The notes below the pieces were generated by a model that had not been told where the DNA came from, did not search any database, and saw nothing but the letters and a program-made list of their open reading frames with translations. 64,000 bases of DNA from Roseateles puraquae (GTDB lineage: Bacteria; Pseudomonadota; Gammaproteobacteria; Burkholderiales; Burkholderiaceae_C): NCBI RefSeq assembly GCF_002205845.1, contig NZ_NISI01000001.1, positions 124,001-188,000 on the forward strand, read 5' to 3'. Position numbers and translations under genes: made by a program. Within the stretch, counting starts at the first letter, position 1; each line of letters begins with the position of its first letter. Shown piece by piece: positions 1-64,000 of the stretch.

Positions 1-113
1 GCAAGCTGCTGCCCAGCGCCCAGTACCAGGCGGCCCGGGCCCTCAAGCCGCAACTCTGGACCGAAGAAGTCAAGAAGCTGCCGCGCGCCTGGCAGCGGGA
101 GGTGCTGGGATGA
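1..113 (+). CDS. C-terminal end of an upstream gene, probably an ABC solute-binding protein (partial)
   Basis: An open frame enters the window in phase with position 3 and stops at TGA 111-113. It supplies about 36 residues rich in Lys, Leu and Trp and ends in '..AWQREVLG'. The next start codon, ATG 110-112, overlaps this stop as ATGA, so the fragment belongs to the same operon as the phosphoesterase and ABC genes that follow. This operon has permeases and an ATPase but no binding protein inside the window, so the fragment is most simply the end of the binding protein. That identity comes from context only; the residues carry no diagnostic motif. Confidence 0.5.
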   Translation, partial: KLLPSAQYQAARALKPQLWTEEVKKLPRAWQREVLG

Positions 114-898
114 CACGCAAGCTCGTGCTGCTGCTCGTGGATGGCCTGCGGGCCGACACGGCGCGCGACTACCTCGGCTATGTGCAGGCGCTGGACGAGG
201 CGGGGCGCGCTCACTGGCGCATGCTCCGCTGCGAACTGCCGAGCCTGTCCCGCCCGTTGTATGCCACCGTGCTCAACGGCCGCCCACCGCTCGACCACGG
301 CATCCTGGGCAACGGCCAGGCCGGGCAGCGCTGCGGCGACACCTTGTTCGATGACCTCGCCGCGGCCGGCCGCAGCTCCGCCATCGCGGCCTACCACTGG
401 GTCTACGAACTGCTGGCCGGCGAAGTGTTCGACCCCTTGCGTCACCGCGAAGCCGCCCTGCCCTCGCTCGGCGTGCAGGCCGCTCGCTGGTATTGGGAAG
501 ACGACTACCCCGACTCTCATCTGCTCGCCGACGCGGAAGCCCTGCGCCGGGCTCACGCGCCGGACTTCCTGCTGGTGCACCCCATGGGCATGGACCTCGC
601 GGGTCATCGCCACGGGGGCGAGTCGACCGGCTACACCTTCGCCGCCCGCCGGCTGGACCAGCTCCTGGCGCAGGCGCTGCCACGCTGGCATGCCGCGGGC
701 TACGACCTGCTCCTGACCAGCGACCATGGCATGCATGCCGACCACTGGCACGGCGGCCCGCTGGCCGTGGAGCGCGAGGTGCCGCTGATCTGGCTGCCGC
801 ATCAGGCCGGCGAGGCAGGATGCCCAGTGCCTGCTCACTGGCCCGAGACGCAGCTGGGCATCCGTCAATTCGTGGCGCGGCGACTCGCATGTCCCTGA
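110..898 (+). CDS. Alkaline-phosphatase-superfamily phosphodiesterase / nucleotide pyrophosphatase
   Basis: A 262-residue protein of the type I phosphodiesterase/nucleotide pyrophosphatase branch of the alkaline phosphatase superfamily. The metal-site residues appear in the expected order: Asp11 in 'LLVDGLR', the nucleophile segment 'LPSLSRPLYATVLNG' with Ser47 at the nucleophile position, Asp162 and His166 in 'MDLAGHRHGG', Asp205-His206 in 'TSDHGM', and His214. It is shorter than the usual 400-residue members, and there is no obvious signal peptide, which suggests a cytoplasmic enzyme. It overlaps both neighbours (4 bp upstream, 10 bp downstream), so it is translated with an ABC uptake system. 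The likely job is hydrolysis of a phosphoester or phosphonate brought in by that transporter; the substrate cannot be read from the sequence. Confidence 0.85.
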   Translation: MTRKLVLLLVDGLRADTARDYLGYVQALDEAGRAHWRMLRCELPSLSRPLYATVLNGRPPLDHGILGNGQAGQRCGDTLFDDLAAAGRSSAIAAYHWVYELLAGEVFDPLRHREAALPSLGVQAARWYWEDDYPDSHLLADAEALRRAHAPDFLLVHPMGMDLAGHRHGGESTGYTFAARRLDQLLAQALPRWHAAGYDLLLTSDHGMHADHWHGGPLAVEREVPLIWLPHQAGEAGCPVPAHWPETQLGIRQFVARRLACP

Positions 899-1716
899 CA
901 CCCCGCCGCGCCTGGCTGATGGCCACGCCCATGCTGGCCCTGCTGGCGGCCGGCCTGCTGCTGCCGTTTGGCTGGCGCAGCCTGGACTTGTTGCGCCATT
1001 GCCTGGGTGGCGCGGGCTGTGGCCTGCAGGACCTCTGGGCTGATCGGTTCTACCTCGACGCGCTGCTGCGCACGGTGGCGCTGTCGGCGGCGTCCACACT
1101 GATCGGGCTGCTCCTGGGCCTGGGTGTGGCCCTGCACCTGGTGGCGCATCCGCGCTGGTCGCGTCTGACCGCCGTGCTGGCGGGCATGGGTGCCAACTTT
1201 GCCGGCGTCCCGCTCGCGCTGGCCTTGACGCTGTTGCTGGGCAGCCAGGGTGTGCTGACGCAACTGGCCCGCGGCGCCGGCTTCCTGCAGGACTGGGACC
1301 TCACCAGCGATGCCGGCCTGCTGCTGGCCTTCACCGCCTTTCAGGTACCGCTGGCCGTGGTGCTGTTGATGACGCCCGTGCGCCTGCTGGATCCGGCACT
1401 TGCCGAAGCCGCAGCCACGCTGGGTGCCTCGCCGGCCCGCTTCTGGCGCCGTGTCGGGCTGCCGATGCTGGCGCCCAGCCTGGTCGAGGCCGGCAGCCTG
1501 CTGTTTGCCAATGCAGCCGCCGCCTACGCCACGCCTTTTGCCCTGGCCGGCACCGCCAGCCCGGTGCTGGCGGTGCGCATTGCCGCCTCAGTCAGTGGCG
1601 ACATCTTTTCGCAGCCCGAACTGGCTACCGCGCTGTCGCTGGTCATGACGGCCCTGCTGCTGGCGGTCATCCTCGGCGGACGGTGGCTGGCGTCACGCTG
1701 GCGAGTCGGCGCATGA
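889..1716 (+). CDS. ABC transporter inner-membrane permease, first subunit
   Basis: A 275-residue binding-protein-dependent permease with about six hydrophobic segments. The first is at residues 10-25. The EAA loop that contacts the ATPase is visible as 'EAAATLGASPARFWRRVGLP'. The start ATG 889 lies inside the end of the phosphoesterase gene (10-bp overlap). The frame is open further upstream, but that stretch is an Arg/Pro/Ala-rich shadow and not permease-like. The size and partnering with a second permease fit the iron/spermidine/phosphonate/thiamine class of importers. The stop overlaps the next permease start as ATGA. Confidence 0.88.
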   Translation: MSLTPRRAWLMATPMLALLAAGLLLPFGWRSLDLLRHCLGGAGCGLQDLWADRFYLDALLRTVALSAASTLIGLLLGLGVALHLVAHPRWSRLTAVLAGMGANFAGVPLALALTLLLGSQGVLTQLARGAGFLQDWDLTSDAGLLLAFTAFQVPLAVVLLMTPVRLLDPALAEAAATLGASPARFWRRVGLPMLAPSLVEAGSLLFANAAAAYATPFALAGTASPVLAVRIAASVSGDIFSQPELATALSLVMTALLLAVILGGRWLASRWRVGA

Positions 1717-2513
1717 GGTCCCCCAACCGCCCTTGGCGTCTGCCAGCCCTCGCCTTCTGGGCGGCAGCACTGCTGGTGCTCTTGCCGCCGCTGGCGGTGC
1801 TGGCTTATGCCTTCAGCGAGCGCTGGGACCGCCACCTGCTGCCGGAGGGCCCGACGCTCGCCTGGCTCGCCGACGTGGCGGGCGATGCGCGGGTGCGCAG
1901 CGCGGCATGGAATTCGGTCTGGGTGTCAGGCGCCGCCGCCGGGCTCGCGGTGCTGCTGGGGGGCGCGGCCAGCCTGGCCGGCCATCTCGGCCCGCGCCGA
2001 CTGCAAAAGCTGCTCGATGCCCTGGCCCTGCTGCCCTACGCGCTGCCGCCGGTGGTGGTGGCCATCGGGGCGCTGGACGTCTTCGTCGGCCGCTGGGGCG
2101 ATGTGCTGGACCTGCCGACCGTCTACATCGGCCTGCTGGCTGCCCTGCTCTTCCCACTGGTGCACCAGACGCTGTCGGCCGCCCTGCGGCAGCTGGACGC
2201 CCGCCCGCTGATCGATGCCAGCCGCACCCTCGGCGCCCCTGACAGCCTGCTGCTGCGGCGCGTGCTGCTGCCCATGCTGCTGCCCGCCTTCGTCGCGGCC
2301 GGCCTGCTGGCCTGGACCACGGCGGCGATGGAGTTCGTCATCGCCAACCTGCTGCTCGCGGGCTCGCTGGAGCTGCTGCAGCCTTTCATCAACGGCCTGC
2401 GGGGCGCCAACGGCCATCTGGCGGCGGCCCTCGTCCTCGTGAGCCTGGTGATCACCACCGGGCTGGGCCTGCTCGTGCACCTCATCTCCACATGGCGAAT
2501 TCCCACGCGCTGA
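1713..2513 (+). CDS. ABC transporter inner-membrane permease, second subunit
   Basis: A 266-residue permease that pairs with the preceding gene to form the membrane channel. It has an N-terminal hydrophobic segment at about residues 10-30, several later membrane helices, and an EAA-type loop 'DASRTLGAPDSLLLRRVLLP'. ATG 1713 was chosen because it overlaps the previous stop as ATGA; an in-frame ATG ten codons upstream lies inside the previous permease. The 3' end overlaps the ATPase gene by 22 bp. The substrate is not determined. Confidence 0.87.
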   Translation: MRSPNRPWRLPALAFWAAALLVLLPPLAVLAYAFSERWDRHLLPEGPTLAWLADVAGDARVRSAAWNSVWVSGAAAGLAVLLGGAASLAGHLGPRRLQKLLDALALLPYALPPVVVAIGALDVFVGRWGDVLDLPTVYIGLLAALLFPLVHQTLSAALRQLDARPLIDASRTLGAPDSLLLRRVLLPMLLPAFVAAGLLAWTTAAMEFVIANLLLAGSLELLQPFINGLRGANGHLAAALVLVSLVITTGLGLLVHLISTWRIPTR

Positions 2514-3505
2514 ATGTCCACCAGGCCCGGCTCGACCTGGGCGGGCGGCCCATCCTGCAGGGCATCGATGTCGAGCTGGGGCCGGGTCAGGTGCTGGCAC
2601 TGCTCGGCGCCTCCGGCTGCGGCAAGACGACGCTGTTGCGGGCGATTGCCGGCTTGCAGCCGCTGGACAGCGGTCGCATCGACGTGGCGGGCCGCGACGT
2701 CACGCGGCTGCCCACGGCGCAGCGCGGCATCGGCGTCGTGTTCCAGCACTACGCGCTCTTTCCCAACCTCAGCGTGGGCGAGAACATCGCCTTTGGCCTG
2801 CAGGCGCGGGGCGATGCGGCGCCCGCACAGCAAGCCCGGGTGCGGGAGCTGCTTGACCTGGTCGGTCTGGGCGAATTGGCGGCCCGGCGCCCGGGCGAGC
2901 TGTCAGGTGGCCAGCGGCAGCGCGTGGCCCTGGCTCGGGCACTGGCGCCTGAGCCGGCGCTGCTGCTGCTGGACGAGCCCTTTTCAGCGCTGGATGAATC
3001 CTTCCGCGTCCCGCTGCGGCGCGCCTTCCGGCGGCTGCAGCGCGGCCTGGACCAAAGCTGCGTGCTGGTCACGCATGACCGGGATGAAGCCTTTGAGCTG
3101 GCCGATCAGGTGGCGGTCATGTTCGACGGTCGCATCGCACAATGTTGCCCGCCAGCCGAGCTGTGGCAGCGGCCCGCCAGCTGGCGGGTGGCGGAGTTCC
3201 TGGGCGCCTTCAACCGTCTGGAAGCCCGCAGCGCGCCTGGAGCGTGGCGGCGTGACCGGGGTGGTTGGATCGCTCCGCTGGCCGCGCTGCAGGTGGATGA
3301 CGGGCAAGCCGCCCGTGAGGACTGGCAACTCAGCGCCACCGTGGCCAGCCTGCATCCCGGGCGGCTCGGCGTGGCGGTCGAGCTGACGCTGACCGACGGC
3401 CAGGCCCTGACGCTGAACCTCCCGCCCGACGCACGGCTGCCCGAGCCGGGCTGCCCGATGGCGCTGCGTCTGCCGGCCACTGCCTTGCAATGGCTGCCGG
3501 ACTGA
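2492..3505 (+). CDS. ABC transporter ATP-binding protein
   Basis: A 337-residue ATPase that energises the two permeases. Walker A is 'GASGCGKTT' (from residue 39), the signature is 'LSGGQRQRVALARAL', Walker B is 'LLLLDEPFSALDE' and the H-loop is 'VTHDRDEA'. After about residue 235 comes an extra C-terminal beta-rich TOBE-like region of about 100 residues, as in PotA/FbpC/ThiQ-class ATPases. It is the last gene of the operon; the next gene lies on the other strand 6 bp later. The class covers Fe3+, polyamine, thiamine and aminoethylphosphonate importers, so the substrate remains open. The phosphoesterase in the operon favours a phosphorylated substrate. Confidence 0.9.
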   Translation: MANSHALNVHQARLDLGGRPILQGIDVELGPGQVLALLGASGCGKTTLLRAIAGLQPLDSGRIDVAGRDVTRLPTAQRGIGVVFQHYALFPNLSVGENIAFGLQARGDAAPAQQARVRELLDLVGLGELAARRPGELSGGQRQRVALARALAPEPALLLLDEPFSALDESFRVPLRRAFRRLQRGLDQSCVLVTHDRDEAFELADQVAVMFDGRIAQCCPPAELWQRPASWRVAEFLGAFNRLEARSAPGAWRRDRGGWIAPLAALQVDDGQAAREDWQLSATVASLHPGRLGVAVELTLTDGQALTLNLPPDARLPEPGCPMALRLPATALQWLPD

Positions 3506-3511
3506 CGTCGC

Positions 3512-4525
3512 TCAGAACCCGCTCAGCACCAGCTTGCCGCGCATGCGGCCACTCTCCAGTAGGGCGTGCGCCTGGCGCAATTGGGCGGCGTTGATCGGGC
3601 TCAGGTGTTCGCTGACGGTGCTGCGCAGGCGCCCCTCGTCCACCAACGCCGCCACGCGGGCCAGCAGCCGGCCCTGCTCGGCCATGTCGGCGGTGCCGAA
3701 GAGCGAGCGCGTGAACATCAACTCCCAGTGCAGCGACAACGCCTTGCGCTTGAGTGCCATCACGTCCAGCGGCGTGGCGGGGTCGTCGATCAGGCCGATG
3801 CGGCCCTGCGGTGCTGCCACATCCACAAGGGCGGCCCAGTGCTGGTCGGTGTGCGTGAGGCTGGCGATCAGCTCGACTTCGGCAATGCCCGCCGCGGTGA
3901 GCTGGGCACGCAGGGGCTGGGTGTGGTCGACGACCGCATGCGCCCCGAGCTGCCGCACCCAGGCCTGGGTCTCGGGGCGGCTGGCCGTGCCCACCACGCG
4001 CAACTGCGTCAGCTGGCGCGCCAGCTGCACCAGCATCGAGCCGACGCCGCCCGCGGCGCCGACCACCAGCAGCGTCTGCCCCGCGCCGCCGCCTTCAAGC
4101 ACGCCCAGGCGGTCGAACAGCAGCTCCCAGGCCGTGATGGCCGTCAGCGGCAGGCCCGCGGCGTCCGCGTCACCGAGGCTCTTCGGGGCGCGGGCGGCGA
4201 TGCGGTAGTCCACCAGATGCAGCTCCGCATTCGAGCCCGGACGGTTGATGGCGCCGGCGTAGTAGACGCGGTCACCCACGGCGAAGCCCTGCACCTCGGC
4301 GCCCAGCGCCTCGACGCGGCCCACGGCGTCCCAGCCCAGCACCTCGGGCTGGCCGGGCTGAGGCGTGCGGCTGCGGCGGACCTTGGTGTCGACCGGGTTG
4401 ACGGACACCGCCGCCACGCGCACCAGCAGGTCGCGTGGGCCGGGCACCGGCGCGGGCAGCTCCAGGTCGACCAGCGACTCGGGGTGGGTGATGGGCAGGG
4501 ACTGGTGGTAGCCGACGGCTTTCAT
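3512..4525 (-). CDS. Zinc-independent medium-chain alcohol dehydrogenase / quinone oxidoreductase family protein
   Basis: A medium-chain dehydrogenase/reductase of 337 residues counted from ATG 4525 ('MKAVGY', the normal beginning of this family). An in-frame ATG at 4561 would add 12 residues, and neither start has a convincing ribosome binding site. The NADPH-binding motif is 'GAAGGVG' at about residues 156-162. The zinc-ligand segment of classical alcohol dehydrogenases is replaced by 'GWDAVGRVEALG', which fits the quinone-oxidoreductase-like branch. It probably reduces a quinone, enone or aldehyde with NADPH in the cytoplasm. It is divergent from a LysR regulator gene, and the short shared intergenic region carries an inverted repeat, so it is the likely target of that regulator. 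Confidence 0.85.
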   Translation of the reverse strand: MKAVGYHQSLPITHPESLVDLELPAPVPGPRDLLVRVAAVSVNPVDTKVRRSRTPQPGQPEVLGWDAVGRVEALGAEVQGFAVGDRVYYAGAINRPGSNAELHLVDYRIAARAPKSLGDADAAGLPLTAITAWELLFDRLGVLEGGGAGQTLLVVGAAGGVGSMLVQLARQLTQLRVVGTASRPETQAWVRQLGAHAVVDHTQPLRAQLTAAGIAEVELIASLTHTDQHWAALVDVAAPQGRIGLIDDPATPLDVMALKRKALSLHWELMFTRSLFGTADMAEQGRLLARVAALVDEGRLRSTVSEHLSPINAAQLRQAHALLESGRMRGKLVLSGF

Positions 4526-4572
4526 GGCGGTATTGGCAGGTGAAATCAGCGAAGCCGTCATGCTGCGCCGAT

Positions 4573-4607
4573 TGATTCACCACATAAAGCCTAGGATTGG
4601 CGAATCA
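4573..4607. promoter_or_regulatory. Inverted repeat in the reductase/lysR intergenic region, candidate LysR operator
   Basis: The arms TGATTCACC (4573-4581) and GGCGAATCA (4599-4607) are inverted copies matching at 8 of 9 positions, separated by 17 bp. They lie between the divergent start codons of the reductase and the LysR gene, where LysR-type proteins normally bind. The protein-site link is inferred from position. Confidence 0.5.
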
Positions 4608-4621
4608 CTTTCATCATCAAC

Positions 4622-5551
4622 ATGAAAATAGATCGTCTCTCCCCGCTTCAACTTTTTCTGGCAACGGCCGATGCCGGCAGTTTCTCGGCGGCCGCCCGCC
4701 GCCTGGACATCGGGCCGGTGCAGGCCAGCGCCACCATCGCGCGGCTGGAGCAGGAGCTGGGCGTGCGCCTGTTCGAGCGCTCGACGCGCCGCCTGCGCCT
4801 GACCGAAGCCGGCGAGCAGTGGCTGCCGCATGCCCGCCAGCTGGTGGACGCCTGGCTGGCCGGTCAGGCGGCACTGCGAAGCGCGGCCGGGCTGGACACG
4901 CCGCTGACCGGCCGCCTGCGGGTCAGCCTGCCCAGCGACCTGGGCCGCCAGCACCTGTGGCGCTGGCTGGAGGACGCCTGCGCCGAGGAAACCGCCAGTG
5001 GCCTGCAACTGGAGCTGCGCATGACCGACCGGCTGGCCGATCTTCTGAAGGAGCCGGTCGACCACGCGGTGCGCTATGGCGAGCCGCCCGACTCGTCACT
5101 GATCGCCCTGCCTCTGGCGCCGCACAACCGACGGGTGCTGTGCGCCAGCCCCGCCTACCTCGCCCGGCACGGCCACCCCGAGGCGCCTGACGATCTGGCG
5201 CGGCACGAGTGCCTGCGCTTCGTGCTCGGGGAGAGCGTGCATGGGCGCTGGCGCTTCACCGCGCCCGATGGCAGCACGCAGGCGGTGGAGGTGCAGGGCA
5301 GCCGCGTGGCCGATGACGGCGGGCAGGTGCGCGCCTGGGCGCTGGCCGGGTTTGGCCTGGCGTACAAGAGCCGGCTCGACGTGGCCGATGACCTGGCTGC
5401 CGGCCGCTTGGTGGCCGTGCTGCCCGGCTGGCTGGGCGAGCCCGCGCCCTTGCACTGGATGGTGGTGGGCCGGCACCAGCTGACACCGGCGTTGCGCCGG
5501 CTGGCCGAGCGCCTCAAGTCGCGCTGCGAAGCCCTTGCGGGCCTTGGCTGA
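4622..5551 (+). CDS. LysR-family transcriptional regulator
   Basis: A 309-residue LysR-type regulator. The N-terminal winged helix-turn-helix spans about residues 5-65 ('LFLATADAGSFSAAARRLDI', then 'VRLFERSTRRLRLTEAGE'). The rest is the usual substrate-binding-like effector domain ending near residue 300. The start ATG 4622 follows the divergent intergenic region directly. By position it probably controls the adjacent reductase gene and itself; the co-inducer is unknown. It converges on thiDE with only 14 bp between the two stops. Confidence 0.92.
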   Translation: MKIDRLSPLQLFLATADAGSFSAAARRLDIGPVQASATIARLEQELGVRLFERSTRRLRLTEAGEQWLPHARQLVDAWLAGQAALRSAAGLDTPLTGRLRVSLPSDLGRQHLWRWLEDACAEETASGLQLELRMTDRLADLLKEPVDHAVRYGEPPDSSLIALPLAPHNRRVLCASPAYLARHGHPEAPDDLARHECLRFVLGESVHGRWRFTAPDGSTQAVEVQGSRVADDGGQVRAWALAGFGLAYKSRLDVADDLAAGRLVAVLPGWLGEPAPLHWMVVGRHQLTPALRRLAERLKSRCEALAGLG

Positions 5552-5565
5552 GTGCGCCGGCGGTT

Positions 5566-7110
5566 TCAGAGACTGGGGCGGGGCCAGGCCGGTGCGCAGG
5601 TCGGCTCTGAGCGCGCGTGGCCACGGCGCCAGGCGCGGAGCCAGGTGTCAGCCCCGTGTGGCGAGCCAGGTGCCAGGCCGCGCACCACACAACCGGCCTG
5701 CGCTCCCGTGGCGGCCACCTCGGCCAGTTGGTCAGGCGCCAGCACGCCGCCGATGCCCACCACCGGCGCGGGCGCCATCGCCGACCACCAGCCCAGGTTG
5801 GCCAGACCTTGTGGCCGCCAGGGCATGACCTTGGTGAGGGTGGGCCAGACCGGGCCGCAGGCCACGTAGTCGGGCGCCCACGCGACGGCGCGGGCCAGCT
5901 CCCACAGGCTGTGGGTACTCAGACCCAGGCGCAGGCCCCGGCGGCGTGCCCGGGCCAGATCGGCGCGATCCTGGGGCGACAAGGCCAGCAGGTCCTCCTG
6001 GCCGAGGTGCACGACATCGACCGCCAAGGCCAGGGCCTCGCGCCAGTGATCATTGAGCACCAGCGTGGCGCCGGCTGGCCGCTGCGCCGCCAGCACCTGT
6101 TCTCGCAACCGTGCTTGCCAATGCGCCTCGGGCTCGGTGGCCTCACGCTTCAGGCGCAACTGAACCGTCGCGATGCCCGCTGCAAACAGCTGGGCCGCAT
6201 GGCGGCCGTCGTCGGTGATGGCGTAGACACCCGTCACGGGTGGTGGGGCCTGGGGCGCAGGCGGCCACGCGTCGGGCGGCGCCTCGTCGTCGAACAGCGC
6301 CGGCAGCAGCGTGCGATCCCGCATGAACCCCAGCGTGGGCCGAACCGGCCCGGCGCCACCTCCGGCGAAGTCGCGCTCGGCGTCCAGGCCACCGGTGGTC
6401 AGCATCTTGGCGACGATGGCCGCGTCGGTCGCCACAAAGCCCCGCGCCAGCGCGCCCGCCAGCCCGGTGGCAAAGCAGCAGCCCGTGCCGTGGTTGTGGC
6501 CTGTCGGCCTCCGCGGCAGGGCGAGCCAGCCCGAGGCTTGCGGCGTCGCAAGCCAGTCCAGCGACAAGGGGCCGCCCTCATCGCCACCCGTGATGCAGAC
6601 ACTGCCGACACCCAGCGCCTGCAGCGCACGCGCTTGTTGCGGCACTGGCCCGGGCCCGACGAGCCGCTGCGCCTCCCGACGGTTCGGCGTGGCCACGGTC
6701 GCACGCGGCAGCAGCTCGTCGCGATAGGCCCGCAACAGGGCTTCATCGGCCAGCGAGGCCCCGGTCGAAGCGCGCAGCACCGGGTCCACCACCAAGGCCA
6801 CCGGGCGATGCTCGCGCAGGCGGTCCACCACCCGCGTGACGACGGCCAACTGTGCCGCGCTGCCCAGCAGGCCGGTCTTGATGACGGCGGGCGGCAGGTC
6901 GGTCGCCAGCGCGTCCAACTGGGCTTGCAACTGCTCGACCGGCACCGGGAACACCGCCTCGACCGCGCGACTGTTCTGCGCCGTCAACGCGGCTGCGACG
7001 GGGCAGAGGTGCACGCCTGCCGCATCGGCGGCCCGCTGGTCGGCAGACAGGCCGGCACCGCCGCCACTGTCCAGCCCGGCGATGCTCCACACGACGGGTT
7101 CGGCGCTCAT
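5566..7110 (-). CDS. thiDE: Bifunctional HMP-phosphate kinase / thiamine-phosphate synthase (ThiD-ThiE fusion)
   Basis: A 514-residue fusion of two thiamine enzymes. Residues 1-270 form the ThiD kinase, which phosphorylates hydroxymethylpyrimidine phosphate. It shows '[15 protein letters not shown]' near the start and the ribokinase-type catalytic loop 'GTGC' at 208-211. A Pro/Ala-rich linker (about 278-292) leads to ThiE, which joins the pyrimidine and thiazole phosphates. That half shows 'VQLRLKR' (316-322), 'VHLGQEDL' (367-374), 'GLSTHS', 'GPVWPTLTK' and 'GIGGV'. The ThiE lysine and loop residues look divergent but complete. It is the last gene of the thi operon and its start overlaps the thiG stop by 4 bp. 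Regulation is expected from the TPP riboswitch upstream of thiC. Confidence 0.9.
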
Positions 7111-7895
7111 GGGATGAGAAAGGGCCGGCCGTCGACCGGCGTGCTGGCCACAGCCATGTCCTGCCGCGCCATCACGCCGGCCTCAAAGCCCAGCCGCCCG
7201 GCGGCGATCGCCTGCCCGAAGGCCGCCGCCATGCGCACCGGGTCGCCGGCCTGGGCCACGGCCGAGTTCAGCAGCACGCCGTCAAGGCCGAGCTCCATCG
7301 CCTGCGCCGCGTGCGACGGCGCCCCGATGCCGGCGTCCACGATCAAAGGCACGCCCGGCAGGCGCTCGCGCAGCGTGCGCAAGGCGAAGGGGTTGAGCAA
7401 CCCCTGGCCAGAGCCGATGGGCGCGCCCCAGGGCATGAGCACCTGGCAGCCGGCATCCAGCAGGCGGCGGCAGGTCACGAGGTCGTCGGTGCAGTAGGGG
7501 AAGACCTCGAAGCCGTCCTTCACGAGCTGCTCCGCGGCCGCCACCAGTTCCCAGGGGTCGGGCTGCAGGGTGTAGTCGTCACCCACCACCTCGAGCTTGA
7601 TCCAGCGCGTGTCGAACAGCTCGCGGGCCATGTGCGCCAGGATGATGGCCTCCATGGCCGTGCGACAGCCCGCGGTATTGGGCAGCAGATGCCCACCCGT
7701 GGCGGCGAGCGTCTCGCGCAACGCCGCCACGAAGCCGTTGTCGCCCGCGGCCGCATGGGTGCGCCGCAGCCCCACCGTCACCACCTGGGCGCCGCTGGCT
7801 TGGACTGCGGCTTGCAACACGGCCGGCGAGGGATAGCCAGCGGAGCCGAGCAGGAAGCGGCTCGTCAGCGTGCGGCCGTCAAGGGTCCAGGTCAT
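7107..7895 (-). CDS. thiG: Thiazole synthase ThiG
   Basis: A 262-residue TIM-barrel enzyme that forms the thiazole phosphate ring from deoxyxylulose phosphate, ThiS-thiocarboxylate and dehydroglycine. The Schiff-base lysine is Lys100 in '[10 protein letters not shown]'. 'LLPNTAGC' and the phosphate-binding '[13 protein letters not shown]' are also present. Length and motif order are normal for the family. It sits directly after thiS (29-bp gap) and overlaps thiDE as ATGA. Confidence 0.95.
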
Positions 7896-7924
7896 GGGTC
7901 AACACTCCCGTGAGATCAGGCGGC

Positions 7925-8120
7925 TCAACCGCCGGCAATCGGTTGGATCAAGGTCAGCACATCTCCGGGTTGGAGCCGCGTCGTCTCGCGCTCGCTGCGC
8001 GGCAGGAACCGGCCGTTCAACGCGGTGGCCACCGCAGCAGGGTCATGCCCTTGCTCTGCCACCAGGGCCGACACGCTCAGCCCCTCGCGCCAGGGTTGTG
8101 GCTGCTGGTTGAGGAAGAAC

Positions 8121-8128
<8 letters not shown>
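7925..8128 (-). CDS. thiS: Sulfur-carrier protein ThiS
   Basis: A 67-residue ubiquitin-like sulfur carrier ending in the required Gly-Gly ('QPIAGG'), whose C-terminus is adenylated and thiocarboxylated to feed ThiG. The start at ATG 8128 ('MPEFFLNQQ') gives the normal size. The frame is open further upstream, but that stretch is Cys/Trp/Arg-rich and overlaps thiO, so it is not coding in this frame. It overlaps the end of thiO by 8 bp. Confidence 0.93.
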
Positions 8129-11185
<3,057 letters not shown>

Positions 11186-11192
11186 GGGGCGG

Positions 11193-11222
11193 ATTGTGCG
11201 CAGGTTCGTGCGGCCGTGGCAA
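11193..11222 (-). promoter_or_regulatory. Sigma-70-type promoter of the thi operon
   Basis: On the minus strand a -35 TTGCCA (plus 11217-11222) and a -10 CACAAT (plus 11193-11198) are separated by 18 bp. The predicted transcription start at about 11186 falls exactly at the beginning of the TPP riboswitch, which supports the assignment. It lies just after the stop of the iron-transporter ATPase gene. Confidence 0.6.
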
Positions 11223-11242
11223 GCCCCGCAAAGGCGCAAGGG

Positions 11243-12304
11243 CTATCGCACGAACGTGACCACGTGGTCCAGCTCCAGCCGGATACCGATGCGCTCGCCA
11301 ATGGCGTGGTTGTGATGCGAGGGCACGAGCGACAGCACTGTGGCCCCGCTGGCCAGACGCAGCGTGTAGAGGAACTCGGCGCCTCGGAAGGCCTTGGTGA
11401 TGACCTCAGCCGTGATCGGGCTTGCGTCATCGTGCACGACGTCGTCTGGCCGCAGCAGCACATCGACCGGCCCCGTGGCCAGCGGCTCGGCGCTGTGCAC
11501 CTGCCCCAGCTCCAGCTGCAATTCATGCGGCGCGCTGACATGTCCGGTGATGAAAGCGCCCTGCCCGACAAAGTCCGCCACGAAGCGGTTCGCCGGCCGG
11601 TGGTAGAGCTGGTAGGCGCTGTCCCATTGCTGAATGCGACCCTCGTGCATGACACCGATCTCGTCGGCGATCGCAAACGCCTCGTGCTGGTCGTGTGTCA
11701 CCAGCAGCGCGGTCATGTCAGCGTCAGCGAGCAGACCACGCAACTCGGCACCCAGGCGCTCCCGCAACTCGACGTCGAGGTTGGCGAAGGGCTCGTCCAG
11801 CAGCAGCAAGCGCGGCTGCGGGGCCAGGGCGCGGGCCAGCGCCACGCGCTGCTGTTGGCCGCCCGACAACTCGTGCGGGTAGCGCGCGGCTGCATGGGCC
11901 AAGCCCACCGTCTCCAGCATGCGGTGGATGCGCGTGGAGGCATCGGCCACGCCACGAATCCCGAAGCCGACGTTCTGGGCCACCGTCAGGTGCGGGAAGA
12001 GCGCGTGATCCTGGAAGACCATGCCGATGCGGCGGCGCTCGGGAGGCACGCCCTGCCCTGGCTGGCTGACGATGTCGCCATCCAACCGGATCTCGCCGGC
12101 TCGCAATGGCTCGAAGCCGGCAACGGCCCGCAGCACCGTCGTCTTGCCACAACCCGAAGGACCCAGCAGACAGCCGATGCGGCCCCGCGGCAAGGCCAGG
12201 GACAGGTCTTGCACCACGGTGCGAGCGCCATAGGCGACGGCGATGCGGTCGAGCGTGAGCCAGGTCGTGGGCACAGCGATGGAGGGGGATGCGGAGGTGG
12301 TCAT
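11243..12304 (-). CDS. fbpC: Iron(III) ABC transporter ATP-binding protein
   Basis: A 353-residue ABC ATPase. Walker A is 'GPSGCGKTT' (about 48-56), the signature is 'LSGGQQQRVALARAL', Walker B is 'LLLLDEPFANLD', and there is a C-terminal TOBE-like region of about 110 residues with 'VDVLLRPDDVV'. ATG 12304 ('MTTSASPS') was chosen because it precedes the ATPase fold; the frame stays open upstream into the divergent permease gene. Adjacent genes encode a fused double permease and a periplasmic iron-binding protein, so this is the energy subunit of an FbpABC/AfuABC-type importer. It is divergent from the permease with only 34 bp between the start codons. Confidence 0.87.
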   Translation of the reverse strand: MTTSASPSIAVPTTWLTLDRIAVAYGARTVVQDLSLALPRGRIGCLLGPSGCGKTTVLRAVAGFEPLRAGEIRLDGDIVSQPGQGVPPERRRIGMVFQDHALFPHLTVAQNVGFGIRGVADASTRIHRMLETVGLAHAAARYPHELSGGQQQRVALARALAPQPRLLLLDEPFANLDVELRERLGAELRGLLADADMTALLVTHDQHEAFAIADEIGVMHEGRIQQWDSAYQLYHRPANRFVADFVGQGAFITGHVSAPHELQLELGQVHSAEPLATGPVDVLLRPDDVVHDDASPITAEVITKAFRGAEFLYTLRLASGATVLSLVPSHHNHAIGERIGIRLELDHVVTFVR

Positions 12305-12338
12305 GTCGGGGCCGGCATTGTCACGATAATTCCGCGCG

Positions 12339-14003
12339 ATGCAGCGGGCCCTTCCCTTTCTCTCCAACTTTCAGACCCGCCGGGGCGCGCCCCTGCGCAC
12401 CTGGGCCCTGCTGGCGGCCGGGCTGATGACGGCGCCCTTGCTGGCCGTGGCGCTCAAGGTGCTGACACCGGGCACCGGCGACACCTGGGCACATCTGCTC
12501 GACACCGTGCTGCCCGACTACATCCGCACCACGCTGTGGCTGTGCCTGGGCGTGGGCCTGGGTGTCACGGCGCTCGGCGTGGGTGCCGCCTGGCTGGTCA
12601 CCCGGCACGACTTTCCAGGCCGGTCCACGTTTGAATGGGCGCTGCTGCTGCCCCTGGCCATGCCCGCTTATGTGATGGCCTATGCCTACACCGACCTGCT
12701 GCAGTACGTCGGCCCGGTGCAAAGCTGGCTGCGCGAGGCCTTCGGCTGGCGCCGGGCGGACTACTGGTTCCCCGATGTGCGCTCCCTGGGCGGCGCCATC
12801 GTGATGTTCTCGCTGGTGCTCTACCCCTACGTCTACATGCTGGCGCGCACGGCCTTCCTGGAGCGCGGTGCCGGCATGATCGAAGCTGGGCGCGTGCTGG
12901 GCTTGTCGCCGCTGCAGGCGTTCTGGCGCCTCTCCCTGCCGCTGGCACGGCCGGCCATCGCGGGTGGCGTGGCCCTGGCCTTGATGGAGACCCTGGCGGA
13001 CTACGGCACGGTGTCGTACTTTGCGGTACAGACCTTCACGACGGGCATCTACCGCGCCTGGTTCTCGCTGGGTGACCGCACCGCGGCGGCACAGTTGGCC
13101 ATGGTGCTGCTGGCCTTCGTGGTGGTGGTGCTGGTGCTGGAGCGGGTGTCGCGCGGCGGCTCAAGGTTCCACGACAGCTCGCTGCGACGCAGCAGCTCGA
13201 CGCGAGTTCGCCTGCCTGCGGTGCGCGGCCTGCTGGCCACCCTGGCCTGCCTGATGCCGCTGGTGGCGGGCTTCCTGCTGCCTGCGGGCGTCATGCTGCA
13301 CATGGCCGTGACCGACGCCGAGTCGCCTTTGAGCCCGCGCTTCTTCACGCTGGCCGGCAACAGCATGCTCGTGGCCGGCTCCACGGCCCTGCTGGCCACA
13401 GGCCTGGCGCTGCTGATCGCCTACGCCGCACGGCTTCACCCCGGTGGGGCCATGCGCTGGGCGCACCGTGTAGCGGGCCTGGGCTATGCGCTGCCGGGCT
13501 CGGTGATCGCGGTGGGCGTGCTGATCCCGGTCACGCTGCTGGACCACGGCCTCGCGGCCGTGTTGCGCGACAGCTTCGGCTGGCAGGTGGGGCTGCTGCT
13601 GACGGGCAGCATCGCCGCCCTCGTGTACGCCTGCGTGGTGCGCTACCTGACCGCAGCACTGCAGGCGGTGGATTCGGGCCTGGCCCGCATCACCCCGCGC
13701 ATGGAACAGGCCGCTCGCATGCTGGGCCACACGCCCACGCAGACCCTGCGCCGCGTGCACCTGCCGCTGCTGCGCGGTAGCGCCCTGACGGCGGCGCTGC
13801 TGGTCTTCATCGACGTCATGAAGGAGCTACCCGCCACGCTGGTGATGCGGCCCTTCAACTTCGACACGCTGGCGACCCAAGCCTACACCCTGGCCTCCGA
13901 CGAGAGGCTGGCCGAGGCCTCGGCCCCGGCACTGGCCATCGTCGTGGCGGGCTTGCTGCCGTTGCTGGTGTTGAGCCGCCAGATCCTCAAGTCGGCGCGC
14001 TGA
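12339..14003 (+). CDS. fbpB: Iron(III) ABC transporter permease, fused two-domain form
   Basis: A 554-residue permease in which two copies of the transport domain are fused, as in FbpB/AfuB. About twelve hydrophobic segments are seen. There are two EAA loops, 'EAGRVLGLSPLQAFWRLSLP' in the first half and 'EQAARMLGHTPTQTLRRVHL' in the second. 'PLAMPAYVMAYAYTDLLQ' is typical of iron permeases. The start codon lies 34 bp from the divergent ATPase start. The stop TGA (14001-14003) directly abuts the stop of the convergent binding-protein gene. Confidence 0.9.
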   Translation: MQRALPFLSNFQTRRGAPLRTWALLAAGLMTAPLLAVALKVLTPGTGDTWAHLLDTVLPDYIRTTLWLCLGVGLGVTALGVGAAWLVTRHDFPGRSTFEWALLLPLAMPAYVMAYAYTDLLQYVGPVQSWLREAFGWRRADYWFPDVRSLGGAIVMFSLVLYPYVYMLARTAFLERGAGMIEAGRVLGLSPLQAFWRLSLPLARPAIAGGVALALMETLADYGTVSYFAVQTFTTGIYRAWFSLGDRTAAAQLAMVLLAFVVVVLVLERVSRGGSRFHDSSLRRSSSTRVRLPAVRGLLATLACLMPLVAGFLLPAGVMLHMAVTDAESPLSPRFFTLAGNSMLVAGSTALLATGLALLIAYAARLHPGGAMRWAHRVAGLGYALPGSVIAVGVLIPVTLLDHGLAAVLRDSFGWQVGLLLTGSIAALVYACVVRYLTAALQAVDSGLARITPRMEQAARMLGHTPTQTLRRVHLPLLRGSALTAALLVFIDVMKELPATLVMRPFNFDTLATQAYTLASDERLAEASAPALAIVVAGLLPLLVLSRQILKSAR

Positions 14004-15023
14004 TCACTTCCAGCCGGCGCGGTCGAACACCTTCTGCGCATTGGCCGTGGTCTTGGCCAGGTCGCCGATGGGCAGCGCATCGGGCTTGAAGCTGCCCAGG
14101 GCGTCGAGTGCCGGGTTGGCCGCCACGGCCGACTTGATCACCGGCCACTCGTTGTTGCCGTTGGCGAAATAGGCCTGGGCCTCGTCGCTGGCCAGGTACT
14201 CCAGGAACTTGACGGCAGCCTGCCGGTTGGGCGCATGCTTGAGCACGCCGGCGCCCGACACGTTGACATGCGTGCCCCAGGTCTTCTGGTTGGGCCAGAC
14301 GACGCCGAGCGCCTTCACCACCTGCTGGTCTTCCGGTTTGGTCGAGCGCAGCAGGCGCGCGAGGTAGTAGGTGTTGGAGATGGTCACGCCGCATTCACCG
14401 GCGGCGACGGCGCGGAGCTGGTCGGTGTCGCCGCCCTTGGGCGCACGCGCGAAGTTGGCCACCAGGCCCTTGGCCCAGGCCTCGGTCTTGGCCTCGCCGT
14501 TGTGGGCGATGAGCGCCGCGCCCAGCGACAGGTTGTAGGGGTGCGCGCCGGAGCGCATGCAGACCTGGCCCTTCAGGCGCGGGTCGGCGAGGTCCTCGTA
14601 GGTCTGCACCCATTCGGCCTTCACGTCGGCCTTGTTGTGCACGATGACGCGGGCGCGGGTGGAGAAGGCAAACCAGGTCGGCGTGCGCAGGCCGGCAGGC
14701 ACCCGCGCCTCCAGCACGGCCGACTTCACCGGCTGGAACAGGCCCAGGCTGTCCGCCACCTCCAGCCGGGCGGCGTCAACGGTGATCAGCAGGTCCGCCG
14801 GGCTGGCCTTGCCTTCGTTGCGGATGCGCTCCACCAGTTCGTCTTCCTTGCCGTCGAGCCGGTTGATCTTGATGCCCGTCTGCTTGGTGAAGTTGGCGTA
14901 GAGCGCCTCATCGGTCTGGTAATGGCGGGCCGAGTAGATGTTCAGCACGGCCTCATTGGCCGCGGCAGCGCCCGAGAGGCCAGCCAGCGTGAGGGAGATG
15001 CAGAGAAGTTGACGACGGTGCAT
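14004..15023 (-). CDS. fbpA: Periplasmic iron(III)-binding protein of ABC transporter
   Basis: A 339-residue extracellular solute-binding protein. An N-terminal signal peptide ('MHRRQLLCISLTLAGLSG..') is cleaved near 'AAAANEA', after which 'VLNIYSARHYQTDEALYANF' is typical of ferric-binding proteins. 'ISNTYYLARLL' contains the Tyr-Tyr pair that binds iron in this family. ATG 15023 starts at the signal peptide; an upstream in-frame ATG at 15056 would put extra residues ahead of it. It faces the permease gene tail to tail. A Fur-box-like site 40-55 bp upstream suggests repression by iron. Confidence 0.9.
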   Translation of the reverse strand: MHRRQLLCISLTLAGLSGAAAANEAVLNIYSARHYQTDEALYANFTKQTGIKINRLDGKEDELVERIRNEGKASPADLLITVDAARLEVADSLGLFQPVKSAVLEARVPAGLRTPTWFAFSTRARVIVHNKADVKAEWVQTYEDLADPRLKGQVCMRSGAHPYNLSLGAALIAHNGEAKTEAWAKGLVANFARAPKGGDTDQLRAVAAGECGVTISNTYYLARLLRSTKPEDQQVVKALGVVWPNQKTWGTHVNVSGAGVLKHAPNRQAAVKFLEYLASDEAQAYFANGNNEWPVIKSAVAANPALDALGSFKPDALPIGDLAKTTANAQKVFDRAGWK

Positions 15024-15063
15024 GAAGAGGCTGTCTCGCAAAGTTGTATTGCCCAAATGCTAA

Positions 15064-15078
15064 CAAGAGTGATTCTCA
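15064..15078 (-). promoter_or_regulatory. Fur-box-like operator upstream of fbpA
   Basis: On the minus strand TGAGAATCACTCTTG resembles the 7-1-7 Fur consensus (TGATAATNATTATCA). The first half matches at 6 of 7 positions and the second half at only 3 of 7. It lies 41-55 bp upstream of the fbpA start, in the space between that gene and the terminator of the RND operon. It fits iron repression of the binding protein; no equally good site is seen in the 34-bp fbpC/fbpB gap. Confidence 0.5.
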
Positions 15079-15110
15079 TTTGTGCAGCAAGCCCTTCTGC
15101 GTCGACGGGA

Positions 15111-15144
15111 ATGAAAAAGGGCCGACCGTTTGCACGGCCGGCCC
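15111..15144 (-). terminator. Rho-independent terminator of the RND efflux operon
   Basis: On the minus strand a stem GGGCCG-x-CCGT/ACGG-x-CGGCCC (plus 15119-15144, one A-C mismatch, 4-nt loop) is followed by TTTTT (plus 15114-15118). It starts 32 bp after the stop of the RND permease gene. Confidence 0.85.
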
Positions 15145-15176
15145 AAGCGCGAACGCGCTCGAGGGGATCGGGGAGA

Positions 15177-18100
15177 TCAGTCCTTGTCGGCCGGCATCAG
15201 GCCCGGCATGCCGTGGCTGGGCGCCAGGCCGCCACCGCCCTGCTCTGCCGGCCGGGCTGCCTTCTTCTTGTCGCGGCTCAGGTAGCTGTACAGCACCGGC
15301 ACGACCACCAGGGTGAGCAAGGTCGAGGTGATGACGCCGCCGATGATGGCCCGGCCCATCGGCGCCTGGATCTCGCCGCCATCGTTCAGCGCAATCGCCA
15401 TCGGCAGCATGCCGAAGACCATCGCGGCGGTCGTCATGATGATGGGGCGCATCCGAATGAGGCCGGCCTGAAGCAGCGCATCGGCAATCGTGGCGCCGGC
15501 CTTGCGCGCATGGTTGGCAAAGTCCACCAGCAGGATGGCGTTCTTGGTCACCAGGCCCATCAGCATCACCAGGCCAATCATCGAGAACACATTCAGCGTG
15601 GAGCGCCACAGCAGCAGCGCGAGCATCACGCCGATCAGCGCCAGCGGCAGGCTGGCCATGATGGCGATCGGCTGGATGAAGCTGCCGAACTGGCTGGCCA
15701 GCACGATGTAGATGAAGATCACGGCCAGGCCCATGGCCGCCAGCAGGCCATTGAAGGCCTCGGCCTGCTGCTTGCCGGCGCCGTCGACCTTGAAGCTGAT
15801 GCCGGCGGGCAACTGCGTGCTCTTGATGAGCTTTTGCACCTCCGCGTTCACGTCGCCCGCCGGGCGGCCCTGCACGCCGGCAAACACCGCTTCGCGGCGC
15901 TGCAGGTTCTCGCGGCGGATCACCTCGGGGTTGAACACCGGCTCGACGGTGGCCACCTGGTCGAGCGTGATCGGCGCGCCCTCCTTGGAGAACGCCACGG
16001 GCAGCTTGCTCATCTGCTCGATGCGCTCGCGCTGTTCACGCGGCAGGCGCAGCAGCACTTCCACCTGGTTGCCGTCGGGCGTGGTCCAGTAGGTGGCGAC
16101 CTCGCCGTTCACATAGGCCCGCAGCGAGGACGCGATTTGGGGCGCGGTGAGGCCAAGCTCGCGGATGGCCGAATCCTTCAGCCGCACGGCAAAGGCCGGC
16201 AGGCCGGGGCGCACGGTGGTGTCCACGTCGACGGCGCCTGGGATCTTCTTCAGCTTTTCGGCGAAGTCGCGCGTTACCTGGGTCAGCACCTCCGGGTCGG
16301 TGCCCAGGATGGTCACCCAGATCGGGCGATTGAAGCCCACGCTGACCTCCACGCCGGGGATCTTGGCGATGTCGGCGCGGATGGCGTCTTCGATCTGCTT
16401 CTGCGTGCGCTTGCGCTCGCTGCGGTCCACCAGCGAGATGTTCAGCGAAGCCTGGTTGCGGCCGGTGGCCATGCCCTCGCCAGTGCTGCCCACCACGGAC
16501 GACACCGTCTTGATCTCAGGGTAGTCCTTCAGGATGGCCTCGACCTGCGCGACCTTGGCACTGCCCCGCTCCACGCTGCTGGCCACCGGCATGCGCAGGT
16601 TGACCTGGGTGAAGCCGTTGTCGGTCTCAGGCACGAACTCGCTGCCCACCAGCGGTGCCAGCATCAACGCGACGACGAAGCTGGCGAAGGCCCCCCACAT
16701 CACGAGGCCGCGCGGCGTCAGCGTGGCCAGGCGCAGGCGGCGCTTGGCCGTCTTGATGCGCTGGCCCTCGGCGTCAAAGGGGCGGCCATAGACCGGCACG
16801 GGCGGCACCAACACGCGGTAACGGCGGCCCGAGAACGCCCAGCGGATCAGGCGCTCGTAGCCGTTGTGCAGGCGGTCCATGCTCCAGTCGGTCGCGCGGA
16901 TGGCGTGCCCGATGACCGGCCAGTGGCGGATGCGCGGGTTCACCGGGTCATGCCACACCGAGGACAGCATCGGGTCCAACGTGAAGCTCACGAACAGGCT
17001 CACCAGCACCGCCACCGCGACGGTGATGCCGAAGGGGTAGAAGAACTTGCCGATGATGCCGCCCATGAAGGCCACCGGCACGAACACCGCGCAAATGGCA
17101 AAGGTGGTCGCCATGACGGCCAGGCCGATCTCGTTGGTGCCGTCGGCCGCCGCGGTGTGATGGTCCTTGCCCATGGCCACGTGGCGCACGATGTTCTCGC
17201 GCACGACGATGGCATCGTCAATCAGCAGGCCGATGCACAGCGACAGCGCCATCATCGTCATGAAGTTCAGCGTGAAGCCGAAAGCATGCACCGCGATGAA
17301 GCTGGAGATGACGGCGATGGGCAGCGTGAGGCCCGTGATGATGGTCGAGCGCCAGCTGTGCAAGAACAGGAACACGATGGCGACCGTCAGCAACGCGCCT
17401 TCGATGAGGGTGTGCTTGAGGCCGTCGAGCGAGCCCTTCACGAAGTCGGAGTTGGCGTAGATCAGGCGCAGTTCCACGTCCTTGGGCAGCACCTTGCGCA
17501 GCTCCTCCATCGCTTCCTTGATGGCGTCGCCAGTGGCGACGATGTTGGCATCCTGCTGCTTGAAGATGTTGAAGCTCACCGCCGGCTGGCCGTTGATGCG
17601 GGCGATGCTGTCGATCTCACGCTCCCGCTCCACCAAGGTGCCCAGGTCATTGAGCGTCAGCGCCAGGTTGCCGCGGCGCGCCACGACCATCTGCCCGAAC
17701 TGCTTGGGGTCCTTCACGCGGCCTTCCACGCGCAGGATGGCGTCGGACTGCTGGTCAGACAGCAGGCCGACCGGCTGGTCGCTGTTGGCATCGGCCAGGG
17801 CCTTGGCGATCTCGGCCGGCGTGACGCCATAGGCGCGCAAGCGCATCGGGTCGAGGTCGATGCGCACCTCGCGGCTCACCAGCCCGCCCACGTCGACCTT
17901 GGCCACGCCTTCGACGCGGCCCAGGCGCTTGGAGACGATCAGGTCGGCCATCATCGACAGCTCGCGCGCGCCGCGGGTCTGGCTCAGCAGTGCCATCACG
18001 ACCACCGGCTGCGCGTTGTCGTTCTGGAAGCGCGACACCACCGGCGGCTTCACGTCCTTCGGAAACGCGGCCTGCGCGGCGGCCACGCGGTCACGCAGGT

Positions 18101-18419
18101 CCTGCATGGCGCGGCTCATGTCGGTGTTCAGGCCGAACTCCACGCTCGCCTGCACACGCCCTTCGAAACTGCGCGACTGGATGCGCTCGACACCGGCCAC
18201 GGAGTTCAGCGCCTCCTCCAGCGGCTTGGCCACTTCACGCTCCACCGCCTCGGGCGAGGCGCCGGGGTAGCGAATGTCGATGCCGGCCCCGGGGAAGTTG
18301 ATGTCGGGCATCTGTTCGACGCCCAGCTTGCTGTAGGCGAACAGGCCGAGCACGCACAGGGCCACCATCACCATGGTCGCGAAGACCGGGTTCTGGATTG
18401 AAACGCGGGTCATCCACAT
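15177..18419 (-). CDS. RND-family efflux transporter, inner-membrane permease (HAE1/AcrB type)
   Basis: A 1080-residue resistance-nodulation-division pump with the duplicated architecture: a membrane helix at about 12-30, a large periplasmic porter loop, a cluster of helices, a second loop and a second helix cluster. The proton-relay aspartates are in '[17 protein letters not shown]'. '[20 protein letters not shown]' and '[20 protein letters not shown]' near the N-terminus are typical of the HAE1 group that exports hydrophobic drugs. It lies 10 bp downstream of its adaptor gene in the same operon. No outer-membrane TolC gene and no regulator gene are adjacent, so it probably uses a channel encoded elsewhere. 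Substrates are unknown. Confidence 0.92.
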
Positions 18420-18429
18420 GATGCGGCCC

Positions 18430-19602
18430 TCACTGCTGGACCGGCGCCGAGCCGGCGGCGGCCGCGCTCGCGACCTTGGACGACTTGCTCGACACGACCT
18501 GCGCCTTGTCCCCTTCGCGCAGGTTGTCGAAGCGCGCCGCCAGCACCTGGGCCTCGGGCTTCAACCCGCTGAGGATCTCGATGCGGCCTTCACGGGCGTC
18601 GCTGCGCCCGGTGGTGACGATGCGGCGGGCGAGCGCGCCGTTCTCGATCATCCAGACCTGCTCCTGGCCCGAGTTGCGGCTCACGGCCGCCATCGGCACG
18701 GTCAGGCGCTGCGTGTCGTCCGGCAGCACCACCTTGGCGGCGGCGTACTGGCCGGCGCGGTACAGCTCCTTGGGGTTGTCCAGCACCAACGTCACGCCGA
18801 TGGACCGCGTGCCGGGCTCGGCCGCGGGCGCGATGCGGGCGATGCGCGCCTCGACGGGCTCGTCCACGCCTTCAACCTTTACCTGCACCGCCATGCCGGG
18901 CTTCAGGCGGCTGACCTCGTGCGTGCCCACCAGGCCGGCCAGTTCCAGCTTGGCCAGATCGACGATGGTCAGGATCTGCTGCTCGGCGGCGAGCTTTTCG
19001 CCGGGCACCGCATGGCGCTTGGCCACCACGCCGTTGATGGGTGAGACCAGCGCCGCCTGACGCAGTGTCACCTGGCTGGTGTCGAGCTGGGCCTTGGCCG
19101 CCAGCCAATTTGCGCGGGCGGATTCATAGGCGGCACGGGAGTTGTCGAGGGCCGTCTGGGCGATGAAGTTCTTGCTCGCCAGGCCCTCGTTGGCCTTGTG
19201 CGCGCGTTCGGCCTGCTCCATCTGGGCACGCATGGCCTCGACGCTGGCGTTGCGCTCGGCAATGCGGTAACGGAGTTCTTCGAGGTCGACCTGGCCCAGG
19301 GCCTGGCCCGCCTTCACGCGGCTGCCCTCGCCCACCGCCAGGTTGAGCAGGGTGCCGTTGGACTTGGCCCGCACGACCACCGTGCCCGGCGCCACCAGTG
19401 GGCCGCTGAACTCGATCTGGGCCGGCATGGCCACGAGCGTGGGCTTGACGACCTCGCTGGCCACGAACTCCAGCGCCGGCTTGGCCTTGTCCTCACCGGG
19501 CTTCTTCGGCGCGTCGCCCTTGCTGGCCATCACCGCCACCCCGGCACCGCCCACCACCACGACCACGGCCGCGATGACACCCATCCTGAAAGACTTCCGC
19601 AT
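18430..19602 (-). CDS. RND efflux periplasmic adaptor (membrane fusion protein)
   Basis: A 390-residue adaptor that links the RND pump to an outer-membrane channel. One N-terminal hydrophobic segment (about residues 8-26) anchors or exports it. A split biotinyl-lipoyl domain brackets an alpha-helical hairpin at about 105-190 rich in Ala, Glu and Gln, followed by beta-barrel segments ('AGLVGTHEVSRLKPGMAVQV'). The tail is Ser/Ala-rich. ATG 19602 gives a normal beginning with two Arg/Lys before the hydrophobic segment; ATG at residue 7 is an alternative. It is the first gene of the efflux operon, 10 bp ahead of the pump. Confidence 0.9.
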   Translation of the reverse strand: MRKSFRMGVIAAVVVVVGGAGVAVMASKGDAPKKPGEDKAKPALEFVASEVVKPTLVAMPAQIEFSGPLVAPGTVVVRAKSNGTLLNLAVGEGSRVKAGQALGQVDLEELRYRIAERNASVEAMRAQMEQAERAHKANEGLASKNFIAQTALDNSRAAYESARANWLAAKAQLDTSQVTLRQAALVSPINGVVAKRHAVPGEKLAAEQQILTIVDLAKLELAGLVGTHEVSRLKPGMAVQVKVEGVDEPVEARIARIAPAAEPGTRSIGVTLVLDNPKELYRAGQYAAAKVVLPDDTQRLTVPMAAVSRNSGQEQVWMIENGALARRIVTTGRSDAREGRIEILSGLKPEAQVLAARFDNLREGDKAQVVSSKSSKVASAAAAGSAPVQQ

Positions 19603-19750
19603 GGCTCCCCCAAACGCTCTCTGATACAGACCTTTGCAGTCTAGAAATCAGGGCTTGGCGGCGCAGCGCGCGTGAGACGAAACGCGGAAACGGTGGGCTG
19701 AGCTGCACCGGCCGGCGATCAGCCCGGCCGGGCGTGCGACGAACTGCAGC

Positions 19751-20854
19751 TCAGGCGGGACGGGCGCCTGGGATGGGGGCGATGGGCAGGGCCACGTCCC
19801 CGCACTGCGCCCTATGACGAAGGGCATGGTCCATCAGCACCAGGGCCAGCATGGCCTCGGCGATGGGTGTGGCGCGGATGCCCACGCAGGGGTCGTGGCG
19901 GCCGAAGGTCTCGACCGTGGACGGGTTGCCGGCGCGGTCGATGCTGGCCTTGGGGCTGCGGATGGAACTGGTGGGCTTGATCGCGATCTCGGCCACGATG
20001 TCCTGGCCGGTGGAGATGCCGCCGAGCACGCCGCCGGCGTTGTTGCTGGCAAAGCCGTCCGGGGTCAGCTCGTCGCCGTGCTGCGTGCCCTTCTGGGCGA
20101 CCGACGCGAAGCCGGCGCCGATCTCCACGCCCTTGACGGCATTGATGCCCATCAGCGCGTAGGCAATGTCGGCGTCGAGCTTGTCGAACAGGGGCTCGCC
20201 CAGGCCCACCGGCACGCCGGTGGCCTCCACGCGGATGCGGGCGCCGACCGAGTCGCCGGCCTTGCGCAGTGCATCCATGTAGGCCTCGAGCTCGGCGATC
20301 TGGCTGGCGTTGGCGGCGAAGAAGGGGTTGTTGCCGACGTGCTGCCAGCCTTCGAACCCAATCGCAACCTCGCCCAACTGCGTCATGCAGCCGCGGAACT
20401 CGGTGCCATAGGCCTCGCGCAGCCACTTGCGGGCCACCGCACCGGCACCCACCATGGGCGCGGTCAACCGGGCCGAGGAGCGGCCACCGCCGCGCGGGTC
20501 GCGCACGCCGTACTTGCGCCAATAGGTGTAGTCGGCGTGACCCGGGCGGAAGGTGTCGAGGATATTGCCGTAGTCCTTGCTGCGCTGGTCGGTGTTTTCG
20601 ATCAGCAGGCAGATCGGCGTGCCCGTGGTGACGCCTTCATAGACGCCCGACAGGATGCGCACCGCATCCGGCTCGTTGCGCTGCGTGACGTGCCGGCTGG
20701 TGCCGGGGCGGCGCCGGTCCAGTTCGGGCTGGATGTCGGCCTCGCTCAACGCCAGCCCGGGCGGGCAGCCGTCGATGACGCAGCCGATGGCCGGCCCGTG
20801 GCTTTCGCCGAAGTTGGTGACGCGGAAGAGTTCGCCGAAGGTGCTGCCTGACAT
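19751..20854 (-). CDS. aroC: Chorismate synthase
   Basis: A 367-residue shikimate-pathway enzyme that converts EPSP to chorismate using reduced FMN. Signature segments are all present: '[18 protein letters not shown]' near the N-terminus, '[14 protein letters not shown]' followed by '[12 protein letters not shown]' in the middle, and '[18 protein letters not shown]' near the C-terminus. ATG 20854 ('[10 protein letters not shown]') gives the family's normal start; the frame is open nine codons farther. It stands alone, with a terminator for the neighbouring CBS gene just upstream. Confidence 0.96.
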
Positions 20855-20884
20855 AGGCCTCAAGTTTAGGCGGCCCGCCAATGC

Positions 20885-20909
20885 AAAAGCGGCCCCGCAA
20901 GGCCGCCTT
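20885..20909 (-). terminator. Rho-independent terminator after the CBS-domain gene
   Basis: On the minus strand a 6-bp perfect stem GCGGCC/GGCCGC with a 6-nt loop (plus 20889-20906) is followed by TTTT (plus 20885-20888). It lies 16 bp beyond the stop of the CBS gene and 31 bp before the aroC start, so it separates the two units. Confidence 0.7.
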
Positions 20910-20924
20910 ATCAGCTTGCGAATC

Positions 20925-21392
20925 TCAGAGCTTGGGTTCGGCCTCGGCCGTGTTCTCCTCGACCGGCCAGTCGCGGATGTAGGCCTTGAGCATGCGGTTC
21001 TCGAAGTCCTGGCTGTCGACCACCGCCTTGGCGACGTCGTAGAACGAGATGACGCCCATCAGCGTGCGGCCGTTCATGACGGGCATGTAGCGCGCGTGGC
21101 GGCCGAGCATCATGCGGCGCACCTCGTCGATCTCGGTCTCGGGCGTGCAGGTCAGCGGCGCGTCGTCCATGACGGTGCGGACGATGGTGGTGCCCACCGC
21201 GCCGCCGTTCTTGACCACGGCCTGGATGACCTCGCGGAAGGTCAGCATGCCGACCAGATCGCCGTGCTCCATGACCACCAGGGAGCCGATGTCGCGCTCG
21301 GCCATGACGTCCAGGGCTTCCTTCAGTGCCTGGTCCGGCGAGACGGTGAACAGGGTGCCGCCTTTGACACGCAGGATATCGACGACTTTCAT
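20925..21392 (-). CDS. CBS-domain protein (tandem CBS pair)
   Basis: A 155-residue protein made almost entirely of two CBS repeats, at about residues 8-65 and 80-135. The repeats are recognisable by '[26 protein letters not shown]' (in two parts) and '[20 protein letters not shown]'. Such pairs bind adenosyl ligands and usually act as energy or redox sensors, but no catalytic domain is attached here. ATG 21392 has GGAG 6 bp upstream. It is divergent from the metY-like gene over about 70 bp. The exact role is unknown. Confidence 0.88.
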
Positions 21393-21464
21393 GGTTGTCT
21401 CCGGGACGAGTTGCCCGGGCAACATAGCACACAATGCCCGCGACTCCACCCCATAGAAAACACC

Positions 21465-22769
21465 ATGCCAGGCTTCGACACCCTCGCCCTGCATGCCGGC
21501 GCCACGCCCGACCCGGGCACCGGCGCGCGGGCCACGCCGCTGCACCTCAGCACCTCCTTCGTCTTCGAGAACAGCGAGCATGCCGCGTCGCTGTTCAACA
21601 TGGAGCGCTCCGGCCACGTCTACAGCCGGCTCTCCAATCCGACGACTGCGGTCTTCGAGGAACGCATGGCCGCGCTGGATGGCGGCATCGGGGCGATCGC
21701 CACCGCCTCCGGCCAGGCGGCGTTGCACCTGGCCATCTCCACGTTGATGGGGGCCGGCGGCCACATCGTCGCCAGCACCGCGTTGTACGGCGGCAGCCAC
21801 AACCTGTTGCACTACACGCTGCGCCGTTTCGGCATCGAGACCACCTTCGTGAACCCGCGCGACCTCGACGCCTGGCGGGCTGCCATCCGGCCCGAAACCC
21901 GCCTGCTGTTCGGCGAGAGCTTGGGCAATCCGGGTCTGGACGTGCTGGACATCCCCGCCGTCAGCGCCCTGGCCCATGAAGCCGGCCTGCCACTGCTGGT
22001 GGATGCCACGTTCACGACACCCTATCTGCAGCGCCCGGCCGAGCTGGGTGCCGACCTGGTCTACCACTCCGCCACCAAGTTCCTCTGCGGCCACGGCACG
22101 GTGGTGGGCGGCGTGCTGGTGGATGCCGGCAGCTTCGACTGGGCTGCAGCGCACGAGCGCAACGGCCGCTTTGCCACGCTGTGCGAGCCCTACGAGGGCT
22201 TTCACGGCATGGTGTTTGCCGAAGAGAGCACCGTGGGCGCCTTCCTCCTGCGCGCCCGCCGCGAGGGCCTGCGGGACTTCGGCGCCTGCATGAGCCCGCA
22301 CACCGCCTGGCTGATGCTGCAGGGGCTGGAGACCCTGCCGCTGCGCATGGCCCGGCACGTGGCCAACGCCCAGGCGGTGGCGGAGTTCCTGGCGGCGCAG
22401 CCGCTGGTGGCCAAGGTCAGCTACCCGGGGCTGGCCTCGCACCCCGATCACGCCCTGGCCCAGCGCCTGCTGCCGCGCGGGGCAGGCGCGGTGTTCTCCT
22501 TCGACCTCAAGGGCAGCCGCGAGCAAGGGCGTGCCTTCATCGAGTCGCTCAAGCTCTTCTCTCACCTGGCCAACGTGGGTGACGCCAAATCCCTGGTCAT
22601 CCATCCGGCGAGCACCACCCACTTCCGGATGGACGACGACGCCCTGGCGCGGGCGGGCATCGGCCCGGGCACCATCCGGCTGTCCATCGGCCTGGAAGAC
22701 CCGGCCGACCTGATCGACGACCTCAAGCGTGCCCTCAAGGTGGCGGCCAAGGCGGGAGGTGCCGCATGA
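21465..22769 (+). CDS. metY: O-acetylhomoserine sulfhydrylase-type PLP enzyme
   Basis: A 434-residue member of the Cys/Met-metabolism PLP family. The PLP lysine is Lys205 in 'YHSATKFLCGHGTVVGG'. 'YSRLSNPTTAVFEERMAALDGG' (in two parts) and 'ASGQAALHLAI' complete the cofactor pocket. The length and the beginning 'MPGFDTLALHAG' match the MetY class, which makes homocysteine from O-acetyl- or O-succinylhomoserine and sulfide; cystathionine synthase or lyase activity cannot be excluded from sequence alone. The frame is open far upstream on the other gene's antisense, so ATG 21465 was chosen by homology. The stop overlaps the next gene as ATGA. Confidence 0.86.
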   Translation: MPGFDTLALHAGATPDPGTGARATPLHLSTSFVFENSEHAASLFNMERSGHVYSRLSNPTTAVFEERMAALDGGIGAIATASGQAALHLAISTLMGAGGHIVASTALYGGSHNLLHYTLRRFGIETTFVNPRDLDAWRAAIRPETRLLFGESLGNPGLDVLDIPAVSALAHEAGLPLLVDATFTTPYLQRPAELGADLVYHSATKFLCGHGTVVGGVLVDAGSFDWAAAHERNGRFATLCEPYEGFHGMVFAEESTVGAFLLRARREGLRDFGACMSPHTAWLMLQGLETLPLRMARHVANAQAVAEFLAAQPLVAKVSYPGLASHPDHALAQRLLPRGAGAVFSFDLKGSREQGRAFIESLKLFSHLANVGDAKSLVIHPASTTHFRMDDDALARAGIGPGTIRLSIGLEDPADLIDDLKRALKVAAKAGGAA

Positions 22770-23563
22770 AGCTCGTCGTCGACGGCCACGAGGCCTACGC
22801 CTACACCGGCGGCAAGCCCTTCGACCCCGCCCTGCCCTGCGTCGTGTTCATCCACGGCGCACTGAATGACCACAGTGTCTGGACCCTGCTGGCCCGCTGG
22901 TGCGCTCACCATGGCTACAGCGTGCTCGCGGTGGACCTGCCCGGCCACGGCCGCAGCGGCGGGCTGCCGCTGACCAGCGTCGAGGCCATCGCCGCCTGGC
23001 TGCATCGCCTGCTGGATGCGGCCGACGTGCAGCGCGCCGCGCTGGTGGGCCACAGCATGGGCTCGCTGATCGCGCTGGAGGCCGCGGGCCGCGCCAGCCA
23101 CCTGGTTATGGTGGGCACGGCCTACCCGATGAAGGTGTCAGATGCCCTGCTGACCACCGCACGCGACCAACCCGAGGCCGCGATGGCCATGGTGACCGCG
23201 TTTTCGCATTCCGTGGCCAGCGCCAAGCCCGGCTACCCCGGGCCGGGCGCCTGGCTGCGCGGCGGGTCGATGGCGTTGATGCGCCGTCTGCAGCAGCGGC
23301 AGACGGCCGTGAACCTGTTCGAGAACGACTTCCAGGTGTGCGACCGCTACACCGGCGGCGAGGCGGCAGCCGCCCGCGTGACTTGCCCGGTGCATTTCAT
23401 CCTCGGCGCGCTGGACCAGATGACCAGCCCACGCCAGAACGCCGTGCTCGGCGGCCTGCTCAAGCCGCGCATCCACACTGTGCCCGCGGGCCACGCGCTG
23501 ATGGCTGAGGCACCGGATGCGGTGCTCGCTGCCCTGCGCGCCGCGCTTCAGGCCAGCACGTAG
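22766..23563 (+). CDS. Alpha/beta-fold hydrolase
   Basis: A 265-residue alpha/beta hydrolase. The oxyanion region is 'FIHGALND' and the nucleophile elbow is 'GHSMG' with Ser97. An acidic partner lies in 'LGALDQMTSP' and the catalytic His in 'VPAGHALM'. There is no signal peptide, so it acts in the cytoplasm. It overlaps the sulfhydrylase gene by 4 bp and is probably co-translated with it. A direct link to methionine synthesis, such as homoserine acyltransferase-like chemistry, is possible but not shown. Confidence 0.88.
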   Translation: MKLVVDGHEAYAYTGGKPFDPALPCVVFIHGALNDHSVWTLLARWCAHHGYSVLAVDLPGHGRSGGLPLTSVEAIAAWLHRLLDAADVQRAALVGHSMGSLIALEAAGRASHLVMVGTAYPMKVSDALLTTARDQPEAAMAMVTAFSHSVASAKPGYPGPGAWLRGGSMALMRRLQQRQTAVNLFENDFQVCDRYTGGEAAAARVTCPVHFILGALDQMTSPRQNAVLGGLLKPRIHTVPAGHALMAEAPDAVLAALRAALQAST

Positions 23564-23720
23564 GCCGCCTCCTCAGGCCGGCTGGCAGCCAGCACCTGCT
23601 CCCGGGTGAAGCCTGGCCAGAGCGACCTCGGCAGGGATCGCGCCTGCCGCCTGCATCGGGCGATGGTTGCCAGGGCAAGCCCGCTTGCCGCCCGGGGCCA
23701 ACCCGCGCTCGAATCGCGGC

Positions 23721-24032
23721 ATGCCGACGACCGATCGCTTCACCAGCTTCGCCGAGTTCTACCCGTTCTACCTGAACGAACACCGCCACCCGGTCTGCCG
23801 CCGCCTGCACTTCGTGGGGTCGACGCTGGTGCTGGCCTGCACCTGGCAGCTGGTATGGACCGGTGCACTGGTCTGGGTGCTCTATGGCCTGCTGTGCGGC
23901 TACGGCTTTGCCTGGATCGGGCACTTCTTCTTCGAGAAGAACCGACCGGCCACTTTCAGGCATCCGCTCTACAGCTTCATCGGCGACTGGGCGATGTACC
24001 GGGACATCTGGCTGGGCCGCATCAAGCTCTGA
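23721..24032 (+). CDS. DUF962 / Mpo1-like small membrane protein
   Basis: A 103-residue protein with the hallmarks of the DUF962 family: 'FAEFYPFYLNEHRHPVCRRLHFVG', two hydrophobic segments (about 34-50 and 52-66), 'WIGHFFFEKNRPATFRHPLY' and 'IGDWAMYRDIW'. The conserved His residues match the iron-binding histidines of yeast Mpo1, a fatty-acid alpha-dioxygenase; activity in bacterial members is not established. ATG 23721 gives the normal family start. It is followed one base after its stop by a palindromic repeat element. The 157 bp before it (23564-23720) show no confident gene. Confidence 0.85.
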   Translation: MPTTDRFTSFAEFYPFYLNEHRHPVCRRLHFVGSTLVLACTWQLVWTGALVWVLYGLLCGYGFAWIGHFFFEKNRPATFRHPLYSFIGDWAMYRDIWLGRIKL

Positions 24033-24033
24033 C

Positions 24034-24200
24034 CTGGTGTGGTGTCCCGCAAATACGTGCCCATGAAATCGCGGCTTCAACCCCACGGCGGCTTTGCAAA
24101 GCCTCGCGATACCGCCGGGTATCGCTGTGGTTTGGGCCTTGCCCTGGGCTCGAAGCCATCGATTTCATTTTGTGCACGTATCTGCCGGACACCACACTAG
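24034..24200. repeat. 167-bp palindromic element with 27-bp terminal inverted repeats and two internal hairpins
   Basis: The left end (24034-24060) and right end (24174-24200) are inverted copies matching at 24 of 27 bases. Just inside, 24063-24078 and 24152-24168 are a second inverted pair (ATGAAATCG..GGCTTC) with a 1-bp bulge. The centre carries two perfect hairpins: the palindrome GGCTTTGCAAAGCC (24090-24103) and GCGATACC/GGTATCGC with a 4-nt loop (24106-24125). The whole unit can fold as a long stem with a branched head. It codes for nothing and lies between convergent genes. It resembles a MITE or large REP-type element; no target duplication is visible. Confidence 0.75.
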
Positions 24201-25009
24201 TTGCGCCAGGCCACGCCCACGTTGGCATAGGTGCCGTTGCGCTGCTGGGTCAGCGGGCTGTCGGCGGGCGGTCCGAGCAGTCGGCTGGCGCCGGCGCCGC
24301 CGAAGACGAACCAATGCTTGGACAAGGGCCGCGTGAAGCTGACGCCAGCATGCAGGTCGCGCAGGCCCGCACCCGGCTCGTAAGCCGGCTTGCCGGTGGC
24401 CGTGACCGCAGACGCCGGCACGCCGAAGTAGCTGCGCATGTTGGTCGCATCGGCGGCCGAAATGCCGATGCCGCTGGCCCACTCCAGGGTGGGACTTCTG
24501 TAGAAGCGCCAGCCCAGGTCCACGCCAGCGGTCAACCCGCCCTTGCGGCCCAGGATGTCTTGCGACAGGTTGGCTCCGAGGTTCACGTCCGGCGTCAGGC
24601 TGTAGTTGGCAAACAGGCGGGCGCGCAGGGTGCGCTTCACGTCGGGCAGCCCCTGCGTGGTGCTGGCATCGCCGCTGTTGCGACCGCTGTCCACGCGCAG
24701 GGCCACGCCCAGTCGCAGCCGGTTGCTGTTGACCAGCAGCGTGCTGGCGCCAGCCCCGGCGGAGTCACGGCCGAAGCCGAGGATGGCGCTGCCGCCCGAG
24801 GTGCTGATGCGCCAGCGCCCCCACTGGAAGGCCCACAGCGGTCGCAGCTTGGTCTGGCGCGTGCTCGCGCCGTCGTACTCGGGCCGGCTGGCGAGCGAGG
24901 CGCCAAGCAGATAGCGGGCCGGTTGGCTCTCGGGTTCCTGTTCCTGCTGCTGGGCCACGGCCAGGAGTGGCAGACACAGCAGCGCCAAGGGCAAGACGGT
25001 GATCCTCAT
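24197..25009 (-). CDS. MipA/OmpV-family outer-membrane protein
   Basis: A 270-residue beta-barrel protein. The signal peptide 'MRITVLPLALLCLPLLAVAQ' is followed by a family-typical start 'RYLLGASLASRPEYDGASTR' and alternating amphipathic strands such as 'RARLFANYSLTPDVNLGANL' and 'VSFTRPLSKHWFVFGGAG'. ATG 25009 was chosen for the signal peptide. Family members usually end with an aromatic residue; here the chain ends 'VGVAWRN' and the TAG stop is part of the right terminal repeat of the adjacent palindromic element. It lies 28 bp downstream of the LuxR-type gene and may be co-transcribed with it. The physiological role (scaffold or porin-like) is uncertain. Confidence 0.82.
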   Translation of the reverse strand: MRITVLPLALLCLPLLAVAQQQEQEPESQPARYLLGASLASRPEYDGASTRQTKLRPLWAFQWGRWRISTSGGSAILGFGRDSAGAGASTLLVNSNRLRLGVALRVDSGRNSGDASTTQGLPDVKRTLRARLFANYSLTPDVNLGANLSQDILGRKGGLTAGVDLGWRFYRSPTLEWASGIGISAADATNMRSYFGVPASAVTATGKPAYEPGAGLRDLHAGVSFTRPLSKHWFVFGGAGASRLLGPPADSPLTQQRNGTYANVGVAWRN

Positions 25010-25037
25010 GCAGCCAGCGTAGCAGCAAAGGCCGTGG

Positions 25038-25523
25038 CTAATGGGCGCCGACTTCGTCCTCCCGGGGCTTGCGTGACAAGGACTGCGCATAGGCATACAC
25101 CATCGCACCGCGCGAACGCACACCGAGCTTGCAGTAGATGGTCTTGAGGTAGGAGCGCACCGTGAACTCGCTGATGTGCAGCCGCGCGCTCACCTGCTTG
25201 GTCTGCAGGCCGCTGCAGATGAGCTGCACGATCTGCAGCTCGCGATTGGTCAGCAGCCGGTGCAGCTCGGCACCCTCCGCAGAGGCGGCCTCGGCCGAGC
25301 GGTCCGGCACCAGCGCGTAGCGGTGACCGGCCCACTCGAAGTGCCCGATCTCGTCGGGCAGATAGCACTGACGCAGCCGCGCGCTGCCCGGGCGGCTGCG
25401 ATGGTCCGGCAGTCGTTCATCCACACACACGACGCGCAAGAGATGACCACCGAGCTCCAGCGTGGTCACCGGCGCGCCAGCCGGCATCTCGGCGTCATCG
25501 GGTTCATCACGGGGTGCATTCAT
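25038..25523 (-). CDS. Short LuxR-type transcriptional regulator
   Basis: A 161-residue protein with a LuxR-type helix-turn-helix at about residues 90-145 ('LTNRELQIVQLICSGLQTKQ' then 'SEFTVRSYLKTIYCKLGV'). The N-terminal 85 residues match no receiver or autoinducer domain that I recognise; they include 'LPDEIGHFEWAGHRYALVPD'. ATG 25523 has GGAGG 7 bp upstream. It is divergent from the nine-gene operon beginning at 25907 and upstream of mipA on its own strand, so it is the best candidate regulator of that operon. Without a receiver domain, its activity may depend on its own level or on a ligand of the N-terminal part. Confidence 0.85.
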   Translation of the reverse strand: MNAPRDEPDDAEMPAGAPVTTLELGGHLLRVVCVDERLPDHRSRPGSARLRQCYLPDEIGHFEWAGHRYALVPDRSAEAASAEGAELHRLLTNRELQIVQLICSGLQTKQVSARLHISEFTVRSYLKTIYCKLGVRSRGAMVYAYAQSLSRKPREDEVGAH

Positions 25524-25906
25524 GCCATGCCTCCGTCCGCGGTTGGGGGCGCCATCGCTTGCTGGCCATGTCGTGTCTCCCTGTCCTCATCGCTCGGCGG
25601 CGGCCGCATCAGAGGCCGGCGCATTGTTTCGAAATCACGCGGCGCCGGCACCTGGGATCTTGGGGGTCTGCAGACGTGAAAAACCACTGGCAACGCGTGT
25701 CCGGGATCATGCGCCGGCGCTCGCGCATCGTCCGTCCCTCCTAGCGATGCCCACAAACGAGGGGGCACGGATGCAGGCCCCGCTTTGTGCTGGCGCCCTG
25801 CGGCGAGTGCCGATGGGCTCGGCGCAAATCACGTTTTGTCGAAGCCCATCGCGGTGCCTAGAGTGACCTCACCGGTGCAAGCCTGCTCCGGCCTGGAGGC
25901 CACGAC
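25524..25906 (+). promoter_or_regulatory. 383-bp divergent control region with a sigma-70-type promoter and an inverted repeat
   Basis: This gap between the LuxR-type gene and the nine-gene operon holds no convincing gene. Near its right end a -35 TTGTCG (25836-25841) and a -10 TAGAGT (25859-25864) are spaced by exactly 17 bp. This would start transcription near 25871, 36 nt before the first ATG, which has GGAGG at 25895-25899. A perfect 9-bp inverted repeat CGATGGGCT (25811-25819) / AGCCCATCG (25843-25851) has one arm upstream of the -35 and the other inside the promoter spacer, a good position for an operator. The left 250 bp show no clear signal. Confidence 0.6.
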
Positions 25907-27103
25907 ATGGACCACAACCCCTTCGACAACGACCTGATGGACGAGGCCGACAGCCTCGATGGTGCCGATGCAGGCGACAGCGCCGGCGAGGGTTTCGATG
26001 AAGCCGACGGCAGCGACGGCATGGACCTGATGGCGGATGACGCCGACCTCTCCGACGCCGACGGCGCGGGCGATGGCTACGACGGCTTCGACGCTGCCGA
26101 CTACGGCGACGAGGCCGCCGACGGCAGCGATGCGATGGCCCTGTGGGATGCCTTCGAGGACGAAGTCGCCGACGGCCTGGATGCCGCGGATGAAGACGAA
26201 TTCCTCGGCCGCATCCTCGGCGGCCTGGGGCGTGCGGGCGGCCTGCTGCGCCGCGGCGTTGGTGGTGCGGCCGGGCTCGCGGGCCGCGTGCAAGGCGTCG
26301 CACGGCAGGCCCAGCGGGTGGCCGGCGGCATCGGCCGCGTGGCCGGCCAGGTCTCACCGGCCGCGCAAGCCGCAGCGCGCCTCGCGCAGATGCTCGGGGC
26401 CTCCGGCGTGGCCGGCGGGCTGGGCAGCCTCGCCAGTGGCGCCCAGCGCGTGCAAGGCTGGGCCGGCACCGCGGGGCGCCTGGCCGGCGGCGTGGCGCAG
26501 ACCGCCGGCAGCGCCCAGGGCGTGCTCAGCCAATTGAGCCAGCTCATCGGCAGCGGCGGCAACGAGATGGACGACTTCGACGCGCTCGCCGACGCCTTCG
26601 AGGAAGGTGAAGACGAAGCGCTGCCCGCCGTGGTGGCCCTGGCGGCACGGGCTGCGGCGCGTGGCCTGGGCTTTCGCAACATGGCACATCTGGCGCAGGC
26701 CGGGCGCCGCGCGCTGGTGCGCGGCACGGCCTCGGCCGCGCGGGAGCTGGTGCGTCACCAGGGCCGTGGCGCCATCCGCGCCCTGCCCCGCCTGGCGGCC
26801 TCCGCCGCCCGCGTGGCCACCCGCCAGGCGCCCACGCCGCAACGTGCCGCCCAAGCCGTGCGCCGCGGCCTGCCCGCCACTGCACGACGTGTGGCCCAGC
26901 AGCCGCAGACCCTGCGCCGGCTGGCACGGCCGGTGGCGCCGCAAGCCGGCGCGCGCGCCGCTGAGCCGCCCGGCGCCGGGCCTGCCGCCGGCCCGCTCAC
27001 CCGCGACAACCAGGTCGGCCGCGGCCAACCGAGCCGCCGCATCCGCGGCGCCCGCACCTTCTACATCGATGGCCCCGTCGCCCTGACGGTCACGCCGCGT
27101 TAA
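25907..27103 (+). CDS. Lysine-free acid/base-polarised protein, first of two paralogues (unknown function)
   Basis: A 398-residue protein without any Lys or Cys. Residues 1-100 are Asp/Ala/Gly/Glu-rich with no Arg or Lys (first Arg at 102). Residues 98-220 are Gly/Ala-rich with spaced Arg and look like amphipathic helices ('EFLGRILGGLGRAGGLLRRG'). A second acidic patch at 219-237 ('EMDDFDALADAFEEGEDEA') precedes an Arg/Ala-rich region (245-350) with 'RAAQAVRRGLPATARR'. The C-terminus is 'FYIDGPVALTVTPR'. The next gene encodes a paralogue with the same layout. There is no signal peptide. The RBS is GGAGG, 7 bp before ATG 25907. Similar acidic plus Arg/Ala-rich low-complexity proteins occur in other bacteria as far as I recall, but no function is known to me. 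Confidence 0.85.
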   Translation: MDHNPFDNDLMDEADSLDGADAGDSAGEGFDEADGSDGMDLMADDADLSDADGAGDGYDGFDAADYGDEAADGSDAMALWDAFEDEVADGLDAADEDEFLGRILGGLGRAGGLLRRGVGGAAGLAGRVQGVARQAQRVAGGIGRVAGQVSPAAQAAARLAQMLGASGVAGGLGSLASGAQRVQGWAGTAGRLAGGVAQTAGSAQGVLSQLSQLIGSGGNEMDDFDALADAFEEGEDEALPAVVALAARAAARGLGFRNMAHLAQAGRRALVRGTASAARELVRHQGRGAIRALPRLAASAARVATRQAPTPQRAAQAVRRGLPATARRVAQQPQTLRRLARPVAPQAGARAAEPPGAGPAAGPLTRDNQVGRGQPSRRIRGARTFYIDGPVALTVTPR

Positions 27104-27131
27104 CCCCGGAATCAACCGCAAGGAGATCACC

Positions 27132-28205
27132 ATGGACCGATTCGAAGCCGACGTGATGGACGACCTGATGTCCGACGCCGCCGAGGGCCCTGCCGCACGG
27201 CACGGCAATGCCTATGACGAGTTCGACGAGTACGACGAGGGCGATGAATTCGACGGCGCCGACGAGGGCGACGATGAATTCCTCGGCCGACTGCTGGGCG
27301 GCATCGGTCGCGTGGCCGGGGGGCTCCTGGGCGGCGGCGGTGGCGATGGGTTTGACGAGGGCGACGAGTTCGACGGCTTCGATGAAGGCGACGAGTTCGA
27401 TGGCTTCGACGCGGCCGACGAGGACGGCGGCGACGATGCCTTCGAAGCCGCCGTGGCCGATGCGATGGATGCGGGCGACGGCGACGAGTTCTTCCGCCGC
27501 CTGGGCCGCATCGCCCGCACGGTCGGCCGCGGCATTGGCAGCGTGGCCCGCGTCGTGGGGCCCATCGCCAGCATGATCCCGATCCCCCAGGCCCAGCTCA
27601 TCGGCCGCCTGGCCAATGTGGCCGGCCGGCTGATGGCCGATGGTGCCGACGAGTTCGAGGCCTTCGACGAGTTCGTCGACGGGCTGGATGAGGACGGCAT
27701 CGATGCCGCGGCGCCGGTGCTGGCCGGCATGGTCATCCGCCGCGCACTGCCGGGCGTGGCTCGCGCTGCCGCGCCGGTGCGGCGCGCGGCCGTGCGAGCT
27801 GTCAGCCAGGCGGTGCGCACCGCCGTGCGTCGTCAGGGCGCTCCGGCCGCCCGCGCGGTGGCCCGCGCCGTGACCGCCACGCGCCGCGTCGTGCAGCGCC
27901 GCAACCTGCCGCCGCGGCAGGCCGTGCAGGCGGTGCGCCGCGTGACCCGCCAGGTCGCCACGCGCCCGCAGGCCGTGCAGCGCCTGTCGCGCCCGCTCGT
28001 CGCGCCGGCACGCCGGGCCACACCCCGCGGCCAGGCCGCACAGGTGGTGGCGCGGCAGGTGGCCCCGATTGCGCGCCAGGTCGCTGTCACCACTGGTCGT
28101 CCGCTCACGGCGGGGCGCGCGGGCGGTCATGTCTGCACGCAATGCCGGCGCAACCGGCGGCTGCTCGCCCGCGGCCCCGTGGTCATCAACCTGCGCTGCC
28201 GCTGA
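27132..28205 (+). CDS. Lysine-free acid/base-polarised protein, second paralogue (unknown function)
   Basis: A 357-residue paralogue of the preceding protein, also completely lysine-free. The N-terminal part repeats 'DEFDG' and 'FDEGDEFDG' units (residues 38-92), interrupted by the shared 'EFLGRLLGGIGRVAGGLL' (49-66). A third acidic cluster lies at 173-190. The C-terminal half is Arg/Ala/Val-rich and aligns with the first paralogue ('RQAVQAVRRVTRQVATRPQA', 262-281). It ends with three Cys, two in 'HVCTQC' (333-338) and one in 'INLRCR', which might bind a metal or form a disulfide. The RBS AGGAG lies 6 bp before ATG 27132, and the gap to the previous gene is 28 bp. Duplication within the operon is evident; the function is unknown. 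Confidence 0.85.
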   Translation: MDRFEADVMDDLMSDAAEGPAARHGNAYDEFDEYDEGDEFDGADEGDDEFLGRLLGGIGRVAGGLLGGGGGDGFDEGDEFDGFDEGDEFDGFDAADEDGGDDAFEAAVADAMDAGDGDEFFRRLGRIARTVGRGIGSVARVVGPIASMIPIPQAQLIGRLANVAGRLMADGADEFEAFDEFVDGLDEDGIDAAAPVLAGMVIRRALPGVARAAAPVRRAAVRAVSQAVRTAVRRQGAPAARAVARAVTATRRVVQRRNLPPRQAVQAVRRVTRQVATRPQAVQRLSRPLVAPARRATPRGQAAQVVARQVAPIARQVAVTTGRPLTAGRAGGHVCTQCRRNRRLLARGPVVINLRCR

Positions 28206-28243
28206 ACCCGCCGCACCAACCAGCCCACGAGGAGCACCGAGTC

Positions 28244-29506
28244 ATGGATGTGCGCCGATTCCTGCAGGCCAAGATCACGGGCCTGTCTGCCCGCCTGTCG
28301 CGGCTGGCGCGCGTGGACAACGCCTTTGTCGGCCTGCGACCGCAGGACATGCCGTACGCGCCTTCGCCTGAGCACTTCCAGGCGGCCAATGCGCGGCTGT
28401 CGGCGGTGGAGCAACGCATCCATGACCGCTTCGAGCAGCTGCGCACCGATGCCGGACGCCGAGCCCCGCAGCGGGTGCTGGTGGACATTGCGCTCGTCGA
28501 GCGCGAGTTGGACCGTGCCCGGCGCCTGTTCGGCATGTTCTACGAAGTGTTCGCGCAGCGCGGCACGGCGTTTGGGCCGTCGCTCGCGGCGCATGACAGC
28601 ATCGCGGCTGACTGCTACACCGCCATCCGCCAGGCCGCGCCGCGCCTGTTCGATGCGCCGCTGCTCAAGCCGGTGTCGTACATGGAGCATGGCTATTCGC
28701 CGGCCACCATGCGGCGCGGCGTGGCGCTGTCGCGGCTGCTGGGCGAGGCCAACCCCTTCCCGCTGATCCGCATTCCCTGGGACCGCGACCAACCCTGGCA
28801 GAGCGTCTTCCTGCACGAGGTGGCACACAACATCCAGGCCGATGCCGGCATCTGGCAGGAGAACCGCCAGGCCGTGCTGCGCCGCGTGATGGGCCGCGCC
28901 GGCAGCCCGATGCTGGCGTCCGTCTACGGGCGCTGGCACAAGGAGATCTTTGCCGACCTGGCCGCCATCCTGCTCGGCGGCCCCGCCGCAGCTTGGGGCA
29001 TGGCCGACTTCCTGGCTCACCCGCAACCGCGCACCATGACCTTCCGCCCCGGCGGCGCGCACCCCACGGCCTATCTGCGGGTCTACCTGTTGGCCGAGAT
29101 GCTGCGTCGCATGGGCTTCCAGGCCGATGCCACCCGGCTCCTGCGCGTCTGGCAAGCGCTGTACCGCGCCGATACCGGGCACCGCATCCCCGCCGGACTG
29201 ATGAGCAGCGCGCCGCGGCTCATTCCGGAGGTGGTGGACGAGATCGCCTTCCAGACCCGGCGCAACCTGGCGCAGCAGGCGTTGGCCGACGTCATTCGCT
29301 TCGACGCCGGCGACCAGGACGCGATCCTCGCCGGCGCGCGCCGCCTGCAGGCTGGCAAGCCCGTGGACCTGCCGCCCCGCCATGTCGTCAGCGCGGCTCA
29401 CTATGCGCTGGAGAGCGGGCGCATTGCGCCGCAGCGCCTGGCCCACGCCGTGACCGACCAGCTCAGCGGCAGCCGCACCCGTGCGCCGCTGCGGCTGGTG
29501 GCTTGA
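28244..29506 (+). CDS. Putative zinc metallopeptidase (HExxH, gluzincin-like)
   Basis: A 420-residue protein with a zinc-peptidase signature: 'FLHEVAHNIQAD' gives HEVAH at 191-195. Glu234 in 'WHKEIFADLAAILLGGPAA' is well placed as the third zinc ligand. 'HPTAYLR' (273-279) recalls the HP..R motif that follows the active site in M48-like families. Residues 1-190 are mostly helical and have no recognised domain. No signal peptide or membrane segment is seen, so it should act in the cytoplasm unless exported by another route. GGAG lies 9 bp before ATG 28244. Its place after the two polarised proteins suggests they may be substrates, which is inference. I do not recognise the exact family. Confidence 0.72.
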   Translation: MDVRRFLQAKITGLSARLSRLARVDNAFVGLRPQDMPYAPSPEHFQAANARLSAVEQRIHDRFEQLRTDAGRRAPQRVLVDIALVERELDRARRLFGMFYEVFAQRGTAFGPSLAAHDSIAADCYTAIRQAAPRLFDAPLLKPVSYMEHGYSPATMRRGVALSRLLGEANPFPLIRIPWDRDQPWQSVFLHEVAHNIQADAGIWQENRQAVLRRVMGRAGSPMLASVYGRWHKEIFADLAAILLGGPAAAWGMADFLAHPQPRTMTFRPGGAHPTAYLRVYLLAEMLRRMGFQADATRLLRVWQALYRADTGHRIPAGLMSSAPRLIPEVVDEIAFQTRRNLAQQALADVIRFDAGDQDAILAGARRLQAGKPVDLPPRHVVSAAHYALESGRIAPQRLAHAVTDQLSGSRTRAPLRLVA

Positions 29507-29533
29507 AACCGAACCCCACACCGAGGACTCCCC

Positions 29534-31504
29534 ATGGCCCACTCCAACACCCTGCCCATCAGCACCGCGCAAGGCGGCCAGGACCGCCTGGTGCTCGACA
29601 ACCTGATCCGCCGGGAGCTCAAGGTCGGCGACCCCAGCGACCCCGCGCAAGTGGCCCAGGCGCTGCTGACCCGCTACAGCGCCGACCCCCGCGCCCAGGC
29701 CATCGGCCAGGAGTCGCGTGGCCTGCCCTTCCTGCAGGCGGCCAGCTCGGCCCCGCCGGTCGTGCAGATGTTGACCGCTGCCGGCGGCGCCGAATGGCAG
29801 CAGGCCCTGGACGACATCAACCAGGACCTGCAGCACCTGAGCACCAGCGCCCTGGTGAAGGACGTGGCGCCCGAGATCCGCGGCTGGGGCCAGGCCATCC
29901 GCACGACGCTGTCCGAAGGCTATGACGCCGCCCGCTTTGGCCTGGACCCGCGCAACCGCGACAAGGGCTTCGCGATGCGACGCCAGCTCAACGACTATGC
30001 GCGCCTGGCCCGGCTGGTCGGCGCGCACACGCCGGCGATGCTGACGGACTTCCGCAAGCTCGCGCAGAGCCTGGACGAGGCGGCCAACCTGCTGCTGGTG
30101 ATCATGGGCGAGGCGCTCGCCAATGTGGGTTTTGGCGGCGGCCGCTACATCCCGCAGGTGGCCTATGCCGATCTGCAGACCCGCCGCGACGCCGTCATCT
30201 ACGCGCTGCGCAACCTGGTCGGCAGCACCCAGCAGGCCTACGGCCCCGACGAATGGCCGCGCGGGCTGGACGCCTACCGCCAGCTCAACGACCTGCTGGA
30301 GGCCCAGGGTCAGAACGACCTGCGTTCCCTGCTGATCGAGACCGAGCTGGCCCGCACCATGGACGAGCTGGTGCGCCGCGGCGGCGACAACACCGCCGAC
30401 GGCCTGCGCTCGGTCGGCTCCACCTCGCTGCTGACGCTGGAGCGCTTCCGCCGACTGGTGGCCGTGAGCCGGCGCGGCATCAGCCCGGAGTCGCCTGCGC
30501 TGTACGCCTACCTGGAAGCGCTGCAGCTATTCGCTTCAGCCTTCGACTCCGCTGGCGGCTTCCGGCTGATGAAGATCGCCCGGCCGCCACTGCTGTTCTA
30601 CGGCCTGTACGGCAGCACGGGGCTGGACGATGCCGACCGCCGCATCGTCGACCTGGCCACCCGGCGCGGCCTGGTGGCGGACGCCATCGACTGCTTTGCC
30701 AGCAGCTGCTGCCAGGGCAACCGGACCTGCCTCGTGCTGCTGGACAAGCTGCTGTATGACATCGACCGCGCCATCGACCTATACGGCCTGGGCTTTGCCA
30801 ACTTCGGCAGCACCGAGCGGCGCGCGTCGGCCTACGCCTTCATGATCGACCAGGTGCTGCTGGCCGCGCCCTGCCGCGCGCCGGGCGCCAACCAGCCCAG
30901 CCTGTTGCCGGCCGAGCTGGTGACCCAGCTCAACGCCATCGCCGACGAGCTGCGCCCCGACCTCACGCTGGCCAACGACCCGGTCTTTGCGGATGCCGTG
31001 GCCCGTGCCCAGCGCCTGGCCGCGCAGCTCGGCACCCTCATGCAGGCGCGCGGCATCGCCGACCCGGACCAGCTGCGCCTGCGCGGCACCGCAGCGCCGC
31101 CGCAGGTCTGGGACATCGAGGACCTGGCCGAGCTGAACACCGCCATCTACCGCGGCAGCGCCGTCGTACCGCCCGGGCTGGTGCCCGACAGCGACCTGCA
31201 GCTGGACGCCTACCTCGGCGTCATCGAGCAGGAGCTCTGCCTGCAGCTCGACATGGAGCGCAACTGGAGCCAGCTGGTGCACAGCATGGTGGCCAACTGC
31301 GCACAGATCGATGTCTCGCTATCGCAGCTGCAGGCCGTGGTGCAGGCCGCGGTGCGCAGCGTGGCCGGCCATGACTGCCGCTCGGGCGCCGCCATCAACC
31401 TGCCGCCGACCCTCGAAACCTCGCTCGATTCGCTGGTGGACAGCGTGGAGCGCACGGGCCTGGGTCGACCGCATCGCACGCTGTCCTGGCAGCGCCGCAC
31501 CTGA
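29534..31504 (+). CDS. Large conserved-looking protein of unknown function
   Basis: A 656-residue protein, the largest of the operon, with no domain I recognise. The composition is mainly helical. There is no signal peptide and no membrane segment. A cysteine cluster lies at residues 387-399 ('CFASSCCQGNRTC'), followed by hydrophobic helix-like stretches, with further Cys at 447, 569, 589 and 615. The motifs 'GGGRYIPQVAYADLQTRRDA' and 'ARPPLLFYGLYGSTGLDDAD' look like folded globular segments, not low complexity. GAGGA precedes ATG 29534, and the gap to the peptidase gene is 27 bp. The clean reading frame and codon pattern support a real gene. The function is unknown; it could be a structural or scaffold component of the system. 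Confidence 0.75.
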   Translation: MAHSNTLPISTAQGGQDRLVLDNLIRRELKVGDPSDPAQVAQALLTRYSADPRAQAIGQESRGLPFLQAASSAPPVVQMLTAAGGAEWQQALDDINQDLQHLSTSALVKDVAPEIRGWGQAIRTTLSEGYDAARFGLDPRNRDKGFAMRRQLNDYARLARLVGAHTPAMLTDFRKLAQSLDEAANLLLVIMGEALANVGFGGGRYIPQVAYADLQTRRDAVIYALRNLVGSTQQAYGPDEWPRGLDAYRQLNDLLEAQGQNDLRSLLIETELARTMDELVRRGGDNTADGLRSVGSTSLLTLERFRRLVAVSRRGISPESPALYAYLEALQLFASAFDSAGGFRLMKIARPPLLFYGLYGSTGLDDADRRIVDLATRRGLVADAIDCFASSCCQGNRTCLVLLDKLLYDIDRAIDLYGLGFANFGSTERRASAYAFMIDQVLLAAPCRAPGANQPSLLPAELVTQLNAIADELRPDLTLANDPVFADAVARAQRLAAQLGTLMQARGIADPDQLRLRGTAAPPQVWDIEDLAELNTAIYRGSAVVPPGLVPDSDLQLDAYLGVIEQELCLQLDMERNWSQLVHSMVANCAQIDVSLSQLQAVVQAAVRSVAGHDCRSGAAINLPPTLETSLDSLVDSVERTGLGRPHRTLSWQRRT

Positions 31505-31529
31505 ACCGCCACCGCAAGAGGAGCCCACC

Positions 31530-32177
31530 ATGCCAGACGATTTCGATCTCCGGTACACGCCGAAGTTCTACGAGAGCTTCGGGAAAGTCATCCAGCTCGA
31601 CCTGGGCAGCACGGCGCAGGACGTGGCCACGACACGCGAGCGCGTGACCGAGCTGCCGCAGGCCCTGGGCGACGTGCTCAAGCCCACGGCCGACAGCATT
31701 GCCGCGCTGCGCACCAGCTGGTCCCAGGACCTCGCCGCGGCCGTCACGCAGCTGAAGGCCAGCCACGCCGGCGACATCGGCACCGCACGCGACGCGCTGA
31801 AGCAGGACCTCCAGGCAGGGATCCAGCAGGTGCTGGCCGCCGTCCACACCACAACGCCGGCGCCGGTGCCCCAGGCGCTGCGGTTGAACGTGCGATCGGC
31901 CGACGTGATCCGGCCGCTGACGCAGGTGTTGACGCTGGGCGTGGATGCCGCCCCCGGCCAGCCCGACAAGCAAGCCAAGTCGGAGTGGGGCGAGAACGTC
32001 ACGCTGAAGAAGCTGGCCGAATCCGTCGCCGCCGAGGCAGCCCTGCTCGACGGCGAGCTGCACAAGCGCTTCCTGGCGGCCTTTCGCGTCTTCAGCAGCA
32101 AGTCGACCGAAGAACGCCACCAGCGCTATGCCGAGGTGCATGCGCTGATCGAGGACATCGCAGCCCAGCTGAGCTAG
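31530..32177 (+). CDS. Unknown protein of the nine-gene operon (215 aa)
   Basis: A 215-residue protein starting 'MPDDFDLRYTPKFYESFGKV'. Residues 25-105 are strongly helical with regular Ala/Leu/Gln spacing and could form a coiled coil. A Pro-rich linker (109-115) leads to a segment 'LRLNVRSADVIRPLTQVLTL' and a charged helical tail. There is no membrane segment. ATG 31530 was chosen for its AGAGGAG ribosome binding site, 6-7 bp upstream; the frame is open farther but overlaps the preceding gene. No family is recognised. Confidence 0.72.
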   Translation: MPDDFDLRYTPKFYESFGKVIQLDLGSTAQDVATTRERVTELPQALGDVLKPTADSIAALRTSWSQDLAAAVTQLKASHAGDIGTARDALKQDLQAGIQQVLAAVHTTTPAPVPQALRLNVRSADVIRPLTQVLTLGVDAAPGQPDKQAKSEWGENVTLKKLAESVAAEAALLDGELHKRFLAAFRVFSSKSTEERHQRYAEVHALIEDIAAQLS

Positions 32178-32220
32178 TCCACCGCCTCCACCGAATGCAA
32201 CGCCACGCCGGAGCGACACC

Positions 32221-33309
32221 ATGAGCTTCCAGACCACCGAAACCATCCAGCGTCTGTGGGAGACCTTCCTGCGTGACCAGTTGGCGGCCATGCCGCCGGC
32301 CGAGCGGCAGAAGTTCGAGCAGCCGTTCGAGCAGCGCTTCAGCGAACTGCTCAAGGGCGCCGCCAACGGCGAGAACAGCCGCGACGGCTTTCTCGACCTG
32401 GTCGGCCTGGGCGACAACGGCCCGCCGGACTTCGACAAGATCGCCTACCCGCACATCACGCCTGACTTTGACGACGCCGTCGTGCCCAGCCAGCTGCATG
32501 CCGCTGCCGAGCTGTACTACATCTACCAACACGAACGCATGAAGATCTTCGAGGTGGTGGACACGCTGCTGCGGCTGTTCCGGCTGGGCAAGATGCGTAT
32601 CCAGCGCGGCCCGGGGGCCCGAGGCTTGTATCTGCTCGAGAAGTGGCAGCCCCTGCGCTACAAGCGCGCCGACCGCATGGTGGCCTACCGCCGCGCCTTC
32701 AACTACGGCACGGCGCAGGCGCCGGCCGGTGCGGTGGTCAACCGCAACTTCCACCGGCAGATGGTGGGCTTCATGGTGTCGCTGGGCCAGTACTTCCGCG
32801 ACCTGCTGATCGGCGAGGTCATCCGCGGCGGCCAGGTCATCGAGCAACGGCCCTTCGGCAGCGTGGCCACGGTGCAGCGCATCGGGCTGGACCTGCGCTA
32901 TGCGCTGGACCGCTCCACCTACGGCAACATCTTCTCGCTGGCCATGGAGACGGGTCATCACCTCAAGACCGTGCTGCAACTGCTGGATGCGCCGGACATC
33001 AAGAAGGCCTTCGACGCCAACACCAAGTGGGACGTGGTGGAGATCGTCTCCAACCGCTACCTCGGCGGTGTGGCCGAGCCCAGCCAGCGCGCCAAGATGG
33101 CCGAGAGCGGGCGGCGCATCCTGCAGTTCGTGGCGGACAACGACTTCAAGACGGCCACCGACCCCATCCTGTTCCAGAGCGTCGTGCGCCCGATGGGCGC
33201 GCATGCCGAAGCCTGGGTGGCGGCCTACCGCATGACGCCCGAGGGCCGGGGCTTCCCCGGCGTGACCCCGGCGCTGCAGAGCGTGCTGGGCATCCGCCAG
33301 GCCGCCTGA
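32221..33309 (+). CDS. Unknown protein of the nine-gene operon (362 aa)
   Basis: A 362-residue soluble protein rich in aromatic and charged residues, with no signal peptide. Characteristic segments are 'QLHAAAELYYIYQHERMKIF', 'RLGKMRIQRGPGARGLYLLE', 'VVNRNFHRQMVGFMVSLGQY' and 'STYGNIFSLAMETGHHLKTV'. These look like a well-folded, mostly helical protein, but I recognise no family. The RBS GGAG lies 7 bp before ATG 32221. It is followed after 12 bp by the next gene. Its even codon use and tight packing support it as a genuine operon member. Confidence 0.74.
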   Translation: MSFQTTETIQRLWETFLRDQLAAMPPAERQKFEQPFEQRFSELLKGAANGENSRDGFLDLVGLGDNGPPDFDKIAYPHITPDFDDAVVPSQLHAAAELYYIYQHERMKIFEVVDTLLRLFRLGKMRIQRGPGARGLYLLEKWQPLRYKRADRMVAYRRAFNYGTAQAPAGAVVNRNFHRQMVGFMVSLGQYFRDLLIGEVIRGGQVIEQRPFGSVATVQRIGLDLRYALDRSTYGNIFSLAMETGHHLKTVLQLLDAPDIKKAFDANTKWDVVEIVSNRYLGGVAEPSQRAKMAESGRRILQFVADNDFKTATDPILFQSVVRPMGAHAEAWVAAYRMTPEGRGFPGVTPALQSVLGIRQAA

Positions 33310-33321
33310 CGGGGGATGGCC

Positions 33322-33822
33322 ATGGGCACGAGCTGGGATGCTGCGGTCATCGACGATGCGTTGGCCGGCACCGACGCCGGGATCGATGCGCTCACCCAGC
33401 TGCCTCGCCCGCAGCGGGGGTTGTCGCCCAACCTGGCGCACTGGCATGTCATCGGCAGCCTGGTGAACGACCTGCGCCGGTGGTTCCCGGGCACGCAGGT
33501 CCGGGTGGACAAGTCCCGTGGCGCGGGCCAGCCCGGCGCGCGCTTGCGGCCCGACGCCAACTTCAACAACCCGCGCCGGGGTGGCGCGCCGACCCACATC
33601 GAGGTCGACACCCAGCCGGCCCAGATGCGCCGTCATATCCATGCCCGCAACCGGGCCCTGCGCAATGTCTTTCTGCAGGTGGACCCCGCCAGCGGCGCGC
33701 TGCTGCGCAAGCTCGTCTACCCGCCAGGCGCCCCCCGCCCGCAGCTCGACCGGCGCGGCACGCAGACCGCCCCGGTGCGACTGCGGCCGACGGATGTCTT
33801 CGATGAATTCGACGGAGGTTGA
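33322..33822 (+). CDS. Unknown 166-aa protein with a faint PD-(D/E)XK-like pattern
   Basis: A 166-residue protein. ATG 33322 was chosen because GGGGGA lies 5 bp upstream; an in-frame ATG at 33316 would sit on that ribosome binding site. The middle reads 'GARLRPDANFNNPRRGGAP' then 'THIEVDT', giving Pro-Asp at 77-78 and Glu94-x-Asp96. This recalls the PD..E-x-K spacing of PD-(D/E)XK nuclease-fold proteins, but the catalytic Lys is missing, so activity is doubtful. It is strongly basic around residues 62-112. The C-terminus 'DVFDEFDGG' resembles the 'DEFDG' repeats of the second polarised protein. The family is not recognised. Confidence 0.7.
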   Translation: MGTSWDAAVIDDALAGTDAGIDALTQLPRPQRGLSPNLAHWHVIGSLVNDLRRWFPGTQVRVDKSRGAGQPGARLRPDANFNNPRRGGAPTHIEVDTQPAQMRRHIHARNRALRNVFLQVDPASGALLRKLVYPPGAPRPQLDRRGTQTAPVRLRPTDVFDEFDGG

Positions 33823-33824
33823 CC

Positions 33825-34589
33825 ATGGGTGCAAGCGACCTGCGCGTGACCGTCGACGGCGTGAAGCTGCGCTGCGTGCTGGACCCGGCCCTGGTGCTGG
33901 GCCATGCCTGCGGTCGCCCACTGGCCCTTGGGCTCACCCGGGTGTTCGAGGCCTGGCTGCCTCGCTCCTTCTGGCGGGTGCTGGACGCCAGCGACTTGAT
34001 CAGCCTCGACACCGAGGCGGCTCCCTGGCTGCATCCGCTCGCATTGAACGACTGGACGGCGCTGCGCGACGGCACCGACGCCGGCTCCTGGCCGCTGCGC
34101 TGGGTCGGCGACAACCTGCACGAGTCGCAGCTGCGCAGCAGCGTGGACGACTCGCTGCTGGAGCGCTTCGAGCGCCACGCGGAGGCTCTGCAGGCGCCGG
34201 AGCCCACTGACGCTGGCCTGGGCTGGCAGTGCAGCTTCGATGCGGTCAGCAGCGCGCACGATGCGCTGGCGCTGTCGGCGGCCCTGGATGGGGCCTTGCT
34301 GCTGTGCCAGGCCCCCGACGGTGAAACGCCCCCGGGGCCAGTGCTGGCCCTCGCTCGCCTGGGGCACCAGCCACTGGAGTTGTCACCGGACGAAAGCCGC
34401 AGCCTGATGGCCGCCGAACGGCTGTTCGTGCGGCAGGCCGTGGCGGCGGCCGGGCTCGCGGCTCAGCTGCAGTCGCTCGGCCACCTGTGCATCGTGCACG
34501 CCCTGACCTGGCCGGCTGCCAGCGAGGCGGCCAACGACGACGGCCATGACCCCTGGCATCACAGCCAGTCCTGGTGGTACCGCCTCTGA
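33825..34589 (+). CDS. Unknown protein of the nine-gene operon (254 aa)
   Basis: A 254-residue protein with no recognised domain. ATG 33825 was chosen because GGAGG (33814-33818) lies 6 bp upstream; an in-frame TTG at 33819 is less likely. It begins 2 bp after the previous stop, so the two are almost certainly translated together. The composition is Ala/Leu/Trp-rich and acidic overall, with helical segments 'LDDSLLERF'-like near 108-125 and 'SRSLMAAERLFVRQAVAAAG' at 191-210. The tail is His/Trp-rich ('HDPWHHSQSWWYRL'). No signal peptide or membrane helix is evident. Confidence 0.7.
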   Translation: MGASDLRVTVDGVKLRCVLDPALVLGHACGRPLALGLTRVFEAWLPRSFWRVLDASDLISLDTEAAPWLHPLALNDWTALRDGTDAGSWPLRWVGDNLHESQLRSSVDDSLLERFERHAEALQAPEPTDAGLGWQCSFDAVSSAHDALALSAALDGALLLCQAPDGETPPGPVLALARLGHQPLELSPDESRSLMAAERLFVRQAVAAAGLAAQLQSLGHLCIVHALTWPAASEAANDDGHDPWHHSQSWWYRL

Positions 34590-34605
34590 ACGCCGGAGCC
34601 CGACG

Positions 34606-35646
34606 ATGGATGCTGAGACTCGCTCGCCCCCCCCCGCCGCAGGCGGCCCCCGCGTGAACCGCGATGAACTCGTGGCCGTCACCGTGCAGGGCCAGATCGC
34701 TCATCCGGTCGGCCGCGCCACGCCCTACCGCATCGGCTACGACGGCGTGCCCCGCGTGCTGCCGGGCACCGGGGGTATCGTGCTGAACCGGCGCATCGGC
34801 GACCTCTGCGTGGGCCTGGCGGGCGACCACATCGAGCCGGGCGTGGCCCTGCACAACAACAGCCGCGAGGTCATCGGCCCGCGCGACGGCCCGAACAACG
34901 CGCTCATCACCTATGCCTGCGTGGGCAACCGCGCCACGGTGCTCAGCGGCCTGGCGCGCGGCCAGCAGGGCTGGGTGACCGGCAAGCACGGCGGCGTGAA
35001 CCATGTGCTGGTGGACTTCCCAACCGCGGTGCTGCAGCGGCTGGCGATCGGCGACCGCATCGGCATCACCTCCATCGGCCAGGGGCTGCGGCTGCCGCAG
35101 CACCCGCGCATCGAGCTGATGAACTGCGCGCCAGGCCTGATCGCCCGCTGGGGCATCACCGCGCGCGATGGCCGCCTGTATGTGCCCGTCACCCATGAGG
35201 TGCCCGCACGGCTCATGGGCTCCGGCCTGGGCAAGAACACCGCCTGGCGTGGCGACTACGACATCCAGCTGGCCGACCGCGCCGCCCGGGAGCGCTACCG
35301 GCTGGGCAGCCTGCGCTTCGGCGACTTCGTGGCCATCACCGACGCCGACACCCGCCGCGGCCCCGTCATGCGCGAGGGCCGGGTGACCATCGGCGTCATC
35401 GTGCACGGCGACAGCACCGTGAGTGGCCACGGCCCGGGCGTGACGCCGCTGCTCACCGGGCCCGCCGAGTTGCTGCGTCCGCGGCATGACACGAATGCCA
35501 ACCTGGCGGCGGTGCTGGGCGTGCGCCAACCGGTGCCGCCGCAGGAGCGCCTGACGCTCGCCGAGCGCGACCGGCGCCTGCGCTGCCGCGTGCGCGAGGC
35601 GCCGCCTCACCTGGCCTTCAGGACGTCAGCTGGCGTTGAAGGTTAG
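34606..35646 (+). CDS. DUF4438-family protein
   Basis: A 346-residue protein that matches the DUF4438 pattern as I recall it: 'NRDELVAVTVQGQIAHP' near the start, then 'PYRIGYDGVPRVLPGTGGIV' (40-59), 'GDHIEPGV' (73-80) and 'YACVGNRATVLSG' (103-115). The family has structural representatives but no established function. ATG 34606 has GGAG 7 bp upstream; the frame is open farther into the previous gene. It is the last gene of the nine-gene operon. Its last 29 bp overlap tail to tail with the convergent tdh gene, so the final residues 'AFRTSAGVEG' are coded on both strands. Confidence 0.78.
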   Translation: MDAETRSPPPAAGGPRVNRDELVAVTVQGQIAHPVGRATPYRIGYDGVPRVLPGTGGIVLNRRIGDLCVGLAGDHIEPGVALHNNSREVIGPRDGPNNALITYACVGNRATVLSGLARGQQGWVTGKHGGVNHVLVDFPTAVLQRLAIGDRIGITSIGQGLRLPQHPRIELMNCAPGLIARWGITARDGRLYVPVTHEVPARLMGSGLGKNTAWRGDYDIQLADRAARERYRLGSLRFGDFVAITDADTRRGPVMREGRVTIGVIVHGDSTVSGHGPGVTPLLTGPAELLRPRHDTNANLAAVLGVRQPVPPQERLTLAERDRRLRCRVREAPPHLAFRTSAGVEG

Positions 35647-36571
35647 CCAGCATGTCATCGACCATGGCGTCCAGGTCGTAACGCAGCTGCCAGCCCCAGT
35701 CGGCCTGGGCGTCGCGGTCATCGATGCGCTGCGGCCAGCTCGCGGCGATCGCCTGGCGGAAGTCGGGCACGCAGTCCATCGTGAACGACGGCAGGCGGCG
35801 GCGGATGGACGCTGCGATCTGCTCGGGCGTGAAGCTCACGCCGGCGAGGTTGTAGCTGCCGCGCTGGCGGATGGCCTCGGCCGGCGCGTCCATCAGCTCC
35901 AGCGTCGCACGCAGCGCGTCGGGCATGTACATCATCGGCAAGGCCTGGCCGGCTTCCAGGAAGCAGGTGTAGCGGCCTTCCTTCAGCGCGGCATGGAAGA
36001 TCTCGACGGCGTAGTCGGTCGTGCCACCGCCCGGCGGCGTCTTCCAGCTGATCAGGCCCGGGTAGCGCAGGCTGCGCACGTCCACGCCGTGCTTGGCGTG
36101 GTACCAGGCACACCAGCGCTCGCCAGCAAGCTTGGAGATGCCGTAGACGGTGGTCGGGTCCATCACCGTGGTCTGGGGTGTGTCCACGGCCGGCGTGTTC
36201 GGACCGAAGGCGGCAATGGAACTGGGCCAGAAGATCTTGTCGAGCTTCTCGTGGCGGGCCAGTTCCAGCACGTTGAGCAGCCCCTTCATGTTCAGGTCCC
36301 AGGCCCACATCGGGTGCTTCTCACCGTTGGCCGACAGCGCGGCGGCGAGGTGGTAGATCTGGGTGATCTTGTGGCGCTTGACCACCGTGGCCAGGGCGCC
36401 AGCGTCTGTCACGTCAAGCGCCTCGTGCTGCAGAGTGCGCACGCGGCCCTGCGGGCTCAGGTCGCTGGTGATGACGGCCTCGTTGCCGTGCCGCAGCGCG
36501 AGTTCTGCGGCCAGCTCGGTGCCAATCTGGCCGTTGGCGCCAATGATGAGGATGCGGGTGGGCCGGCTCAT
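35618..36571 (-). CDS. tdh: L-threonine 3-dehydrogenase, short-chain (epimerase-like) type
   Basis: A 317-residue NAD-dependent member of the extended short-chain dehydrogenase family. The cofactor motif is 'IIGANGQIGTELA' at residues 9-21. The catalytic Tyr-x3-Lys is 'VYGISKLAGE', with the Ser in 'WPSSIAAFGP'. 'RYPGLISWKTPPGGGTTDYA' matches the epimerase-type threonine dehydrogenases. It overlaps the stop of kbl by 4 bp, and the pair converts threonine to 2-amino-3-ketobutyrate and then glycine plus acetyl-CoA. The partner gene makes this assignment firm over a sugar epimerase. The 3' end overlaps the DUF4438 gene by 29 bp. Confidence 0.92.
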   Translation of the reverse strand: MSRPTRILIIGANGQIGTELAAELALRHGNEAVITSDLSPQGRVRTLQHEALDVTDAGALATVVKRHKITQIYHLAAALSANGEKHPMWAWDLNMKGLLNVLELARHEKLDKIFWPSSIAAFGPNTPAVDTPQTTVMDPTTVYGISKLAGERWCAWYHAKHGVDVRSLRYPGLISWKTPPGGGTTDYAVEIFHAALKEGRYTCFLEAGQALPMMYMPDALRATLELMDAPAEAIRQRGSYNLAGVSFTPEQIAASIRRRLPSFTMDCVPDFRQAIAASWPQRIDDRDAQADWGWQLRYDLDAMVDDMLANLQRQLTS

Positions 36572-37764
36572 TTCACCAACCCCAGCTCGCGTCCTGCTTG
36601 CGTGAAGGCCGCGACGGCCTTCTCCAGGTGCTCGCGCTCATGCACCGCCGAGATCTGCACGCGGATGCGCGCCTGGCCCTTGGGCACGACCGGAAAGAAG
36701 AAGCCGACCGCGTAGATGCCCAGCTCCAGGATGCGAGCGCTGAGCTTTTGCGCCATGACCGCGTCGTACACCATGATGGGCACGATCGGGTGGGTGCCCG
36801 GCTTGATCTCGAAACCAGCGGCCTGGATGGCCTCGCGGAAGTAGGTGGTGTTGGCTTCGAGCTTGTCGCGCAGCGCGGTGGAGCCTTCCAGCAGGTCCAG
36901 CACGGCGAGCGACGCGCCCGCGATGCTCGGGGCCAGGGTGTTGCTGAACAGATAGGGGCGCGAACGCTGGCGCAGCAGTTCGACGACCTCCTTGCGGGCC
37001 GCCGTGAAGCCACCCGAGGCCCCGCCCAGGGCCTTGCCGAAGGTGCCGGTGATGATGTCGATCTTGCCGAACACGCCGCGGTACTCGGGTGTGCCGCGGC
37101 CCGTGGCGCCGAGGAAGCCGCTGGCGTGGCATTCGTCGATGCCGAGCAGCGCGTCGTAGCGGTCGCACAGCGCCCGGATCTTGTCGAGCTGGGCGATGGT
37201 GCCGTCCATCGAGAACACGCCGTCGGTGAACACCAGCTTGAAGCGGGCGCCCTTGTCGGTGGCTTCCTTCAGGCAGCGTTCGAGATCGGCCAGGTCGTTG
37301 TGCTCGTAGCGCCAGCGCTGGGCCTTGCACAAGCGGATGCCGTCGATGATGGAGGCGTGGTTGAGCGCGTCGCTGATGATGGCGTCCTGCTCGCCGAGCA
37401 GGGGCTCGAACAGGCCGCCATTGGCGTCGAAAGCCGCGGCGTACAGGATGGCGTCCTCGCAGCCGACGAAGCGGGCGATGCGCTGCTCCAGGGTCTTGTG
37501 CAGGTCCTGCGTGCCGCAGATGAAGCGCACCGACGACAGGCCGAAGCCATGCGTGCGCAGCGCCTCGTGTGCCGCTTCGATCACCTGGGGATGCGAGGAC
37601 AGGCCCAGGTAGTTGTTGGCGCACAGGTTGATGACCTCGCGGCCATCCGTCGTCTGCACGACGGCACCTTGCGGCGTGGTGATGATGCGTTCGGCCTTGA
37701 AGAGGCCTGCCGCACGGATGCCGTCGAGTTCAGCTTGCAGGTGTTGATAGAAGGCTTGGCTCAT
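36568..37764 (-). CDS. kbl: 2-amino-3-ketobutyrate CoA ligase (glycine C-acetyltransferase)
   Basis: A 398-residue PLP-dependent alpha-oxoamine synthase that cleaves 2-amino-3-ketobutyrate with CoA. 'NLCANNYLGLSSHP' near residue 50, 'DECHASGFLGATGRGTPE' and the PLP-lysine segment 'DIITGTFGKALGGASGG' are all present and in the expected positions. ATG 37764 ('MSQAFYQHLQ') has AGGAG 8 bp upstream; the frame is open seven codons farther. It is the first gene of the kbl-tdh operon and divergent from an XRE-cupin regulator, with a perfect palindrome between them. Confidence 0.95.
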   Translation of the reverse strand: MSQAFYQHLQAELDGIRAAGLFKAERIITTPQGAVVQTTDGREVINLCANNYLGLSSHPQVIEAAHEALRTHGFGLSSVRFICGTQDLHKTLEQRIARFVGCEDAILYAAAFDANGGLFEPLLGEQDAIISDALNHASIIDGIRLCKAQRWRYEHNDLADLERCLKEATDKGARFKLVFTDGVFSMDGTIAQLDKIRALCDRYDALLGIDECHASGFLGATGRGTPEYRGVFGKIDIITGTFGKALGGASGGFTAARKEVVELLRQRSRPYLFSNTLAPSIAGASLAVLDLLEGSTALRDKLEANTTYFREAIQAAGFEIKPGTHPIVPIMVYDAVMAQKLSARILELGIYAVGFFFPVVPKGQARIRVQISAVHEREHLEKAVAAFTQAGRELGLVK

Positions 37765-37802
37765 GGGGCCGCTCCTGGTGCACAATTCGGTAAATTGAAC
37801 GT

Positions 37803-37818
37803 GTTCGATATATCGAAC
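37803..37818. promoter_or_regulatory. Perfect 16-bp palindrome between kbl and the XRE-cupin gene
   Basis: GTTCGATATATCGAAC reads the same on both strands, with near-symmetric flanks (AACGT on the left, GTTT on the right). It lies 39-54 bp upstream of kbl and 40-55 bp upstream of the regulator gene. This is the expected operator position for the XRE-cupin protein acting on both units. Binding is inferred. Confidence 0.65.
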
Positions 37819-37857
37819 GTTTGTGCAGTATCCGGAAATCGTCCATCCCCGTCAAGC

Positions 37858-38433
37858 ATGAACAAGCCCGCCGTCGATCTCGAACCGCCCCGCGTGGGGG
37901 CCGCCCTGCAGGCCCTGCGCACCAGCCGCGGGCTGTCGCTGGACGATCTGTCCAAGCGGGCAGGCGTCAGCAAGTCGATGCTGTCGCAGATCGAGCGCAA
38001 CCAGGCCAACCCGACGGTGGCCGTGGTCTGGCGCCTGGCCAATGCGCTGGGCGTAGAGATGGGCGAACTGCTCGGTGCCGAGCGTGCGGCCACGCCGGCC
38101 ATCGAGACCGTGCCGGCGCATGCCACACCGGGCCTCACCAGCCCGGACGGCCTGTGCAAGCTGCGCATCCTCGGGCCCATCGAGCTGGCGGGTCAGTTCG
38201 AGTGGTACGAGCTGGGCGTGCAGCCGGGCGGCGTGCTCGACAGCCAGGCCCACGAACCCGGCTCGCGGGAGCACCTGAGCGTGCTCACCGGCAGCCTGGA
38301 AGTCACCGCGCAAGGTGTCACGAGCAAGCTCAAGCCCGGTGAAACCGCGCGCTATGCCGTGGATGGGCCGCACGCCATCCGCAACACCGGCAAGTCGGCA
38401 GCGACCGCCTTGCTGGTGGTACTGCACCCGTAG
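37858..38433 (+). CDS. XRE-family regulator with C-terminal cupin domain
   Basis: A 191-residue regulator. The XRE helix-turn-helix lies at about residues 12-66 ('LQALRTSRGLSLDDLSKRAG', 'VSKSMLSQIERNQANPTVAV'). A small cupin sensor domain occupies about 110-190 ('HEPGSREHLSVLTGSLEVTA', 'PGETARYAVDGPHAIRNTG'). Such proteins sense amino acids or related metabolites. Divergence from kbl-tdh, with a palindrome in between, makes threonine or glycine metabolism the probable target. ATG 37858 has no obvious Shine-Dalgarno sequence but begins the conserved region. The frame is open far upstream as antisense of kbl. Confidence 0.88.
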   Translation: MNKPAVDLEPPRVGAALQALRTSRGLSLDDLSKRAGVSKSMLSQIERNQANPTVAVVWRLANALGVEMGELLGAERAATPAIETVPAHATPGLTSPDGLCKLRILGPIELAGQFEWYELGVQPGGVLDSQAHEPGSREHLSVLTGSLEVTAQGVTSKLKPGETARYAVDGPHAIRNTGKSAATALLVVLHP

Positions 38434-38463
38434 ACTCGGCGGGGTCCCACCAGGAGCCCCGAC

Positions 38464-39429
38464 ATGATCCAACGCCGTTCCGCCCTGGCCGCGCTGGCCA
38501 CCCTCCCCCTGGCTGCGCCCCGGCTCAGCCGCGCCGATGACAAGACCCTGCGGCTGCTGGTGGGCTTCCCGGCCGGCGGCGGGACGGATGCCATCGCGCG
38601 GCTGCTGGGCGAGGCCCTGCAGGCGGCCCTCGGCACGACGGTCCTCGTGGACAACCGGCCCGGGGCCGGCGGGCAGATCGCCGCGCAGGCCCTGAAGGCC
38701 GCGGCGCCAGACGGCAACACGCTGTTCGTCAGCCACGACCACACCATCTCGATCCTGCCGCTGGTGCTGAAGCACCCGGGCTTCGACCCCGCCAAGGATT
38801 TCGTGCCGGTGGCGGGTTTCGCCACCTTTGCCAATGCGCTGGCGCTGTCGGGCGGCACGCCTGCGGCCAGCCTGCCGGAGTACCTGGCCTGGGTGAAGAA
38901 GCAAGGCGGCCAGGGCAACGTGGGCGTGCCGGCGCCGGCCTCGGTGCCGGAGTTCCTCGTCAAGCTGCTGGGCGAGAAGCACGGGCTGAACCTGCTGGCC
39001 GTGCCCTACCGCGGCAGCGCGCCCATGATCAGCGACATGCTGGGCAACCAGGTCAGCGCCGGCGTGGGCTCGGTGCCCGATCTCATCGTCAACCACCAGC
39101 AGAAGAAGCTGCGCATCGTGGCGGTGATGGGTCAGCAGCGCCAGCCAGTGCTGCCGGAAGTGCCGACCTTTGCCGAACTCGGCATCGCGGGCTTCGAGGA
39201 CCTGCCCTACTACGGCCTGTTCGCACCGGCCGGCACGCCAACCGCGACCCTGGAGCGCCTGTCACAGGCACTGGCGGGCGTCATCGCGCAACCGGCCGTG
39301 AAGGCCCGGCTGACCGAGCTGGGCCTCTCCGTCGGCCTGATGACCTCGGCCCAGCTGGCCAGCCGTGAGCGGGCCTATGCTGCGGCCTGGGCGCGGATCA
39401 TCAAGGCCGGGGGCTTCCAGCCCCAGTGA
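38464..39429 (+). CDS. Bug-family periplasmic solute-binding protein (tripartite tricarboxylate transporter type)
   Basis: A 321-residue binding protein of the Bug/TctC family, greatly expanded in Burkholderiales. The signal peptide covers about residues 1-24 ('MIQRRSALAALATLPLAAP'). It is followed by 'LRLLVGFPAGGGTDAIARLL', 'VDNRPGAGGQIAAQALKAAA' and 'VPYRGSAPMISDMLGNQV', the usual ligand-pocket segments. No TctA or TctB membrane genes are adjacent, so it is an orphan of the kind common in this order. The ligand is unknown. It starts 30 bp after the XRE-cupin gene. Its 3' end overlaps the convergent yihY gene by 29 bp. Confidence 0.92.
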   Translation: MIQRRSALAALATLPLAAPRLSRADDKTLRLLVGFPAGGGTDAIARLLGEALQAALGTTVLVDNRPGAGGQIAAQALKAAAPDGNTLFVSHDHTISILPLVLKHPGFDPAKDFVPVAGFATFANALALSGGTPAASLPEYLAWVKKQGGQGNVGVPAPASVPEFLVKLLGEKHGLNLLAVPYRGSAPMISDMLGNQVSAGVGSVPDLIVNHQQKKLRIVAVMGQQRQPVLPEVPTFAELGIAGFEDLPYYGLFAPAGTPTATLERLSQALAGVIAQPAVKARLTELGLSVGLMTSAQLASRERAYAAAWARIIKAGGFQPQ

Positions 39430-40702
39430 GGAGCTGGCCTACCGTCAGGCTCGACCAGCCGCCCTGGGCCCACAGATTGGCCAGCAAGCCCTGGCGCTCC
39501 GCCAGGAAGGCGGCCAGCAGTGGCTCGGCCGAGGCCGTCTCGGGTGCGCACAGCAGCACGAAGCGCTGGGCGCCCTCTTCCTCCAGGCGGCCGATCCAGT
39601 CCAGCGCAAGCAGCTTGTCGACGATGGGGCTGAGCTGCAGCGGGTCCACGCGCAGCGCCACCGCCAACCCCAGGTGTGACAGCCCGCGCTGGCCAGCCTC
39701 GCGGGCCTGCCACAGCGCGCGGATGACCTCCAGCGCCAGGCCCAGCGGCTGGCCCGGGGCGTCAGCGCGCAGGTGCAGGCGACCTGTCAAGGCCGGTGTG
39801 TTGGCGGCCAGGATCGCCCCCAGCAGCACGATCACCCAGCCGAGGTAGACCCAGATCAGGAAGACCGGCACGGTCGCAAACGCGCCGTACAAGGTCGAAT
39901 AGGTCGGCACCTGCTTCACATACCAGGCCAGCAGCGACTTGGCCAACGAAAAGCCCAGCGACACGAAGGCCCCGCCGAGCAGCGCATGGCGCCAGCGCAC
40001 ATGGGTGTTGGGCACGTAGTGGAAGAGCCCGGCCACGGCCAGGCCGAGCAGCAGGATGTCAGCCCCACCCAGCAGCGCGGCCAGGTCACCGGGCATCTTG
40101 GTGAAAAGCCCCTGGCCCACGCTGACCGCATAGCTCGTCAGCGTGAGGCTGCCGCCGAGCAGCAGCGGGCCGAGGGTGAGCGCCGCCCAATACACCAGCA
40201 CCCGCTGCGCCATCGGCCGCGGCCGGCGCACGCGCCAGATGGCGTTGAGCGTGCGGTCGATGGTGAGCATCAGGGCCAGGGCCGTGATGCCGAGGAAGAC
40301 CAGACCCACCGCACCCAGCTTGTTGGCCTTGGCCGCGAACTGGGTCAGCGAGGCCAGCACTGGCTTGGCGATGTTGGGTGGGATGAGGCTCTTCAGGAAG
40401 TACTGCTCCAGTGCCGACTGGAAGCTGGAGAACATCGGGAAGGCCGTGAAGATGGCCAGCATCACCGTCAACAGCGGCACCAGCGAGATCAGCGTGGTGA
40501 ACGTGAGGCTGCCGGCGGTCAGGCCGAGCTTTTCTTCCCGAAATCGCTGGCGGAAGGTCTGCAGCGTCTGCAGCCAGGGCCAGGCCAGGAGCTCGGCGAT
40601 GAAGCTGCGCACAAACGCCACCGGATTGCGTTCCAGCGGCGCGTCGGGATTGTCGGAGGGCGCCGCGGTGGTGCGCGGCGCGGCATGCGGGGACAGGGAC
40701 AT
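39401..40702 (-). CDS. YihY/BrkB-family inner-membrane protein
   Basis: A 433-residue membrane protein. 'AGSLTFTTLISLVPLLTVML' opens the membrane domain and about six hydrophobic helices follow, ending with 'FLIWVYLGWVIVLLGAILAA', the family's best-conserved stretch. After the membrane part, residues 300-433 form a soluble winged-helix-like tail ('REAGQRGLSHLGLAVALRVD'). The role is not established, and the old label ribonuclease BN is wrong for this family. ATG 40702 was chosen because it precedes the family-typical N-terminus; the frame is open much farther as a shadow. Confidence 0.88.
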   Translation of the reverse strand: MSLSPHAAPRTTAAPSDNPDAPLERNPVAFVRSFIAELLAWPWLQTLQTFRQRFREEKLGLTAGSLTFTTLISLVPLLTVMLAIFTAFPMFSSFQSALEQYFLKSLIPPNIAKPVLASLTQFAAKANKLGAVGLVFLGITALALMLTIDRTLNAIWRVRRPRPMAQRVLVYWAALTLGPLLLGGSLTLTSYAVSVGQGLFTKMPGDLAALLGGADILLLGLAVAGLFHYVPNTHVRWRHALLGGAFVSLGFSLAKSLLAWYVKQVPTYSTLYGAFATVPVFLIWVYLGWVIVLLGAILAANTPALTGRLHLRADAPGQPLGLALEVIRALWQAREAGQRGLSHLGLAVALRVDPLQLSPIVDKLLALDWIGRLEEEGAQRFVLLCAPETASAEPLLAAFLAERQGLLANLWAQGGWSSLTVGQLLTGAGSPRP

Positions 40703-40723
40703 GGCTTCTATGATGCCGCAGCT

Positions 40724-41104
40724 ATGCCTGCCCCCCTTGAAAGAACCGAACCGCGTCCGAATGAACGCCTGTCGCGCAACCTGGCGGTCGCCAGCACGCT
40801 GGCGCTGATCCTGCTGTGCCTGGCGTGGGAGCTGTGGCTCGCGCCCACCGGCCGCGGCACGCTCGCGCTGAAGGCCCTGCCCCTGCTGGCGGCGCCCTTC
40901 GGCCTGTGGCGCTACCGCATGTACACCTACCGCTGGCTGGCGCTCGTCATCTGGCTGTATGCACTGGAAGGCCTGGTGCGCGCCACGAGCGAGGGCGGCC
41001 TCGGCCAGGTGCTGGCAGGCCTGGAGGTGGTGCTGAGCCTGGTCGTCTTCACGGCCTGCACTGCGCACATCCGGCAGCGACTGGCGGCTGCGAAGGCGGC
41101 ATGA
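40724..41104 (+). CDS. DUF2069 small membrane protein
   Basis: A 126-residue protein with four hydrophobic segments ('ASTLALILLCLAWELWLAP', 'LALKALPLLAAPFGLW', 'WLALVIWLYALEGLVRA', 'GLEVVLSLVVFTACTAHIR'), matching the DUF2069 family of unknown function found in proteobacteria. It starts 21 bp from the divergent yihY start, so the promoters must overlap or lie inside the neighbouring genes. Its stop overlaps the FAD-oxidase start as ATGA. Confidence 0.82.
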   Translation: MPAPLERTEPRPNERLSRNLAVASTLALILLCLAWELWLAPTGRGTLALKALPLLAAPFGLWRYRMYTYRWLALVIWLYALEGLVRATSEGGLGQVLAGLEVVLSLVVFTACTAHIRQRLAAAKAA

Positions 41105-42504
41105 GCGCATTTCTCGACGCGCTGCGCGCGAGGTTGGGCGAGCCGGGACTGCTGGTGGGCGGCGATCTGTCCGCCTTCGAGACCGACTGGCGCAAGCGCT
41201 ACCCCGGCCGGGCCTTGGCGGTGGCGCGGCCGGCCACCACCGAGGAGGTGGCGGCGGTGCTGCAGCTCTGCCAGGCACATCGCGTGGCGGTCGTGCCGCA
41301 GGGCGGCAACACCGGGCTCGTGGGCGGCTCCACGCCGGACGACAGCGGGCAGCAGCTCGTGCTGAGCCTGAGCCGCATGAAGCGGCTGCGCGAGATCGAC
41401 GTGGCCAATGCCAGCCTGACCGCCGAAGCCGGCTGCGTGCTGGCCGATGTGCAGGCGGCAGCCGCAGGCGCCGGCATGCTGTTCCCGTTGAGCCTGGCCG
41501 CCGAGGGCTCCTGCACCCTGGGCGGCAACCTCGCCACCAATGCAGGCGGCACGCAGGTGCTGCGTTATGGCAATGCCCGGGAGCTGTGCCTCGGCCTGGA
41601 GGTGGTGACGGCTGCCGGCGACGTCTGGCAGGGGCTGTCGGGCCTGCGCAAGGACAACACCGGCTACGACCTGCGCGACCTGTTCATCGGCAGCGAAGGC
41701 ACGCTGGGCATCATCACCGCCGCCACGATGAAGCTCTACCCGGTGCCCAAGGAGCGACTCACCGCGCTGGCGGCCTGCAACTCCCCAGACGATGCCGTGA
41801 ACCTGCTGCGGCTGGCGCGGGACCGTGCAGGCGACGCGCTGACTGGCTTTGAGGTGATGAACCGCGCCTCGCTCGCATTGGTCGCGCGGGAGCTGCCGCA
41901 GCTGGCGCAGCCGCTGGATGCTGCCGCCTGGACGGTGCTGCTGGAGCTGTCAGACGCTGAAAGTGCCGAGCACGCGCGCCAGGTGTTCGAGGGGCTGCTC
42001 GAAGCGGCCTTCGAGGCCGGCATCGTGCAGGACGCGGCCATGGCCCAGAGCCTGCAGCAGGCCCGGGACTTCTGGCATCTGCGCGAATCCATCCCGCTGG
42101 CCCAGGCCCAGGCGGGGCTGAACATCAAGCACGACATCGCCCTGCCGGTCTCGGCCATTCCGGGCTTCGTTGCCGAGATGGATGCCGCGCTGGCGCGCTA
42201 CCTGCCCGGCATCGAGGTCATCGACTTCGGGCACCTGGGCGATGGCAACCTGCACTACAACGTGCAGGCCCCGGCAGGTGTGGCGCCTGCGGCCTTCCTG
42301 GCTGCGCACGAGGCACCGATCAATGCGATGGTGTACGACGCGGTGCAGCGCCGTGGGGGTTCGATCTCGGCCGAGCACGGCATCGGCCGGCTCAAGCGCG
42401 AGGAACTCGCCCAGCGCAAGGACCCCACGGCCCTGGCGCTGATGCAGTCGATCAAGCGGGCACTGGACCCGCTCGGCCTCCTCAACCCTGGACGGCTGGT
42501 TTGA
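41101..42504 (+). CDS. FAD-binding oxidase, GlcD / D-2-hydroxyacid dehydrogenase type
   Basis: A 467-residue flavoprotein of the GlcD/D-lactate dehydrogenase family. The FAD-binding PCMH domain is seen in 'VVPQGGNTGLVGGSTPDDSG' and 'GGNLATNAGGTQVLRYGNAR'. The C-terminal substrate domain has 'FGHLGDGNLHYNVQ' and 'SAEHGIGRLKREEL', whose His and Glu residues bind metal and substrate. It could oxidise D-2-hydroxyglutarate, D-lactate or glycolate; no glcE or glcF follows, which favours a single-subunit D-2-hydroxyglutarate or D-lactate enzyme. ATG 41101 overlaps the DUF2069 stop. The 3' end overlaps a convergent RND gene by 23 bp. Confidence 0.9.
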   Translation: MSAFLDALRARLGEPGLLVGGDLSAFETDWRKRYPGRALAVARPATTEEVAAVLQLCQAHRVAVVPQGGNTGLVGGSTPDDSGQQLVLSLSRMKRLREIDVANASLTAEAGCVLADVQAAAAGAGMLFPLSLAAEGSCTLGGNLATNAGGTQVLRYGNARELCLGLEVVTAAGDVWQGLSGLRKDNTGYDLRDLFIGSEGTLGIITAATMKLYPVPKERLTALAACNSPDDAVNLLRLARDRAGDALTGFEVMNRASLALVARELPQLAQPLDAAAWTVLLELSDAESAEHARQVFEGLLEAAFEAGIVQDAAMAQSLQQARDFWHLRESIPLAQAQAGLNIKHDIALPVSAIPGFVAEMDAALARYLPGIEVIDFGHLGDGNLHYNVQAPAGVAPAAFLAAHEAPINAMVYDAVQRRGGSISAEHGIGRLKREELAQRKDPTALALMQSIKRALDPLGLLNPGRLV

Positions 42505-45500
42505 CCGCCGGGCGGCCGGTGACCAGCCGCACCAGGCGCATCACCATCCGGAACACGAAGCGAACCAGCAGCAGCGTCAACACCGCTTCGAGCAGCGTCA
42601 GCACAAACCCGCCGAACACCGTGAACCGCTCCGAGCGCCGATGGAACTTGGCCAGGGCATGGTCACGCGCGATCTCGATGCTGTCGTAGAAGGTCGGCAC
42701 GATCAGCAGCGTGAGCAGGGTCGAGGTGATGGTGCCGCCGATGATGGCCACGGCCATCGGCCGGTAGAACTCGCCGCCCTCCCCCACGCCGATGGCCACC
42801 GGCAGCATGCCGGCGATCAGCGCAAGCGTGGTCATCAGGATGGGCCGGAAGCGCTTGCGGCCGGCGTGCATCAGTGCCTCTTCGCGGTCGATGCCGGCCG
42901 CCTCTTCCTGGCGCGTGGCGTCGAGCAGCAGGATGGCGTTCTTGGCCACCAAGCCCATCAGCATGATGACGCCGATCAGGCTCATCAGGTTGAGCGTGCC
43001 CCGGGTCAGCAGCAGCGCGACCACCACGCCGATCAGGCTCAGGGGCAGCGACATCATCACGCCAAGCGGTGCGGTGAAGCTGTTGAACTGGATGACGAGC
43101 ACGAAGTACATCAACGCGATGCCCGACAGCAGCGCGGTGATCATGGCGGTGAACACCTCCTGCTGGTCACGCGCCGCGCCGGCCAGCTCGATGCCGAAGC
43201 CCGGCGGGAAGTCGATCTTTTCGGCGAGCTTCTTGGCCTCCGCCGTGATCTCACCCGGCGAGCGGCCCTGGGCGTTGGCGCTGACCGTGATGGTGCGCTT
43301 GCCGTCGCCGTGCTGGATCTGGCCCGGGCCCTTGCCCATGGTGACGGTGGCGATCTGGTCCAACGGCACCATGCGGTTCGTGCCTGAGACGGCGATGGGC
43401 AGGCGCTCGATGTTGGCGGCGTCCACGCGGTCGCTCGGGTGCAGGCGGATGGACACGTCGCGGGTCTCGCCGGTGGGGTCGACCCAGTCACCGGCTTCCA
43501 CGCCAGCAAAGGCCACGCGCAGGGCCTGGGCTGCGTCATTCACCGAGATGCCCATCTGGTTGGCGAGGCCGCGGTCGAGTTCGATCTGCAGTTCGTTCTG
43601 CGGGTCCTGCTCGGAGTAGCCGATGTCCACGGCGCCCTTGATGCCGGCCATGGTCTTCTGGAAGTCCTGCGTGATCTGCTGGAGCTTGCGGGTATCGGTG
43701 CCGAAGAAGCGGATCTGCACCGGCTTCTGCGCGCCATTGTTCAGGTCGTCAAGCACCACGTACTCGGCACCGACGAGGCGCGACACCTTCTCGCGCAGTT
43801 CCTTGGCGACCTCGGCCGCGGAGCGCTGGCGCTCGGTGCTCTTGCCGATGTCCACGTAGATGCGGCCACCGCTGGCGTTGGGATAGGCGGTGGTGGCCTT
43901 GGTTTCCTTCATCGTCGAGGCCAGCGCAGCGGCGGCATCGAGCTTGAGCTTGGAGTAGTCCAGGCTGCTGGACGCCGGGCTGCGCACCTCGATCGCCAGG
44001 AAGCCGGCATCCGCCTGCGGCAGGAAGCTGGAGCCGCCGAACTTGGCCTGCAGGAAGATGGCGCCCACGAAGCTGAGCACGGCGAAGGCCGTCATCCAGC
44101 GGCGGTGGTGCAAGGCCCAGGCAATGACATGGCCGTAGCGATCGGCCACGCCATCGAACCAGTGGTTGAAGCGCTGGAACCACTTCTCAAGGCCCCGCTT
44201 GGGCTGCTCGTGGTAGCCCGGGGGGTCGCCCCAGTAGGCCGACAGCATCGGGTCGAGCGTGAAGCTGATCAGCAGCGACACGATGACCGAGGCCACGACC
44301 GTGAGCGCGAACGGCTTGAACCACTGGCCCGGGCCGTTGCCCATGAAGGCCACCGGCACGAACACCGCGACGATGGCGAAGGTGGTCGCCGCCACGGCCA
44401 GGCCGATCTCGGCCGTGCCCTCGCGGGCGGCGGTCACGCGGTCACTGCCGCGCTCCATGTGCCGCACGATGTTCTCCCGCACGACGATGGCGTCGTCGAT
44501 CAGCACGCCGATGGCCAGGGACAGGCCCAGCAGGCTCATGAAGTTCAGCGAGAAGCCCATCAGCCACACCGCAATGAAGGCGGCCAGCACCGAGGTGGGC
44601 AGCGAGAGTGCGGTGATGAGGGTGGAGCGCCAGCTGTTCAGGAAGGCGTAGACCACGAAGATGGTCAGGCCGGCACCGAAGACCAGCGCGTGCGTCACGT
44701 TGTGCAGGCTGTTCTCGGCGTCCTTGCCGCCGTCCTGCGTGACCTCCAGCGTCGTGCCGCTGGGCAGCTCCTTCGCGATCTCGGCCACCAGCTTGCGCGC
44801 ATCGTTGGCCACGCTGACGGTGGACGCGTCTCGCGAGCGGGTGATGGAAATGCCAACGTTCGGGCGGCCGTTGCGCAGGGAGTAGCCGGTCATCTCGGCA
44901 AAGCCGTCCTTGACTTCGGCCACCTGGCCCAGGCGCACCACCGTGCCCACGCCATTGACCGTGGTGCGCTTGATGATCATCTGCTCGAACTCGGCCGGCG
45001 ACTCCAGCCGGCCCAGCAGACGGATGCTCTGGTCCTCCAGGGCGCCACGCACCTTGCCCACCGGCGCGGTGGTGTTCTGCGCCCGCACCGCGTTCAGCAC
45101 CTCGGTGACCGAGACGCCGAATTCGCGCAGCTTCTCGGCCCGCAACAGGATGGACAGCTCCCGCTTGAGCGAACCGTTCACGTTGACGGTCGACACGCCG
45201 GCGATGCCGCGGAAACGCTCGGCCAGCTTGTCTTCGGCCAAGCGGCTGAGCTGGGCATGCGTGAGCGTGGTGCTGGACAGCGACAGCTGCAGGATGGGCT
45301 GCGCGCCAGGGTCGGCCCGGGTGATGATGGGCTCGCGCATCTCGATCGGCAGCTTGTAGCGCACCGAAGCGATCGCATTGCGTACTTCGTCCGCCGCCTC
45401 GATCATGTTCTTCGAGAAGTCGAAGATCAGCACGATCGTGGCGCCGCCTTCGCGGGACGTGGAGTTGGAGCGGTCGACGCCCGAGATGCTCTGCAGCGCC

Positions 45501-45706
45501 TTCTCGATGCGGTTGACCACCTCGCGTTCGGCTGTTTCGGGCGACGCGCCGGGATAGGTGATGTTGATGACGAGCACGGGCGGCTCGACCTCGGGGAACT
45601 GGTTGACCTTGAGCTTGGACAGGGCCAGCAGGCCGACCAGCATCAGGCCGATCACCATCACGACCGTCGCGACCGGACGGCTGATGCTGAAGTTGGAAAG
45701 GAACAT
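42482..45706 (-). CDS. RND-family efflux transporter, inner-membrane permease (second system)
   Basis: A 1074-residue RND pump with two periplasmic loops and two helix clusters. 'SNFSISRPVATVVMVIGLML' starts the first helix. The proton-relay aspartates are in '[20 protein letters not shown]', and 'GVIMLMGLVAKNAILLLD' lies in the second cluster. After the normal end ('LLIVPTFYDSIE') the protein carries about 60 extra residues with another hydrophobic segment ('FVLTLLEAVLTLLLVRFVFR') and a basic tail, which is unusual. The adaptor gene lies 14 bp upstream. There is no TolC-type gene or regulator nearby. Substrates are unknown. Confidence 0.92.
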   Translation of the reverse strand: MFLSNFSISRPVATVVMVIGLMLVGLLALSKLKVNQFPEVEPPVLVINITYPGASPETAEREVVNRIEKALQSISGVDRSNSTSREGGATIVLIFDFSKNMIEAADEVRNAIASVRYKLPIEMREPIITRADPGAQPILQLSLSSTTLTHAQLSRLAEDKLAERFRGIAGVSTVNVNGSLKRELSILLRAEKLREFGVSVTEVLNAVRAQNTTAPVGKVRGALEDQSIRLLGRLESPAEFEQMIIKRTTVNGVGTVVRLGQVAEVKDGFAEMTGYSLRNGRPNVGISITRSRDASTVSVANDARKLVAEIAKELPSGTTLEVTQDGGKDAENSLHNVTHALVFGAGLTIFVVYAFLNSWRSTLITALSLPTSVLAAFIAVWLMGFSLNFMSLLGLSLAIGVLIDDAIVVRENIVRHMERGSDRVTAAREGTAEIGLAVAATTFAIVAVFVPVAFMGNGPGQWFKPFALTVVASVIVSLLISFTLDPMLSAYWGDPPGYHEQPKRGLEKWFQRFNHWFDGVADRYGHVIAWALHHRRWMTAFAVLSFVGAIFLQAKFGGSSFLPQADAGFLAIEVRSPASSSLDYSKLKLDAAAALASTMKETKATTAYPNASGGRIYVDIGKSTERQRSAAEVAKELREKVSRLVGAEYVVLDDLNNGAQKPVQIRFFGTDTRKLQQITQDFQKTMAGIKGAVDIGYSEQDPQNELQIELDRGLANQMGISVNDAAQALRVAFAGVEAGDWVDPTGETRDVSIRLHPSDRVDAANIERLPIAVSGTNRMVPLDQIATVTMGKGPGQIQHGDGKRTITVSANAQGRSPGEITAEAKKLAEKIDFPPGFGIELAGAARDQQEVFTAMITALLSGIALMYFVLVIQFNSFTAPLGVMMSLPLSLIGVVVALLLTRGTLNLMSLIGVIMLMGLVAKNAILLLDATRQEEAAGIDREEALMHAGRKRFRPILMTTLALIAGMLPVAIGVGEGGEFYRPMAVAIIGGTITSTLLTLLIVPTFYDSIEIARDHALAKFHRRSERFTVFGGFVLTLLEAVLTLLLVRFVFRMVMRLVRLVTGRPAVKPAVQG

Positions 45707-45720
45707 CGCAGCGCTCCCGT

Positions 45721-46881
45721 TTACTTGCTCGCAGCCGCTGCCGCAGCCACCGCCGACGCGGCACCGGCGCCCGCGGCCACGCGCTGCACGGCCGCACCGT
45801 CCACCAGCGAGCTGGTGGGCGAGCGCAGCACCACATCGCCCAGAGCCAGGCCCGAGGCGATGACCACCTCACCCCGACGGTCGTCACGGTCACCCAGGGT
45901 GACGCTGACTTTCTTCAGCTGGTTGCCGGCCACCTTCCAGACGAAGGCCGCGTCGCCCTGCCGCTGCACCGAGCCTTCCGCCAGCACCAGCGCGCGGCGC
46001 TCGGCGCTCTCGACCCGGCCTTCGGCATACAGGCCGGCCACTTGCGGCGCCTTGGCGCGGTCGTCGAACTCGGCGATGACTTCGACCTGGCGGGTGGTGG
46101 CATTGGCGGAAGCGTCGATTCGCGCCAGCTTGCCGCGGAACTCGACATCGCCGAAACCATTGATGCGGAAGGCCACCGGCTGGCCCACCTTCAGCTCGCC
46201 CAGACGATCGGCCGAGATCTGCCCCTCGAAGCGCATCGAACCTGGGTCGATGACCTTGACCAACTCGCGACCGATCTGCACGGTGTCGCCGACCGAAATC
46301 TTGCGCTCGCTGACGACGCCATCGAACGGCGCCCGCACCTCGGTGCGTGTGACCTGCTGACGCGCCGTGACGGCCCGGGCCTTCGCTGCAGCCAGCTCGC
46401 TTTGGGCGGCGTTGCGGCGGACTTCGGCGTCTTCCAAGCCCTGCATGGAGATCATGCCTTGCTGGTTGAGCGTGCGCTGGCGGGCCAGCACGCGCTCGGT
46501 CTGCTCGAAGCTTTGCTGTGCGGCGCGCACGGCTTCTTCGGCCGAGGTGAGGCTGTCGCGGATGGCGGTCGGGTCCAAGCGGATGATGAGATCGCCGGCA
46601 CGCACCCGCTCGCCGTTGTCCTTGGCCACCTGCAGGACCACGGCGGCCACTTCAGCGCGCAGGTCGGCCCGGCGGGCCGGCTGGATGGCGCCGGTGATCA
46701 CCGGCGCGCCGATCAAGCCGCTCTGCCCCACCTGGCGCAGATCCTCCGGGGCCAGCAGCAGCGGCGCGGCAGGCTTGGCGGCGGCCTTGGCATCGTCGGG
46801 CTTGCCCCCCTTGCTGCAGGCGGCCAGGGTGAGAACCAGGGCCAGCGACAGGGTGGTGAGGAGCGGCGTTGCACGCATCAT
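45721..46881 (-). CDS. RND efflux adaptor lipoprotein (second system)
   Basis: A 386-residue membrane fusion protein. The signal peptide ends in a lipobox 'LTLAACSKG', so Cys22 should be lipidated and the protein anchored to the inner membrane. Lipoyl-type halves ('ADLRAEVAAVVLQVAKDNGE', 'VRAPFDGVVSERKISVGDTV') flank a helical hairpin at about 110-165. Beta-barrel and membrane-proximal domains follow. The tail is Ala-rich. It starts the operon ahead of the 42482-45706 pump. A palindrome 33-54 bp upstream could be its operator. Confidence 0.9.
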   Translation of the reverse strand: MMRATPLLTTLSLALVLTLAACSKGGKPDDAKAAAKPAAPLLLAPEDLRQVGQSGLIGAPVITGAIQPARRADLRAEVAAVVLQVAKDNGERVRAGDLIIRLDPTAIRDSLTSAEEAVRAAQQSFEQTERVLARQRTLNQQGMISMQGLEDAEVRRNAAQSELAAAKARAVTARQQVTRTEVRAPFDGVVSERKISVGDTVQIGRELVKVIDPGSMRFEGQISADRLGELKVGQPVAFRINGFGDVEFRGKLARIDASANATTRQVEVIAEFDDRAKAPQVAGLYAEGRVESAERRALVLAEGSVQRQGDAAFVWKVAGNQLKKVSVTLGDRDDRRGEVVIASGLALGDVVLRSPTSSLVDGAAVQRVAAGAGAASAVAAAAAASK

Positions 46882-46913
46882 GGAGAGACCTTCTTCAGAG
46901 GACTGGGTTAGGT

Positions 46914-46935
46914 GCCTGGAAACGGCGTTTCAGGC
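46914..46935. promoter_or_regulatory. Palindrome upstream of the second RND operon, candidate operator
   Basis: GAAACG-G-CGTTTC (46919-46931) is a perfect 13-bp palindrome, and with one bulged base the symmetry extends to GCCTG/CAGGC (46914-46935). A further GAAACG half-site lies upstream at about 46985. It could be a repressor site for the pump operon or a hairpin at the end of the nuo-NUDIX transcript; no T run follows on the minus strand, which favours the operator reading. Confidence 0.45.
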
Positions 46936-47047
46936 GCGCGAGCTTAACGGCCTGGCAACACTTCGCCAGAGGTCATGCAAGATTTGAAACGCGCCGTTGA
47001 CGCGATGCGAACAGCCCCCCAGCCGCGGATGGCACGCGACGGGCGGG

Positions 47048-47629
47048 TCAGGCCGGTTGCCAGTCCAGCGACCAGGCGCCCTGCTGCCAGCGCTGCAGCC
47101 ACAGCAGACCGATCAGCGACTTGGCGTCGGTCAGCTCACCACGGGCTGCCAACTGGTCGAGCTCGGCCGAGGTGTGGGTGACGAGTTCGAGAAACTCGCC
47201 GTCATCAAGCTTTTGCGTGCCCTGCGAGAGGCCCCGCGCGAAGAAGATGTGGATGCCTTCGTCGGAATAGGCGATGGCGTTGTGCAGCACGCCGGCGTAG
47301 GCCCATTCGGCCGCGGTGTAGCCCGTCTCCTCCAGCAGCTCGCGCTGGCCGCACACGAGCGGTGCTTCGCCGGCATCGAGCTTGCCCGCCGGAAACTCCA
47401 GCATGACCCGCCCCATCGGGTACCGGTACTGGCGCTCCATCAGGAGTCGCCCGTCGTCCAGCAAGGGCACCACCATCACGGCGCCCGGGTGGCGGATGAA
47501 CTCGCGGCTGGCGGTGCCACCATCGGGCAGCGCGACGCGGTCCTTGACGACGCGCAGGAAGTGGCCTTGGTAGACCTCGGCGCTGTCGAGCTGGCGCTCG
47601 ACGAGGTGGGCGTCGTCAGTCTTCGACAC
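47048..47629 (-). CDS. NUDIX hydrolase, ADP-ribose pyrophosphatase-like
   Basis: A 193-residue NUDIX enzyme. The NUDIX box is intact: 'GKLDAGEAPLVCGQRELLEE' followed by TGY, fitting G-x5-E-x7-RE-x2-EE-x-G. 'HPGAVMVVPLLDDGRLLMER' ahead of it and the acidic 'AYSDEGIHIFFA' after it are typical of the ADP-ribose/NDP-sugar branch. No ATG fits; GTG 47629 ('MSKTDDAHLVERQLD') is the likely start and lies 14 bp inside the DUF2818 gene. It is the last gene of the nuo operon, where it may recycle ADP-ribose from NAD turnover; that link is inference. Confidence 0.87.
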   Translation of the reverse strand: MSKTDDAHLVERQLDSAEVYQGHFLRVVKDRVALPDGGTASREFIRHPGAVMVVPLLDDGRLLMERQYRYPMGRVMLEFPAGKLDAGEAPLVCGQRELLEETGYTAAEWAYAGVLHNAIAYSDEGIHIFFARGLSQGTQKLDDGEFLELVTHTSAELDQLAARGELTDAKSLIGLLWLQRWQQGAWSLDWQPA

Positions 47630-47930
47630 GATGGGCGCCGCGGCGCAGATAGCGCCACACGAAGCCCGGGAAACCGAGCGTGGCGAACAGGCAGGCCGCT
47701 GCCGCGTAGAACTCCCACCCCTGTGCATGACGCTGGCCAATCTGGGCTTCGAGGGCCGTGCCGACACCGAAGGTCAGCGCGGCCATGAACACCAGTTCCA
47801 ACAGGCGCCACCAGCCGCCTTTGGGCGCGCGGCGGGGGCCGACCAGCAGCAGTCGTTCGCTGAAGTAAGGCAGGTTGGCCGCCACGACGGCGAAGACCAG
47901 CACGCCCCAGACCGCCGTGGTCTGGTCCAT
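47616..47930 (-). CDS. DUF2818 small membrane protein
   Basis: A 104-residue protein with three hydrophobic segments ('AVWGVLVFAVVAANLPYF', 'LLELVFMAALTFGVGTAL', 'YAAAACLFATLGFPGFVW') and 'LPYFSERLLLVGPRR' near the N-terminus, matching the DUF2818 family. Its start overlaps the nuoN stop by one base (TGATG), so it is translationally coupled to complex I. Family members sit at this position in Burkholderiales, which suggests an accessory or assembly role, but none is established. Confidence 0.82.
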   Translation of the reverse strand: MDQTTAVWGVLVFAVVAANLPYFSERLLLVGPRRAPKGGWWRLLELVFMAALTFGVGTALEAQIGQRHAQGWEFYAAAACLFATLGFPGFVWRYLRRGAHRVED

Positions 47931-49411
47931 CAGGTGGCGAGCGCCTTCACGATGGCCTGGGCGCACAGCGCCATGAGGCCACCCGGCAGCAAGCCGAACA
48001 CCAGCACGGCAAGGCCGTTGAGCGACATCACCACGCGCACGTCGCCCGGCGTGGTCAGCGGTGTCTTGTCGGCCGGCTCGTCGAAGAACATGACCTTCAC
48101 GACGCGCAGGTAGTAGAAGGCACCGATCAGCGACAGCACCACCGCGAAGATGGCCAGGTAGAGATAGGCGTCCACGTGCGTCGACACCAGCGCCTGCAGC
48201 ACTGCGAGCTTGGCGTAGAAGCCCACCGTCGGCGGCACACCGGCCAGCGAGAACATGAACAGCGTCATGACCAGCGCGAACCACGGGCTGCGCTTGGCCA
48301 GGCCGGCGAAGTCCTTCAGTTCTTCTGCCTCATGGCCGGCGCGGGCCAGCAGGATGACCATGCCGAAGGTGCCGAGCGTCGTCAGCACGTAGGTCACCGC
48401 GTAGAACATGGCCGAGCTGTAGGCGTTGGCGGCCGACAGCGTGTTGTTGTTGACCACACCGCTGGCCATGGCCAGCAGCATGAAGCCCATGTTCGCGATG
48501 GTCGAGTAGGCCAACATGCGCTTGATGTTGGACTGCGCGATGGCGGCGAGGTTGCCCACCAGCAGCGACATCACCGACAGCACGATCAGCATCTGCTGCC
48601 AGTCCACCGCCAAACCGATCATGCCCTCCACCAGCAGGCGGATGGTGATGGCGAAGGCCGCCAGCTTGGGCGCACCGCCGATCAGCAGCGTGATGGCCGT
48701 GGGAGCACCTTGGTAGACGTCGGGCACCCACATGTGGAAGGGAGCGGCGCCCAGCTTGAAGGCGAGGCCGGCCACGACGAACACCACGCCGAACACCAAC
48801 ACGCCGCGGTTGGGCACGCCCTTGGCGATGACATCGAAGACTTCAGGGATGCTCAGCGAGCCGGTGGCGCCGTACATCATCGACAGGCCGTAGAGCAGGA
48901 AGCCGCTGGCCAGTGCGCCGAGCACGAAGTACTTCATCGCGGCTTCGGTCGACACGGCATGGTCACGGCGCAGGGCCACCAGCGCATACAGCGACAGGCT
49001 CATCAGCTCCAGGCCAAGGTAGATGACCAGGAAGTTGTTGGCCGACAGCATCACGCAGATGCCCAGCAGCGAGAACAGGCTGAGGATGAAGAGCTCACCT
49101 TTGAGCATCTCCCGCACGCCGGCGTAGGGCCGCGCATAGACCAGCGCGATCATCGTCGCCACACAGGCGAAGCCGGCCAGCAGGTGACCCATGGGGTCGG
49201 CGACGACCATGCCCTGCATGGCGTAGGTCGTGAAGCCCGCGTCGAAGTAGTAGAAGTGCATGCCGGCCACGATGGCCATTGACAGCTGCGTCAGCCAGTA
49301 GGTGGGGCGGCGCTGTTCATCGGTGACCCACAGGTCCACCAGGGCCACCACGCAGCCCATCACCAACAGCAGGATCTCGGGGTAGATCGCGAGCCAGTTC
49401 ATGTCGTTCAT
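47930..49411 (-). CDS. nuoN: NADH-quinone oxidoreductase subunit N
   Basis: A 493-residue antiporter-like membrane subunit of complex I with about fourteen hydrophobic helices. The proton-channel lysine and glutamate regions are visible in 'GLELMSLSLYALVALRRDHA' and 'FKLGAAPFHMWVPDVYQGAP'. 'NIKRMLAYSTIANMGFMLLA' is the conserved helix. ATG 49411 ('MNDMNWLAIYPEIL') is normal. It is the last canonical nuo gene, 20 bp after nuoM. Confidence 0.96.
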   Translation of the reverse strand: MNDMNWLAIYPEILLLVMGCVVALVDLWVTDEQRRPTYWLTQLSMAIVAGMHFYYFDAGFTTYAMQGMVVADPMGHLLAGFACVATMIALVYARPYAGVREMLKGELFILSLFSLLGICVMLSANNFLVIYLGLELMSLSLYALVALRRDHAVSTEAAMKYFVLGALASGFLLYGLSMMYGATGSLSIPEVFDVIAKGVPNRGVLVFGVVFVVAGLAFKLGAAPFHMWVPDVYQGAPTAITLLIGGAPKLAAFAITIRLLVEGMIGLAVDWQQMLIVLSVMSLLVGNLAAIAQSNIKRMLAYSTIANMGFMLLAMASGVVNNNTLSAANAYSSAMFYAVTYVLTTLGTFGMVILLARAGHEAEELKDFAGLAKRSPWFALVMTLFMFSLAGVPPTVGFYAKLAVLQALVSTHVDAYLYLAIFAVVLSLIGAFYYLRVVKVMFFDEPADKTPLTTPGDVRVVMSLNGLAVLVFGLLPGGLMALCAQAIVKALAT

Positions 49412-49431
49412 TGTTCTTGCCTCTGCTCGGA

Positions 49432-50907
49432 TCAGACCGGGAGCTTGCTGGTCGCCACGTGCTTGAGCAGCTCGGTGACCGAGTGGTGCATCACGTCGGT
49501 GAAGGGCTTCGGGTAGAGGCCCATGTACAGCGTCGCCACGGCCAGCAGGCCCAGCATGATGAATTCGCGGGCGTTGATATCGGTGAGCGCGCGGACGTCA
49601 TCGTTGGCGATGTCGCCGAAGTAGACCCGCTTGACCATCCACAACGTGTAGGCCGCACCGAAGATCAGCGCGGTGGCGGCAATCAGGCCCAGCCAGAAGT
49701 TCGCGCCGACCGTGCCCAGGATGACCATCCATTCGCCCACGAAGCCGGCGGTCGCCGGCAGGCCGCAGTTGGCCATGCCGAAGAACACCGCGAAGGCCGC
49801 GAACCTGGGCATGGTGTTGACCACGCCGCCGTAGGAGGAAATCTCACGCGAGTGCACGCGGTCGTAGAGCACGCCGATGCACAGGAACATCGCGCCCGAC
49901 ACGAAGCCGTGCGAGATCATTTGCACGAGCCCGCCCGACACGCCCAGTTCATTGAAGATGAAGAAGCCCAGGGTCACAAAACCCATGTGCGCGATGGACG
50001 AGTAGGCCACCAGCTTCTTCATGTCCTTCTGCACCAGGGCCACCAGGCCGATGTAGACGACGGCAATCAGCGACATCGCGATGATGAGCCAGGCCCATTG
50101 GCGGGCGGCGTCCGGCGCGATGGGCAGCGAGAAGCGCAGGAAGCCATAGCAGCCGAGCTTCAGCATGATGGCAGCCAGCACGACCGAGCCACCCGTGGGC
50201 GCCTCGACGTGGGCGTCGGGCAGCCAGGTGTGCACCGGCCACATCGGCACCTTCACCGAGAAGGCGGCCAGGAAGGCGAAGAAGAGCCAGGTCTGGGCGC
50301 CACCCGCCAGCGGCAGCTTGTGCCAGGTCTGGATATCGAAGCTGCCGGCCGACTGGTAGTACAGGTACAGCAGCGCGATCAGCATCAGCAGCGAGCCGGC
50401 GAGCGTGTACAGGAAGAACTTGAAGGCCGCGTACACGCGGTTCGGGCCGCCCCACACGCCGATGATGATGTACATCGGGATGAGCGTGGCCTCGAAGAAC
50501 ACGTAGAACAGCATGCCATCCAGCGCGCTGAACACACCCACCATCAGACCCGACAGGATCAGGAACGCGCCCATGTACTGGTTCACTCGCGTCTCGATCA
50601 CTTCCCAGGCGGAGATGACGACGATGACGGTGATGAAGGCCGTCAGCGGCACGAACCACATCGAGATGCCATCCACGCCAAGGTGGTAGCGGATGTTGAA
50701 GCGCTCGATCCAGGCCAGGTTCTCAACGAACTGCATGGCAGCCGTCGAGGTGTCGAAGCCGGTGATGAGCGGCAGCGTGACGAGGAAGCTCGCCACGGCA
50801 GCCGCCAGCGCCATCCAGCGCACAGCACCCGCCTGTTCATCGCGCCCCAGAGCCAGCAGCAAGGCGCCGCAGGCGATGGGCAGAAAAATCGCAAGACTCA
50901 GCAACAT
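49432..50907 (-). CDS. nuoM: NADH-quinone oxidoreductase subunit M
   Basis: A 491-residue antiporter-like membrane subunit of complex I. 'FFEATLIPMYIIIGVWGGPN', 'FAFLAAFSVKVPMWPVHTWL' and 'MKKLVAYSSIAHMGFVTLGF' are the family's conserved channel segments. ATG 50907 ('MLLSLAIFLPIACGALLLAL') begins the first helix; the frame is open 40 codons farther into the nuoL end. It has about fourteen membrane helices and is one of the three proton-pumping units with NuoL and NuoN. Confidence 0.96.
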   Translation of the reverse strand: MLLSLAIFLPIACGALLLALGRDEQAGAVRWMALAAAVASFLVTLPLITGFDTSTAAMQFVENLAWIERFNIRYHLGVDGISMWFVPLTAFITVIVVISAWEVIETRVNQYMGAFLILSGLMVGVFSALDGMLFYVFFEATLIPMYIIIGVWGGPNRVYAAFKFFLYTLAGSLLMLIALLYLYYQSAGSFDIQTWHKLPLAGGAQTWLFFAFLAAFSVKVPMWPVHTWLPDAHVEAPTGGSVVLAAIMLKLGCYGFLRFSLPIAPDAARQWAWLIIAMSLIAVVYIGLVALVQKDMKKLVAYSSIAHMGFVTLGFFIFNELGVSGGLVQMISHGFVSGAMFLCIGVLYDRVHSREISSYGGVVNTMPRFAAFAVFFGMANCGLPATAGFVGEWMVILGTVGANFWLGLIAATALIFGAAYTLWMVKRVYFGDIANDDVRALTDINAREFIMLGLLAVATLYMGLYPKPFTDVMHHSVTELLKHVATSKLPV

Positions 50908-50927
50908 TCTTGTTCTCCGCCGCTCGA

Positions 50928-52967
50928 TCAGGACCCGAACAGGGCGCTGAACTGGGGCTTGATGTAGGGCCAGAGCTGCCAGGTCATCAGACCGGTCACG
51001 CCGAGGATCATGACCAGCGCGTACCAATACAGGAAGCCGGTCTGCACGCGGCGCACCAGGCCCGCGATGCCGCCCACCGTCTTGGCCGAGCCGTTGATGA
51101 CGAGGCCGTCGATCAGTGCCCCGTCACCGCCCTTCCACAGACCCACGCCGATCGCACGGGCCAGGCGGGCCAGCACGTTCTCGTTGAACCAGTCCATGAA
51201 GTACTTGTTCTCGAGGATGACGATCAGCGGACGCAGCACCTTGGCCAGGGTTGCCGGGATGCTGGGCGCAACCATGTAGAACACGTAGGCCGTGGCCACA
51301 CCCGCGAACGCCAGCCAGAACGGCAGCGTCTTCAGGCCATGCACGGCCATGGCCACGGCACCGTGGAACTCGCTGGCCAGCTCTTCCATCGCCGGGTGGG
51401 CGTGGAGGTTGACGAAGATGGCGTCCTTGAAGAACTCGCCGTAGAGCATCGGCTGGATCGCCAGGAAACCGATGACCACCGACGGAATGGCCAGCAGCAC
51501 CAGCGGCACCGTCACCACCCAAGGCGACTCGTGCGGAGTGTGGTCATGGCCATGACCGTGGTCGTCATGGTGATCGTGCTCACCGGGGAAAGGCTTGTGG
51601 TGGAAATGCTCCTTGCCGTGGAAGACCAGGAAGTACATCCGGAACGAATAGAAGGCCGTCACGAAGACGCCGGCAATCACCGCGAAGTAGGCGAAGCCTG
51701 AGGCTGGCAGATGGCTGGCATGCACCGCCTCGATGATCGAGTCCTTCGAATAGAAGCCCGAGAACAGCGGCGTGCCGATCAACGCCAGCGAGCCCAGCAG
51801 TGACGTGATCCAGGTGATCGGCATGTACTTGCGCAGGCCGCCCATGTTGCGGATGTCCTGGTCGTGGTGCATGCCCATGATCACCGAGCCCGCACCGAGG
51901 AACAGCAACGCCTTGAAGAACGCGTGCGTCATCAGGTGGAAGACGGCGACAGAGTAGGCCGAAGCCCCGAGCGCCACGGTCATGTAGCCGAGCTGTGACA
52001 GCGTCGAATACGCCACCACGCGCTTGATGTCGTTCTGGATGATGCCCAGGAAGCCCATGAACAGCGCCGTGATCGAACCGATCACCATGACGAAGTTCAG
52101 CGCGGTGTCGCTCAGCTCGAACAGCGGCGACATGCGCGCCACCATGAAGATGCCGGCCGTCACCATGGTGGCGGCGTGGATCAGGGCGGAGATGGGCGTC
52201 GGGCCTTCCATGGAGTCAGGCAGCCAGACGTGCAGCGGGAACTGCGCGCTCTTGCCCATGGCGCCGATGAACAGGCAGATGCAGGCCACGCTCAGCAGCG
52301 CCCAGTCCGTGCCCGGGAAGACCATCTTGGACAGCACGTCCGCCTTGGCGAAGGTCTCGGTGTAGTTGAGCGAGCCGCCGTAGGCCACCAGCAGGCCGAT
52401 GCCCAGGATGAAGCCGAAGTCACCCACACGGTTGACCAGGAAGGCCTTCATGTTGGCGAAGATCGCGCTCTGCTTCTTGTACCAGAAGCCGATCAGCAGG
52501 TAGGACACCAGGCCCACGGCCTCCCAGCCGAAGAACAGCTGGAGCATGTTGTTGCTCATCACGAGCATCAGCATGCTGAACGTGAACAGCGAGATGTAGG
52601 AGAAGAAGCGCTGGTAGCCGTCATCTTCTTCCATGTAGCCGATGGTGTAGATGTGCACCATCAGCGACACGAAGGTCACCACGCACATCATCATGGCCGT
52701 CAGGCCGTCGACCAGGAAGCCGACTTCCATCTTCAGGGGCCCAAGCACCATCCATTCATAGATGGTGGCGTTGAAGCGCGCGCCGTCGACCGCGACGCTG
52801 TACAGCGTCATGGCCGAGAGGACGAACGCCACCAGCACGCCGAGGATGGTCACCATGTGCGAGGCACGGCGGCCGATGGTCTTGCCGAAGAAGCCGGCCA
52901 GGATCGCGCCCGCGAGCGGCGCCAGCGGCACCGTCAGCAGCAGGTTCTGGGAGAGTTGTGCAGACAT
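50928..52967 (-). CDS. nuoL: NADH-quinone oxidoreductase subunit L
   Basis: A 679-residue subunit, the largest antiporter-like unit at the tip of the complex I membrane arm, with the long C-terminal lateral helix region. 'FVSLMVHIYTIGYMEEDDGY', 'AQFPLHVWLPDSMEGPTPIS', 'LIHAATMVTAGIFMVARMSP' and 'IKRVVAYSTLSQLGYMTVAL' are diagnostic. A His-rich loop ('HHDDHGHGHDHTPHE') lies in the C-terminal part. ATG 52967 ('MSAQLSQNLLLTVPLAPLAG') gives the standard start. Confidence 0.96.
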   Translation of the reverse strand: MSAQLSQNLLLTVPLAPLAGAILAGFFGKTIGRRASHMVTILGVLVAFVLSAMTLYSVAVDGARFNATIYEWMVLGPLKMEVGFLVDGLTAMMMCVVTFVSLMVHIYTIGYMEEDDGYQRFFSYISLFTFSMLMLVMSNNMLQLFFGWEAVGLVSYLLIGFWYKKQSAIFANMKAFLVNRVGDFGFILGIGLLVAYGGSLNYTETFAKADVLSKMVFPGTDWALLSVACICLFIGAMGKSAQFPLHVWLPDSMEGPTPISALIHAATMVTAGIFMVARMSPLFELSDTALNFVMVIGSITALFMGFLGIIQNDIKRVVAYSTLSQLGYMTVALGASAYSVAVFHLMTHAFFKALLFLGAGSVIMGMHHDQDIRNMGGLRKYMPITWITSLLGSLALIGTPLFSGFYSKDSIIEAVHASHLPASGFAYFAVIAGVFVTAFYSFRMYFLVFHGKEHFHHKPFPGEHDHHDDHGHGHDHTPHESPWVVTVPLVLLAIPSVVIGFLAIQPMLYGEFFKDAIFVNLHAHPAMEELASEFHGAVAMAVHGLKTLPFWLAFAGVATAYVFYMVAPSIPATLAKVLRPLIVILENKYFMDWFNENVLARLARAIGVGLWKGGDGALIDGLVINGSAKTVGGIAGLVRRVQTGFLYWYALVMILGVTGLMTWQLWPYIKPQFSALFGS

Positions 52968-52992
52968 CTTGTTCGCCTGTGTCCTTGTTCGA

Positions 52993-53313
52993 TCAGCCCT
53001 TGAGCGCGTCGAGCTCTTCCACGTTGATGCTGGCGCGATTGCGGAACAGCACGACGAGGATGGCCAGGCCGATGGCCGATTCGGCCGCAGCAACGGTCAA
53101 GATGAAGAACACGAAGACCTGGCCGCCCATGTCGCCGAGGTAGTGCGAGAAGGCGACGAAGTTCAGGTTGACCGCCAGCAGCATCAGCTCAATGGCCATC
53201 AGCAGCACGATCAGGTTCTTGCGGTTCAGGAAGATGCCGATCACCGACAGCGCGAACAGCATCGCGCCGAGCGTCAGGAAATGGCCCAGGGTCAGTCCAG
53301 CGGCGCCGATCAT
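52993..53313 (-). CDS. nuoK: NADH-quinone oxidoreductase subunit K
   Basis: A 106-residue three-helix membrane subunit. '[20 protein letters not shown]', the Glu-containing second helix '[18 protein letters not shown]' and '[20 protein letters not shown]' with its conserved Glu are all present. ATG 53313 overlaps the nuoJ stop as ATGA. The protein is about five residues longer at the N-terminus than the shortest family members. Confidence 0.96.
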
Positions 53314-53951
53314 GCCTGGCCTCCTTCGTTGGGGGCAGCGGCCGGCGCGGGAGCTGCGACGGTCGGTGCCATCTTGATGATCTTCAGGCGGTCAGCCTTG
53401 GTGACCTTGACCTGTTCGGACGCATCCATCGCGCGCGAATCCTTGCGACGACGCAGGGTCAGGGCAATGGCGGCCACGATGGCCACCAGCAGCAGCACGG
53501 CGGCGATTTGAAGCGGGTAGAGGTAGCTCGTGTAGATCTCGATGCCGAGCAGCTTGGTGTTGCCCTGCTGCAGCTGGGCAGCGGTCGCCACCGGCGCGTC
53601 GGAGAGCTGGAAGCCGCCCATCAGCACGATGCCCATCTCGAAGGCGATCAGCGCGCCGATGACGGCAGCCACGGGCAGATGCTTCCAGAAGCCCTCACGC
53701 ATGCTGTCGGTATTCAGGTCGAGCATCATCACGACGAACAGGAACAGCACCATGACGGCACCGATGTAGACCAGCACCAGGGCGATCGCCAGGAACTCGG
53801 CCTTCAGCAGCATCCAGATGCAGGAGGCCGTGAAGAACGAGAGGATCAGGAAGAGCGCGGCATGCACAGTGCTTCGCGCCGTGATGACACGGAACGACGA
53901 CACCAGCAGGATGCCGGAGAAGACGTAGAAGAGGATGGTCGTGATGTCCAT
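53310..53951 (-). CDS. nuoJ: NADH-quinone oxidoreductase subunit J
   Basis: A 213-residue five-helix membrane subunit ('[20 protein letters not shown]', '[20 protein letters not shown]'). After the last helix comes a charged then Ala/Pro-rich tail of about 45 residues ('[20 protein letters not shown]'), as in other Burkholderiales. ATG 53951 ('[16 protein letters not shown]') was chosen by family. The frame is open farther upstream into the nuoI end. Confidence 0.95.
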
Positions 53952-54009
53952 ACGTATCCAGGCCAGCTGAGCTGGACCACCGGCGGCAGGCTTGGCGCCC
54001 GCCGGGCGA

Positions 54010-54495
54010 TCAGCGGTACTTGGCGTCCGCCTCCTTTTGCGCAGCGATTTGCGGCTCGTACTTGTCACCGACCGCCAGCAGCATGTCCTTGGTGAAGTAC
54101 AGATCACCACGCTTCTCACCGTGGTACTCGAAGATGTTGGTCTCGACGATCGAGTCCACCGGGCAGCTTTCCTCGCAGAAGCCGCAGAAGATGCACTTGG
54201 TCAGATCGATGTCGTAGCGCGTGGTGCGGCGGCTGCCGTCGGCGCGCACATCGCTCTCGATGGTGATGGCCATCGCAGGGCAGACGGCCTCACAGAGCTT
54301 GCAGGCGATGCAACGCTCTTCACCGTTCTCGTAGCGGCGCAGCGCGTGCAGGCCACGGAAGCGAGGCGACAGCGGCGTCTTCTCTTCCGGGAACTGCACC
54401 GTGATGTTGCGCGACAGGAAATGCCGACCCGTCAGGGCCATGCCCTTGAAGAGCTCAGTGAGCAGGAAGCTCTTGGCAAAGTCTTTGATGGACAT
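54010..54495 (-). CDS. nuoI: NADH-quinone oxidoreductase subunit I (two [4Fe-4S] clusters)
   Basis: A 161-residue ferredoxin-like subunit at the quinone-module interface. Two complete motifs, '[16 protein letters not shown]' and '[16 protein letters not shown]', bind clusters N6a and N6b. ATG 54495 ('[15 protein letters not shown]') is standard. It lies 58 bp ahead of nuoJ. The gap to nuoH upstream is 86 bp and is filled by a hairpin repeat. Confidence 0.97.
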
Positions 54496-54508
54496 CTGAT
54501 TACTGACT

Positions 54509-54575
54509 CCGCAGAGCCGCCTCAAGGAGGCAGTCGCCCCCTTGGGGGGCAGTGAACGAAGTGAACGTGGGGGTC
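54509..54575. repeat. REP-like double-hairpin repeat between nuoH and nuoI
   Basis: Two adjacent perfect hairpins, GCCTC-AAG-GAGGC (54519-54531) and GCCCCC-TTG-GGGGGC (54536-54550), are followed by GTGAAC-GAA-GTGAAC, a short direct repeat, then GTGGGGGTC. It fills most of the only long gap inside the nuo operon. From general knowledge, units of this design (C-run, short loop, G-run, then GAACGAAGTGAAC) are scattered through Burkholderiales genomes. It may attenuate or stabilise the mRNA between nuoH and nuoI. Confidence 0.7.
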
Positions 54576-54581
54576 GTCATG

Positions 54582-55679
54582 TCACTTCCAGATGTTGAAC
54601 GGGGTCTGCATCCACAGGCCGACGACGACCAGCCAGACCAGGGTCACGGGGATGAAGATCTTCCAGCCCAGACGCATGATCTGGTCGTAGCGGAAGCGCG
54701 GGAACGTCGCCCGCACCCACAGGAACATCGTGACCACGAAGAAGGTCTTGGCGAACAGCCAGAACCAGTTCCAGAAGGCCATGGTGTTCTGGATGAACTG
54801 CGGCGTCTCCATGCCGAACAGGTGCCAGGAGATCGGTGCGCTCCAGCCGCCCAGGAACATGACGACAGCCAGGGCCGACACCAGGATCATGTTGGCGTAC
54901 TCGGCGAGGAAGAACATCGCGAACGACATGCCCGAGTACTCGATCATGTGACCGGCCACGATCTCCGACTCACCTTCGACCACGTCGAACGGGTGGCGAT
55001 TGGTTTCAGCGAGGCCGGAGATGAAGTAGACGATGAAGATCGGCAGCAGGGGCAGCCAATTCCAGGACAGGATGTTGAGCCCCATCGCGGCGAAGGTGCC
55101 CTTCTCCTGCACCTGCACGATGGTCGTCATGTTCAAGCTGCCGGTGACCATCAGCACGATGACCAGCGCGAAACCCATCGCGATCTCGTAGGACACCATC
55201 TGCGCCGAGGCGCGCAGCGCACCCAGGAAGGCGTACTTCGAGTTGGACGCCCAGCCCGCGATGATGACCCCGTACACCTCCAGCGAGGTGATGGCCATCA
55301 GGAAGAGCAGGCCGGCGTTCACGTTGGCCACCGCGGCATCCGGACCGAAAGGCACCACGGCCCAGGCGGCCAGCGCCGGCATGATGGTCATGACGGGGCC
55401 GAGGAAGAACAGGCCCTTGTTGGCCGCCGTCGGCTTGATGATCTCCTTGAAGATCAGCTTGACCGCGTCCGCGATGGGCGTGAGCAAGCCGTAGGGGCCG
55501 ACACGGTTCGGGCCCGGGCGGATCTGCGACCAGCCAATCGCCTTGCGTTCCCAGAGCGTCAGGTAAGCCACGCAGATCATCAGCGGTGCGACCACCGCGA
55601 TGATCTTCATCAGGCTCCATACCAGGGGCCACAGGCCGCCCAGCAGGGAAGCGCCGTTTTGGTAGAGGGTGTCGATCAT
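54582..55679 (-). CDS. nuoH: NADH-quinone oxidoreductase subunit H
   Basis: A 365-residue membrane subunit that forms much of the quinone-binding chamber. '[20 protein letters not shown]' near residue 50, '[20 protein letters not shown]' and '[20 protein letters not shown]' are diagnostic. ATG 55679 ('[15 protein letters not shown]') was chosen; the frame is open farther upstream over the end of nuoG. It has eight to nine helices. Confidence 0.96.
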
Positions 55680-55693
55680 GTTGTGAAGCTCCC

Positions 55694-58000
55694 TCAGACC
55701 TTGCTGATGCCCACGGTGCCGAAGACGGCACCGAGGCTGGCGGTTTGCGGCAGGCCGGCTGGCACGCGGGCGACGCCGTCGGGCAGGCCCGCTTCCAGTC
55801 GCGCCGGCAGTTGGGCGGCGCCGCCGTCTTGCACGACGCGCACCAGGTCGCCCTCGGCCAGGCCGAGCTGCTGCCACAGCGAGGTCGGCAGGCCGACGGT
55901 GGCGGCCTCGCGGCCGTCGCTGGTCAATTGCAGCGACGTCGAGTGGCGGACCAGGGCATCGGCGGCGTAGATGGGCAGGTTGCCGAAGCGCTCGACGCCC
56001 TCCCCTCGCGCACCCGCTTGCGGTGTGGCGCTGGTGGCGTTGCTGAGGCGAGCGGAGAAATCGCCGCCAAGCGCCTGCTCACGCACCTGCTCCGAGCTGT
56101 CCTGGTTGAAGCCTTCAAGGCCGAGCAGGTTGCCCAGCACGCGCAGCACCTTCCAGCCCGGGCGCGTCTCGGCCAGCGGGCGCACGACGCCCACGAAGCT
56201 CTGCAGGCGGCCTTCGGCGTTGACGAAGCTGCCTGAGGTCTCCGTGAAGGGGGCGATCGGCAGCAGCACGTCGGCGTACTCAATGCCGGTTTTGAAGGGA
56301 CTCAGCACGACGACCATCTCGGCGGCCTCCAGCGCCTTGGCCGCAGCGGCGGCGTTGGCGGCGTCGAGCACCGGGTCGGTGTTGAGCAGCACGGCCGCCT
56401 TCAGTGCGGAGCCACTCAGCATCTGGGCGGCGTTCAGGCCGCCGGACACCGGTTGCGCCTTCACCAGCTGGGCGCCGACGGTGTTGGCCGCATCGGTCAG
56501 GTAGCCGACCGACGCACCCGTCTGCTGGCCAATCCACTGGGCCAGCGCCAGCAGGCTGGCTGCCTGCGGGTGTTCCGCAGCCGCGTTGCCGAGCAGCACC
56601 GCCTTGGCACTACCGGAGCTGAGGCTGGCGGCGATGGCCTTGGCCTCGTCGGTGGCCGTACCCGCCAGAGGTGCTCCGGAGCCAATCGCGGCGGCGACGT
56701 CCGCCAGGGCCTGCACCCAGCCGGACGGCGCGGCGGACACCGAGGTGCCCAGCGGCATCAGCCAGTCGTCCTGACCGAGACCGACGCGATGCACGGCGGC
56801 GCCGCGACGTGCGGCGTAGCGCAGGCGGGCCGCAAACAGCGGGTGATCCTTGCGCAGGTTGGAGCCGATGACCAGCGCGCGGTCCAGCTCGGACAGCTTG
56901 GCGATCGGCAAACCCAGCCAGCGGGCCTGGCCGGCGGGCGCGGCGTTGCCGAAATCGCTGTGCCGCAGGCGGTGGTCGATGTTGTCACTGCCCAGGCCAC
57001 GCACGATGGCGCTCAGCAGGTGCAGTTCTTCCACCGTGCTGTGTGCCGAGGCCAGCGCACCGATGGCACCGGCGCCGTGGTCGCCCTTGATGGACTTCAA
57101 GCCATTTGCGACGTACTCGAGCGCCGTCGTCCAGTCGACCTGCTTCCAGGCGCCGCCCTGCTTGATCATGGGAGCGGTCAGGCGAGCGTCGCTGTTGAGG
57201 GCCTCGTAGCTGAAGCGGTCACGGTCGGCAATCCAGCACTCGTTGACCTCTTCGTTCTCGAGCGGCACGACACGCATCACCTGCTGGCCCTTGACCTGCA
57301 CGATCAGGTTGGCACCGGTGGAATCGTGCGGGCTGACGCTCTTGCGGCGCGACAGTTCCCACGTACGGGCGCTGTAGCGGAAGGGCTTGCTCGTGAGCGC
57401 GCCGACCGGGCAGATGTCGATCATGTTGCCCGACAGCTCGGAGTCCACCGTGCGGCCGACGAAGGTCTGGATCTCGCTGTGCTCGCCTCGGTGGGCCATG
57501 CCCAGCTCCATCACGCCGGCAATCTCCTGGCCAAAGCGCACGCAGCGGGTGCAGTGGATGCAGCGGCTCATCTCTTCCATCGAGATCAGCGGGCCGACGT
57601 TCTTGTGGAAGACGACGCGCTTCTCTTCGGTGTAGCGGCTCTTGCTGCCGCCGTAGCCGACGGCCAGGTCCTGCAACTGGCACTCACCACCCTGGTCGCA
57701 GATCGGGCAATCCAGCGGGTGGTTGATCAGCAGGAATTCCATGACGCCCTGCTGGGCCTTGATCGCCTTGTCACTCTTGGTGCGGACGATCATGCCCTGC
57801 GTGACCGGGGTCGCGCAGGCGGGCATGGGCTTGGGCGCTTTCTCCACGTCCACGAGGCACATGCGGCAGTTGGCCGCGATGGAGAGCTTCTTGTGGTAGC
57901 AGAAGTGCGGGATGTAGGTGCCGGCCTTCTCGGCAGCATGCATCACCATGCTGCCTTCCTGGACCGAGACCTTCTGACCGTCGAGTTCGATTTCAACCAT
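55694..58000 (-). CDS. nuoG: NADH-quinone oxidoreductase subunit G
   Basis: A 768-residue iron-sulfur subunit. The N-terminal [2Fe-2S] ligands are in '[18 protein letters not shown]', followed by '[14 protein letters not shown]' and '[16 protein letters not shown]' for further clusters. '[16 protein letters not shown]' leads into the molybdopterin-oxidoreductase-like C-terminal domain, which here binds no molybdenum. The C-terminal third is less conserved and Ala-rich. It starts 18 bp after nuoF. Confidence 0.96.
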
Positions 58001-58018
58001 GGCTATTCCCGGGGGCGG

Positions 58019-59359
58019 TCAAGTCGGAGCCACCAGGGGCTTCTTGTGTTCAATCAGGTGCACGAACTCGTGCTTGAAGTGCTTGATCATGGCGCGCACA
58101 GGCATCGCGGCAGCGTCGCCCAGCGCACAGATCGTGCGACCCTGGATGTTGTCGGCCACCGAGTTCAGCAGATCGATGTCTTCGGGGCGGCCCTCACCCG
58201 CGTAGATGCGCTCCAGCACGCGGTGCATCCAGCCGGTGCCCTCGCGGCAGGGCGTGCACTGGCCGCAGGACTCGTGGCTGTAGAAGTACGACAGGCGCAG
58301 CAGGCTCTGCACCATGCAACGCGAGTCATCGATGACGATGACCGCACCCGAGCCCAGCATCGAGCCGGCCTTGGCGATGGAGTCATAGTCCATCGTGCAC
58401 TGCATCATCACCTCGGCGGGCAGCACCGGGGCGGACGAGCCGCCCGGGATGACGGCCTTGAGCTTTCGGCCCTTGCGCACACCACCCGCGAGTTCAAGCA
58501 GCACCGAGAACGGCGTGCCCAGCGGAATCTCAAAGTTGCCGGGCTTCTCGACGTCGCCTGACACCGAGAACAGCTTGGTGCCGCCGTTGTTGGGCTTGCC
58601 GATCTCCAGGTAGGCCTGGCCGCCGTTGCGGATGATCCAGGGCACCGCCGCGAAGGTCTCGGTGTTGTTGATGGTGGTCGGCTTGCCGTACAGGCCGAAG
58701 CTGGCCGGGAACGGCGGCTTGAAGCGCGGTTGGCCCTTCTTGCCTTCGAGCGACTCCAGCAGCGCCGTTTCCTCACCACAGATGTAGGCGCCGAAACCAT
58801 GGTGCGCATGCAGCTGGAAGCTGAAGGCGCTGCCCATGATGTTGTTGCCGAGGTAGCCAGCGGCCCGAGCTTCTTCGAGCGCGGCCTCGAAGCGTTCGTA
58901 CACCTCGAAGATCTCGCCGTGGATGTAGTTGTAGCCGACCGTGATGCCCATGGCGTAGGCGGCGATCGCCATGCCTTCGATCACCTGGTGCGGGTTGTGC
59001 ATCAGGATCTCGCGGTCCTTGCAGGTGCCGGGCTCGCCTTCGTCGGAGTTGCAGACGAGGTACTTCTGACCCGGGAACTGGCGGGGCATGAAGCTCCACT
59101 TCAGGCCGGTCGGGAAACCGGCGCCGCCGCGGCCGCGCAGCGCGGACGTCTTGACTTCGGCGATGACCTGGTCAGGCGTCAGGCCTTCGCCACCATCCTT
59201 GCCCAGGATCTTGCGCAGCGCGGCGTAGCCGCCGCGGGCTTCGTAGTCCTTGATCGACCAGTTCTTACCGTTCAGGTCTGCGTAGATCTGGGGGCTGATG
59301 TGGCGGCCGTGGAAGCAGGTCTCGGCGCCCGTGCTTTGAAACTTGGAGAGGTCCAGCAT
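58019..59359 (-). CDS. nuoF: NADH-quinone oxidoreductase subunit F (NADH/FMN-binding)
   Basis: A 446-residue subunit that takes electrons from NADH through FMN. The glycine-rich nucleotide site is '[20 protein letters not shown]' and the FMN region contains '[20 protein letters not shown]'. The [4Fe-4S] ligands are in '[16 protein letters not shown]', with a further Cys near residue 407 ('[14 protein letters not shown]'). It starts 8 bp after nuoE. Confidence 0.97.
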
Positions 59360-59367
59360 GGTTGTCC

Positions 59368-59880
59368 TCAGGCCTTGGCCGCTTCGGCGCGCAGCACGTC
59401 GATGAGGTCATCGAGGCGCTCGTTGGTCATGAAGCTGCACATCTGGCGGTCGTTGACCAGCATGACCGGCGAGTCGGCGCAGGCGCCCAGGCACTCGCTC
59501 TTCTGCACGGTGAACAGGCCGTCGGCCGTGGTGCCGCCCTGCTCGATGCCGAGCTTGCTGCACAGATGGTCGATGGCCTTTTGGCCGTCACGCAGCTGGC
59601 AAGGCAGGTTCGCGCACACATTGAGCTTGAACTTGCCCAGCGGCCGCTGGTTGTACATGTTGTAGAAGGTCGTCACCTCGTAGACCGCGATGGGCGGCAT
59701 GCCGAGGTGGGCGGCGATGGCGTCCTCCGCCGCGCGGGAGACGTAGCCTTCCTCCTGCTGGACGATGGCCAGGCAGGCCATGACCGCAGACTGGCGCTGG
59801 TCGGCGGGGTACTTGGCGACCTCGCGGTCGAAGCGAGCGCGGGTCGCGTCGCTCAGGGTGTAGTCGGTGCTGCTCGTCAT
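59368..59880 (-). CDS. nuoE: NADH-quinone oxidoreductase subunit E ([2Fe-2S])
   Basis: A 170-residue thioredoxin-like [2Fe-2S] subunit. The four ligands are in '[13 protein letters not shown]' and '[17 protein letters not shown]'. '[20 protein letters not shown]' precedes them as usual. It starts 10 bp after the nuoD stop. Confidence 0.96.
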
Positions 59881-59890
59881 CGCTTGCCTG

Positions 59891-61144
59891 TCAACGATCG
59901 ATTTCGCCGAACACGATGTCCATCGTGCCGATGATGGCCACCGCGTCCGCGATCATGTGGCCCTTGCCCATTTCGTCGAGGGCCGCGAGATGGGCGAAGC
60001 CCGGGGCGCGGATCTTGAGGCGATAGGGCTTGTTGGCGCCGTCGCTGACGAGGTAGATGCCGAACTCGCCCTTGGGATGTTCGACGGCGGCGTAGGCCTC
60101 GCCCTCGGGCACGTGGAAGCCTTCGGTGAAGAGCTTGAAGTGATGGATCAGCTCTTCCATGTTGGACTTCATGTCCACACGGGCCGGCGGCGCCACCTTG
60201 TGGTTGTCGGTGATGACCGGGCCCGAGTTGGCCTTGAGCCACTTCACGCACTGCTCGACGATGCGGCAGGACTGGCGCATCTCTTCAACGCGCACGACGT
60301 AGCGGTCGTAGGTATCGCCGTTGGTGCCGACCGGCACGTCGAAGTCCATCTTGGCGTAGACGTCGTAGGGCTGCGTCTTGCGCAGGTCCCAGGCGATGCC
60401 CGAGCCGCGCAGCATGGCGCCGGTGAAGCCCATGTTCAGCGCGCGCTCCGGCGTCACGACGCCGATGCCGACCGTGCGCTGCTTCCAGATGCGGTTGTCG
60501 GTCAACAGGGTTTCGTAGTCGTCGACGTTCTTGGGGAAGCGGCGGCAGAAGTCCTCGATGAAGTCCAGCAGCGAGCCCTGGCGGTTCTCGTTGAGCTGGG
60601 CAATCGTCTTGGCGTTCTTGATCTTGCTGACCTGGTACTGCGGCATGCTGTCCGGCAGGTCGCGGTAGACACCGCCCGGACGGAAGTAGGCCGCGTGCAT
60701 CCGCGCGCCCGAGACCGCCTCGTACATGTCGAAGATGTCTTCGCGCTCGCGGAAGCAGTAGATGAGGATGTTCATCGCACCGCAGTCCAGGCCGTGGCAC
60801 CCCAGCCAGAGCAGGTGGTTCAGGATGCGGGTCAGCTCGGCGAACATCACGCGGATGTATTGCGCGCGCTCCGGCACCTCGATGCCCATCAGCTTCTCGA
60901 TGGCCAGGCAGTAGGCGTGCTCATTGGCCATCATCGACACGTAGTCGAGACGGTCCATGTAGGGCAGCGACTGGATGAATGTCTTCTGCTCGGCCAGCTT
61001 TTCAGTGGCGCGGTGCAGCAGCCCGATGTGCGGGTCGGCGCGCTGGATGACTTCGCCGTCGAGCTCCAGCACCAGGCGCAGCACGCCGTGCGCAGCGGGG
61101 TGCTGGGGGCCGAAGTTCAGGGTGTAGTTCTTGATTTCTGCCAT
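59891..61144 (-). CDS. nuoD: NADH-quinone oxidoreductase subunit D
   Basis: A 417-residue 49-kDa-type subunit lining the quinone site. '[20 protein letters not shown]' at residues 11-30, '[15 protein letters not shown]' and '[20 protein letters not shown]' are diagnostic, and the C-terminal '[15 protein letters not shown]' is standard. The quinone-contacting His residues are in 'GPQHPAAHG'. It is separate from nuoC, not fused, as is normal for Burkholderiales. Confidence 0.97.
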
Positions 61145-61155
61145 GACTGTTCGGC

Positions 61156-61752
61156 TTACAGGCCGCCGTACTTGTCTTCGCGAATGATGCGCGGTGTGAT
61201 CTCGCGCGGCTCGATCGTCACGGGCTGGTAGATCACTCGCTTCTGCTCGGCGTCGTAGCGCATCTCGACGTGCCCCGACACCGGGAAGTCCTTGCGCATC
61301 GGGTGGCCGATGAAGCCGTAGTCCGTCAGGATGCGGCGCAGGTCGTTGTGGCCGTCGAAGATGACGCCGTACATGTCGAACGCCTCGCGCTCGAACCAGT
61401 TGGCCGAGTTCCAGACGGGCGTGACCGAGGCCACCACCGGGAAATCATCATCGGCCGCGAAGACCTTCAGGCGCAGGCGCCAGTTCTTGCTGACCGACAG
61501 CAGATGGCTCACCACCGCGTAGCGCGCGCCTTCGTAGGTGCCGTCGCCATAGGTGCTGTAGTCAACGCCGCAGAGGTCGATCAGCTGCTCGAGCTTCAGC
61601 TCGGGGTGATCCCGCAGTGTGGTGGCGACGTCGAAGTAGTCTGACGCGCGCACGGTCAGCGTCAGTTCGCCGAGCGCGTGCTTCAGGTCGACGATGCGCT
61701 CGCCGAGGATGGCGCCCAGTTGCTGCGCCAGGGTGTCGAGGTGTTGGCTCAT
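61156..61752 (-). CDS. nuoC: NADH-quinone oxidoreductase subunit C
   Basis: A 198-residue 30-kDa-type hydrophilic subunit. '[20 protein letters not shown]' followed by '[20 protein letters not shown]' is the family signature. It starts 8 bp after nuoB and ends 11 bp before nuoD. Confidence 0.96.
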
Positions 61753-61760
61753 TCCGGGGC

Positions 61761-62237
61761 TCAGCGGGCGATGGTGTTTTCGCGGCGGATCTTGGCCTGC
61801 AACTGCAGGATGCCGTAGAGCAGCGCCTCAGCCGTCGGCGGGCAGCCCGGCACGTACACGTCGACCGGCACGATACGGTCGCAGCCGCGAACGACCGAGT
61901 AGCTGTAGTGGTAGTAGCCGCCGCCGTTGGCGCAGGAACCCATGGAGAGCACCCAGCGCGGCTCGGCCATCTGGTCATACACCTTGCGCAGGGCCGGCGC
62001 CATCTTGTTGCACAACGTGCCGGCCACGATCATCAGGTCGGACTGCCGCGGGCTCGGGCGGAACAGCATGCCGAAGCGGTCGATGTCGTAGCGCGCGGCA
62101 CCCGCGTGCATCATCTCGACGGCGCAGCAGGCCAAGCCGAAGGTCATCGGCCACAGCGAGCCGGTCTTGGACCAGTTGATGAGCTTGTCGACCGAGGTCG
62201 TGACAAAGCCCTCTTTGAGGACGCCTTCAATACCCAT
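61761..62237 (-). CDS. nuoB: NADH-quinone oxidoreductase subunit B (cluster N2)
   Basis: A 158-residue subunit that holds the terminal [4Fe-4S] cluster N2. The adjacent Cys pair in '[13 protein letters not shown]', the Cys in '[16 protein letters not shown]' and the one in '[13 protein letters not shown]' provide the ligands. Length and motif spacing are standard. It follows nuoA by 30 bp. Confidence 0.97.
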
Positions 62238-62267
62238 TTGGAATTCCCAGCTTGTGTCGGCGAACGC

Positions 62268-62627
62268 TTATTCCCAGTCCAGGGCGCCCTTTTTCCACTC
62301 GTAGGCAAAGCCCACGACCAGAATGCCGAGGAAGATCATCATCGCCCAGAAGCCTGTCGCGCCGATTTCCTTCAGGGCAACAGCCCAGGGAAACAGGAAG
62401 GCAATTTCCAGGTCGAAGAGGATGAAGAGGATGGCGACGAGGTAGTAGCGCACATCGAATTTCATGCGCGCGTCTTCAAAGGCCTCGAAGCCGCATTCGT
62501 AAGGGGAATTCTTGGCCGCATCGGGCCGATTGGGGCCCAGCAGGGCACCAAGCACCTGGGGCGCAATCCCGACCACCGCGCCGACCAGGATGAAGAGGAT
62601 GACGGGCAGGTACTGTTCGAGATTCAT
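62268..62627 (-). CDS. nuoA: NADH-quinone oxidoreductase subunit A
   Basis: A 119-residue three-helix membrane subunit and first gene of the complex I operon. '[20 protein letters not shown]' with its conserved Cys and '[20 protein letters not shown]' are diagnostic. ATG 62627 has AGAAGG 8 bp upstream. The 185 bp between it and the tRNA gene show no clear promoter, so transcription may also come from the tRNA or secG side. Confidence 0.96.
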
Positions 62628-62812
62628 GGGCGCCTTCTCGGGTGTCGACTAAAACGTCTTCGTCAACGCAGCCGCCGAACAGGCCGGCCACAAAAGCAAA
62701 CAGGCGCGCCACCAGCGAATCCAAGGATGTCGCTCGCGGATCGCGCCCGCCTGGAACCTTGCCGCATGCAACCCGAGTGGATCGCCTGCGGCGACAGGCC
62801 GCTTCAATGTTC
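62628..62812 (-). promoter_or_regulatory. nuo operon leader region
   Basis: This 185-bp gap between tRNA-Leu and nuoA should hold the nuo promoter or a read-through leader. On the minus strand a TTGACG lies about 40 bp before nuoA, but no good -10 follows at 16-18 bp. A GCCTG/CAGGC hairpin just after the tRNA lacks a T run. I see no convincing promoter or terminator. Confidence 0.35.
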
Positions 62813-62897
62813 TGGTGCCGTCGGCGAGACTCGAACTCGCACAGCTTTCGCCACTACCCCCTCAAGATAGCGTGTCTACCAATTTCACCACGACGGC
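62813..62897 (-). tRNA. tRNA-Leu (anticodon GAG)
   Basis: On the minus strand an 85-nt class II tRNA folds with acceptor GCCGTCG/CGACGGC, D-arm 'GTGGTGAAATTGGTAGACAC', anticodon stem CTATC/GGTAG with loop TTGAGGG (anticodon GAG, reading CUC and CUU), a long variable arm and T-arm GCGAGTTCGAGTCTCGC. The 3' CCA is encoded. It lies between secG and nuoA. Confidence 0.95.
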
Positions 62898-62951
62898 TGG
62901 TACTGTTTTGCCTGGCAACCGGAGAGGGTTTTGTTTACCAGACAGCCTCGC

Positions 62952-62959
62952 ATTCTATA
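62952..62959 (-). promoter_or_regulatory. Candidate -10 element of the tRNA-Leu gene
   Basis: On the minus strand TATAGAAT lies about 55 nt before the mature tRNA 5' end, in the 110-bp gap after secG, in an AT-richer stretch (AAAATTTCGG just upstream). No good -35 is seen at 17 bp, so confidence is moderate. Confidence 0.4.
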
Positions 62960-63007
62960 CCGAAATTTTCACCCTTCCGGGGAAGAAGCGAGGGTTTTAG
63001 TCAGGCT

Positions 63008-63397
63008 TCAGTTCGCGGCGGCCGAAGCTGCGGCAGAGGCTGCAGGCGCCGTCACGGCGGGAGCCACAGCTGCGCCGGGGATGGCAGCGGCGCCAGACGC
63101 TGCGGGTGCAACGACAGGGGCGCGGTCGAGCACAGTGTCAGCAGCCGGGGCACCCGTGCGGCCATTGGCGAGGAAGGCCAGGCCCAGCGTGCAGCCGAAG
63201 AACAGCGTGGCCGCGAAGGCCGTGCTGCGCGACAGGAAGTTGGCACTGCCCGTGGCGCCGAACAGGCTGCCGGAAGCGCCGCTGCCGAAGGAGGCACCCA
63301 TGTCGGCGCCCTTGCCGTGCTGCACCAGCACGAGACCGATGATCGCGATCGCGGACAGCAATTGAACGATCAGCACCAGATTCGCAAAGAACTGCAT
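63008..63397 (-). CDS. secG: Protein-export membrane protein SecG
   Basis: A 129-residue accessory subunit of the SecYEG translocon. Two membrane segments ('LVLIVQLLSAIAIIGLVLVQ' and 'FAATLFFGCTLGLAFLAN') flank the conserved cytoplasmic loop 'GKGADMGASFGSGASGSLFG'. A long Ala/Pro-rich tail follows, as in other Burkholderiales. ATG 63397 ('MQFFANLVL') is preferred; a GTG three codons upstream is possible. It lies 60 bp downstream of tpiA. Confidence 0.94.
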   Translation of the reverse strand: MQFFANLVLIVQLLSAIAIIGLVLVQHGKGADMGASFGSGASGSLFGATGSANFLSRSTAFAATLFFGCTLGLAFLANGRTGAPAADTVLDRAPVVAPAASGAAAIPGAAVAPAVTAPAASAAASAAAN

Positions 63398-63457
63398 TCC
63401 AAACACTCCATCAAAACTAGCAGGCGCCCTGCCCCATCGGCCTGGCGCCCATCAAAC

Positions 63458-64000
63458 TCACTGAGCCGCAGCGCGGCAGATGGCGGAGAAGCCCCCCGCC
63501 TTCAAGGAAGCACCACCGATCAGGCCACCGTCGATGTCCGCCTGGGCGAACAACTCAGCCGCGTTGTCGGCCTTGACACTGCCGCCGTAAAGGATGCGCA
63601 TGACACCGGACCGGTCAGTCGCGGCATGCAGCTGCGCACGCAGAACGGCATGCACGGCCTGGGCCTGCGCGGGCGTGGCCGTGAGGCCCGTGCCAATCGC
63701 CCACACCGGCTCGTACGCCACCACCATCTCGCCGCAGCAGTGCCCCAGCGTGTGGATGACTGCGGCCAGCTGCCGCTTGACGACGGACTCCGTCTGCCCG
63801 GCCTCACGCTCAGCGCGTGTCTCGCCCACGCAGACGATGGGTGTCACACCATGCGCCAAGGCCGCCTTGGCCTTGTCGGCCACCAGCTGATCGCTTTCAG
63901 CGTGATAGGAGCGGCGCTCCGAGTGACCGACGATGACGTAACGGCAGCCGATGTCCGACAGCATGGCGCTCGACACTTCGCCCGTGTAGGCGCCCTGCTC
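63458..64000 (-). CDS. tpiA: Triosephosphate isomerase (3' part; gene continues beyond the window)
   Basis: The C-terminal 180 residues or so of triosephosphate isomerase, which interconverts dihydroxyacetone phosphate and glyceraldehyde 3-phosphate. The reading frame enters at position 64000 as '[14 protein letters not shown]'. The catalytic His is in 'VIVGHSERR', the catalytic Glu in '[13 protein letters not shown]', and the phosphate loop is '[15 protein letters not shown]'. The start codon and the N-terminal Lys lie outside the window. It heads the tpiA-secG-tRNA-nuo cluster. Confidence 0.95.

Follow-up and report, generated by a model that had tools for sequence, protein, structure and literature searches.

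A mobile proteobacterial gene cassette encodes two charge-polar paralogues next to a putative metallopeptidase

Precursors of defensins and cathelicidins, in which an anionic propiece precedes the active part, are short and exported. The two adjacent proteins described here share their acidic front balancing a cationic back, but the cationic part exceeds 150 residues and a hydropathy scan shows no exported start. Bacterial gasdermin operons combine a pore protein with proteases, caspase-like ones and others, including trypsin-like and amidase genes (PMC9612521). The present locus resembles them in that a possibly latent protein is encoded beside a putative protease: g3, a candidate by motif, adjoins g2. 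It differs in that its candidate is an HExxH protein, with no caspase-like Pfam match in g1-g9, and in that g1 and g2 are two charge-polar, Gly/Arg-rich paralogues without a Pfam or PADLOC match. The Caulobacter Cdz system consists of two adjacent, small paralogues with extended glycine zippers for which membrane action is suggested, together with type I secretion and an immunity gene (PMC5380434). In our locus neither of the latter was recognised, a putative peptidase stands instead, and the paralogues are four times longer and charged.

The window analysed, 64,000 nucleotides of Roseateles puraquae (NZ_NISI01000001.1, positions 124,001 to 188,000), contains an inserted island at 25026-35625 (no strand assigned) between MipA-like and epimerase genes, which comprises a LuxR gene and g1-g9. 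Its borders are those of the outermost of three blastn alignments against the empty sites L046-L048; the other two fall short of them by 61 and 104 bp (left) and by 22-23 bp (right). Of 20 genomes from the genus, the window's own among them, 16 have an empty site, with the flanking genes 40-91 bp apart; the distance is 10,608 bp in the window and 10,488 bp in genome G004. The cassette, ordered as the LuxR regulator, g1, g2, g3 (the HExxH putative metallopeptidase), g4-g8 and g9 (DUF4438), is present in alpha-, beta- and gammaproteobacteria. It moves as a unit between distant bacteria, occupying different sites in different classes with its gene order kept. Loci and genomes that coincide were counted once (L003/L004 with G004, L002/L007 with G014, L011 with G433, L012 with G434, and L001 with the window's genome). 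Eight of the ten island genes have no Pfam family, and the cassette is apparently undescribed as far as the literature we searched extends.

The preliminary description had reported two lysine-free proteins of 398 and 357 residues and called them duplicates, and both lengths and coordinates proved correct. g1 (25907-27103, +) lacks Lys and Cys and g2 (27132-28205, +) lacks Lys; they contain 40 and 48 Arg, 88 together. Their paralogy is borne out by blastp (E 1e-12, 32% over 351 columns) and by the common motif DEFLGR[IL]LGG[LI]GR. Compared with the L004 orthologues, in one genome pair, dN/dS is 0.11 for g1 and 0.07 for g2, so the frames look like real genes and a wrong-frame artefact is rejected; long antisense frames are to be expected of a stretch with 75% GC. 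In g1, an acidic N-terminal part without any basic residue (residues 1-96, 25907-26194, +) precedes the DEFL boundary and a Gly/Ala-rich cationic block (residues 97-230, 26195-26596, +), the most conserved part by dN/dS and motif, and an Arg-rich C-terminal part (26621-27100, +) with last residues DGPVALTVTPR. In g2, an acidic DEF/DGF-repeat part containing the DEFLGRLLGGIGR block (residues 1-117, 27132-27482, +) is followed by the DEFF boundary, a cationic amphipathic helix and a hydrophobic GPIASMIP segment (residues 118-172, 27483-27647, +), an Arg-rich tail (residues 193-330, 27708-28121, +) and a C-terminal CxxC with last residues GPVVINLRCR (28134-28205, +). The claim that the first 100 residues of g1 carry no Arg or Lys holds, the first basic residue being 102; g2 differs, with Arg already at residues 3 and 23. 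Basic charge is indeed mostly C-terminal, with 11 basic residues in the N-terminal half and 29 in the C-terminal half of g1 and 12 and 36 in g2, and acidic residues are distributed 38/14 and 48/7, giving polarity z values against shuffles of 6.5 and 7.2. This acid-to-base polarity is kept in all 21 relatives measured (z 6.1-8.5), with Arg or Lys as the base.

The DEF[FL] boundary is found in 20 of 22 proteins, and D118, E119 and F120 of g2 are invariant in alignment A2. The most amphipathic cationic helix of g2 begins at this boundary, with a hydrophobic moment of 0.94, and 9 of 21 proteins have their strongest such helix at most 15 residues from it (moments 1.06 in L011 and 0.83 in L030). In the other 12, which include all seven g1 proteins and thus that of the window, it has another position, usually in the Arg tail. 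The lowest dN/dS, again from one genome pair, is found behind the boundary (0.033 for g2 residues 119-205, 0.05 for g1 residues 101-230). In the hydropathy scan the core does not reach the hydrophobicity of a membrane span. The tails of Lys-using relatives are weakly amphipathic (z 1.7-2.9), and that of L018 g2 is not amphipathic (z 0.5). Plainer glycine-zipper stretches occur in the relatives L018 (first protein), L030, L039 and L040, and hhalign joins A2 to A5 at 97.7%, a value to be read with caution because both alignments are compositionally biased. Glu/Phe-rich relatives of the L018 type presumably occur in other phyla as well.

g3 (28244-29506, +) starts 38 bp beyond the end of g2 and encodes a putative metallopeptidase with HEVAH at 28814-28828 and KEIFAD downstream. 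All 11 rows of A3 share the H, E, H and E233 (counting without Met), all 11 rows of a wider g3 set retain the HExxH and downstream Glu (KEIxAD), and the downstream Glu is probably the third metal ligand. g3 shares these features with HExxH metallopeptidases but scores above cut-off for no Pfam or NCBIfam family, and a sequence search found it no relative in the PDB. Its AlphaFold model (pLDDT 76.5, pTM 0.78) has no PDB match at E<=0.001, the best Foldseek E being 1.0 and the VIA-align rows covering almost only residues 1-100 (helices); this is no proof of a new fold. Immediately 5' of g3 there are one or more polar genes in the window, L004-L014 (L007 in part), L018, L030, L031 and L045, and weaker or diverged ones in L039 and L040. 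A scan found no polar ORF beside the g3-like genes of L021 and L022 or the g6-like genes of L019 and L020, so the partnership of g3 or g6 with polar genes is not obligatory for these relatives. Among 398 genomes of the phylum, the g3 profile (A3) was found in four, with a strongly polar gene upstream in the window, G208 and G138 and a weaker one in G283; profile A5 was found in three, G138 being itself part of the profile and the new matches, G101 and G283, having an HExxH gene less than 1 kb away. Trypsin genes are present in L011, L012, L014 and L031, and on two rhizobial plasmids g3-like genes have CHAT and C25 peptidase genes as neighbours.

Conflict systems often contain swapped modules, and the middle of the cassette behaves as one. 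The g4 and g7 of L004 are closer to those of L005 (65 and 74%) than to those of the window (46 and 54%), whereas g1-g3, g8 and g9 of L004 are 84-95% identical to the window's; judging from these identities, g4-g7 has been exchanged between otherwise near-identical cassettes. Within this module, g4 (29534-31504, +, 656 aa) and g7 (33316-33822, +, 168 aa; matches in L004, L005, L007 and L009 only) have no Pfam family, g5 (31530-32177, +, 215 aa) has no Pfam match above cut-off and a sequence match in L007 only, and g6 (32221-33309, +, 362 aa), without a Pfam family above cut-off, is strongly conserved (56-90% identity in alignment A1) and poorly modelled (pLDDT 39.5). g8 (33819-34589, +, about 256 aa) also lacks a Pfam family. 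g9 (34606-35646, +) is a clear member of the DUF4438/TM1086 family (PDB 3dcl, 3n99), both domains lying above cut-off (PF14505, 6.9e-53, 178.4 bits against 24.9; PF20999, 3.4e-48, 163.1 bits against 27). The family gives g9 no function, because its solved members are named only TM1086 or uncharacterised, and we found no paper on DUF4438 in the literature searched. The LuxR-type (GerE) regulator (25038-25523, -; Pfam GerE 4.4e-15) lies inside the island; of the 11 loci L004-L014, 8 have a relative of it close to the cassette.

The hydropathy scan detected no membrane span or exported start in any cassette protein (maxima of at most 1.51, against 2.19 for MipA and 2.42 for a membrane subunit control), and Pfam recognised no sensor domain. 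A known defence system was rejected, as g1-g9 match no PADLOC model at 0.01 and the match of the LuxR gene is limited to the C-terminal end of two CARF models. Phage origin was likewise rejected, since g6 matched none of 50,697 phage records at E up to 1 and the L018 relative gave no match either; among viral contigs, 13 (g3) and 46 (g6) pattern matches included no confirmed relative. A PHROG tape-measure match on g1 (2.3e-5) is taken as compositional because it lies on an Ala/Gly/Arg-rich stretch.

By analogy, we tentatively read g1 and g2 as a latent, protease-released, membrane-active effector pair that stays inside the cell, following gasdermin-like logic without belonging to the gasdermins. 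The two proteins would be the halves of this effector, the acidic front keeping the cationic Gly-rich core and the Arg-rich tail near-neutral and soluble. Once the cassette is triggered, in a manner that the swapped module g4-g7 may set, g3 would act as a protease on both and cut near the DEF[FL] boundary, assisted in some alphaproteobacteria by a trypsin-type protease. The freed cationic part would then bind and disrupt an anionic membrane, in the simplest case the inner membrane of the same cell, an outcome that bacterial gasdermins reach by other means. The preliminary description had proposed an acidic pro-region masking a cationic membrane-active part, as in peptide precursors. What survives of that idea is the polarity of all 21 relatives measured, the boundary helix in 9 of 21 proteins, the conserved core and the putative peptidase gene next door; the helix position in the other 12 does not support it, and a secreted precursor would be without its usual parts, because no secretion gene was recognised in the cassette and hydropathy showed neither span nor exported start. 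The intracellular effector reading is further favoured by the near-constant boundary, the low dN/dS of the core, the glycine-zipper relatives, the HExxH, trypsin, CHAT and C25 neighbours, the low hydropathy, the swapped module and the parallel with gasdermin-protease operons. Against it stand the proteins with their strongest helix off the boundary, the g3 and g6 relatives without a polar partner, the failure of the fold search to place g3 in a known protease fold, a core below membrane-span hydropathy, the weak tail amphipathicity and the lack of a sensor domain or PADLOC match; moreover, it does not account for the Arg tail, the GPVxIxI ending or the CxxC.

The main rival, possible though not probable, is that g1 and g2 are self-assembling scaffolds, in which the acidic arms of one molecule engage the basic arms of another, or those of its paralogue, to form a condensate or particle with g3-g9 held in it. 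Assembly would then be served by the near-neutral overall charge and the conserved C-terminal ending, in agreement with a net charge per protein between -18 and +1 in 21 of 21 despite strongly charged halves, and with a GP[VTA]x[IL]x[IV] ending in 19 of 22. In all 21 proteins the acidic half is the richer in F/Y/W, g1-type and g2-type each form one clade and are kept in parallel through the tree's seven beta/gamma loci, and no partner protein has a membrane span, all of which also fit assembly. However, the core rather than the arms is most conserved (in one genome pair), scaffolds have no need for a putative protease partner, and the distant relatives L039 and L040 are missing the long Arg tail.

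That the Arg-rich part binds DNA or RNA while the acidic part competes intramolecularly is unlikely, even though the tail itself and a CxxC/CxxH near the C-terminus of all seven beta/gamma g2 proteins would suit such a function. The diverged L040 cassette has a GIY-YIG-type gene, which points the same way, but its match is only just above cut-off, the Gly-rich core behind DEF[FL] is amphipathic, and Pfam and NCBIfam find no nucleic-acid-binding domain in g1 or g2 (two NCBIfam matches fall far below cut-off). More improbable still is a secreted two-protein bacteriocin like CdzC/CdzD, matured by g3. Both systems have neighbouring paralogues with Gly-rich/GxxxG stretches (GxxxG-type runs number 7 and 2 in our 398- and 357-aa proteins), but the Cdz proteins are 84-86 aa long (PMC5380434), no type I or other secretion gene or membrane protein was recognised among the ten island genes, and no immunity gene was recognised either, although with no span in the island by hydropathy an immunity protein could be soluble.

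The loss of lysine had been called unlikely by chance, and zero Lys in 88 basic residues has P = 1.1e-6 when the cassette's seven other g-genes serve as the reference (39 Lys, 231 Arg; 14.4% Lys), a post hoc comparison for proteins of odd composition. Sixteen of 22 proteins are Lys-free (L005 g1 has 1 Lys), and 9 of 13 loci have less Lys than their local composition would explain (P 1.3e-3 to 1.9e-8, not independent because the loci are related), with P about 2e-8 even at a 51% GC locus, making a GC-bias accident unlikely where Lys is absent. The remaining four, of the same layout, are not significantly depleted and contain 25 (L012), 36 (L014), 30 (L030) and, in the two proteins of L018 together, 14 Lys; Lys is used by Rhodobacteraceae and Paraburkholderia relatives. 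The preliminary description had proposed homologues as the test of both traits, and because same-layout relatives use Lys, half of the pattern falls: the polarity is conserved, the absence of lysine is not, and the latter is a lineage trait. That the composition itself is functional, avoiding Lys-directed modification or a protease, has a precedent in the lysine deserts known for pupylating bacteria and ubiquitin systems (PMC10665810) and fits the nine depleted loci, but is very unlikely given the four undepleted ones and the Lys retained by other cassette genes at the same loci.

Taken to its full extent, the effector reading makes the island a hitherto undescribed system of intracellular death or defence that moves horizontally, in which a self-inhibited, charge-balanced pair is unlocked by a dedicated metallopeptidase under a trigger set by g4-g7; this wider claim we consider doubtful. 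In that reading the charge lock would be the counterpart of gasdermins and, if true, a new way of storing a membrane-active protein safely and firing it by proteolysis. Even if the charge lock is wrong, the relatives of g1 and g2 form a natural series (Arg-only, Lys-rich and Glu/His/Trp-rich) for testing charge segregation, and a ten-gene mobile unit with its order kept, its middle module exchanged and eight genes without a Pfam family marks a gap in the catalogue of mobile modules.

The adjacent genes g1 (25907-27103, + strand, 398 aa) and g2 (27132-28205, + strand, 357 aa) are separated by 28 bp within a stretch of 75% GC, and as the preliminary description stated, their products contain no Lys, all basic residues being Arg (0 Lys and 88 Arg over both). 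The acid-to-base polarity reported there also holds: basic residues in the N- and C-terminal halves number 11/29 in g1 and 12/36 in g2, acidic residues 38/14 and 48/7, and the separation lies 6.5 (g1) and 7.2 (g2) standard deviations from shuffled sequences. The two are indeed duplicates: as paralogues they align over 351 columns at 32% (E 1e-12). In the single comparison of the window with the related locus L004, purifying selection acts on both (dN/dS 0.11 for g1, 0.07 for g2), strongest mid-protein (0.033 at g2 residues 119-205, 0.05 at g1 residues 101-230). Antisense ORFs of 284 and 350 aa lie opposite g1 and g2 (26354-27208 and 27090-28142, - strand), as expected for sequence of 75% GC.

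Conservation of both traits in homologues, the check proposed beforehand, separates them: polarity is found in 21/21 proteins measured (z 6.1-8.5), but Lys is absent from only 16/22. The g1 protein of L005 has one Lys, and five relatives use it (25 in L012, 36 in L014, 30 in L030 and 14 in two L018 proteins together). The g2 protein of L031, a later addition, has the same charge layout and no Lys, and net charge in the family lies between -18 and +1. Nine of 13 loci show Lys depletion relative to their other cassette genes, in tests that are not independent since the loci are related (P 1.3e-3 to 1.9e-8), most strongly L008, at 51% GC and with only three comparison genes. There is no significant depletion in L012, L014, L018 and L030, comparison genes numbering only three for L018 and one for L030. 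A plain GC-bias accident, the refuting case named at the outset, is made unlikely where Lys is absent by the depletion in nine loci, L008 included. Polarity is the family trait; restriction to Arg is a choice of particular lineages, and GC content by itself fails to account for it.

The genes belong to an inserted unit, a LuxR gene plus g1-g9 (25026-35625). MipA-type and epimerase genes lie 40-91 bp apart in 16 of 20 genomes surveyed in the genus, a sample that includes the window's own and the uninformative G011, and 10,608 bp apart in G000 and 10,488 bp in G004; in G014 the cassette is split across contig ends. The best of three alignments to empty sites puts the ends of homology at 25025 on the left and 35626 on the right, the remaining two falling short by as much as 104 bp and 23 bp respectively. 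These empty sites and borders establish the insertion; no further gene and no recombinase was recognised between the borders, and in L005 and L009 the flanking genes differ from those of the window. The cassette is rare: counting the starting genome, g6 occurs in 3/398 and g3 in 4/398 phylum genomes, and g3 in 2/250 order genomes and 2/199 of the order of G433. The contig JAIPCJ010000043.1 (G014:C27, locus L007), titled Methylotenera sp., is 98.8% identical to the window in g3 and 99.7% in g6; its assembly is placed in the window's genus, and probably either the title is mistaken or the bin is a mixture.

In tblastn searches with the window genes, the order g1-g2-g3-g4-(g5)-g6-(g7)-g8-g9 recurs in L004-L006, L009 and L010, assigned to beta or gamma from their record titles, and in the truncated L007 and L008, g5 being matched only in L007 and g7 only in L004, L005, L007 and L009. 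The alpha loci L011-L014 keep the order with a single g2-type gene, g8 falling under threshold in L012 and L014. L031 (G208) is a further full cassette whose g2 groups with Mesorhizobium, and L030 and the Paraburkholderia plasmid locus L018 retain polar proteins, g3, g4 and g6 in order, g3 and g6 at 31-34% identity where measured. In the tree, the seven beta/gamma g1 and seven g2 proteins each form one clade (99/97), so the duplication is old, with both copies retained. Single-copy proteins fall with g2 rather than g1 (85/83, unstarred), and the long branches of L018 and L030 are placed unsurely.

The N-terminal part of g2 carries acidic FDE/DEGDEF repeats and ends at a DEFF boundary, whose D118, E119 and F120 are invariant in the 18 rows of the g1/g2 alignment. 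Next come an amphipathic, cationic helix, DEFFRRLGRIARTVGRGI, with a hydrophobic moment of 0.94; a hydrophobic GPIASMIP stretch; another acidic patch; a tail rich in Arg; a CxxC; and a strand-like GPVVINLRCR C-terminus. Apart from lacking CxxC, g1 has this layout. DEF[FL] is present in 20/22 family proteins; 19/22 end in GP[VTA]x[IL]x[IV], and CxxC/CxxH lies ahead of this ending in 7/7 beta/gamma g2, 0/7 g1 and 0/5 single-copy proteins (L011-L014, L031). In 9/21 proteins the cationic helix that scores strongest falls no more than 15 residues past the boundary; in 12/21 it lies away from it, mostly in the tail. A plainer glycine zipper forms the middle part of the first L018 protein, L030, L039 and L040. 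By profile comparison, the g1/g2 family is linked to the group of L018 and L030 (hhalign probability 97.7, E 1.3e-12), which supports kinship and is not proof, because both profiles are compositionally biased.

In g3, HExxH and the Glu of KEIxAD are invariant in 11/11 aligned rows; a wider set including L018, L021, L022, L030, L039 and L040 keeps HExxH, with a Glu downstream of it, in 11/11 rows. Its predicted model is fair (pLDDT 76.5, pTM 0.78) and a fold search matched no solved fold, so the label metallopeptidase rests on the motif. Carriers of g3 in the 398-genome samples are the window's genome, G208, G138 and G283; upstream of it lie strongly polar genes in G208 and G138 and, in G283, a weaker acidic Gly-rich gene missed by the strict scan. 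The profile of L018/L030-type polar proteins matches G138, itself a row of that profile, G101 and G283, the last two having an HExxH gene no more than 1 kb away. With so few carriers, one already in the profile, independent cases of the association are few.

Among the partners, g9 is a DUF4438 protein related to TM1086. For eight of the ten genes on the island, Pfam gave no match over its cut-off; six of these were run against NCBIfam, none exceeding the cut-off there, and PADLOC matched none of g1-g9. LuxR regulators tied to the cassette (25038-25523 in the window) lie upstream in L004, L005 and L009 and downstream in L006, L010, L011, L013 and L014. A trypsin-type gene lies downstream in L011, L012, L014 and L031, a murein endopeptidase gene neighbours L030, and a GIY-YIG-type gene occurs in L040 (22.9 bits, cut-off 22.6). 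Between g9 and the trypsin gene of L031, 11151-11840 encodes a Cys-rich N-terminus (CGCARC...CGCGCGCG) and then a GIY-YIG-like stretch, with no Pfam match; L039 14104-14955 and L040 14871-15707 likewise have Cys-rich starts. S8 peptidase genes lie near the g6-like genes of plasmids L019 and L020, with an amidase gene also in L020, and the g3-like genes of L021 and L022 are near CHAT and C25 peptidase genes; a scan of these four stretches found no polar ORF. Around the g6-like gene of L020 (Burkholderia pyrrocinia plasmid, 15077-21435), the S8 peptidase and amidase genes are accompanied by several paralogues in tandem, all from a single unknown family (visually, FPxFVxxLIxGVFxA), and the Tolypothrix plasmid L019 has one member (20973-22094). 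The Bradyrhizobium plasmid stretch L021 8546-28591, with annotated S8/S53 and M4 peptidases, a patatin, two phospholipase D-like genes, two CHAT genes and the g3-like gene, resembles an effector island or a conflict island.

We infer every functional step for g1, g2 and their partners. Tentatively, g1 and g2 may be a latent effector unlocked by cutting: soluble proteins whose cationic core would be balanced by their own acid half, until the putative peptidase encoded alongside cuts them. Given such a core beside such a gene, this is the simplest reading. A hydropathy scan, which is not a signal-peptide predictor, found no membrane span or exported-looking start in any island protein. That they form a charge-driven scaffold is only slightly less likely; it accounts for near-neutral net charge, paired paralogues and the conserved C-terminal ending, but leaves unexplained the peptidase gene and the core as the most conserved part. 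Nucleic-acid binding, a secreted bacteriocin and Lys avoidance as the function of the composition are less likely.

According to PMC9612521, bacterial gasdermins follow the same logic of a latent effector unlocked by cutting, and their operons may hold trypsin-like and amidase genes; latency released by cutting is what g1/g2 and g3, as proposed, would share with them. The cassette matched no known system and is new in that sense: gasdermin and Cdz systems, as identities, each fail a tested defining feature. A literature description may have been overlooked.

Between window and L004, identity is 89-95% in g1, g2, g3 and g9 and 84% in g8, dropping to 46% in g4 and 54% in g7, where L004 is closer to L005 (65% and 74%) than to the window; g6 is 83-90% identical among the window, L004, L005 and L009. 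L007, of the window's genus, has window-type g4 (98%) and g7 (91%). This divergence within otherwise near-identical cassettes suggests that g4-g7 (window 29534-33822, L004 12401-16497, L005 12454-16315) has been exchanged between cassettes, which would fit the behaviour of a specificity module.
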